This document shows, piece by piece, positions 1-28,922 of a stretch of DNA of 28,922 nt. The first letter of the stretch is position 1; each line of letters begins with the position of its first letter. Where the stretch lies: IMG/VR virus record IMGVR_UViG_3300035162_000891, positions 1-28,922 of that record, one strand, 5' to 3'. A program made the position numbers and the translations under genes. This DNA is from a virus. Under the pieces are notes generated by a model. The model did no database searches and was not told the origin of the DNA. It saw only the letters and a list, made by a program, of their open reading frames with translations.

Positions 1-141
1 ATTAATTTATCAGCATTTACGTTGAGTTTCACAAATATTGATATGGTTTTAAAAATCATATTGCTTACAGTTACTATTCTTTATACTGCTCACAAATGGT
101 ATTTAATGTATGAAAAAAATAAGCGAACACATAAGTTATAA
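1..141 (+). CDS. Partial small membrane protein, holin-like (5' end missing)
   Basis: An open frame runs from the window edge to a TAA at 139-141, giving 46 C-terminal residues. About 20 residues starting near IDMVLKIILLTVTILYT form a hydrophobic helix, followed by a basic tail rich in Lys, Arg and His. It overlaps the start of the endolysin gene by 32 bases. Its place directly before an endolysin and its one visible membrane helix with a charged cytoplasmic tail suggest a holin or lysis-associated membrane protein. The N-terminus lies outside the window, so the number of helices is unknown and the function is inferred mainly from context. Confidence 0.6.
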   Translation: MNLSAFTLSFTNIDMVLKIILLTVTILYTAHKWYLMYEKNKRTHKL

Positions 142-580
142 AGAGGGTGTAAATTCAAATTATGCTAAACAGTATAATATTGATAACAAACCAAAAGCTG
201 AACATATTAAAAATATGGAGATTTTAGCTGAGAAGGTTTTTGAACCATTACGTGAATGGGTAGGTGGACCGATTAAGGTTAATAGTTTTTTTCGTAGTAA
301 AGAATTAAATACAAGAATTGGTGGTGCTATGAGTTCTTCCCATTTAGATGGTCAAGCAATAGACATTACATCTTTAGGAGGTAAGAATAATCTTGAAATA
401 TTTCTTTATATAAAAGATAATTTAGATTATGACCAAATAATTTCTGAGTTTCCTGATTCAGATGGTGTGCCTAAATGGATTCACGTTTCTTATAAAAGTA
501 AAAAACTAAATAGAAAACAAGCATTAGAGATTAAACGTAAAGGAAAGTATTATACTTACACAGATTGTAAAAATTGCTAA
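110..580 (+). CDS. Endolysin, peptidase M15-like (D,D/L,D-carboxypeptidase fold)
   Basis: A 156-residue protein predicted to cut peptide cross-links in host peptidoglycan at lysis. The centre carries the M15A/VanY-type signature: SFFRSKELNTRIGG, then SSHLDGQAIDI around residues 75-87 with the expected His and Asp metal ligands, then KWIHVSY around residues 121-127 supplying the last His. The length fits a single-domain phage endolysin. There is no signal peptide, so release would depend on a holin. Two likely membrane partners flank it (before it, and at 1481). The start at 110 overlaps the preceding frame, and the leader is A-rich. The fold assignment is secure; exact bond specificity cannot be read from sequence. 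Confidence 0.88.
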   Translation: MKKISEHISYKEGVNSNYAKQYNIDNKPKAEHIKNMEILAEKVFEPLREWVGGPIKVNSFFRSKELNTRIGGAMSSSHLDGQAIDITSLGGKNNLEIFLYIKDNLDYDQIISEFPDSDGVPKWIHVSYKSKKLNRKQALEIKRKGKYYTYTDCKNC

Positions 581-720
581 TGTGGGAATTTGCAATAATA
601 GAAAGATTTAGTTCAGGACCATTATTAGGTTTTAGTTATTATCCAAAAGAATTTGATAAAGATTTTACTGAAATAAATATTTATTGCATACTATTTGCAT
701 TACATTTTAAATTATATTAA
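580..720 (+). CDS. Small hypothetical protein, 46 aa
   Basis: An open frame starting with the ATG that overlaps the TAA of the endolysin gene (TAATG arrangement) and ending one base before the next ATG. The product begins MWEFAIIERFSS and ends with a hydrophobic stretch (IYCILFALHF). I do not recognise it. The tight overlap at both ends matches the packing of the surrounding genes and is the main reason to call it. A short membrane-associated lysis accessory is possible but unproven. Confidence 0.45.
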   Translation: MWEFAIIERFSSGPLLGFSYYPKEFDKDFTEINIYCILFALHFKLY

Positions 721-852
721 ATGCCAATACCAAAGAAAAAATCAGAAGAAAAACAAAGTGAATTTATGATTCGCTGTGTTCCTGAGTTAATGAAGTATCA
801 CGAGAAATCACAGGCAATAGCAATGTGTTATAAAGCATTTAAAGATGAATAA
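721..852 (+). CDS. Small conserved-looking phage protein, 43 aa
   Basis: Starts at the base after the previous stop and overlaps the next gene by 8 bases. The product begins MPIPKKKSEEKQSEFMIRC and ends AIAMCYKAFKDE. The pattern of a basic proline-rich start, a helix with FMxRC, and a terminal A-x-C-Y-x-x-F motif resembles short proteins found near lysis or head genes of many phages, whose function is unknown. No membrane segment is present. The call as a gene is reasonable; the role is not known. Confidence 0.6.
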   Translation: MPIPKKKSEEKQSEFMIRCVPELMKYHEKSQAIAMCYKAFKDE

Positions 853-1132
853 GAAAGTAAATTTAGATATTGATGGAGATGGTAAACCTGATTTACATTT
901 AGACTTAAAAACTATTATTTTAGTTATTGGAGGAATTATAAGTATTACAATGACTTATACAACCTTAACTAAACAAATAGAAATTAATAAACAGCAGATT
1001 GAAGTTGCTAAAAAATTACCACCTATTGAATCTCACGATATATTAGAGCAAAAGATTTTATTTCTTGAGCAATTTATAAAATCAGAATCTGATAGATTAG
1101 ATAAAATAGAAGATAAAATTTATAGAAGATGA
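845..1132 (+). CDS. Membrane-anchored coiled-coil protein, candidate inner-membrane spanin
   Basis: A 95-residue protein with a short N-terminal segment containing DIDGDGKPD (an Asp/Gly-rich, EF-hand-like or dockerin-like turn), one transmembrane helix at about residues 22-41 (TIILVIGGIISITMTYTTL), and a charged heptad-rich helix to the C-terminus. This N-in membrane anchor plus periplasmic coiled coil is the layout of an i-spanin (Rz-like). The next gene overlaps it by four bases (ATGA) and encodes a lipoprotein, as expected for an Rz/Rz1 pair in a lysis cassette. The spanin role is inferred from topology and context, not from sequence similarity. Confidence 0.6.
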   Translation: MNKKVNLDIDGDGKPDLHLDLKTIILVIGGIISITMTYTTLTKQIEINKQQIEVAKKLPPIESHDILEQKILFLEQFIKSESDRLDKIEDKIYRR

Positions 1133-1488
1133 AAAAATTAATAACATTAGTATTTTTTTTATTTATAATAGCTTGTGGAAACTATGTTAAACAACCTGTA
1201 GCATCTCACGTATTAGCAGTTACTTTAGAAGGAGACACTATTCTAGTTGCTATTGATAAAATAAGACCTAATCAATATATAAATTACTACCCTCTTTATA
1301 GTAGACCTTATTATCAACCATACAGATATGATTATCAATGGAGACATAATGGTTATATAGGCAGCACAACAATTAATAACACCTATAAAGCTGCACCTAG
1401 TGGAGGCACTACTTACAGTTCAGAATCAGAGAAGTCTATTTCTAGAGTTGATTTTGAAAAACCAATTAAAAGATCAAAAGATGAATAA
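1129..1488 (+). CDS. Lipoprotein, candidate outer-membrane spanin
   Basis: A 119-residue protein with a clear lipoprotein signal: a basic start (MKK), a hydrophobic core and the lipobox IIAC with Cys16 as the lipidated residue. The mature part has a striking Tyr/Pro/Arg-rich stretch around residues 44-70 (NYYPLYSRPYYQPYRYDY) and a Ser/Thr-rich tail. It follows the membrane/coiled-coil gene with an ATGA overlap. Position, lipidation and proline content fit an o-spanin (Rz1-like), though it is longer than a typical Rz1. It could also be an unrelated surface lipoprotein. Confidence 0.65.
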   Translation: MKKLITLVFFLFIIACGNYVKQPVASHVLAVTLEGDTILVAIDKIRPNQYINYYPLYSRPYYQPYRYDYQWRHNGYIGSTTINNTYKAAPSGGTTYSSESEKSISRVDFEKPIKRSKDE

Positions 1489-1876
1489 GATACTTGCTAA
1501 ATTATTTGGAGGTGTAGGTGCTAACATAGCAGAAAAGATTAGTGATATTATAGATAGGCACACATTTAGTAAAGTAGAAAAGGCACAGTTTGAAAAAGAA
1601 ATGAATCAAATCTTTATTGATGCGGAATCCACAATACAAGAAAGTGTAACAGAAAGATGGAAAACAGATTTAAAAAGTGATTCTTATTTATCAAAGAATG
1701 TTCGACCATTAGTTCTTATCTTCTTAATTGTAAGTACTGTGTTAATGGTTTTTATAGATGCTGGTGCTATTAACTTTAACGTTGATAGTGAATGGAAAGA
1801 ACTTTTAAAACTATTGCTTACAACGACTGTTGCGGCTTATTTTGGGGGTCGTAGTTATGAAAAAATAAAAAGGTAA
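1481..1876 (+). CDS. Holin, 3TM gene-transfer-release type
   Basis: I place the start at the ATG at 1481, not at an upstream in-frame ATG at 1400 that would run through the lipoprotein gene. The 131-residue product begins MNKILAKLFGGVGANIAEKI, has an amphipathic charged middle with TERWKTDLKSDSYLSKNVRP, then two hydrophobic helices at about residues 77-95 and 108-122 and a basic C-terminus. The ERWxxDxxSDS-x-LxKNxRP block followed by membrane helices is the hallmark of the 3TM holin family (GTA_holin_3TM). It would form membrane lesions that release the endolysin. Overlap with the preceding gene is 8 bases. Confidence 0.78.
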   Translation: MNKILAKLFGGVGANIAEKISDIIDRHTFSKVEKAQFEKEMNQIFIDAESTIQESVTERWKTDLKSDSYLSKNVRPLVLIFLIVSTVLMVFIDAGAINFNVDSEWKELLKLLLTTTVAAYFGGRSYEKIKR

Positions 1877-2058
1877 AGATTTTTTACTATATTTAGAAAA
1901 AATTAAACTTGCAAAACCTAATAAAGATGGACGTTGCTTGGATCAGGCAATTTGAAAAAGTTTTTTTTCTAGGGGTTTTTTCTTTCTTTTTCTTTTATTT
2001 TCTTTTGGTTATTTGTTTGGTTTTGTTTTTGTTTGTTTTAATTTAATTAAAAAATATT
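1877..2058 (+). other. T-rich intergenic spacer
   Basis: The longest gap between confident genes. From about 1953 to 2045 the + strand is nearly all T and G with very few A or C, including runs of 8, 6 and 5 T. I see no GC-rich hairpin that would make a standard intrinsic terminator and no good TAnnTTTG box. It may help end the lysis transcript or act as a strand-asymmetric replication or unwinding element; neither is shown. Confidence 0.5.
1927..2046 (+). CDS. Possible hydrophobic micro-protein (39 aa) in a T-rich tract
   Basis: An open frame from ATG 1927 to TAA 2044-2046 in the otherwise gene-free T-rich spacer after the holin gene. Residues 1-11 are polar (MDVAWIRQFEK) and the rest is almost wholly Phe, Leu, Val and Ile, so it would be a single membrane helix. 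Caution: any T-rich sequence read with T in the second codon position gives hydrophobic residues, so composition alone is weak evidence. The gene call rests only on an intact frame and its position next to lysis genes. Confidence 0.25.
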   Translation: MDVAWIRQFEKVFFLGVFSFFFFYFLLVICLVLFLFVLI

Positions 2059-2286
2059 ATGATAAGTTACTTAATTGAAAAAATACTAAATTATAAAACA
2101 TATTCTATTAGAAGAAAAATAGATTCATTACTTGAAATGGATGCAAACATATATTGTAATTTAGGTAAAGAATCAACTAAATCTGAAAGAGTAGAAGCAA
2201 AAAAACAAAGTAGAGCAATTTATAGGGCCATAAGAACATTAGATAAAAATACAGGAGATAGGTTTTTATATTATATGGATAAATGA
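2059..2286 (+). CDS. Hypothetical basic protein, 75 aa
   Basis: A 75-residue, Lys/Arg-rich and largely helical protein (for example SIRRKIDSLLEMDANIYC, then RVEAKKQSRAIYRAIRTLDK). It has no membrane segment or metal motif. The stop overlaps the start of the NinG gene by four bases (ATGA), so it is probably translated together with it. I do not recognise a family. Its charge and placement fit a nucleic-acid-binding accessory of the recombination genes, which is only inference. Confidence 0.65.
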   Translation: MISYLIEKILNYKTYSIRRKIDSLLEMDANIYCNLGKESTKSERVEAKKQSRAIYRAIRTLDKNTGDRFLYYMDK

Positions 2287-2669
2287 AAAGTAGAAAAAGT
2301 ATAGTTAAAAGACTAGATACTGTATTCTCTTTATATATTAGACTTAGATATTCAGATAATGAAATAGTAGAATGTTTTACTTGTGGGAAACAAAGCCATT
2401 TTAAAAGGGGAATGCAATGTGGACATTTTATGTCTCGTAAACATTATGCAACAAGATGGGATGCTACAAACTGTCAAGTTCAATGTTATGCTTGTAATGT
2501 AATGAGATACGGAGAACAGTATAAATTTGGTTTAAAACTTGAAGATTTATTTGGCAAAGGAATAGCTGAAGATTTATTACAAAAATCAAGAACAACAGTT
2601 AAGTATTCAAATGAGGATTTAGAATCTATGATATTATATTATAATAATTTGTTAAATCAATTTTTATAA
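2283..2669 (+). CDS. ninG: NinG/Rap-like recombination endonuclease
   Basis: A 128-residue protein of the lambda NinG (Rap) family, a structure-specific nuclease that acts on branched DNA made by phage recombination. It shows the family's cysteine/histidine pattern: CFTC at residues 31-34, then QCGHFMSRKH at 45-54, and NCQVQCYACNVMRYG at 63-77 with C64, C68 and C71, which together form an HNH-like zinc-binding core. It is shorter than lambda NinG (about 200 residues) because the N-terminal part is reduced. It sits upstream of an ERF annealing protein and an SSB, a coherent recombination set. Confidence 0.85.
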   Translation: MKSRKSIVKRLDTVFSLYIRLRYSDNEIVECFTCGKQSHFKRGMQCGHFMSRKHYATRWDATNCQVQCYACNVMRYGEQYKFGLKLEDLFGKGIAEDLLQKSRTTVKYSNEDLESMILYYNNLLNQFL

Positions 2670-2678
2670 TTATATTTG
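2648..2678 (+). promoter_or_regulatory. Bacteroidota-type promoter
   Basis: TTTG at 2648-2651 and TATATTTG at 2671-2678 with 19 bases between TTG and TA, an exact match to the -33/-7 consensus (TTTG, then TAnnTTTG). It overlaps the last codons of the ninG gene. Expected transcription start is about 2682-2684, just before the hairpin region that ends at the 2727-2757 terminator. Confidence 0.65.
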
Positions 2679-2681
2679 AGT

Positions 2682-2757
2682 AAGTCCATTATTTTTAGAC
2701 TTTATGACTAAGGTTTAAACAAGAAGAAGATCTAATTAATTTTAGGTCTTTTTTTTT
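2682..2757 (+). ncRNA. Candidate small RNA or leader attenuator
   Basis: A unit of about 75 bases lying between a consensus promoter and an intrinsic terminator, with no convincing open frame. AAGTC at 2682-2686 pairs with GACTT at 2698-2702. The overlapping segment TTAGACTT at 2695-2702 can instead pair with the 5' arm of the terminator (AAGATCTAA, 2727-2735) with one bulged A. This gives a possible terminator/antiterminator choice ahead of the genes starting at 2805. It is either a free small RNA or a regulatory leader. Confidence 0.45.
2727..2757 (+). terminator. Intrinsic terminator
   Basis: Stem AAGATCTAA (2727-2735) with TTAGGTCTT (2742-2750), nine pairs including one G-T wobble, a six-base loop TTAATT and a run of T to 2757. 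It lies between the ninG gene and the gene at 2805. Confidence 0.7.
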
Positions 2758-2774
2758 ATATTAAATATTTTTTG

Positions 2775-2782
2775 TATATTTG
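2775..2782 (+). promoter_or_regulatory. Possible -7 box with no clear -33
   Basis: TATATTTG matches the -7 consensus and lies 22 bases before the ATG at 2805. The expected -33 position falls in the T-run of the preceding terminator (TTT, not TTG). It could be a weak or activated promoter. Confidence 0.35.
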
Positions 2783-2804
2783 TTTTAAATATTAAATATA
2801 TATT

Positions 2805-2984
2805 ATGGACAAAACAATCTCACACGAAGAACACTACATCCAAGTAGAATATTATCAAAATATTATTAAAAACTTACAAAATGATATTTATAATCTTAAA
2901 ATGAAAGACACAACTAATAAAGACTTTATTGAAATCTTAAAGGCTAAACTAGAAAATTTAAATAATAATCAAATTTTAACATAA
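2805..2984 (+). CDS. Small hypothetical protein, 59 aa
   Basis: An intact frame beginning MDKTISHEEHYIQVEYYQN and ending NNNQILT, four bases before the next start. It is helical, rich in Lys, Asn and Glu, with heptad-like spacing in the middle, and lacks a membrane segment or metal motif. It is the first gene after the terminator at 2757 and sits directly before the ERF gene. I do not recognise it; a short coiled-coil protein co-expressed with the recombination genes is the most that can be said. Confidence 0.6.
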   Translation: MDKTISHEEHYIQVEYYQNIIKNLQNDIYNLKMKDTTNKDFIEILKAKLENLNNNQILT

Positions 2985-2988
2985 CAAT

Positions 2989-3510
2989 ATGAAAAACAAC
3001 ATATACACTAAGTTATTTAATTTACAAAATGAACTTGGAGCAATTAGCAAAGATGCTACTAATCCTTTTTATAAGTCAAAATACTTTGATATAAATTCTT
3101 TAATAGGACAATTAAAACCATTATTACAGAAATATGAATTGGTTTTATTACAACCTATAACAGATAATCAAGTTAGAAGTGTTATAAACGATTTAGATGG
3201 AGGTTCAGTTGAATCGTCAATACAACTACCAAATAATTTAGATGCTCAGAAAATGGGTAGTGCAATAACTTATTTTAGAAGATATACATTACAAAGTTTA
3301 TTAGCTTTACAGGCATTAGATGATGATGGTAATTTAGCATCCAAAGGAATTGTGCCACCAATAGAATCAAAACCTAAATTATTAGATAACACACCACAAT
3401 TTAAAAATGCTATTAATGCTTTATCACAAGGCAAAACTATTAATGATATTAAAAAACATTATACTATTAATCAAGATATTGAAAAAAAACTATTAAATTT
3501 TAAAATATGA
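2989..3510 (+). CDS. erf: ERF-family single-strand annealing protein
   Basis: A 173-residue protein of the Erf superfamily, which anneals complementary single strands in phage recombination. The N-terminal region has the family's short-helix start (YTKLFNLQNELGAISKDA) and FDINSLIGQLKPLLQKYELVLLQP. The diagnostic block, MGSAITYFRRYTLQSLLAL followed by DDDGN, lies at about residues 87-114. The C-terminal 50 residues are variable, as usual. The next gene overlaps it by four bases (ATGA), and an SSB-like gene follows, matching the common Erf-SSB pairing. Confidence 0.88.
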   Translation: MKNNIYTKLFNLQNELGAISKDATNPFYKSKYFDINSLIGQLKPLLQKYELVLLQPITDNQVRSVINDLDGGSVESSIQLPNNLDAQKMGSAITYFRRYTLQSLLALQALDDDGNLASKGIVPPIESKPKLLDNTPQFKNAINALSQGKTINDIKKHYTINQDIEKKLLNFKI

Positions 3511-3635
3511 GTAAATTAAATACAGCTTTATTATTGAAGCTAAATATTAAAGATAAAGAAACTTTAAAAAAAAGAGCAAAGGATAAAAGAATGACCTTAA
3601 GTGGTTACATTAGGAATGAATTATTAAACAATTAA
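3507..3635 (+). CDS. Ribbon-helix-helix-like small protein, 42 aa
   Basis: A short gene overlapping the erf stop (ATGA). The product contains LLLKLNIKDKETLKKRAKDK followed by RMTLSGYIRNELLNN. A beta-strand, a helix with the KxxLKxxAxxxxMTLSxYIRxxL pattern and a final helix are typical of the ribbon-helix-helix (CopG/Arc) fold, which binds operators as a dimer. At 42 residues it is the size of a minimal RHH repressor. It may control the early genes; no operator was identified. The fold is a pattern match by eye. Confidence 0.6.
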   Translation: MSKLNTALLLKLNIKDKETLKKRAKDKRMTLSGYIRNELLNN

Positions 3636-3646
3636 ATATATAAATT

Positions 3647-3937
3647 ATGGCAGGAATTATTACAGCAAGTATTAGGGTAGATAAATTACCTAAAGAAAAA
3701 TTTATCAAAGGTAAAGATGGTGCAGTTTATTACAACTTTACTTTATCAATTAATGACGAAAGTAAATATGGAAACAATGTTTGGGTTACCGATAGTCAAA
3801 CTAAAGAAGAAAGAGAAGCAAAAGTTAATAAACTTTCTTTAGGTAACGGAAAAGTAGTTTGGACAAACAATATTATTAATGTTGCAGAACAAGAGCAACA
3901 AGTTGCCCAAGCAGTAAATGAAGATTTACCATTTTAA
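3647..3937 (+). CDS. ssb: Short single-stranded DNA-binding protein
   Basis: A 96-residue protein ending in NEDLPF, the acidic tip that SSB proteins use to recruit partners (usually DDIPF or DDLPF). The body has the beta-rich pattern of an OB fold: ITASIRVDKLPKEKF, then VYYNFTLSINDESKYGNNVWVTD with aromatic residues expected to stack on bases, and NGKVVWTNNIINV. It is shorter than a bacterial SSB (about 170 residues) and lacks the long flexible linker. It follows an Erf-like gene and is closed by a strong terminator, so it probably protects single strands for annealing and replication. Confidence 0.78.
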   Translation: MAGIITASIRVDKLPKEKFIKGKDGAVYYNFTLSINDESKYGNNVWVTDSQTKEEREAKVNKLSLGNGKVVWTNNIINVAEQEQQVAQAVNEDLPF

Positions 3938-3962
3938 CTAAAATCTTTTTTTTAAATTTTAT

Positions 3963-3989
3963 AAGGGGAATTAATTTTCCCCTTTTTTT
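3963..3989 (+). terminator. Intrinsic terminator
   Basis: Perfect 8-bp stem AAGGGGAA (3963-3970) with TTCCCCTT (3977-3984), loop TTAATT, then T to 3989. It ends the erf-ssb unit. The loop is the same as in the terminator at 2727. Confidence 0.88.
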
Positions 3990-4005
3990 ATTGAAATAAA
4001 ACATA

Positions 4006-4013
4006 TATATTTA
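4006..4013 (+). promoter_or_regulatory. Possible -7 box before the ATPase gene
   Basis: TATATTTA resembles TAnnTTTG and lies five bases before the ATG at 4018. As at 2775, the -33 position falls in the terminator's T-run. A transcript from here would be almost leaderless, so this is weak. Confidence 0.25.
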
Positions 4014-4017
4014 TAAT

Positions 4018-4863
4018 ATGCAAAAAAGACTTGATGATGCTGAAACTATTCAGTTTTTAATAATGGAAAGTATAGAAGCTGATTGTTATATTAATCCAAA
4101 AGAATCTTTAGAATATCCTCCAGTTGCTTTATCTTATGGAGAAAATTTAATTAAAACAAAAAAAGGAGATATGCTTTTGCCTATACCATTAGGAACATTT
4201 GGAAACTTCTCTTTAATTCAAGCACCACCTAAAACCAAAAAAACATTCTTTGTATCTCTTTTAGCATCTGTATTTTTAGGAACAACAAACAACTTTGGAG
4301 GTAAATTAAAAGGCCATAGAGAAGATAAAAATGTTATTCACATAGATACTGAACAGGGGAAATGGCACGCACAAAAATCATTTAAAAGAGTGTTAGAAAT
4401 GAATAAACAGGATTATTCAGAAAATTATCTTACATTTGGATTAAGGACGATTGGATTTAAACAACGAATTGAATTTATAGAATACTGTTTAGAACATAAA
4501 TCTAAAGATACAGGACTTTTAATTATAGATGGGATTGCTGATTTAGTTAGTGATGTTAATAATTTAGAAGAATCTAATGCTTGTATTCAAAAAATTATGG
4601 AATGGTCCGAAAACTACAAAGTACATATTATGTGTGTGATTCATTCTAACTTTGGAAGCGACAAACCCACAGGACATTTGGGAAGTTTTATGGAAAAAAA
4701 ATGTGAGGTTCAAATTCAGTTAGAAGCAAATACTGTAAACAAAGAATGGACAACTGTTAAATGTAAAAGAAGTAGAGGTTACTCATTTGAAACATTTAGT
4801 TTTCAAATTAATGAAGTTGGTATGCCTGAAATTATTGGGAATTTATATGATCCTTTAAAATAA
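4018..4863 (+). CDS. RecA/RepA-like P-loop ATPase, probable replicative helicase or loader
   Basis: A 281-residue protein with a RecA-type core. The Walker A position reads LIQAPPKTKKTFF at about residues 66-78, a variant in which the usual glycines of GxxGxGKT are Pro and Lys while the KT end is kept. Walker B is LLIID at 167-171, preceded by VIHIDTEQGKWHAQKSFKRV (105-124) with the catalytic-type Glu. A motif like RepA/DnaB sensor, IMCVIHSN, lies near 204-211. Such AAA_25/RepA-like proteins unwind DNA or load helicase at phage origins. It follows the SSB gene and precedes the sigma-like gene by one base. Confidence 0.75.
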   Translation: MQKRLDDAETIQFLIMESIEADCYINPKESLEYPPVALSYGENLIKTKKGDMLLPIPLGTFGNFSLIQAPPKTKKTFFVSLLASVFLGTTNNFGGKLKGHREDKNVIHIDTEQGKWHAQKSFKRVLEMNKQDYSENYLTFGLRTIGFKQRIEFIEYCLEHKSKDTGLLIIDGIADLVSDVNNLEESNACIQKIMEWSENYKVHIMCVIHSNFGSDKPTGHLGSFMEKKCEVQIQLEANTVNKEWTTVKCKRSRGYSFETFSFQINEVGMPEIIGNLYDPLK

Positions 4864-4864
4864 T

Positions 4865-5344
4865 ATGCAGCAACTTTTAAAAGATATTTATTTAAAACAC
4901 GATATATGGATTGATATTGTAAAATCTTTTGGTTGTAAACATTATTATGCTGAAGACATAGTTCAGGAAATGTATATTAAAATTATTAGATACCATAATA
5001 AAGGATTGAATATTGATTATGGAGACAAAGATTTTAATTATTATTATATATTTTTAACTTTAAAAACACTTTATTTTAATTTACAAAAAAAAGAAAACAA
5101 AGTTTTAATTTTAAATATAGATGACGAAAATTGTATCAACGAACAGTATGATGTTGACTTTGAAAAAAGCTATAATAAAGTTTTAAAAGAATTAAATAAA
5201 ATGTATTGGTATGATAAAAAAGTTTATGAATTATTAAGTGGAAACCAATCAATAGCAAACTTATCAAGAAGAACAAATATACCTTATCATTCATTATATA
5301 ACACTTATAGAAAAGTAATAGAAAAATTAAAAAAACAAATATGA
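4865..5344 (+). CDS. Sigma-70/ECF-like protein, candidate phage sigma factor
   Basis: A 159-residue protein with the two-part layout of an ECF sigma factor. Residues 29-40 read AEDIVQEMYIKI, a close match to the region 2.2 motif that contacts core RNA polymerase (A-E-D-L-V-Q-E-x-F-x-K). The C-terminal 45 residues (YELLSGNQSIANLSRRTNIPYHSLYNTYRKVIEKLKKQ) form a region-4-like helix-turn-helix. The middle linker is long and acidic. It starts one base after the ATPase stop and overlaps the next gene. A late-gene specificity factor is plausible given the repeated motif upstream of virion genes. Some such phage proteins are HTH regulators without true sigma activity. Confidence 0.6.
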   Translation: MQQLLKDIYLKHDIWIDIVKSFGCKHYYAEDIVQEMYIKIIRYHNKGLNIDYGDKDFNYYYIFLTLKTLYFNLQKKENKVLILNIDDENCINEQYDVDFEKSYNKVLKELNKMYWYDKKVYELLSGNQSIANLSRRTNIPYHSLYNTYRKVIEKLKKQI

Positions 5345-5835
5345 CTTATAAATTTCCTAAATCCTTTTGGTTAATTTCTGAACAAATAGGCTATGCAAGA
5401 AATGTAATGAATAAAGAAAATAATAAAATTAACACTAGATTTGATAGAGGTATTAAAAATACTCACGTAGATACTCTAGGAATATTAGGAGAGTTAATTA
5501 CAATAGATTATTTAACAAATATAAATGAACCTTTTAATGTAGCTAATTTAATAGATTTTAAATCAAGCAAGAACCCTGATTTTATTTTAAAAAACAAAAG
5601 AATAGACGTTAAAACAAATCAGCATTCTCAATATTCACATTTACTTGTAAACGAAGAAGCACATAAAAAAGGTTTAAATAAAATAGATTTATATTGGTTT
5701 GTTTATATTTTAGATAAAACTACTGCTGAATTTTATTTTATAGATTATAATAAAATAAGTAACTGGGATTGTAAATTAATGAAATATACAAATGCCTATT
5801 ATATTAAAAGAGAAGATTTAAAAATAAAATTATGA
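5341..5835 (+). CDS. PD-(D/E)XK-like nuclease
   Basis: A 164-residue protein with the catalytic spacing of the PD-(D/E)XK fold: an early helix GILGELITIDYL with E51, then NPDFILKNKRIDVKTN with D80 and the D89-V90-K91 triad on adjacent strands. The downstream region HLLVNEEAHKKG and IDLYWFVYILDK gives the expected remaining helix and strand. It overlaps the sigma-like gene by four bases (ATGA). It is probably a recombination or restriction-like endonuclease acting on phage or host DNA. The fold call is fairly firm; substrate unknown. Confidence 0.62.
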   Translation: MTYKFPKSFWLISEQIGYARNVMNKENNKINTRFDRGIKNTHVDTLGILGELITIDYLTNINEPFNVANLIDFKSSKNPDFILKNKRIDVKTNQHSQYSHLLVNEEAHKKGLNKIDLYWFVYILDKTTAEFYFIDYNKISNWDCKLMKYTNAYYIKREDLKIKL

Positions 5836-5966
5836 AACTAGGAGATTTAATTTATTACTTTACAAAATATACAGGAATAAGATATGTTTGGAAAAAAATA
5901 TATCCTGATTGTAAATGTGATAAAAGAAGAACTGACTGGAATAAAATAAAAATTAATAAATGGTAA
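5832..5966 (+). CDS. Small Cys-containing phage protein, 44 aa
   Basis: Starts on the ATGA overlap of the previous gene and overlaps the next by seven bases. The product reads GDLIYYFTKYTGIRYVWKKI, then CKCDKRRTDWNKIKI. The pattern TKxTGI followed by DCxCDxRRxxxN matches a family of short proteins that I recognise from Bacteroidota phages and whose function is unknown. Two cysteines are too few for a zinc site in one chain. The gene call is good because of coupling at both ends. Confidence 0.6.
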   Translation: MKLGDLIYYFTKYTGIRYVWKKIYPDCKCDKRRTDWNKIKINKW

Positions 5967-6172
5967 AATTTAATAACGATGACTACAAACATTGGACTGC
6001 CTTTCTTTCAAACCCAAACGAGTTCAATGAAAAAGAATATAACTTGGTGTGTAAACTCCACTCAAAATACTTTAAACATCAACTATTTAAACCCTGTCCC
6101 TCTTGTTCTAGAAGTATTATAAATCGTTATATAAAAGAATTAAATACCATTTACAAAAATGGGGATAAATAA
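5960..6172 (+). CDS. Small CxxC protein, 70 aa
   Basis: A 70-residue protein with an N-terminal Trp/Asn-rich helical part (DDYKHWTAFLSNPNEFNEKE), a LVCKLHSKYFKH segment and a CPSC motif at about residues 46-49 followed by a basic helix SIINRYIKEL. The extra Cys and His upstream could complete a zinc site. It overlaps both neighbours. The product looks like a small DNA-binding accessory protein, but I do not recognise a family. Confidence 0.6.
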   Translation: MVKFNNDDYKHWTAFLSNPNEFNEKEYNLVCKLHSKYFKHQLFKPCPSCSRSIINRYIKELNTIYKNGDK

Positions 6173-6569
6173 AATTCATAAACTAGAGCAAACTTTAATA
6201 AGGTTTTTAAATTTTGATGGCTGGGATTTAAAATGGACTGGAAAAGGTTACGAGCATTATGATGCTTCAGGATTTACAAGAAAAGGTGTTCCTTGTGTTA
6301 TTGAAATGAAATTTAGAAATAAATACTATGAGGATAAAATGCTTGAAAAATATAAATATGATGAATTAATGAAAATGGATAAAGAAATTGTAAAACTTTA
6401 TTTTGTAAATGATCCTAAAGGAAATTTTTTATATTGGTTAAATACATTAGAAATGCCAAAACCTGTAGAAAGATATTGTCCTGATACTACATTATGGACA
6501 AAAAAAAGAATACTAAAACCAGTATATCTCCTCAAGGAAAACCAAGCAACAAAAATAAACTTGAATTAA
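6159..6569 (+). CDS. Holliday-junction-resolvase-like PD-(D/E)XK nuclease
   Basis: A 136-residue protein. Residues 28-53 (GKGYEHYDASGFTRKG, then CVIEMKFR) give D35 and the E49-M50-K51 pair, the arrangement seen in archaeal-type and VRR-Nuc-like resolvases. A following YYEDKMLEKYKYDELMK helix and LYFVNDP strand complete the small nuclease fold. The C-terminal third (NTLEMP to TKINLN) carries a CPDTTLWTKKR segment. It lies after a small CxxC gene with a 14-base overlap and before the RNA unit at 6571. It probably processes branched DNA or trims modified DNA; the exact substrate is unknown. Confidence 0.65.
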   Translation: MGINKIHKLEQTLIRFLNFDGWDLKWTGKGYEHYDASGFTRKGVPCVIEMKFRNKYYEDKMLEKYKYDELMKMDKEIVKLYFVNDPKGNFLYWLNTLEMPKPVERYCPDTTLWTKKRILKPVYLLKENQATKINLN

Positions 6570-6570
6570 A

Positions 6571-6602
6571 TTTGTTTATTATATATTTTATATATATCTT
6601 TA
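6571..6602 (+). promoter_or_regulatory. Bacteroidota-type promoter
   Basis: TTTG at 6571-6574 and TATCTTTA at 6595-6602 with 20 bases between. It begins one base after a stop codon. Nearly identical in sequence to the promoter at 13338 over TTTGTTTATTA and the TA-rich spacer. The predicted start falls at about 6607-6610, exactly where the RNA stem begins. Confidence 0.65.
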
Positions 6603-6607
6603 TACTA

Positions 6608-6685
6608 TTAGTAATGAGGTTGAGCACTCAGTTAATTGGAAAGATGGAGTACAATTAAATCTTCTAACAACTCATTACTTTTTTT
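6608..6685 (+). ncRNA. Candidate small structured RNA with terminator stem
   Basis: No convincing open frame. AGTAATGAG (6610-6618) pairs perfectly with CTCATTACT (6671-6679), extended after one bulged G by TTG (6620-6622) with CAA (6668-6670); T-run to 6685. Inside, TTAATTG (6632-6638) pairs with CAATTAA (6652-6658), or AAGAT (6641-6645) with ATCTT (6659-6663). TGAGCACTCA (6621-6630) is a palindrome. The promoter's predicted start coincides with the foot of the stem, so this looks like a complete small-RNA gene of about 77 bases. A leader that attenuates the genes at 6703 onward is the alternative. Confidence 0.55.
6610..6685 (+). terminator. Long-stem intrinsic terminator closing the RNA unit
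   Basis: The 12-bp outer stem of the RNA (6610-6622 with 6668-6679) runs directly into seven T (6679-6685). The loop is about 45 bases with its own hairpin, longer than a usual terminator loop, so termination may depend on internal folding. Confidence 0.5.
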
Positions 6686-6702
6686 AATTTAAAATATTTA
6701 TT

Positions 6703-6885
6703 ATGATAAAACTTGAAAAGTACAAACAAAATTTAGCCATACAAGGAAACAAAGTATGGAGTTACACAACTAATGTTGCAACTATTGAAGGCAGTAAATT
6801 AATACAACACGGATGGTGGAGTGTTACTACTCAAAAGCATATTAATTATGTAGCAAAAGAACTTAATTTAGAATTAATTAAATGA
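6703..6885 (+). CDS. Hypothetical protein, 60 aa
   Basis: A compact 60-residue protein: MIKLEKYKQNLAIQGNKVWSYTTNVATIEGSKLIQHGWWS, then a helical end HINYVAKELNLELIK. A strand-rich start with V-x-S-Y-x-T-x-V-A and a tail of the kind in which a helix packs on a sheet resemble small conserved phage proteins of unknown function. It overlaps the exonuclease gene by four bases (ATGA). No role is proposed. Confidence 0.65.
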   Translation: MIKLEKYKQNLAIQGNKVWSYTTNVATIEGSKLIQHGWWSVTTQKHINYVAKELNLELIK

Positions 6886-7595
6886 TTTTATTGGTGGATG
6901 CGGATAGTTTAGTATTCGCAAGTTGTTTTAGAACTAAAAATAATCCAGAAGAAAATAAGTTTTATACTGACATAAAACATTCTATTGCAAAGTTTGACCA
7001 ACAATTTATGAAAATTGTAAACGATCTTGAAAATATATATGAGATTGAAAAGGTCATTACATTTAATGGATGCAAAGGTAATTTTAGAAAACAAATAACT
7101 AAAAATTATAAAGCTAATAGAAAAAAACAAGAGTTACCTCCACTTCTTCATCCTATGCACCAATACGTTAAAGATACTTACGAAAGTAAATATGCCTTTG
7201 GTGTTGAAACAGATGATATGGTAGCGAGATATTGGTTTACATTAAGCCAAGAATTTGGCAGAGATAATGTAATGATTATTTCCATTGATAAAGACTATAA
7301 ACAATTTCCTTGTCTTATGTATAATTATCATCATAAACATAAAGTCATTTTGGATATAAGCAAACAAGAAGCCTTATATAATTTCTATGAGCAAATGATA
7401 GTTGGAGATTCAGCAGACAATGTAAACTACTTTAAAGGCAAGGGAAAGAAGTTTGCTCAAAACTATTATCAGGATTGCAACACACAATACCAATATACTA
7501 AAAAACTTTATAAATTATTTAAACAACAATATAAAGGTAAAGCAAAATTGAAGTATATTGAATGCTATAATTTATTAAAATTAAGAACAACATAA
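6882..7595 (+). CDS. 5'-3' exonuclease / flap endonuclease-like (T5 D15, RNase H family)
   Basis: A 237-residue nuclease of the FEN/5'-3' exonuclease superfamily. Acidic metal ligands appear in order: VDADS with D6 and D8, then NYKANRKK at 75-82 (the basic arch segment), ETDDMVARYW at 109-118, IISIDKDYKQF at 132-142, and a helix-hairpin region starting GDSADNV at 175-181. It is shorter than T5 D15 (291 residues). It would remove RNA primers or trim 5' flaps during replication. It overlaps the upstream gene and is followed directly by a TTG-start gene. Confidence 0.85.
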   Translation: MILLVDADSLVFASCFRTKNNPEENKFYTDIKHSIAKFDQQFMKIVNDLENIYEIEKVITFNGCKGNFRKQITKNYKANRKKQELPPLLHPMHQYVKDTYESKYAFGVETDDMVARYWFTLSQEFGRDNVMIISIDKDYKQFPCLMYNYHHKHKVILDISKQEALYNFYEQMIVGDSADNVNYFKGKGKKFAQNYYQDCNTQYQYTKKLYKLFKQQYKGKAKLKYIECYNLLKLRTT

Positions 7596-7793
7596 TTGCA
7601 ACAACAAAACAATGTAAAAGATTATTTATATTTTTTAAATTACAGAAATAATTTAACACAATTTATTATTCAGAATTGTAGTTACAGCAAAAACAAAAAA
7701 AGACTTAATAGAATTAATGTTAATGAAAGAGAGTTGTTATCCCTTTTAAAAGAATTAACTGAAATAAGTTTGTATATTGATAAAATTAAATAA
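7596..7793 (+). CDS. Hypothetical protein with TTG start, 65 aa
   Basis: Begins with a TTG immediately after the exonuclease stop; no ATG is available in frame. The product, MQQQNNVKDYLYFLNYRNNL onward, is all-helical, aromatic at the start and contains SYSKNKKRLNRINVNERELLSLLKELTE. No family recognised. The unbroken frame filling the space to 7793 supports a gene. The TTG start is an inference from spacing. Confidence 0.5.
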   Translation: MQQQNNVKDYLYFLNYRNNLTQFIIQNCSYSKNKKRLNRINVNERELLSLLKELTEISLYIDKIK

Positions 7794-7804
7794 GTATTAA
7801 AAAA

Positions 7805-7822
7805 ATGTTATATATATATATA
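7805..7822 (+). promoter_or_regulatory. Diverged copy of the ATGTTATATAAATA motif
   Basis: ATGTTATATATATATATATG lies directly before the ATG at 7822. The first ten bases match the motif seen before virion genes; the AAATA part is replaced by a TA repeat. It is the weakest member and marks the start of the modification operon. Confidence 0.35.
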
Positions 7823-8358
7823 TGAAACAACAAGTTAAAATTTATAAAATAAAAGGAAATCCTAAAAATCCAAGAATTGTAAAAGATTATAATTTTAAAA
7901 AATTAGTTAATTCTATTAAAAACTTTCCTCAAATGATGGAAAAAAGACCTTTAATAGTTGATGAAAACTATATGATACTGGGAGGGAATATGAGATGGAA
8001 GGCTTGTCAAGAATTAAAAATGAAAGAAATTTGGATTGATGATGCTGAGGATTGGACTGAAGAACAAAAGAATGAATTTATTATAAAGGATAATGTTGGT
8101 TCAGGAGAATGGGATTGGGATTTATTAGCAAACGAATATAGTAATGAAGAACTTAAAGACTGGGGATTAGATGTTTGGCAGCCTGATGAAGATATAAACT
8201 TAGATGATTTTTTTGAAGAAGATAAATCAGAACCAGCAGAGGAAACAAATAAAATTGTTTTAGAATATTCTAAAGAAGATTACGAAATAATAATTAAAAA
8301 GTTTACTTCTTTAGGTGGCTCTAAGGAAAGTGTTGTTTGGGAATCATTAGGATTATGA
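7822..8358 (+). CDS. ParB/Srx-domain protein, candidate partner of DpdA
   Basis: A 178-residue protein. Residues 14-62 contain the ParB/sulfiredoxin nuclease-domain pattern: NPKNPRIVKDYNFKKLVNSI, then RPLIVDENYMILGGNMRWKA, with the family's GG-x-x-R box. The remainder is acidic (WTEEQKNEF and LDDFFEEDKSEPAEET) and ends in a helix with KESVVWESLGL, as in phage ParB-like proteins often next to DNA modification enzymes. The stop overlaps the DpdA start (ATGA), so the two are translationally coupled. It might position or energise DpdA on DNA, by analogy to bacterial DpdB working with DpdA. That link is inference. Confidence 0.75.
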   Translation: MKQQVKIYKIKGNPKNPRIVKDYNFKKLVNSIKNFPQMMEKRPLIVDENYMILGGNMRWKACQELKMKEIWIDDAEDWTEEQKNEFIIKDNVGSGEWDWDLLANEYSNEELKDWGLDVWQPDEDINLDDFFEEDKSEPAEETNKIVLEYSKEDYEIIIKKFTSLGGSKESVVWESLGL

Positions 8359-9086
8359 AAGTGTTTTTAGCAGGAAGCGGCTTAACAAAAGTTTGGCAAG
8401 ATAAAAATTATTATGATTTTTATAGGCTACAAACCTTTTACCACATAACCCCAAAAGAAGCATCTGAAATACATTTGTACAAAGATTTTCTTTTAGATAG
8501 TGGAGCATTTAGTTTTTTTGGAGGAAAAGAAGTAAACTGGAACAAGTATGTGACTACGTATATAGATTTTATTAATAAACACAATATAAAACATTTTTTT
8601 GAACTTGATTTATATTCAATTATAGAAATTAATGAAACTGAAAAATTAAGAGATAGAATTGAAAAAGAAACAGGTAAACAGTCAATCCCTGTATTTCATA
8701 AAATGTTAGGGGTAGAGTACTATAAAACTCTTTGTGAGAATTATAAATATATAGCTATATCAGCTTCGGGAATGTACGAAAGCAAGTGGACAAGAGAAGA
8801 ACCTAAAAGACTTGAAAAAATGGTAAGATACGCAAATAGTAAAGGAGTAAAAGTTCACGGATTAGGTTATACTAAAATTAAAATGCTGCATAAAATACCT
8901 TTTTATTCTGTTGATTCTACTTCTTGGTTAAGTGGAAATAGGTTTGGCGCAGTATATAGATTTAATGGTAATGGATTTAATAAAATTAGCAAACCAGCAG
9001 GAATGAGAGTTAAGACAAATTTAACCGCTGACAACAATTTTTATGAATGGGTAAAATTTCAAAAATATGCAGAACATAATTTATAA
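8355..9086 (+). CDS. dpdA: DpdA-like DNA guanine transglycosylase (7-deazaguanine insertion)
   Basis: I use the ATG at 8355, overlapping the previous stop. The 243-residue product is TGT-like, in the family that swaps guanine in DNA for a 7-deazaguanine. LLDSGAFSFF places D48-S49-G50 where TGT has its conserved active-site Asp (DSGGFQ). FFELDLYSI (D85) and HGLGYTK (168-174) fit the barrel, and SVDSTSW supplies D187, the likely nucleophile. It is shorter than bacterial DpdA (about 400 residues) and lacks the C-terminal zinc site of tRNA TGTs, as in phage versions. It sits in one operon with the four precursor genes, which strongly supports DNA modification and not tRNA queuosine. Confidence 0.82.
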   Translation: MKVFLAGSGLTKVWQDKNYYDFYRLQTFYHITPKEASEIHLYKDFLLDSGAFSFFGGKEVNWNKYVTTYIDFINKHNIKHFFELDLYSIIEINETEKLRDRIEKETGKQSIPVFHKMLGVEYYKTLCENYKYIAISASGMYESKWTREEPKRLEKMVRYANSKGVKVHGLGYTKIKMLHKIPFYSVDSTSWLSGNRFGAVYRFNGNGFNKISKPAGMRVKTNLTADNNFYEWVKFQKYAEHNL

Positions 9087-9092
9087 AAAAAA

Positions 9093-9758
9093 ATGAAAAA
9101 AGCAATAGTATTACTATCAGGAGGGCAAGATTCTACAACTTGTTTGTATTGGGCAAAAAAATATTATAATCATATTGAGGCAATAGGTTTTGATTATGGA
9201 CAAAGCCATAAACAAGAATTAAAACAAGCAGAAAAAATAGCATCAAGATTAAATATTAAATATAAAATATTTAACATAAAAGGACTTTTAGCATCCTCCT
9301 CTTTAACAGAACACACAGATCATTCCAAAGCATCTTATATTGACGATAGTTTACCGGCATCTTTTACAGCAGGAAGAAATATATTATTTTTAACAATAGC
9401 GGCAAGTTATGGAGCAGAGCAAGGAATAAACGATTTAGTAACTGGAGTTTGTCAAACTGATTATAGTGGCTATCCTGACTGTAGAAAATCAACTATGGAT
9501 GCTTTACAAACCACTTTATCTTTAGGGTTGGGCGCAGGAGATTATAGAATACATACTCCTTTAATGTATTTAGATAAAGCAGAAACTTGGAAGTTAGCTA
9601 AAGACTTAAATTGTTTAGATGTTATTATAAACGATACTTTAACAGACTACAATGGAGATATGACTGAAAACGAATGGGGTTATGGTAACGAAAATAATCC
9701 AGCAACCGAATTAAGAGTAAAAGGATATTATAAAGCAAAAGAAAAAGGTTGGATATGA
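9093..9758 (+). CDS. queC: QueC, 7-cyano-7-deazaguanine synthase, zinc site lost
   Basis: A 221-residue PP-loop enzyme that converts CDG to preQ0 with ATP and ammonia. SGGQDS at residues 9-14 is the PP-loop, and the core (GFDYGQSH, PASFTAGRN, GVCQTDYSGYPDCR) is typical. Unusually, all four structural zinc cysteines are missing. The family's TCY reads TDY (D185), and the usual CGxCPAC reads NENNPAT at residues 199-205, so the Cys positions hold N199, N202 and T205. The flanking WGYG and ELRxKG are intact, so this is substitution and not truncation. It may fold without zinc, or make only the amide (ADG), or act with reduced efficiency. Six bases separate it from dpdA. Confidence 0.88.
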   Translation: MKKAIVLLSGGQDSTTCLYWAKKYYNHIEAIGFDYGQSHKQELKQAEKIASRLNIKYKIFNIKGLLASSSLTEHTDHSKASYIDDSLPASFTAGRNILFLTIAASYGAEQGINDLVTGVCQTDYSGYPDCRKSTMDALQTTLSLGLGAGDYRIHTPLMYLDKAETWKLAKDLNCLDVIINDTLTDYNGDMTENEWGYGNENNPATELRVKGYYKAKEKGWI

Positions 9759-10162
9759 AAATAGAAAAGAAATATTATTTTTATGCAGGACACCGAAATA
9801 AAACAGCAGGAGAAAAATGCTCAAGATTACACGGACACACTTATGATGTCAAATGTGTGTTTAGATTTACTATAATGAAAGACGGAATAACAATGTTGTT
9901 TAGTGATATTGATAAAAAAGTAGAACCTATAATTAAATTCTATGACCACTATTTTATTTTATGGGAAGAAGACCCATTATGTGATATATTAAGATTTGCA
10001 AACGAACCTTATCGTCAAGTACCTTTTGAAACTTCAGCAGAGAATATGGCAATATGGTTATTTAATAGAATAAAGAACGAAGCAAAAATGCCAATAGTAA
10101 GAATAGAATTACAAGAAACAAAAACAAGTACAATTATATATGAGCCAGAAATTAGCAATTAG
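9755..10162 (+). CDS. queD: QueD, 6-carboxy-5,6,7,8-tetrahydropterin synthase
   Basis: ATG at 9755 overlaps the queC stop (ATGA); an in-frame TTG two codons earlier is less likely. The 135-residue product belongs to the PTPS/QueD family, the second step from GTP. Zinc ligands H13 (YAGHRN), H27 and H29 (LHGH) are present, with the catalytic Cys at 22 (EKCSRLHGHTY). A Glu in the C-terminal ELQETKTSTIIYE matches the substrate-binding Glu. The length is normal (about 120-140). It is expected to act on dihydroneopterin triphosphate made by FolE at 10871. Confidence 0.9.
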   Translation: MKIEKKYYFYAGHRNKTAGEKCSRLHGHTYDVKCVFRFTIMKDGITMLFSDIDKKVEPIIKFYDHYFILWEEDPLCDILRFANEPYRQVPFETSAENMAIWLFNRIKNEAKMPIVRIELQETKTSTIIYEPEISN

Positions 10163-10871
10163 TGAAGTCTTTTACTCTATTCAAGGAGAAGGAAAGACTG
10201 TAGGAATACCAAGTGTCTTTGTTAGGTTAGGAGGATGTAATTTAATGTGTGGAGGAATGGGAACTCAATTTGATGGAGAGTTACATAATGGAGCAGAGTT
10301 TAGATGTGATACTGTAGAGGTGTGGATGAATGCCCAAGCTAAAGAAATACATAAAGTTTTAAATAAAGAATGTATTAAAGCAATTAAAAACAATGCTCAT
10401 ATAGTTTTAACAGGAGGAGAACCAATGATGCAGCAAAAAGGTTTAATTGAATTTATTAAATATGTTAAAACAAAAATAAATAATAAAGCATATTTTGAAG
10501 TTGAAACTAATGGAACTATAATGCCAAATGAATATTTATTACTTCATATTGATTTATGGAATTGTAGTCCTAAACTTCTTAATTCTGGTAACGATAGGTC
10601 ACTTACATTTAAACCTGAAGTCATTGATGTATTGAATCATTGTAATACAATTTTTAAATTTGTAATAAATAAAAACAATGAGTGGGAAGAAATTAAAGAA
10701 TTATATCTACCAATTATAGATAAGAAGAAAATTTATTTAATGCCGGCAGGAGAGAACCAAGAGTTATTAAATAAGAATAAAATAAAAGTAGTTGAGATAG
10801 CAAAAAAAAATTATTTAAATTTTACTACAAGATTACATATTGACATTTGGAATAAAAAAACTGGAGTATAA
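10140..10871 (+). CDS. queE: QueE, 7-carboxy-7-deazaguanine synthase (radical SAM)
   Basis: A 243-residue radical-SAM enzyme making CDG from QueD's product. The start ATG lies inside the end of queD (23-base overlap), and the N-terminus SEVFYSIQGEGKTVGIPSVF is canonical. Cluster cysteines read GCNLMC (C33, C37) and then FRCDT (C56): 18 residues with TQFDGELHNGAEF separate the second and third, where most QueE have two. I have seen similar inserts in phage QueE sequences. VLTGGEPMMQ binds SAM, and FKFVIN and MPAGEN follow in family order. It would supply the substrate for QueC. Confidence 0.9.
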   Translation: MSQKLAISEVFYSIQGEGKTVGIPSVFVRLGGCNLMCGGMGTQFDGELHNGAEFRCDTVEVWMNAQAKEIHKVLNKECIKAIKNNAHIVLTGGEPMMQQKGLIEFIKYVKTKINNKAYFEVETNGTIMPNEYLLLHIDLWNCSPKLLNSGNDRSLTFKPEVIDVLNHCNTIFKFVINKNNEWEEIKELYLPIIDKKKIYLMPAGENQELLNKNKIKVVEIAKKNYLNFTTRLHIDIWNKKTGV

Positions 10872-11722
10872 TGGAAAAATCATATATCACTTGGGAAGTT
10901 ATTTACGATAGAGTAAATACAATATTAGAAAACACACCTAAAGATAAAACCTTTTATGGTGTTCCAAGAGGAGGACAAATAGTAGCAGGAATGACAGGCA
11001 GAGCAGTTGATAAGATTGAAGATGCTGATATTATTATTGATGACTTAATAGATAGTGGAGCAACTCAAGAAAGATATAAAAAGTATAATAAACCTTTTGT
11101 GGCTTTAATAGATAAAAGAATAGAACTTCAAAATCAATGGTTAGTATTTCCTTGGGAGATGAGAGACAACGATAAAGAAGAAAGTGTAGAGGAAACTGTA
11201 GAAGATAATGTAACCAGATTATTACAATTCTTTGGAGAAGATGTTACAAGAGAAGGTTTAAAAGATACTCCTAAAAGATATGTTAAATTCTTTCAAGAGT
11301 TTTTAAATCCTCCTAAATGGAACTGCACTACATTTGAAGGAGAAGGTTATGATGAAATGATAATACAAAAAGATATTCCGTTTCATTCATTATGCGAACA
11401 TCACATAGCACCATTTTTTGGAGTAGGTCATATTGCTTATATTCCAAATAAAAAGATTGTAGGATTATCTAAACTCGCAAGAACTTTAGAAACCTATTCA
11501 AGAAGATTACAGAACCAAGAAAGGATTACAACACAAGTAGCTGAGTTTTTGTGGAATGAATTACAACCAAAAGGAGTTGCAGTATCACTTACTGCGAAAC
11601 ATATGTGTATGGAAATGAGAGGGGTTAAAAAACATAACACATCAACAACAACTAACAAGTTATTAGGATTCTTTAAAACTGATCCAGACGCAAGAAATGA
11701 ATTTTTAAACTCTATCAGATAA
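10871..11722 (+). CDS. folE: Phosphoribosyltransferase-GTP cyclohydrolase I fusion
   Basis: A 283-residue two-domain protein. Residues 1-95 have a short type-I phosphoribosyltransferase: VPRGG at 31-35 and the PRPP loop DIIIDDLIDSGAT at 53-65. After an acidic linker (about 98-112) comes a full FolE: LCEHH with C175, H177 and H178 and the second zinc Cys in KHMCMEMRGV (C246). FolE converts GTP to dihydroneopterin triphosphate, the first step to preQ0. The PRT domain might return the guanine that DpdA releases to GMP and so to GTP, but that is inference. The start overlaps the queE stop (TAATG). The terminase small-subunit ATG overlaps this stop in the same way. Confidence 0.85.
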   Translation: MEKSYITWEVIYDRVNTILENTPKDKTFYGVPRGGQIVAGMTGRAVDKIEDADIIIDDLIDSGATQERYKKYNKPFVALIDKRIELQNQWLVFPWEMRDNDKEESVEETVEDNVTRLLQFFGEDVTREGLKDTPKRYVKFFQEFLNPPKWNCTTFEGEGYDEMIIQKDIPFHSLCEHHIAPFFGVGHIAYIPNKKIVGLSKLARTLETYSRRLQNQERITTQVAEFLWNELQPKGVAVSLTAKHMCMEMRGVKKHNTSTTTNKLLGFFKTDPDARNEFLNSIR

Positions 11723-12078
11723 TGAACAAAACCGAACACCATAAAAAAGCATTATTAGAAGCACTTAGAAAAACTTTAGGGATAGTAACAAATGCTTGTG
11801 ATAAAGTAAATGTAGGAAGAACCACATATTATGATTGGTATAATAACGATGAGGAGTTTAGAAACAAAGTAGATGACTTACAGAATGTAGCTTTAGATTT
11901 TGCAGAAAGTCAATTACATAAACAAATATCAAAGCAATCAACAGCAGCAACTATATTCTATTTAAAGACAAAAGGAAAGAAAAGGGGGTATATTGAAAGA
12001 CAAGAAATTACAGGTGCTGATGGAATGCCTACTAACTTTCAAATAGAAATAATTGATAAAACCGAAGATACAGACTAA
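11722..12078 (+). CDS. terS: Terminase small subunit
   Basis: A 118-residue protein with an N-terminal helix-turn-helix: ALLEALRKTLGIVTNACDKVNVGRTTYYDWYNNDEEF (about residues 10-46), the recognition-helix pattern GRTTYYDWxxxDEEF being typical of small terminases. A helical oligomerisation stretch LDFAESQLHKQISKQSTAATIFYLKTKGK follows, then the family's RGYIERQEITG box. It would recognise the packaging site and load the large subunit. It overlaps the large terminase gene by 26 bases. Confidence 0.85.
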   Translation: MNKTEHHKKALLEALRKTLGIVTNACDKVNVGRTTYYDWYNNDEEFRNKVDDLQNVALDFAESQLHKQISKQSTAATIFYLKTKGKKRGYIERQEITGADGMPTNFQIEIIDKTEDTD

Positions 12079-13216
12079 TATTGTTTACAAACATTTAGTT
12101 AGAAGTAATAAAAAGATTATAGTTGAGCAAGGTGGAACAAGGTCAGGCAAAACTTATAATATACTTTTATTTATAATCTTTCATTATTGTACTAATAATA
12201 ACAATAAAATAATAACTATCTGTCGTAAAACCTTTCCAAGTTTAAGAGCAACAGTTTTAAGAGATTTTCTACAAATATTAAAACATAATCAAATATACAG
12301 GGAAGAGTTTCATAACAAGTCAAGTAGTGAATATCATCTGTTTGGAAACTTAGTAGAATTTACATCACTTGACCAGTCACAAAAGATTAGAGGAAGAAAA
12401 AGAGATTTACTTTTTATTAATGAGGGGAATGAATTATATTGGGAAGACTGGCAACAACTAATATTTAGAACACAAGAACGTATTATATTAGACTTTAATC
12501 CTTCAGACGAATACCATTGGATTTATGATAAAATAATAACAAGAGAAGACTGTGAATTTCATAAAACAACTTACTTAGATAATCCTTTTTTAGAAGATGT
12601 TATTAAACAAGAGATAGAAAGGTTAAAAGATACTGATGACCAATATTGGCAAATTTATGGTTTAGGAGAAAGAGCAACAAGTATTTCAACTGTATTTAAT
12701 TATTCAGAAGTTAATAGTATTCCAGAAGATTCTAAACTTATTGCTTACGGAATGGATTTTGGGTATAGCAACGATCCTACGACACTTGTTTCTGTTTATA
12801 CACTTGGACATCATTTATATATTAAAGAGCATTTATATCGCACTAAAATGACTACACACGATATTCATTTGTTTTTAAAAGAACAAAACTTATTAAGCAA
12901 TCCAATTTATGCTGATAGTGCTGAACCTCGTTTAATTGCAGAACTTAGAAGGATGGGTCATAATATATTCCCAAGTTTAAAAGGAAAGGATTCAATTAAT
13001 GCAGGTATTGATTTACTTAAAAGATATAAAATACATATTACTTCTGATTCTAATAATGCTATTCAGGAGTTTAGAAACTACAAATGGAAAGAAGACAGGT
13101 CAGGTAAACTTATAAATGTTCCAGAAGATAAGCACAATCATTGCATTGACCCTTGTAGATACGCAACTTACTCTATACTAAGTAGACCTAACTTTGGAAA
13201 ATATGCAATACAATAA
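12053..13216 (+). CDS. terL: Terminase large subunit
   Basis: A 387-residue packaging motor. Walker A GGTRSGKT lies at residues 27-34, Walker B LLFINEGNEL near 119-128 with catalytic E124, and the coupling region IILDFNPSDEYHW follows. The nuclease half has GMDFGYSNDPTT (D235), YADSAEPR (D288) and a final DKHNHCIDPCRYA. No ATG exists in the N-terminal part, so I take the TTG at 12053, in the end of terS; starts with TTG occur elsewhere in this window. The size and motif order fit the T4-like/P22-like TerL group found in siphoviruses. Packaging genes lie directly after the modification operon. Confidence 0.92.
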   Translation: MIKPKIQTNIVYKHLVRSNKKIIVEQGGTRSGKTYNILLFIIFHYCTNNNNKIITICRKTFPSLRATVLRDFLQILKHNQIYREEFHNKSSSEYHLFGNLVEFTSLDQSQKIRGRKRDLLFINEGNELYWEDWQQLIFRTQERIILDFNPSDEYHWIYDKIITREDCEFHKTTYLDNPFLEDVIKQEIERLKDTDDQYWQIYGLGERATSISTVFNYSEVNSIPEDSKLIAYGMDFGYSNDPTTLVSVYTLGHHLYIKEHLYRTKMTTHDIHLFLKEQNLLSNPIYADSAEPRLIAELRRMGHNIFPSLKGKDSINAGIDLLKRYKIHITSDSNNAIQEFRNYKWKEDRSGKLINVPEDKHNHCIDPCRYATYSILSRPNFGKYAIQ

Positions 13217-13337
13217 AGAATGTAAAAAGTGTAAAGGAAATTGTGTTTTCATTGGCTCTGCTCAAGATGGTTATATGTGGTTATGTCGTAAATGTAATTA
13301 CATAGACTATGCTCCTGATTTAAATAAACTCAATTAA
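13203..13337 (+). CDS. Zinc-ribbon micro-protein, 44 aa
   Basis: ATG at 13203 overlaps the terL stop. The product MQYNKECKKCKGNCVFIGSA continues to LCRKCNYIDYAPDLNKLN. CxxC at residues 7-10 and CxxC at 28-31 are spaced like a zinc ribbon, with a third Cys at 14. No further domain. Its role next to terminase is unknown; it could bind DNA or a protein partner. The overlap and clear Cys pattern support a real gene. Confidence 0.6.
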   Translation: MQYNKECKKCKGNCVFIGSAQDGYMWLCRKCNYIDYAPDLNKLN

Positions 13338-13369
13338 TTTGTTTATTAAATATATTTTATATATATTTG
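13338..13369 (+). promoter_or_regulatory. Bacteroidota-type promoter
   Basis: TTTG at 13338-13341 and TATATTTG at 13362-13369 with 20 bases between TTG and TA, starting at the base after the stop of the upstream gene. Predicted start near 13374 gives a leader of about 35 bases to the ATG at 13409. Near-copy of the promoter at 6571. Confidence 0.7.
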
Positions 13370-13408
13370 TTGTATATTAATAATTAAGTTAATGTAAAAA
13401 ACAATAAA

Positions 13409-13570
13409 ATGGAAATATATAAAAACGCAAAATTAATCGGAAAAGCAATAGGTAACTTAGAATCTATTAAGAAATATGGTAACCTTCCACCATACCAACA
13501 ACAATGGCTTAAAGATGCTTTAAATGCTATTAAGCAAGTTGATTACATTAACCTACAAAACAGTTTTTAA
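13409..13570 (+). CDS. Small hypothetical protein, 53 aa
   Basis: First gene after the 13338 promoter. The product MEIYKNAKLIGKAIGNLESI continues through KKYGNLPPYQQQWLKDALNA to QNSF. It is mostly helical with a PP turn, without cysteines or a membrane span. No family is recognised. Two bases separate it from the next gene, so the two form one transcript. Confidence 0.6.
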   Translation: MEIYKNAKLIGKAIGNLESIKKYGNLPPYQQQWLKDALNAIKQVDYINLQNSF

Positions 13571-13572
13571 TT

Positions 13573-13857
13573 ATGAAAGCAATACACGAATTAGAAAAAA
13601 GAATTAAAGAGTTAGAAAAAGAATTAAAAGAATCTAAAGAGAATACATACATATACGAAACGAATCATTTACAATGTTCTGATGGAGAAATCCATATAGG
13701 GTTTGGAGATTCTGGAGAGAATGAAAGGTGGTTAGTATGGAATACAGATAGTTTATTTAAAGACTTGCCATTTATAATTAGTCAAGTGATTAAAGAAAAT
13801 GATAAGCAACAAAAAATGTATTTAGATAGCATTAAGGATTCATTAAAAGAAATATAA
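13573..13857 (+). CDS. Hypothetical coiled-coil protein, 94 aa
   Basis: Residues 1-25 (MKAIHELEKRIKELEKELKE) have clear heptads of a coiled coil. The middle YIYETNHLQCSDGEIHIGFG and ERWLVWNTDSLFKDLPF suggest a small beta unit, and the end is helical. No enzyme motif. It is tightly placed between the 53-aa gene and a Cys-rich micro-gene that overlaps its stop (TAATG). The role is unknown. Confidence 0.6.
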   Translation: MKAIHELEKRIKELEKELKESKENTYIYETNHLQCSDGEIHIGFGDSGENERWLVWNTDSLFKDLPFIISQVIKENDKQQKMYLDSIKDSLKEI

Positions 13858-13961
13858 TGGAATTAGTATCAAATTGCTGTGGAGCAAACCCATATTTAAA
13901 TATAGAAACAGGAATGTGTTCAGATTGTAAAGAACATTGTGAGTTTATAGACATAGATTAA
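13857..13961 (+). CDS. Cys-rich micro-protein, 34 aa
   Basis: The ATG overlaps the upstream stop (TAATG). The product starts MELVSNCCGANPYLNIETG and carries MCSDCKEHCEF: CC at 7-8, CxxC at 21-24 and a further Cys at 28. A CCGA box followed by CxxCxxHC is typical of tiny zinc-binding proteins common in phages of Bacteroidota and elsewhere; their function is unknown. The gene call rests on the pattern and coupling. Confidence 0.55.
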   Translation: MELVSNCCGANPYLNIETGMCSDCKEHCEFIDID

Positions 13962-13983
13962 ATATAAAAGATTTGTTAAAACA

Positions 13984-14015
13984 TTTGGTAGTTATATATA
14001 TTATATATATCTTTA
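13984..14015 (+). promoter_or_regulatory. Bacteroidota-type promoter
   Basis: TTTG at 13984-13987 and TATCTTTA at 14008-14015 with 20 bases between. Same spacing and -7 sequence as the promoter at 6571. Predicted start about 14020, giving a 15-base leader to the ATG at 14036. Confidence 0.62.
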
Positions 14016-14035
14016 AGTATTATTAAAAACAAACA

Positions 14036-14206
14036 ATGAAAGAAATAGATTATATTAAAAAAGATATTAAGGCTCTTAAAAAGCATTTAAAAGATTGTAA
14101 AACAATGAACACTATGTATTTAGTTCCTGTTATAGAAGAACAATTATCTGCATTAGAAGCAAAAAGATTTGATTTAGAAATAGAACAATTTAAAGAATTT
14201 ATATAA
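14036..14206 (+). CDS. Small helical protein, 56 aa
   Basis: First gene after the 13984 promoter. The product MKEIDYIKKDIKALKKHLKD continues with CKTMNTMYLVPVIEEQLSAL to EQFKEFI; it is strongly helical with two heptad blocks and could be a short coiled-coil dimer. No known family. The next gene starts on its stop codon (TAATG), so they are translated together. Confidence 0.6.
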   Translation: MKEIDYIKKDIKALKKHLKDCKTMNTMYLVPVIEEQLSALEAKRFDLEIEQFKEFI

Positions 14207-14310
14207 TGATTAGAAAATATTTAAAACAGGATAAAAATAATATATGGAGATTAATAGGTTTTTATATATTAGCTACATTAGCAATAATAATCTTAACAAT
14301 TAAATTATGA
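14206..14310 (+). CDS. Single-span membrane micro-protein, 34 aa
   Basis: Starts on the preceding stop and ends in an ATGA overlap. A polar, basic start (MIRKYLKQDKNNIWR) leads into one transmembrane helix, residues 16-33 (LIGFYILATLAIIILTIK). Such a micro-protein could sit in the host inner membrane, for example in superinfection exclusion, but nothing in the sequence shows that. Positive-inside charge predicts N-in. Confidence 0.5.
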   Translation: MIRKYLKQDKNNIWRLIGFYILATLAIIILTIKL

Positions 14311-14492
14311 GGCCACTTAGACAATTCGGAACTTTGTTAAAAGATTTATTTAGTTCAAAAGAAAGTGAACATTTTTGGGTAAGAGTAAAGGAAACTAACT
14401 TAACTAAAAAAGAAAAAGAAGAACAAATTGTTGATATAATAGAACTATTAAATAATAGAATTAAAATAAATGGACAAAATACAGAATACTAA
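14307..14492 (+). CDS. Hypothetical protein, 61 aa
   Basis: Begins MRPLRQFGTLLKDLFSSKES with a basic start, followed by a helix-rich region with TNLTKKEKEEQIVDIIELLN. No motif I recognise. The start uses an ATGA overlap with the membrane micro-protein, and the end overlaps the next start by 23 bases. Low information otherwise. Confidence 0.55.
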   Translation: MRPLRQFGTLLKDLFSSKESEHFWVRVKETNLTKKEKEEQIVDIIELLNNRIKINGQNTEY

Positions 14493-14742
14493 AGACCTAT
14501 CATTTTATAATAATGCAATATTATTTACTGACTTACTTAATAAAAAAGTAAATGATAATATTGATGATAAGGAGTTAAAGTTAATGCAAACATTATTAAT
14601 AGACATTTTCTTTTATACTAATAACCTACAAACACATATAGCAAATTGTAAAGTAGCTAACAGTAAGTACAGAGAATTAAGAAATGATGCTTTATTAGAA
14701 TTAGAAGAACTTAAAGAAGATATAAAAGAATATGAATTATAA
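14470..14742 (+). CDS. Hypothetical helical protein, 90 aa
   Basis: A 90-residue, all-helical, acidic protein (DLSFYNNAILFTDLLNKKVN, then NDALLELEELKEDIKEYEL). One Cys, no membrane span. It overlaps the zinc micro-protein gene that follows by 11 bases. I do not recognise it; a coiled-coil accessory is the simplest reading. Confidence 0.6.
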   Translation: MDKIQNTKDLSFYNNAILFTDLLNKKVNDNIDDKELKLMQTLLIDIFFYTNNLQTHIANCKVANSKYRELRNDALLELEELKEDIKEYEL

Positions 14743-14842
14743 CACACCACCTTGTGATGAACCACAATACAAATGTATTGAATGTGAAAAGCCAATATAT
14801 GAGGAAGGATATTGCAGTAAACAATGTGAATATTTGGATTAG
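14732..14842 (+). CDS. Zinc-finger micro-protein, 36 aa
   Basis: The ATG lies in the end of the preceding gene. The product has PPCDEPQYKCIECEKPIYEE followed by GYCSKQCEYLD. CxxC at residues 15-18 and a later C-x3-C at 29-33, with another Cys at 8, give a complete treble-clef-like set of four or five ligands. The pattern is like small zinc ribbons that bind nucleic acids or proteins. The terminator at 14871 ends the unit after it. Confidence 0.55.
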   Translation: MNYNTPPCDEPQYKCIECEKPIYEEGYCSKQCEYLD

Positions 14843-14870
14843 TTAAAATACTTTTTGTTTGTTTAAATTG

Positions 14871-14897
14871 GGGAATTAGAAATAATTCCCTTTTTTT
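14871..14897 (+). terminator. Intrinsic terminator before the virion genes
   Basis: Perfect 8-bp stem GGGAATTA (14871-14878) with TAATTCCC (14883-14890), a GAAA loop and seven T to 14897. It separates the small-gene cluster from the tail genes. Confidence 0.88.
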
Positions 14898-14919
14898 GTT
14901 ATAAATTATACTAATTAAA

Positions 14920-14933
14920 ATGTTATATAAATA
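14920..14933 (+). promoter_or_regulatory. ATGTTATATAAATA motif before the tail chaperone gene
   Basis: The 14-base motif ends on the A of the start codon at 14933. It holds TATAAATA at 14926-14933. It follows a terminator, as a promoter would. The lack of a leader leaves open a role in translation initiation. Confidence 0.5.
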
Positions 14934-15583
14934 TGGAAATCAATGTTACTATACCGAATCATTTAAATGAAATTACTTTAAGACAGTATAAAAAGTTCTT
15001 GTCTATTCAAGAAAGTAATGACGACATTAATTTTATCCAAGCAAAAATGATTGAAATCTTTTGTGGTGTTAGTCATAAGTTAGCAACACAAATGAAGTAT
15101 GTTGATGTTGAAGATATTACAGGAACAATTAATAAAATGTTTTTAGAGAAACCTCAATTAGTTACTTCCTTTAAATTAAACGATAAAGAATATGGTTTTA
15201 TTCCTAAACTTGATGATATGACTTTAGGAGAATATATTGACCTTGATTCTTATACAGGCGATTATGATAAGATAGAAGTTGCAATGAATGTTTTATATAG
15301 ACCTATTAAAGCTAAGGTAGGAAGTAAATATGTTATTGAAGATTATGATCCTGAAACTAAAGATGAAATATTAGATATGCCAATGGATGCAGTTATTAGT
15401 TCTTTATTTTTTTTTCTGAATTTAGGACTGGAGTTGTCGGAAATTACCCTGAACTCTTTGAAAATAACTCCACCAATACAGTTGGAGGAACTCAAGCATT
15501 TTCAGCAAAGTATGGATGGTATCAATCGCTTTATGCCTTATCTAAAGGAGACGTTAGAAGAATTAAAAATATCACTGAATTAA
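14933..15583 (+). CDS. Tail assembly chaperone, zero-frame product
   Basis: A 216-residue protein with a typical start (MEINVTIPNHLNEITLRQY) and an acidic, helical body that looks like the G-type tail assembly chaperones used while the tape measure is coated. The frame continues past a run of nine T at 15407-15415 and ends after DGINRFMPYLKETLEELKIS. A second frame opens at that run and gives a longer product. Its location before tail genes, not between tail tube and tape measure, is unusual. The function is inferred from context, the N-terminal pattern and the frameshift. Confidence 0.65.
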   Translation: MEINVTIPNHLNEITLRQYKKFLSIQESNDDINFIQAKMIEIFCGVSHKLATQMKYVDVEDITGTINKMFLEKPQLVTSFKLNDKEYGFIPKLDDMTLGEYIDLDSYTGDYDKIEVAMNVLYRPIKAKVGSKYVIEDYDPETKDEILDMPMDAVISSLFFFLNLGLELSEITLNSLKITPPIQLEELKHFQQSMDGINRFMPYLKETLEELKISLN

Positions 15584-15669
15584 ATTTTCATCAATGTTTT
15601 TATATGTTAGCCTTTATGAAAGATAAAAACGAATTAGAAGCGCAACAAATGAAAAAAAAATTTAAATGA
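14933..15669 (+). CDS. Tail assembly chaperone, -1 frameshifted long product (G-T type)
   Basis: After the nine T at 15407-15415 a -1 slip gives a frame from TCT at 15415 that stays open for 84 codons to TGA at 15667. The product shares 161 residues with the short form and then adds FRTGVVGNYPELFENNSTN and a coherent domain AKYGWYQSLYALSKGDVRRI with HQCFYMLAFMKDKNELEA. The YGWY-LYAL-GD-RRI and LAFMKxKxELE patterns resemble T-domain sequences of other phages. The TGA overlaps the next ATG (ATGA), as expected if this frame is translated. No independent start is needed. A single-base sequencing error in the T-run is the alternative. Confidence 0.68.
15407..15415 (+). other. Slippery run of nine T
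   Basis: Zero-frame TTT TTT TTT; a one-base backward slip keeps perfect codon-anticodon pairing (TTT on TTT). Both frames stay open for over 160 bases after it. No obvious stimulatory hairpin was identified directly after it. Confidence 0.6.
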
Positions 15670-16136
15670 GCCAACAAGGAACAAGAGCATTTTATCAAGC
15701 AACAGAAGCTATTAAAGCACAGCTACTAGCTGATGTAAATGTACATACAGTAACAACAGGAGATATTTCTGAAGTTGATTTACAAAAGCAAACGATCTTC
15801 CCTTTATCACACATTATAGTTAATAATGTTTCTCAGGAAGATGGAGTGTTAAGATTTAACATTAGTGTCTTGGCAATGGATATTGTCCACCAATCAAAGG
15901 AAATAACAATAGACCAGTTTGAAGGTAATAACGATTTACAAGATATTTTAAATACTCAGTTAGCAGTTTTAAATAAACTTATTCAAGTATTAAGGAAAGG
16001 AACTTTACATTTTGATAAATACCAATTAGATGGCAATTCTAATATCGAACCTTTTTATGATAGATTTGAAAACAGTTTAGCAGGTTGGACAGCTACAATG
16101 GATGTTTTAATTTATAACGACATAAGTATCTGTTAA
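15666..16136 (+). CDS. Tail terminator or tail completion protein, hypothetical
   Basis: A 156-residue protein starting MSQQGTRAFYQATEAIKAQL, with a mixed alpha/beta body (SHIIVNNVSQEDGVLRFNIS and LVLIYND-like strands), a length and layout similar to tail terminator or neck proteins in the gpU/HK97 gp10 neighbourhood. It overlaps the frameshifted chaperone's stop (ATGA) and touches the next start (TAATG). No decisive motif is visible, so the name follows from position and size. Confidence 0.5.
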   Translation: MSQQGTRAFYQATEAIKAQLLADVNVHTVTTGDISEVDLQKQTIFPLSHIIVNNVSQEDGVLRFNISVLAMDIVHQSKEITIDQFEGNNDLQDILNTQLAVLNKLIQVLRKGTLHFDKYQLDGNSNIEPFYDRFENSLAGWTATMDVLIYNDISIC

Positions 16137-16732
16137 TGAAATTAGAAGAATTAAATAAAATGTTTAATGACTTTGGCAAATATATGGTTAGCCAATCCAA
16201 AGCAAATCTTACAAGAGGCAAAAAAGCAGGAGGGCCACTTTATAATTCTATTACTTATGATGTTGATGATAAACAAAAAGGCAAAGTAATATTTACATTC
16301 TCAATGCAAGATTATGGAGAGTTTCAAGACAAAGGAGTAAAAGGAGCAGACCCTACTAGATTATCTCCTAATGCAAAAATAAAAGGACAACAAGCACCTA
16401 ATTCTCCTTATAGATTTGGAAGTGGAAGTTATAGTGGAAAGTGGAAAGATTTTGTTAGAAGTGTTTCATCTTGGGCGCAAATTAAAAACATTAGATTAAG
16501 GCAGTATAAAATGGTAGATGGAAAGTCAGTTGCTACTGGAAAATTTGCAAAAGGAAATTATGAATCAATAGGTTATGTGATTGCAAGTAATATTTATAAT
16601 AGAGGATTAAAGCCTTCTTTCTTTTATACTAAACCATTTAATAAAGCATTTGAAAATTTACCTGATGAACTTTTTGAATCATTTGCAGTAGATATAGAAC
16701 ACGGATTAATAGAAGAAATAAATAAAAAGTAA
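16136..16732 (+). CDS. HK97 gp10-like tail/head-tail joining protein
   Basis: A 198-residue protein: residues 1-45 have helical KMFNDFGKYMVSQSKANLTR, then GGPLYNSITYDV. YGEFQDKGVKG at about 60-70 is the FxExG-like feature of gp10/minor tail proteins, and YRFGSGSYSGKWKDFVRSV gives basic glycine-rich loops. A KPSFFYTKPFNKAFENLPDE block near the end also fits. It would join the tail to the head or cap it. Coupled to both neighbours by TAATG overlaps. Confidence 0.6.
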   Translation: MKLEELNKMFNDFGKYMVSQSKANLTRGKKAGGPLYNSITYDVDDKQKGKVIFTFSMQDYGEFQDKGVKGADPTRLSPNAKIKGQQAPNSPYRFGSGSYSGKWKDFVRSVSSWAQIKNIRLRQYKMVDGKSVATGKFAKGNYESIGYVIASNIYNRGLKPSFFYTKPFNKAFENLPDELFESFAVDIEHGLIEEINKK

Positions 16733-17757
16733 TGGCAAATAGATTATTAAGAAGTCCCCAATATATAACATCAACAGCACCTGCAACTACATTATCTGCT
16801 AAGTTAATTATAACAATTGATGGTACAGTAAGATATACATTAATAAAAGATGTTGCAGCAGGAGCAGCAGCGTTATTTGAATGGGCAGAATTAGCAAGAG
16901 ATTATTTAGATATAACTCTTACAACTGGAGTTCCTTCAACACAACCCACCTTTACTATAGGTTTAGCATTAAGTTTTTGGGATGCTTTAAATGCAGGGGG
17001 TTCTCAAGTTGGAAGTACAATTAGCCAAAGTCATTATGGATTTGATGGTTACGGTTCTTTTTATGAAGCTGCTAATCCTGAAATGAGTGCAACAGAATTT
17101 CCAGCTATTTCTAATTATTCACAAGTAGTTGGAGGTACTAAAACTTATACAGTTTATGCTCCAAAAGATATTTCTTTAAGAATACCAAGTATATTAAACG
17201 GAACCATTGTTTATAATCCGTCAGGCTTTAATGCAACAGATATGTTAATAAATGGAACAACAATAAACATCAATAGAATTGAATGCACAAAATATGCTTC
17301 AGATTCAGCAAATAATGGTTATACAGAAACAAGTTTAAATGGATTTATTGTTTATTTTATAAATAAATATGGAGCAATACAATCTGAATTTTTTACATTA
17401 AAAGCTGTAAGAGATATTAAAGCAAAAAGACAAACATATAATTCTAATATTATTAGTTCAACAGGAACTTATTCTATAAATGAACATACAAAACAAAATT
17501 TTAATATTACAGCAACTCAATCTATTACTTTAAACTCTTTTTATTTGCCTGAGTTTTATAGTGATGTATTTTCAGAAATGTTATTATCGGAAAAAGTATG
17601 GGTAAGGTTTAGAGAAAAAACAACTAATGACTTTATTACAATTCCTATAAACATAAAAACAAGTAATTTAATTTATAAAAATTCTTTAAATGATAGATTA
17701 ATACAATTTGAATTTAGTTTTGATATGTCTTTTGATTACATAAATAACATAAGATAA
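16732..17757 (+). CDS. Baseplate or tail-tip structural protein, hypothetical
   Basis: A 341-residue, beta-rich protein with many Thr/Ser/Asn, starting MANRLLRSPQYITSTAPATT. It lies directly before another tail structural gene. Regions such as AKLIITIDGTVRYTLIKDVAA (about 22-43) and FFTLKAVRDIKAKRQTYNSN suggest repeated beta-sandwich units, as in flavobacterial phage tail tips. No membrane segment or catalytic motif. The product class is inferred from composition and place in the operon. Confidence 0.5.
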   Translation: MANRLLRSPQYITSTAPATTLSAKLIITIDGTVRYTLIKDVAAGAAALFEWAELARDYLDITLTTGVPSTQPTFTIGLALSFWDALNAGGSQVGSTISQSHYGFDGYGSFYEAANPEMSATEFPAISNYSQVVGGTKTYTVYAPKDISLRIPSILNGTIVYNPSGFNATDMLINGTTININRIECTKYASDSANNGYTETSLNGFIVYFINKYGAIQSEFFTLKAVRDIKAKRQTYNSNIISSTGTYSINEHTKQNFNITATQSITLNSFYLPEFYSDVFSEMLLSEKVWVRFREKTTNDFITIPINIKTSNLIYKNSLNDRLIQFEFSFDMSFDYINNIR

Positions 17758-17773
17758 CATAGAATAACATAGA
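17744..17773 (+). repeat. Three tandem 10-bp repeats at a gene junction
   Basis: ATAACATAAG (17744), ATAACATAGA (17754) and ATAACATAGA (17764) run from the last codons of the upstream gene over its stop to the A of the start codon at 17773. The two latter copies are identical. Confidence 0.75.
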
Positions 17774-19890
17774 TGCAAAAATTACAGTTATATATAAGTG
17801 GAGAAAGAATAGATTTATTTAAAGATGAACAAGTGTCTATAAGTTTATCTCAACAAGATTATAAAGACCCATCTAAAATATTTGCTGAATTTACAAAGAC
17901 ATTTACAATTCCTGCAAGTAAAGAAAATAACAAAATATTTGAACATTATTATAATTTTAATATAATTAATGGTTTTGATGCTAGAAATAAAATAACAGCT
18001 AATATAGAACTAAATCACATACCGTATAAACAGGGGTTTGTTGCTTTAAATGGAGTTGAATTAAAAAATAATAAAGCATATGCTTACAAGATTACATTCT
18101 ACGGAAACACTATTAATTTAACTAAACTTTTTGGCGAAGATGATTTGTCAGATTTAAGTGAGTTAAATAGTTACAATTTAAATTATACATCTTCAAATGT
18201 AAAAACTAAATTACAAGGAGCAGTAGGCGATAATATTATAACTCCATTAATCACTCATACTGAGCAATTATTTTATGACAGTAATAGTAGTGTTCAAGAT
18301 TTTGGAAATTTAAATTATGTAAATGGTCAAAATCACGGTATCTTATGGAGTGAATTAAAATATGCTATTCGAGTTGATTTAATAGTACAAGCAATTCAAA
18401 CACATTATTTAAGTAATGGCTTACCTGCGTTTTCTGATGACTTTTTTAATTTAGCTACAAGTCAAAATAAACAATACAATAATTTGTATATGTGGCTTCA
18501 TAGAAAAAAAGGAAATGCAATTCCTGCTTTACAAGTTGCTAGTACAGCAACTCAAGTTAGTTTTTTTACTCAAACTTCTTGGAGTGGAGTTCAGGCTGCC
18601 ACATTAATGAGTACAGGAAGTACACTAGAGATACAACCAGGATTTGAAAACTTATTGACTAATACTTTAGATTTATTTGTTAAAACAGGTTATACTACAA
18701 TTCCTTATACGGTTGAATTATGGAGAAATGGTTCTATATATTGGAGTTCAACAGAAGCTGCAGGGTCAAGAAGTTTTACTAAAACCACTTCAGGAGGTTT
18801 TGGAATATTAACAGTAGGTACTTATTCTATAAATATAAGAACTGCAACTGCAATGACATTTACAAATATAATGTGGGATTTAGCAGGGAATGCTCAACAA
18901 CCACAAGCACCTACAGGATGGGCTACAACTTGGGAAACTTCCCCAACAAGTGAATTTGATGCAACTTTAGATTTTGAATTTGTAATTACAGAACAAATAC
19001 CAACAATTAAGGTTATTGACTTTATGAATGGTCTATTCCGTATGTATAATTTAACTGCTTATTATGACAATCAACCTTTATTAGTAAATGGAAATACAAA
19101 TGTTGATTTTGGTAAAATTAAAATACAAACATTAGACGAATTTTATTCTACTAATTTTAATACTTGGGATATATCTGAATATATATCAGTAGATAAAAGT
19201 CAAGTAAATGTAGGGTTGCCTTATAATGAAATAAGTTTTGCATATATGGGAATTGAAACCTTATTAGCAGCAACATTTTCTCAAGAAAATAGTACTAGCT
19301 GGGGAGCATTAAAATATTCTGGAGGAACTAGAGTTACTGGACCTAATAATTCTTATACAATAGCATTACCATTTGAACATATGCAATATGAAAGATTGTT
19401 TGACCAATCAAATAATGCTTCAACAACCGTACAATATGGAAGATTTGTAGATGATAATCAAGAAAGTTATTTAGGAAAACCATTGTTATTTTATCCTATT
19501 AAACAAACTAATGGAACTCAAATATCTTTTATGACAACCTTAACTTCACACGACCCAATAGATGATTATATAATACCATCTAATAGTCAAGAACTTGCCT
19601 TTAGTACAAGCACAAATAATATAAATTTTAATGCTGAAATAAATGAATATACTGGTGCAAGTGGTTTTAATGGAACTTTATTTGCTAATTATTATTCAAC
19701 ATATATTGGAGATGTATTTAATACACAAAGAAGGATTACTAAAGTAAGTGCTTATTTGCCATTAAGTATAATTTATAAACTTCAAATGAATGATGTAATG
19801 ACTATTAATAATCAAGACTATATAATTAATACTGCAAACATTAATTTAATATCAGGAAAAGCAACATTAGAATTATTAAACAAAGTATGA
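17773..19890 (+). CDS. Tail-tip/baseplate hub-like protein, 705 aa
   Basis: A large structural protein. The N-terminal region MQKLQLYISGERIDLFKDEQ and FAEFTKTFTIPASKENNKIF (residues about 38-57) is a pattern I associate with flavobacterial phage tail proteins placed next to the tape measure. The rest is beta-rich with PPxxx-free Ser/Thr/Asn composition and a long middle (about 180-400) that looks like receptor-facing sandwich repeats. The C-terminal part MNDVMTINNQDYIINTANIN suggests a hub-like module. It may combine the roles of distal tail and hub proteins. No enzymatic motif was seen. Confidence 0.55.
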   Translation: MQKLQLYISGERIDLFKDEQVSISLSQQDYKDPSKIFAEFTKTFTIPASKENNKIFEHYYNFNIINGFDARNKITANIELNHIPYKQGFVALNGVELKNNKAYAYKITFYGNTINLTKLFGEDDLSDLSELNSYNLNYTSSNVKTKLQGAVGDNIITPLITHTEQLFYDSNSSVQDFGNLNYVNGQNHGILWSELKYAIRVDLIVQAIQTHYLSNGLPAFSDDFFNLATSQNKQYNNLYMWLHRKKGNAIPALQVASTATQVSFFTQTSWSGVQAATLMSTGSTLEIQPGFENLLTNTLDLFVKTGYTTIPYTVELWRNGSIYWSSTEAAGSRSFTKTTSGGFGILTVGTYSINIRTATAMTFTNIMWDLAGNAQQPQAPTGWATTWETSPTSEFDATLDFEFVITEQIPTIKVIDFMNGLFRMYNLTAYYDNQPLLVNGNTNVDFGKIKIQTLDEFYSTNFNTWDISEYISVDKSQVNVGLPYNEISFAYMGIETLLAATFSQENSTSWGALKYSGGTRVTGPNNSYTIALPFEHMQYERLFDQSNNASTTVQYGRFVDDNQESYLGKPLLFYPIKQTNGTQISFMTTLTSHDPIDDYIIPSNSQELAFSTSTNNINFNAEINEYTGASGFNGTLFANYYSTYIGDVFNTQRRITKVSAYLPLSIIYKLQMNDVMTINNQDYIINTANINLISGKATLELLNKV

Positions 19891-20018
19891 TTAAAGATAT
19901 AATAAGTCTACTTAAAACAGTAGATAAAGAAACTGAGAATATTAAAATAGCAAAAGGAAAGAACAAACTTGCTACAACTTGGAGTGAAGCATATAAACAA
20001 ATTAAAGAAGCATTATAA
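19887..20018 (+). CDS. Small helical protein between tail genes, 43 aa
   Basis: ATG at 19887 overlaps the previous stop, and its TAA overlaps the tape measure ATG (TAATG). The product begins MIKDIISLLKTVDKETENIK and ends in an amphipathic helix TTWSEAYKQIKEAL. No family recognised. Position just before the tape measure is where small chaperone-like or completion proteins sit; the coupling at both ends makes it a convincing gene. Confidence 0.6.
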   Translation: MIKDIISLLKTVDKETENIKIAKGKNKLATTWSEAYKQIKEAL

Positions 20019-21958
20019 TGGCAATAATAAAAGTAATTCAAATAAGTGCTGAAACTAAACAAGCACAAAAAGCATTAGAAGAAATCAATTTAACTATTGA
20101 ACAGCAAGAAGATTTAATAAAAGACACTCAAAGGCAAATTGAAAAACTTGAAGATTTAAGAGATAAAACAAGTAAAAAAGATGCCAATAGAATTAAAAAA
20201 TATAATGAGCAAATTGCTGAACAAAATAAAAATCTTAAAAGAACAAAAACAAGACTCCAAGAAAATAATAAAGCAAGAACTAAAGAAAACAAAGCAATAA
20301 AAGAATCAACAAAAGAACAAAGAGAATACACAGGTGTTCTTGGAATGATTGATAAACAAACTGGTGGTGCTATTTCAGGGTTTCAAGGTTTTGCTAAGAG
20401 TATAGGTGGTGCAACTAAAGGAATGAAACTGCTTAGAATTGCTTGGATAGCAACAGGAATAGGTGCTTTTGTTGTTGTTATAACATCTTTAATTGCAGCA
20501 TTTACAAGAAGTGAAGAAGGACAAGAAAAATTACAAGTAGGTTTAAAAATGCTTGGAGCAGTAGTAAATCAAATAATGGATTATTATGCTGCTTTAGGAA
20601 AAACTATTATTGAAGTCTTTACAAGTCCTATGAAGGCTTTTGAAAGTTTTAAAAATGGATTTAAAAAGTTTATAGCTGACCCTATTGGAACAGTAACTAA
20701 AGGCTTTAATGATGCTAAAGATGCAGCAACAAATTTTATTGAAGAAACAAAAAAAGAAATTCAAGTTGCAGGAGAAGTTACAAAATCAAGACAAAAAGCA
20801 CATCACATAGAAAGAGCATTACAAGTTGAAAGAGCGGAAGCAAATAGAGAAATAAATGATATAAGATTAAAAGCTGAAGATAGAGAAAACCAAACAGCAG
20901 CACAAAGAATTATTTTATTAAGAAAAGCACAAAAGATAGAAGAAGATATAACAGCAAAAGAAATTGTAGCTAAACAACTTTTAGTAGATGCTCAGACATT
21001 AGAAATGGAGCAAGGTTTAAATACTATTGAAGCAAAAGATGCACTTGCTAAAATGCAAGCTGAATTAATAAATTTAGATACTAAAAAACTTAGAAGTCAA
21101 AGATTACTTCAAACACAAATCACAACAGCTTTAAATGAAGAAAAAGCAGCAGCAGCAGAAAAGACAAAAATTGCTGATAAAAAAATAGAAGATGATAAAA
21201 TTGCAGCAGATAAAGTAATTTCAGATGCAGCAATAAAAGAAAAAGCAAGGTTGGATGCAATAAAAGAAATACAGGTAGCATTTGAAGAACAAGAAGCAGA
21301 GGCTGCAGCAATAACAGAAGAAGAAAAAGCACAATTTGAAGCAGATAAAGCAATTGCTGATTTAGATAAATTAGAAGCAACAGAAAAACAAAAGGCTAAA
21401 ATTGTTGCTTATTGGAATGGACAAATTCAAATTGGTAAAAATAAAGATGCTAAAAATGATGAAGCAAGAGATAAGGCAGTTTCTAACGCTAAATTAAATA
21501 TTGCTAAACAATCAATGGCTTTAATTCAAGAAGTGGCAGGAAAAGGCTCTGCAATAGGTAAGGCAATGGCAATAGGACAAGCAACCATTTCAGGAATAGA
21601 AGGTGTACAAAATGCTTACAGTACCGCTCAAAAAAGTCCAATCACTGCAACATTCCCTGCTTACCCATATATTCAGGCAGGTTTAGCAGGAATATTTAGT
21701 GCTGTTCAGATTAAAAAGATAGCATCAACTAAAGCAGACGGAAAAGGAGCAACACCAAGTCCAACAGTTAGTGGTGGAGCAGGAGCAACACCATCATTAC
21801 CTCCATCGTTTAATACAGTTGGCTCAAGCGACACAAATCAATTGGCATCAGTAATAGGACAACAAGAACAACAACCTGTTCAGGCTTATGTAGTTTCAAA
21901 CGATGTAACCACAGCACAAGGCTTAGAAAGAAATATTGTTGAAGGAGCAACGATATAA
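20018..21958 (+). CDS. Tape measure protein
   Basis: A 646-residue protein whose length sets tail length. The N-terminal 100 residues form a coiled coil (KQAQKALEEINLTIEQQEDL and the following KDKTSKKDAN region). A transmembrane-like helix LLRIAWIATGIGAFVVVITS lies near 138-160, a usual feature of tape measures. Residues about 230-470 are a long Ala/Glu/Lys-rich helical rod with many repeats of the type KxKxEDDK and EEEKAQFEAD, and the end is Gly/Ser/Pro-rich. Roughly 650 residues would suit a medium tail in a siphovirus. Poly-A codon tracts are normal here. Confidence 0.85.
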   Translation: MAIIKVIQISAETKQAQKALEEINLTIEQQEDLIKDTQRQIEKLEDLRDKTSKKDANRIKKYNEQIAEQNKNLKRTKTRLQENNKARTKENKAIKESTKEQREYTGVLGMIDKQTGGAISGFQGFAKSIGGATKGMKLLRIAWIATGIGAFVVVITSLIAAFTRSEEGQEKLQVGLKMLGAVVNQIMDYYAALGKTIIEVFTSPMKAFESFKNGFKKFIADPIGTVTKGFNDAKDAATNFIEETKKEIQVAGEVTKSRQKAHHIERALQVERAEANREINDIRLKAEDRENQTAAQRIILLRKAQKIEEDITAKEIVAKQLLVDAQTLEMEQGLNTIEAKDALAKMQAELINLDTKKLRSQRLLQTQITTALNEEKAAAAEKTKIADKKIEDDKIAADKVISDAAIKEKARLDAIKEIQVAFEEQEAEAAAITEEEKAQFEADKAIADLDKLEATEKQKAKIVAYWNGQIQIGKNKDAKNDEARDKAVSNAKLNIAKQSMALIQEVAGKGSAIGKAMAIGQATISGIEGVQNAYSTAQKSPITATFPAYPYIQAGLAGIFSAVQIKKIASTKADGKGATPSPTVSGGAGATPSLPPSFNTVGSSDTNQLASVIGQQEQQPVQAYVVSNDVTTAQGLERNIVEGATI

Positions 21959-21979
21959 ATACAAATATTTAATTTTAAA

Positions 21980-21993
21980 ATGTTATATAAATA
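21980..21993 (+). promoter_or_regulatory. ATGTTATATAAATA motif before the prohead protease gene
   Basis: Same 14-base motif as at 14920, with the last A being the first base of the start codon at 21993. TATAAATA is at 21986-21993. It lies in the 34-base gap after the tape measure gene. Confidence 0.5.
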
Positions 21994-22592
21994 TGAGAAT
22001 TATAGAATTAGTTCTTGACGAAGAACAAGAAGAATCTGGAATAGAGGCTATTTCAATAGTTGAATCCCCTGCCATTGAAGAAGATTTTGTTGCTTTAAAA
22101 AATCAAGAAATAAAATTAGCAGAAGTTTCTAAAGATAAGAAACTTTTAATGGGTGCTTTACTTGTTCCCAACAAACCAATTTATAGGAAAACAGGAGAAG
22201 ATGAATATTATATTTACTTCTCTAAAGATACTATTTCAAAAGCATCTCAATTATATTTAAAAAATGGTAATCAAAACAATTCAACTTTAGAACACCAACA
22301 TAAATTAAGTGGATTAACACTTGTAGAATCTTGGATCGTTGAAAGTGAAACTCAAGACAAAAGCCGTTTATATAATTTAAATGTGCCTATTGGAACTTGG
22401 ATGGGAACAGTTAAAGTAAACAATGATGAAATTTGGAATGAATATGTAAAAACAAATAAAGTAAAAGGATTTAGTATTGAAGGATATTTTGCAGATAAAA
22501 TGGAATCTCCAAAAGAACAAGTAGAAGAAAAGTTTGAATCTGAAGATGATGTTTTACTTAAATCAATAAAAAACATTTTACTTGATGCGTAA
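21993..22592 (+). CDS. XkdF-like prohead protease / head maturation protein
   Basis: ATG at 21993 gives MRIIELVLDEEQEESGIEAI and then VESPAIEEDFVALKNQEIKL, a standard start of the XkdF-like family; an in-frame ATG further upstream would read through the tape measure end. The body has LLMGALLVPNKPIYRKTGEDEYY and IYFSKDTISKASQLYLKNGN, then NSTLEHQHKLSGLTLVESWI with the conserved His pair of this serine-protease-like group, and GTWMGTVKVNNDEIW. It would process scaffold and capsid proteins. It lies before scaffold and capsid genes, as expected. Confidence 0.75.
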   Translation: MRIIELVLDEEQEESGIEAISIVESPAIEEDFVALKNQEIKLAEVSKDKKLLMGALLVPNKPIYRKTGEDEYYIYFSKDTISKASQLYLKNGNQNNSTLEHQHKLSGLTLVESWIVESETQDKSRLYNLNVPIGTWMGTVKVNNDEIWNEYVKTNKVKGFSIEGYFADKMESPKEQVEEKFESEDDVLLKSIKNILLDA

Positions 22593-22764
22593 TAAAATAA
22601 GAAAAAATATAGGTCCAAATAGTGCAGGTTATATTCCTGCAAGAAGTTCTCAAAATGGAGGTCAACGTGGTTGTCTTTGTCCAGATCAAAATACTTATTC
22701 AAGAGAATGTTGTGATGGTTCAATATGGGCGCAAGGAATTGGATCAATTACTAAAATAAGTTAA
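22585..22764 (+). CDS. Small conserved Cys-rich protein, 59 aa
   Basis: ATG at 22585 overlaps the protease stop by eight bases (a preceding in-frame TTG is not needed). The product is MRNKIRKNIGPNSAGYIPAR followed by SSQNGGQRGCLCPDQNTYSR and ECCDGSIWAQGIGSI. CLC and CC pairs with the CPDxxTYSxxCCDG pattern match a short phage protein I recognise from flavobacterial phages; its job is unknown. It may be a minor virion or capsid-associated protein. Confidence 0.65.
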   Translation: MRNKIRKNIGPNSAGYIPARSSQNGGQRGCLCPDQNTYSRECCDGSIWAQGIGSITKIS

Positions 22765-22792
22765 AGAAATAATACAAAATTTAAAATTAATA

Positions 22793-22806
22793 ATGTTATA
22801 TAAATA
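22793..22806 (+). promoter_or_regulatory. ATGTTATATAAATA motif before the scaffold gene
   Basis: Third exact copy of the 14-mer; here it ends four bases before the ATG at 22810. TATAAATA is at 22799-22806. It lies in the 45-base gap after the Cys-rich gene. Confidence 0.5.
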
Positions 22807-22809
22807 ATT

Positions 22810-23487
22810 ATGAAAAGTACTAAAATGTTAAACAAAATTAAAACACTTCTTGACATCGAAGTTAAATTGGAAGAAATGAAGTTAGAAAATGGAACTGTTG
22901 TAGAAGCAGAATCATTTGAAAAAGGCAAAGAAATTTTTATAATTACAGACGAAGAAAAAGTAGCACTCCCAGTTGGAGAGTATATTTTGGAATCAGGTCA
23001 GCTTCTTATAATTTCTGAAGAAGGAATAATCGCAGATATGAGAGAAGTTTCCGATGAAGTTCCACAAAAAGAAGGAGAAGAAATTACTGAAGATATGTAT
23101 GACGATAAAGAAAAGAAAATGGAAGAAGATGATGATATGAAAGAAAAAGAAATGGCTGATGTAGGAGATTGGAAAGGAATGGAAAAAAGAATCCAAAACT
23201 TAGAAGACGCAATTTCTGATTTAAAAGGAGATAAAGAAGGTAAGATGGAAGAGGTTGTTGAAGAAGATTTAAAAGAAGAATCTGAAGGTGTTTTAAAATC
23301 AAGAACAGTTAAAGAAGAATTTAATGAAGTTGAAGAAAAGGTTAAAGAAGAATTATCTAAACCATCTTCAAATCCAATTAAACATAGTCCTGAATCTAAA
23401 AAATCAGTAAAGCCTAGAGGATTTTTATATTCTCAAAACAGAACAGGTACTGCTTTAGACAGAGTTTTATCAAGATTAAATAAATAA
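22810..23487 (+). CDS. Acidic capsid scaffold-like protein
   Basis: A 225-residue, very acidic, Lys/Glu-rich protein. Residues 10-70 form a small beta unit with LEEMKLENGTVVEAESFEKG and VALPVGEYILESGQLLIISE. Residues about 90-180 are an almost continuous charged helix (for example MEEDDDMKEKEMADVGDWKG). The basic end NRTGTALDRVLSRLNK is typical of a scaffold's capsid-binding helix. The gene sits between the protease and the capsid genes, which is the usual place. It should be removed from proheads by the protease at 21993. Confidence 0.72.
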   Translation: MKSTKMLNKIKTLLDIEVKLEEMKLENGTVVEAESFEKGKEIFIITDEEKVALPVGEYILESGQLLIISEEGIIADMREVSDEVPQKEGEEITEDMYDDKEKKMEEDDDMKEKEMADVGDWKGMEKRIQNLEDAISDLKGDKEGKMEEVVEEDLKEESEGVLKSRTVKEEFNEVEEKVKEELSKPSSNPIKHSPESKKSVKPRGFLYSQNRTGTALDRVLSRLNK

Positions 23488-23512
23488 TAATTAATAAATA
23501 AATAATAAAAAA

Positions 23513-23932
23513 ATGAGCGCATACAACTATTTATCAAATGACGTAAATCGCAACCAAGTTGCACAGTCATACTACACAGCAACTGGAGATATTTCTGAAT
23601 CAGATTTAGGAAATGACCATAATGTTGCAGTAGATGCCTTAACTATTGGATTACCTTTAATTACTTCAGGTAATTTAGGAAGCACAGTTTTTTTTAGAAA
23701 CTCAGGTGCTGATGCAGCAGTTAAATTAGTAATTTCTCCAAAAGACACTAATAAAATTATTGGAAGTATTACGTTAGCGGCTTCTGTATTTGCAGCTTCA
23801 GGAGTATTAGATAAAGATTTAGAAAACACAAAAGCAACAGCTTTAAAAGGAGACTGGGTAGCACTTAGAGCAGTATCATTAACAGAATGGTATATTATAG
23901 GTGGACAAGGAATCTGGGCATCAGAAGCATAA
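23513..23932 (+). CDS. Head decoration or minor capsid protein
   Basis: A 139-residue, beta-rich protein beginning MSAYNYLSNDVNRNQVAQSY and containing VDALTIGLPLITSGNLGSTV and TAALKGDWVALRAV-type strands. It sits directly before the major capsid gene and has a nearly identical A-rich leader, pointing to a highly expressed virion protein. Size and composition fit a capsid-decorating protein. There is no decisive motif. Confidence 0.6.
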   Translation: MSAYNYLSNDVNRNQVAQSYYTATGDISESDLGNDHNVAVDALTIGLPLITSGNLGSTVFFRNSGADAAVKLVISPKDTNKIIGSITLAASVFAASGVLDKDLENTKATALKGDWVALRAVSLTEWYIIGGQGIWASEA

Positions 23933-23957
23933 TTAATAATAAATAAAAAATAAAAAA

Positions 23958-24938
23958 ATGAGTAATTTAAGAAACGTAGAATTAGCAACTGCTGTAAATA
24001 TAACAACTTCGTATGCCGGAGAGTTCGCAGGCGAGTTTATTGCAGCGGCACTTCTTTCAGCGAGTACAATTAACGATGGAGGTTTAACAGTTAAAGCAAA
24101 CATTGGCTATAAAGAAGTAATTAAGAAACTTGCAACAAGTTCTTTAGTTCAGCCAGCTACTTGTGATTTTGATCCAACATCAAATATTACATTAACTGAA
24201 AGAATAATCCAACCAACTGAACTTCAAGTTAATTTACAACTTTGTAAAAAAGACTTCGTAAATGATTGGGAAAGCCAAAGTATGGGATTCGGATTATCTC
24301 AGTCGCTTCCACCTAAATTTGCTGACTTTTTAATTGCTCACGTTGCTGCTGAAGTTGCACAATCAACAGAATTAAATATCTGGAAAGGAGATACTGCTGC
24401 AGTTTCAAATAATTCATTTGATGGATTTGAAAAACTTATAGCTGCTTCTGCTGCTGCTGGAGATATTCCTGCTGCACAACAAATTGCTGCTGTTGGAGGC
24501 GGCGTTGATTCCGCAAATGTAATTGCAGAATTACAAAAAGTTGTTTCAGCCATACCAAATACATTGTATGGGAAGGATTCATTAAGAATATATGTACCAA
24601 GTTCAATAGCTAAATTTTATGTTCAAGCACTTGGCGGATTCTCAGTTGCTGCTACTTCAAATGCTGGGGTTGACAACAAAGGAACACAATGGTGGAACAA
24701 TGGTTCTTTAACTATTGATGGTGTACAAATTTTTGTATGTCCGGGAATGTCAGACAACAAAATGTATGCTGCCGAAGTTTCTAATCTTTACTTTGGAACT
24801 GGTTTACTAAATAACAACCAAGAAATAAGAGTTCTTGATATGGTTGACCTTGATGGTTCAAATAACGTTAGAATGGTAATGAGGTTTACTTCAGGCGTGC
24901 AGTTCGGAATTTCTTCTGACATTGTAGAGTACGCATAA
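23958..24938 (+). CDS. Major capsid protein
   Basis: A 326-residue protein with features of an HK97-fold capsid protein: an N-terminal arm and a helix GEFAGEFIAAALLSASTIND, then E-loop-like GGLTVKANIGYKEVIKKLAT, then a long spine helix (FADFLIAHVAAEVAQSTELN) and A-domain LRIYVPSSIAKFYVQALGGF with VQIFVCPGMSDNKMYAAEVS. It uses GC-richer codons than its neighbours (Ala-rich, many GCT and GCA), as often seen for the most abundant virion protein. It is preceded by an A-rich leader and closed by a strong terminator. Confidence 0.82.
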   Translation: MSNLRNVELATAVNITTSYAGEFAGEFIAAALLSASTINDGGLTVKANIGYKEVIKKLATSSLVQPATCDFDPTSNITLTERIIQPTELQVNLQLCKKDFVNDWESQSMGFGLSQSLPPKFADFLIAHVAAEVAQSTELNIWKGDTAAVSNNSFDGFEKLIAASAAAGDIPAAQQIAAVGGGVDSANVIAELQKVVSAIPNTLYGKDSLRIYVPSSIAKFYVQALGGFSVAATSNAGVDNKGTQWWNNGSLTIDGVQIFVCPGMSDNKMYAAEVSNLYFGTGLLNNNQEIRVLDMVDLDGSNNVRMVMRFTSGVQFGISSDIVEYA

Positions 24939-24954
24939 TAATTAATCCAAAATA

Positions 24955-24987
24955 GGGTAAGTAAGTTTAATATACTTACCCTCTTTT
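24955..24987 (+). terminator. Intrinsic terminator after the capsid gene
   Basis: Perfect 9-bp stem GGGTAAGTA (24955-24963) with TACTTACCC (24973-24981), nine-base loop, then TCTTTT. Confidence 0.83.
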
Positions 24988-25007
24988 ATAAAAAATAAAA
25001 TAAGACT

Positions 25008-25535
25008 ATGGCGTGTTTATTAACAACAGGAAGAAAAATACCTTGCAAGTCAGGTTTTGGTGGGATCAAAACGGTATATTTCGCAGATTTCGGCGCATTA
25101 ACTGCTGTAACTGTCGATGCAACAACAAAACAAGTCACTGCTTTAACAGGCAGTCCTACTTGGTATGAATATGATGTAAAAGGTCCATCTTCTTTAGAAA
25201 CTGCTGTTGCAAGTTCTAGAGATACAGGAACAACTTTTTACACACAATCTTTAAATTTAACATTAACATTTTTAGATGCTAAGACTCAAGCAGAATTACA
25301 AATTTTAGCACTAGGAAGACCTTATGTTGTGGTAGAAGATTACTACGGAAATAGCTTCCTATGTGGATTTGAAAATGGATGCGAACTAGTTAGTGGCACT
25401 TCAGTAACTGGAGCGGCTCCGGGCGATCTTTCAGGATTTACGATGGTTTTCGAAGCAATGGAGGAGACTGCCCCTTATTTCTTAGATGCAGGATTAATTA
25501 CAGCAGCAGCGGATCAAATAGACCCAACTGCATAA
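25008..25535 (+). CDS. Major tail tube protein
   Basis: A 175-residue, beta-rich protein: MACLLTTGRKIPCKSGFGGI, then VYFADFGALTAVTVDATTKQ, a TLTFLDAKTQAELQILALGR segment and FLCGFENGCELVSGTSVTGA with a final EAMEETAPYFL. The order and length match major tail proteins of flavobacterial phages that form stacked hexameric rings. It lies between the capsid gene and the portal region, bounded by two terminators, so it is its own transcript or a read-through product. Codon use is like the capsid gene. Confidence 0.72.
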   Translation: MACLLTTGRKIPCKSGFGGIKTVYFADFGALTAVTVDATTKQVTALTGSPTWYEYDVKGPSSLETAVASSRDTGTTFYTQSLNLTLTFLDAKTQAELQILALGRPYVVVEDYYGNSFLCGFENGCELVSGTSVTGAAPGDLSGFTMVFEAMEETAPYFLDAGLITAAADQIDPTA

Positions 25536-25556
25536 TTATATTTTATATATTTAATT

Positions 25557-25584
25557 AAAGCATCCTTCGGGGTGCTTTTTTTTT
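25557..25584 (+). terminator. Intrinsic terminator with TTCG tetraloop
   Basis: Stem AAAGCATCC (25557-25565) with GGGTGCTTT (25570-25578), one G-T wobble, a TTCG tetraloop, then a T-run to 25584. The clearest terminator in the window. Confidence 0.93.
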
Positions 25585-25616
25585 GCTATTATATTTTACA
25601 AAATTACTTCTTTTTA

Positions 25617-25630
25617 ATGTTATATAAGTA
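25617..25630 (+). promoter_or_regulatory. ATGTTATATAAGTA motif after the tail tube terminator
   Basis: Thirteen of fourteen bases match the motif (AAGTA for AAATA). It ends one base before the ATG at 25631 and follows a strong terminator by about 33 bases, so a fresh transcription start would be needed for the portal genes. Confidence 0.5.
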
Positions 25631-26059
25631 ATGATAGTTTTTAACACTTCTGCGGTTGCACAAACGTTTAATGTTATCCCTAGAATTTATGGAGCAGAGT
25701 TTACTATGTCTATAACTGATGATAGTACTAATATTCCTGTTTATTATAATATTACAACAGCAACAACCAATGTAAATTATTTAACATTTACTCAAGTATT
25801 TAATCCTATTCTTGTTGAAGGTCATTTTTATAATATTAGATTTTATAATGATTATAACTATTGGAATACAAATTATCAATTATGGGAAAATGATAACACT
25901 TTTTGGAATGTAGATAGAACAACTGATGTTACTTTATTTAGAGATAGAATATTCTGTACAGACCAAGAAATTGACCAAATGGAAGACGAATATTACGATT
26001 TAAATTTGGATGTGTATAAAACTTTTAATTCCTTTGATAATACATATAAGGTATTTTAA
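25631..26059 (+). CDS. Hypothetical virion-region protein, 142 aa
   Basis: A 142-residue protein starting MIVFNTSAVAQTFNVIPRIY, rich in Tyr, Trp, Asn and Phe, with a core YNIRFYNDYNYWNTNYQLWE. The start AQTFNVIPRIYGAEFTMSIT has the look of a beta-sandwich. Between the tail tube gene and the portal gene, it is likely a minor structural or neck protein. I do not recognise a named family. Confidence 0.58.
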   Translation: MIVFNTSAVAQTFNVIPRIYGAEFTMSITDDSTNIPVYYNITTATTNVNYLTFTQVFNPILVEGHFYNIRFYNDYNYWNTNYQLWENDNTFWNVDRTTDVTLFRDRIFCTDQEIDQMEDEYYDLNLDVYKTFNSFDNTYKVF

Positions 26060-26061
26060 CT

Positions 26062-28071
26062 ATGAAAAAAACTACAAAAAGAGATAATCAAGGTCGCTTT
26101 GCTAAAAATTATTCAGAATTTAGCTTTGTTAATTTAGCTACATATACAAGTCCTGAAATAATTGAAGTTAAACAAAGGGATTGGGTTCAGTATGGTGCTG
26201 ATAATAATTACTTCCAATTCCTTATTGATCGTTATAATGGTTCTCCAACAAATAATGCTGCTATAAATGGAATAAGTCAACAAATTTATGGAAAAGGTTT
26301 AAATGCTACTGATGCTTCAAGGAAACCTAATGAGTATGCTCAGATGATAACACTTTTAAATCCTGATATGGTTCAAAAAGTATGTTATGATTTAAAGTTA
26401 ATGGGTCAAGCTGCAATACAAGTTATTTATAACAAAGCAAGAACTAAAATTTCAATGTGTGAACACTTTCCTATTGAAACTTTAAGAGCAGAAAAAGCTA
26501 ATGAAGATGGAGATATAGAAGGATATTATTATTTTAATGATTGGCTTAATATTAAACCTTCGGACAAGCCATTAAGAATTCCTGCATATGGTACAAGTAA
26601 AGAGAATATAGAAATATATTACATTAAACCTTACAAAGCAGGTTTTTATTACTACTCGCCTGTTGACTATCAGGGAGGACTTCAATACGCAGAGTTAGAG
26701 GAGGAGATTAGCAACTATCATCTTAACAATATAATGCAGGGCCTCGCTCCGAGTATGCTTATAAATTTCAATAATGGTACCCCTAATCAAGAACAAAGAG
26801 AATTAATAGAACAAAGGATAGCACAGAAGTTCTCAGGAAGTTCTAATGCTGGTAAATTTATACTTGCTTTTAACGATAATAAAGAAAGTCAAGCAGAAAT
26901 AACTCCAGTTCAATTAAGTGATGCCCATCAGCAGTATCAATTCCTTTCAGACGAATCAACTAGAAAGATTCTTGTTTCTCACAGGATTGTTTCTCCTATG
27001 TTATTAGGAATAAAAGATGCTTCAGGATTTTCTAGTAATGCAGATGAAATTAAAAATGCCAGTATTTTAATGGATAATACTGTTATAAGACCTTTTCAGG
27101 AACTTTTAATAAAATGCTTTGATAAACTACTTGCTTACAACGATATCGCTTTAAAACTATATTTTATCACGTTACAGCCCTTAGAATTTACTGAAGTTGA
27201 TACTGACATACAAGACAAAGAAGATATAGAAGAAGAAACAGGAGTTGAAATGAAAAAGTTTAGTCTAAAAAAAATAGATGGAACAGAAGTGTATGAGACA
27301 AAAGAAGAAGCAGAAGCAAAAGCTAAAGAACAAGGATGTGAAGGTTATCACGAACACAAAGAAGATGAAAAAACGTGGTATATGCCTTGTAAATCTCATC
27401 CAGTTGACTTATCCTCAGATGATGTTGAGGTTGTTTTAGGAACTTTAAATGATTCAGCAGTTAAATTAAATGAAGATTGGATAAAAGTAGCAGAGCAAGA
27501 TACAAATTCAGAATATAGTGATGAAGATTGGGCAAATTATTTAATTAAAGAAAAGCCTGAAACTACTTTAAGTAAAATTAAAAGAATTATAGGGTTGGTT
27601 TCAGCAACAGAAAACAATGTAGGCAGTGTAAATGATGGATCAGAACAAAGTAGATTAGATTCTAAAAATGGTTTATATAGAATAAGGTACACATATCGTA
27701 AAGGTGTAAATAAAAGCAATAGTAAATCAAGAGCATTTTGTACACAAATGATGAATTTAAGTACACAAGGTGTTGTTTGGCGTCTTGAAGATATTGATAA
27801 TGCTAGTTATGCAGCAAATGTTAATGTTGAATTTAGACACGAACCAAGTTTACGATATGATATATTTACTCTTAAAGGTGGTGTTTATTGTCAGCATAAA
27901 TGGGTTAAGGTTTTATACAGATTAGCAAGTAATACAGAAGTTTCAGAAAACTTAGGGAATTATAATAAAACAAAAACAATTCCTGCTAGTTATATTAAAA
28001 ACCCTATCGGCTATAAAGATGCAGCTATTGCTACAACAAGACTACCGGGAAAAGGAAAATACCCAAATTAA
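26062..28071 (+). CDS. Portal protein with a long C-terminal extension
   Basis: A 669-residue protein, longer than most portals (400-500). Residues about 20-390 are a portal body: NNAAINGISQQIYGKGLNAT, then KVCYDLKLMGQAAIQVIYNK, HLNNIMQGLAPSMLINFNNG and LVSHRIVSPMLLGIKDASGF with FSSNADEIKNASILMDNTVI. After about residue 395 comes an acidic linker, a Cys/His segment GCEGYHEH at 425-432 followed by WYMPCKSH, and then about 200 residues ending in RIRYTYRKGVNKSNSKSRAF and a GGVYCQHKWVKVLYRL box. That last block resembles MuF-type minor head proteins, so this looks like a portal-MuF-like fusion with a possible metal site. Confidence 0.72.
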   Translation: MKKTTKRDNQGRFAKNYSEFSFVNLATYTSPEIIEVKQRDWVQYGADNNYFQFLIDRYNGSPTNNAAINGISQQIYGKGLNATDASRKPNEYAQMITLLNPDMVQKVCYDLKLMGQAAIQVIYNKARTKISMCEHFPIETLRAEKANEDGDIEGYYYFNDWLNIKPSDKPLRIPAYGTSKENIEIYYIKPYKAGFYYYSPVDYQGGLQYAELEEEISNYHLNNIMQGLAPSMLINFNNGTPNQEQRELIEQRIAQKFSGSSNAGKFILAFNDNKESQAEITPVQLSDAHQQYQFLSDESTRKILVSHRIVSPMLLGIKDASGFSSNADEIKNASILMDNTVIRPFQELLIKCFDKLLAYNDIALKLYFITLQPLEFTEVDTDIQDKEDIEEETGVEMKKFSLKKIDGTEVYETKEEAEAKAKEQGCEGYHEHKEDEKTWYMPCKSHPVDLSSDDVEVVLGTLNDSAVKLNEDWIKVAEQDTNSEYSDEDWANYLIKEKPETTLSKIKRIIGLVSATENNVGSVNDGSEQSRLDSKNGLYRIRYTYRKGVNKSNSKSRAFCTQMMNLSTQGVVWRLEDIDNASYAANVNVEFRHEPSLRYDIFTLKGGVYCQHKWVKVLYRLASNTEVSENLGNYNKTKTIPASYIKNPIGYKDAAIATTRLPGKGKYPN

Positions 28072-28080
28072 AAAAAAGAT

Positions 28081-28593
28081 ATGGCACAACCACTTTTTAT
28101 AAATAGAACAGACCTTGTCCGCAATAGTTTAATTGATGGAAATGTTGATACAAATAAGTTTATATACTTCATTCGTATTTCTAAAACTATACACATTCAA
28201 AACTATTTAGGAACTGAATTGTATCAAGAATTTGAAGGAATGATTACAGCAGGAACATTAACAGAATTACTTAATCCAAATCATTATAATTTAATGGTAG
28301 ATTATATTCAACCAATGTTAATATGGTTTACTCAAGTAGACTATATCCCTTTTGCAGCGTACCAAATAAAAAATGGCGGAGTATTTAAGCATCGATCAGA
28401 AAATAGTGAATCGGCATCAAAAGAAGAATTAGATTATTTAGTTGCTAAAGCAAGAGAATACGCAGAATACTATTCAAGAAGATTTATTGATTATATGAAT
28501 TTTAATCAAAACTTATTTCCAAAATACTATTCAAACAGTAATGATGATATAGACCCAAGTCAAGACGCACTCTTTAATGGTTGGGTTTTATGA
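28081..28593 (+). CDS. Head-tail connector (gp6-like)
   Basis: A 170-residue protein starting MAQPLFINRTDLVRNSLIDG and continuing DTNKFIYFIRISKTIHIQNY with LGTELYQEF: this is a head-tail connector of the gp6/DUF6712-like group, forming a ring below the portal. The helical body and a basic C-terminal SRRFIDYMNFNQNLFPKYY segment fit. It directly follows the portal gene. The annotation rests on the N-terminal family pattern and context. Confidence 0.72.
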   Translation: MAQPLFINRTDLVRNSLIDGNVDTNKFIYFIRISKTIHIQNYLGTELYQEFEGMITAGTLTELLNPNHYNLMVDYIQPMLIWFTQVDYIPFAAYQIKNGGVFKHRSENSESASKEELDYLVAKAREYAEYYSRRFIDYMNFNQNLFPKYYSNSNDDIDPSQDALFNGWVL

Positions 28594-28688
28594 GTTATAA
28601 AAGATATTTTAATTGGTCAGCAAAACCAAATATAAAAAATGTAGAAAAATTAAAAGCATTTTTAAAAAAACAAACTAAGAAAAAATAA
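28590..28688 (+). CDS. Small basic protein, 32 aa
   Basis: An ATGA overlap with the connector stop, ending two bases before the next ATG. The product is MSYKRYFNWSAKPNIKNVEK followed by a Lys-rich tail. It is very short and strongly basic; its role is unknown, but the exact fit between two virion genes supports a real gene. Confidence 0.48.
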   Translation: MSYKRYFNWSAKPNIKNVEKLKAFLKKQTKKK

Positions 28689-28690
28689 TT

Positions 28691-28922
28691 ATGGCAACTT
28701 TATTCAATACTAAAATATCGGCAACTTATCCCGGTCTTATAAAAACAACTGATAATGCTGCATTAACTGCTACATTAAAAGAATTATCTGATGGGTCTGG
28801 AAACGCATCAGGTTTGTATGCAAATACTGCTGGAGATTTTAAAGTAACTGCTATTTTAGAATGGGGTTCTTTAAAAGATACAGGAACAGGAGTTACTATA
28901 ACTCAATGGGTAACTTCTGCTG
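28691..28922 (+). CDS. Partial virion protein, fibre/tail-like (3' end cut)
   Basis: Starts at ATG 28691 and runs off the window. The first 77 residues (MATLFNTKISATYPGLIKTT, then DNAALTATLKELSDGSGNAS) are a common start of flavobacterial phage fibre or appendage proteins, with a repeated small-residue, Thr/Gly-rich pattern. The rest is outside the window, so repeats, chaperone tails or receptor domains cannot be judged. Confidence 0.65.
   Translation, partial: MATLFNTKISATYPGLIKTTDNAALTATLKELSDGSGNASGLYANTAGDFKVTAILEWGSLKDTGTGVTITQWVTSA

Follow-up and report, generated by a model that had tools for sequence, protein, structure and literature searches.

Related 7-deazaguanine modification systems

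The closest described systems are those of the group 2 phages, which encode DpdA together with FolE, QueD, QueE and QueC and have no amidotransferase (Hutinet 2019, PMC6884629). Two phages of this group have been measured, with dPreQ0 found in about 28–32% of their Gs, and in Escherichia phage CAjan deletion of dpdA abolishes dPreQ0 (PMC6884629). In bacteria, the Dpd system (DpdA, DpdB and DpdC) forms a restriction-modification island of the host; PMC12839542 presents DpdB as a ParB-like protein, describes it as an ATPase that drives dPreQ0 insertion and reports it to be dispensable in some bacterial clusters. Among phages, the authors of the mycobacteriophage CRB2 study proposed the ParB gene preceding DpdA as a possible dpdB homolog (PMC6392294), working from one genome with no linkage survey, whereas 111 testable loci are compared here.

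The locus described below is very probably, judged by protein families, motifs, predicted structures and gene context, a phage 7-deazaguanine DNA-modification operon of this known type. Its gene set is identical to that of Mycobacterium phage Rosebush and CAjan (PMC6884629), namely DpdA with FolE, QueD, QueE and QueC and with the amidotransferase absent, but it comes from another lineage, likely Bacteroidota, and differs in having FolE fused to a phosphoribosyltransferase (PRT) domain and a zinc-less QueC. What it adds to the known type is a near-constant ParB partner for DpdA, a PRT fusion reminiscent of guanine salvage, the exchange of dpdA and the zinc-less QueC. A large, uncultivated, mostly environmental and probably Bacteroidota phage group would thereby join the phages with 7-deazaguanine DNA. 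Marks of this kind have consequences for restriction, for the signals of long-read sequencing and for the host range of phages.

A six-gene operon and its recurrence

The window, that is the whole stretch of DNA analysed, is a linear virus record of 28,922 bases that is possibly a fragment. All features discussed here lie on its plus strand. Six same-strand open reading frames fill positions 7822–11722 in the order ParB-like, DpdA, QueC, QueD, QueE and PRT-FolE. The original prediction had placed these six named genes in one run with overlaps or gaps of six bases or less, and both the run and each gene call are confirmed. The ParB and DpdA genes share an ATGA overlap, DpdA and QueC are 6 bases apart, the QueD ATG at 9755 overlaps the QueC stop (a TTG lies upstream at 9749), QueD and QueE overlap by 23 bases, and QueE and PRT-FolE by one.

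The same six-gene order is found in a human-gut phage contig, in Arthrobacter phages and in dozens of contigs from uncultivated viruses, and Mycobacterium phages, of which Rinkes and Nadezda were compared, have it with one extra gene. Rinkes (PQ449568) thus shares the order with Arthrobacter phage Sonali (MK411746) and the window, although its extra gene stands between ParB and DpdA and its operon is followed by an adenylate kinase gene and then terminase. The FolE of Sonali is unfused, unlike that of the window, and the DpdA proteins of Rinkes and Sonali are only about 27–30% identical to the DpdA described here.

DpdA

The predicted DNA guanine transglycosylase DpdA (8355–9086) is a protein of 243 amino acids that matches PHROG 887 with an E-value of 1.8e-46. 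Its AlphaFold2 model has a pLDDT of 92.3, and the structural search proposed with the original prediction finds a full-length tRNA-guanine transglycosylase (TGT) fold with a Z score of 14.9 over 236 aligned residues. The link to TGT comes through fold comparison only, since no relative was found in the PDB by sequence, whether with the single protein or a profile. None of the 50 fold matches listed is a solved bacterial DpdA, an absence that carries no meaning. Scanning the viral contigs with the single protein likewise gave no relatives, which were retrieved with a four-row alignment. The protein retains the catalytic aspartates; across 79 relatives D48, D85 and H168 are invariant and D187 is at least 90% conserved. 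A conserved histidine, at position 196 in the DpdA of phage 9g, distinguishes DpdA from DpdA2, where it is absent; H168 shares the motif HG[LF]G.T with H196 of the 9g-type phage JenP1. The protein has one cysteine and so cannot form the TGT zinc site.

These features bear on whether the operon instead feeds queuosine synthesis in the host, in which case the DpdA-like protein would be a tRNA enzyme and the additional preQ0 would go into tRNA modification. The nearest solved folds are indeed tRNA-guanine transglycosylases, and FolE, QueD, QueE and QueC make up the usual route to preQ0. Yet the protein falls in the phage DpdA family with the DpdA histidine and is denied the TGT zinc site by its lone cysteine, the record shows no recognisable queuosine-specific gene (QueA, QueG, QueH) and no recognisable tRNA gene, and ParB-DpdA is retained in phages without the precursor genes, all of which makes a role in host tRNA highly improbable.

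The dpdA gene is exchanged between close relatives. Where their FolE proteins are 91% identical, their dpdA products are 40% identical, with an AU p of about 1e-48.

The ParB-like partner

The gene in front of dpdA (7822–8358) encodes a 178-residue protein of the ParB/sulfiredoxin fold, a candidate DpdA helper that matches PHROG 620 at 1.4e-23. Against PF02195 (ParB_N) it reaches 24.9 bits (E 2.1e-5), slightly below the cut-off of 26.3, and profile comparison matches it to ParB CTPase structures (E 2.5e-14) and to sulfiredoxin (5e-5). ParB-fold genes are frequent in phages, and this one could serve partition or encode a nuclease independently of its neighbour DpdA. The linkage makes this unlikely. 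A ParB-like gene lies on the same strand within 650 bases of DpdA at 110 of the 111 distinct testable loci; the two are at most 10 bases apart or overlapping at 82 of these and stand in reversed order at nine. Across 1.9 Mb of DpdA loci, 146 of 148 ParB matches fall less than 1 kb from DpdA. The adjacency also survives loss of the rest of the operon: at least 10 loci have a YhhQ/Vut_1 gene, resembling a preQ0 transporter, instead of the precursor genes, and keep ParB-DpdA. It extends over Firmicutes, Bacteroidota, Actinobacteria, Patescibacteria and Fusobacterium-associated loci. Far from being a bystander, the ParB gene accompanies DpdA almost constantly, which is not to say that it is universal, with the Queuovirinae Escherichia phages, the group of CAjan, having no adjacent ParB; the CAjan relative KurtStettler has none adjoining, in contrast to the window phage.

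In its role the protein is probably the counterpart of bacterial DpdB, with which it has in common a ParB-like fold and a gene pairing with DpdA; both this locus and the bacterial system (PMC12839542) combine a TGT-like DpdA with a ParB-like partner, whereas the window is without DpdC or the restriction genes of the bacterial island. It is not classed as DpdB, because the DpdB model NF041060 finds no match in the window. Bacterial DpdB is longer, the model having 352 positions, and the weak Bacteroidota matches to NF041060 were all below its cut-off. Besides this unmatched model, a separate function is favoured by the divergence of the protein, which follows that of the terminase large subunit TerL (rank r 0.43) better than that of DpdA (0.13; partial 0.23). 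The pair is therefore not inherited as one sealed unit, and strict co-inheritance of ParB and DpdA finds weak support in these correlations. A phage ParB-fold partner for DpdA is a testable prediction, at a point where the role of the bacterial DpdB is only partly understood.

Synthesis of the precursor

QueC (9093–9758; PF06508 5.5e-59) is a 221-residue member of the 7-cyano-7-deazaguanine synthase family with no Gat domain, and scores 198 bits against TIGR00364, above the cut-off of 150.3. The canonical enzyme has been defined by SGGxDS, YxQxHxxE and the zinc motif C(x)8CxxCxxC, the last being considered necessary for function (PMC13329287). The window protein carries SGGQDS (residues 9–14) and YGQSHKQE; the zinc motif is absent and TDYNG...NPATELR stands in its place. 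Similar zinc-less proteins make up 29 of 78 distinct relatives. The idea of a dead enzyme was dropped, as such QueCs occur also within cellular queD-queC-queE operons, from which it appears that they probably complete preQ0 synthesis; a zinc-independent QueC is again open to experimental test.

QueD, the 6-carboxytetrahydropterin synthase (about 9755–10162; PF01242 5.7e-24), scores 62.7 bits with TIGR03367, below the cut-off of 89.25, and shows the PTPS-fold features, with catalytic Cys24 and the zinc ligands His15, His28 and His30 kept (0.91–1.0 conserved). QueE, the radical-SAM 7-carboxy-7-deazaguanine synthase (10140–10871; PHROG 2076 2.1e-55), reaches 66.4 bits with the best NCBIfam QueE model, below its cut-off. 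Its three cysteines are spaced CX3CX18C rather than CxxxCxxC, a spacing common to 59 of 123 relatives.

Proposed pathway and the inserted base

In the scheme that we favour with good confidence for the operon as a whole, preQ0 would be made, inserted into phage DNA by a ParB-aided DpdA and used to resist restriction, with guanine salvaged or sensed. FolE would convert GTP to dihydroneopterin triphosphate, QueD would take this to carboxytetrahydropterin, QueE would form 7-carboxy-7-deazaguanine (CDG) and QueC would turn CDG into preQ0. DpdA with the adjacent ParB-fold protein would then swap guanine for preQ0 in replicated phage DNA, releasing free guanine. The modified DNA would be packaged, the operon leading into terminase genes, and would withstand the restriction enzymes of the host. 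The small PRT domain may turn guanine released by DpdA into GMP, so that GTP is returned to FolE, or may act as a guanine sensor.

The likeliest inserted base is preQ0, well ahead of ADG or CDG, given that QueC is complete and that the window encodes neither a Gat domain nor a DpdC-like protein. The original prediction of no QueF or dpdC-like gene in the window stands: QueF appears only as a fold-related match of FolE, and there is no DUF6884. More broadly, the 28,922 bases yielded neither a DUF6884 protein of the DpdC kind nor a Gat domain or a transporter, and no amidotransferase (Gat domain, ArcS, QueF/QueF-L) was recognised there; with the record possibly a fragment, what is missing outside the operon proves nothing. 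Another 7-deazaguanine, be it ADG, CDG, preQ1 or one with additional decoration, could be inserted if the zinc-less QueC stopped early or if a later enzyme were supplied by the host or by genes beyond the record. Loss of the zinc tetrad and the possible incompleteness of the record speak for such a base, as does the addition in relatives of a QueF-like protein, a methyltransferase, a glycosyltransferase-like protein or DUF6884. It is nevertheless quite improbable, given the zinc-less QueCs of cellular operons, the absence of DUF6884 from the window and 11 related records, and the restriction of QueF, beyond the weak match of FolE itself, to the two of these records with an inserted gene.

The PRT-FolE fusion

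The FolE domain (11162–11722; PF01227 3.2e-65) is a GTP cyclohydrolase I that scores 201.8 bits with TIGR00063, above the cut-off of 181.6, resembles human GTPCH I (Z 22.8, 46% identity) and conserves the zinc ligands CEHH and C246. Its N-terminal extension (10871–11161), first read simply as a PRT, can be refined to a miniature xanthine-guanine phosphoribosyltransferase (XGPRT) domain, with profile matches to the E. coli and Yersinia enzymes at E 1e-11 to 5e-10. Relative to E. coli Gpt, the domain has the same fold (Z 11.8) and the same PRPP- and base-binding residues, minus an insertion of about 27 residues that holds the flexible loop and plus the fusion to FolE, which is previously undescribed. 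An XGPRT is recognised by the PRPP loop DDxxDTG(A/G)T, a PPi loop, a stacking Trp and the flexible loop. PRGG, DDxxDSGxT and the tryptophan are conserved here, with D57, D58, D61, R33 and W90 kept and K82 mostly so, and in the alignment to XGPRT the flexible loop that should separate the PPi loop from the PRPP loop is missing. As this loop is deleted, the domain is not classed as an active XGPRT.

Judged by these residues, the domain most likely binds guanine and PRPP, either salvaging ejected guanine to GMP or sensing it, and the extension of FolE may recycle the guanine ejected by DpdA. The lost loop means that the domain could be non-catalytic. It might instead serve FolE as a degenerate scaffold or in regulation, with no part in guanine salvage, a reading that falls just short of an even chance: the deleted loop and the occurrence in some relatives of FolE without the PRT domain suit it, whereas the PPi-loop, PRPP-loop and base-stacking residues are 0.93–1.0 conserved across relatives, also in Vibrio, Stenotrophomonas and Pseudomonas phages. 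Guanine binding and salvage or sensing is preferred, and a guanine-salvage-like domain joined to the first precursor enzyme, together with the exchange of dpdA among relatives, provides further testable predictions.

A more speculative extension, rather doubtful in its entirety, would join these parts into a closed loop of guanine exchange whose insertion head can be replaced. In it ParB-DpdA would eject guanine and insert preQ0, and the FolE-fused mini-XGPRT would recapture the guanine as GMP and so cover the cost of making another preQ0. By trading dpdA alleles, much as restriction-modification systems trade specificity subunits, phages would alter the choice of guanines to be modified. No description of such a loop with dpdA allele swapping was found in the literature searched.

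Downstream genes

Promoter and terminator scans gave signals no greater than in shuffled sequence. The gene run extends past 11722 into the genes for the terminase small and large subunits, each overlapping the gene before it. The small subunit (11722–12078; PHROG 4044 2.1e-7) overlaps PRT-FolE by one base, and the large subunit (12053–13216; PF04466 2e-23, PHROG 2 7e-44) has its best isolate matches, at 36%, in Flavobacterium phages.

Organisation of the operon

The virus record (IMG/VR) is linear, 28,922 bases long and 28% G+C, and no tRNA genes were found along its length. Six chained ORFs on the plus strand (7822–11722) encode a ParB-like protein, DpdA, QueC, QueD, QueE and a phosphoribosyltransferase–FolE fusion (PRT-FolE). 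The ParB-like and DpdA ORFs share an ATGA at their ends, DpdA and QueC are separated by 6 bases, the start of QueD overlaps the end of QueC, and the QueD/QueE and QueE/PRT-FolE overlaps are 23 bases and 1 base, respectively; beyond PRT-FolE come the terminase genes, small subunit and then large, as part of the same chain. The original prediction had described this six-gene run, and the ORF coordinates reproduce the chaining; the gene names are likewise borne out by family searches of the window, which place QueC, QueD, QueE and FolE beyond doubt and identify DpdA via PHROG 887. The observation is right, and its interpretation as a 7-deazaguanine operon is well supported. The type of system is known, and what is new is comparative: a near-constant ParB partner, a mini-XGPRT–FolE fusion, a QueC devoid of its zinc site and a dpdA gene that has been exchanged.

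Upstream (110–7595) are an endolysin, a holin, a NinG-like nuclease, an Erf-like annealing protein and a 5'-3' exonuclease. Downstream of the operon (13573–28593) many proteins lack an assignment, and the portal protein (26062–28071) is unusually distant from the terminase.

DpdA and the predicted base

The 243-residue product of 8355–9086 belongs to PHROG 887 (E 1.8e-46), the phage 'queuine tRNA-ribosyltransferase' (DpdA) family. In the structural comparison proposed earlier for this product, an AlphaFold2 model built from 79 relatives (pLDDT 92) aligns to the complete TGT fold, with Z 14.9 across 236 residues. Among the relatives the two catalytic aspartates, D48 and D187, vary little or not at all, and the same holds for D85 and H168. 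H168 lies in an HG[LF]G.T motif that also holds His196 of the 9g-type phage JenP1, the residue by which DpdA and DpdA2 are distinguished (Hutinet 2019, PMC6884629). The protein contains a single cysteine, so the TGT zinc site cannot form. Action on DNA would be expected from its family, on the basis that deletion of dpdA in phage CAjan abolishes dPreQ0 (PMC6884629). Some prophage or phage-like loci (L202, L208, L228, L233), including Streptomyces, carry tandem pairs of DpdA-like genes.

The gene set is that of group 2 of Hutinet 2019, in which DpdA accompanies all four genes for preQ0 and an amidotransferase is lacking, and in this group dPreQ0 has been measured at ~32% of Gs in CAjan and ~28% in Rosebush (PMC6884629). 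A glutamine-amidotransferase domain is missing from the window QueC. Neither the window, as originally noted, nor its nearest relatives yielded a QueF or a DUF6884/DpdC-like protein, the sole QueF match being FolE's own fold. Because of this gene content, the inserted base is predicted to be preQ0.

The ParB-like partner

Scanning viral contigs with DpdA, PRT-FolE and QueC gathered 178 loci, giving 123 distinct DpdA loci, or 111 testable ones once 12 with DpdA at a contig edge were left out. A same-strand ParB-like gene lies within 650 bases of DpdA in 110 of the 111, within 250 bases in 97 and within 10 bases or overlapping in 82; the order is reversed in 9 of the 110 pairs, and the sole exception is Bacteroides phage BS162P1. 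Across the 1.9 Mb collected, 146 of 148 ParB matches fall within 1 kb of DpdA, although, as the loci were picked for DpdA, FolE or QueC, these counts measure linkage to DpdA and not prevalence. The pairing extends to Mycobacterium, Arthrobacter, Cellulophaga and Fusobacterium phages and to loci from Firmicutes, Bacteroidota, Actinobacteria and Patescibacteria assemblies. No adjacent ParB was found at the DpdA of Escherichia Queuovirinae (JenP1, KurtStettler), Rhizobium or Achromobacter phages, where a DNA polymerase clamp is nearby, nor was ParB found around the isolated DpdA genes of HK106, Vibrio D105 and one Acinetobacter phage.

Against known structures the ParB-like profile matches ParB CTPase (E 2.5e-14) and sulfiredoxin (E 5e-5). 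According to PMC12839542, bacterial DpdB is a ParB-like ATPase by means of which dPreQ0 enters DNA, and a ParB gene preceding DpdA in a mycobacteriophage has already been proposed as a possible dpdB homolog (PMC6392294). Since the window protein fails to match the curated model of DpdB, we claim for it a putative DpdB-like role rather than DpdB membership. ParB distances correlate with those of TerL, the large terminase subunit (rank r 0.43), more than with those of DpdA (0.13; partial 0.23 given TerL), which counts against ParB–DpdA as a sealed pair.

Exchange of dpdA

Compared with its closest backbone relatives (L165 and L088), the window has QueC, QueD, QueE, FolE and terminase genes that are 80–91% identical, whereas ParB reaches 61% and DpdA only 40%. 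The DpdA of another locus, L005, is 74% identical to that of the window, with QueD and QueE at just 27–29%. A clade of the window and three backbone relatives, picked after the identities were known, is rejected by the DpdA alignment (AU p 4e-48) but not by that of FolE (AU p 0.28). The discordant identities and AU tests show that dpdA has been swapped independently of the precursor genes; an altered target sequence is one possible reason.

Variant precursor enzymes

The FolE part of the fusion is ordinary (fold Z 22.8). The fusion opens with ~97 residues that match xanthine-guanine phosphoribosyltransferase (XGPRT) both in profile (E 1e-11 to 5e-10) and in fold (Z 11.8), while the profile alignment shows the flexible loop of that enzyme to be deleted. 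Conservation among relatives is at least 0.93 for R33, G34, G35, D57, D58, D61, T65 and W90, and 0.89 for K82. Two-domain relatives occur in at least about 80 of the viral contigs scanned, and in Vibrio phage VpKK5, a Stenotrophomonas phage and Pseudomonas phage Quinobequin-P09, where each is annotated only as GTP cyclohydrolase and adjoins a DpdA-like gene. A literature search returned nothing on the fusion, which is weak evidence of absence. DpdA would free one guanine per base inserted and one GTP would be spent per preQ0, and hence guanine salvage by the PRT domain could close the loop between DpdA and FolE; with Rosebush-like replacement, each copy of the record would release ~2,300 guanines.

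The zinc site C(x)8CxxCxxC typifies QueC (PMC13329287). In the window QueC (9093–9758) and 28 other distinct relatives the zinc cysteines are replaced by TDYNG...NPA, with SGGxDS and YxQxHxxE kept. This variant, with the window and L245–L250 as examples, is found both in phages and, on the chromosomes of Bacteroidota, in queD-queC-queE clusters; its presence in the latter makes it probably functional. At three loci (L008:4591–5016, L009, L019) the QueC slot holds very short QueC-like proteins of ~141 residues with SGGxDS. The three radical-SAM cysteines of the window QueE (10140–10871) have the spacing CX3CX18C, as in 59 of 123 relatives; others have CX5CX6C, CX3CX5C or the canonical CX3CX2C.

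Modularity across loci

The operon is modular around a ParB–DpdA core, with the exact ParB-DpdA-QueC-QueD-QueE-FolE order in 42 loci. At least 10 (including L045, L046, L052, L059 and L070) have a Vut_1/YhhQ transporter directly after ParB–DpdA and no precursor genes, and may represent an import-fed version of the system. In about 10 (including L028:1744–2358, L005, L006, L025 and L010) a class I methyltransferase-like protein occupies the QueC slot, which suggests methylated 7-carboxy-7-deazaguanine or another base. Operons lacking QueC may carry a small protein of PHROG 17812, either alone or together with a glycosyltransferase-like protein (L127:5741–6895, L160:831–1217, L135:6467–6889), possibly for CDG processing and base decoration, and a QueF-like protein is added in some other loci. 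Such replacements and additions are predicted to yield other end products. In Fusobacterium phage phiFN37 (L003:7360–9669) ParB and DpdA are followed by DUF6884, with weak similarity to PF03883 (the DpdC family), and a queuosine-precursor transporter, a row that is possibly a miniature dpd cluster in a phage.
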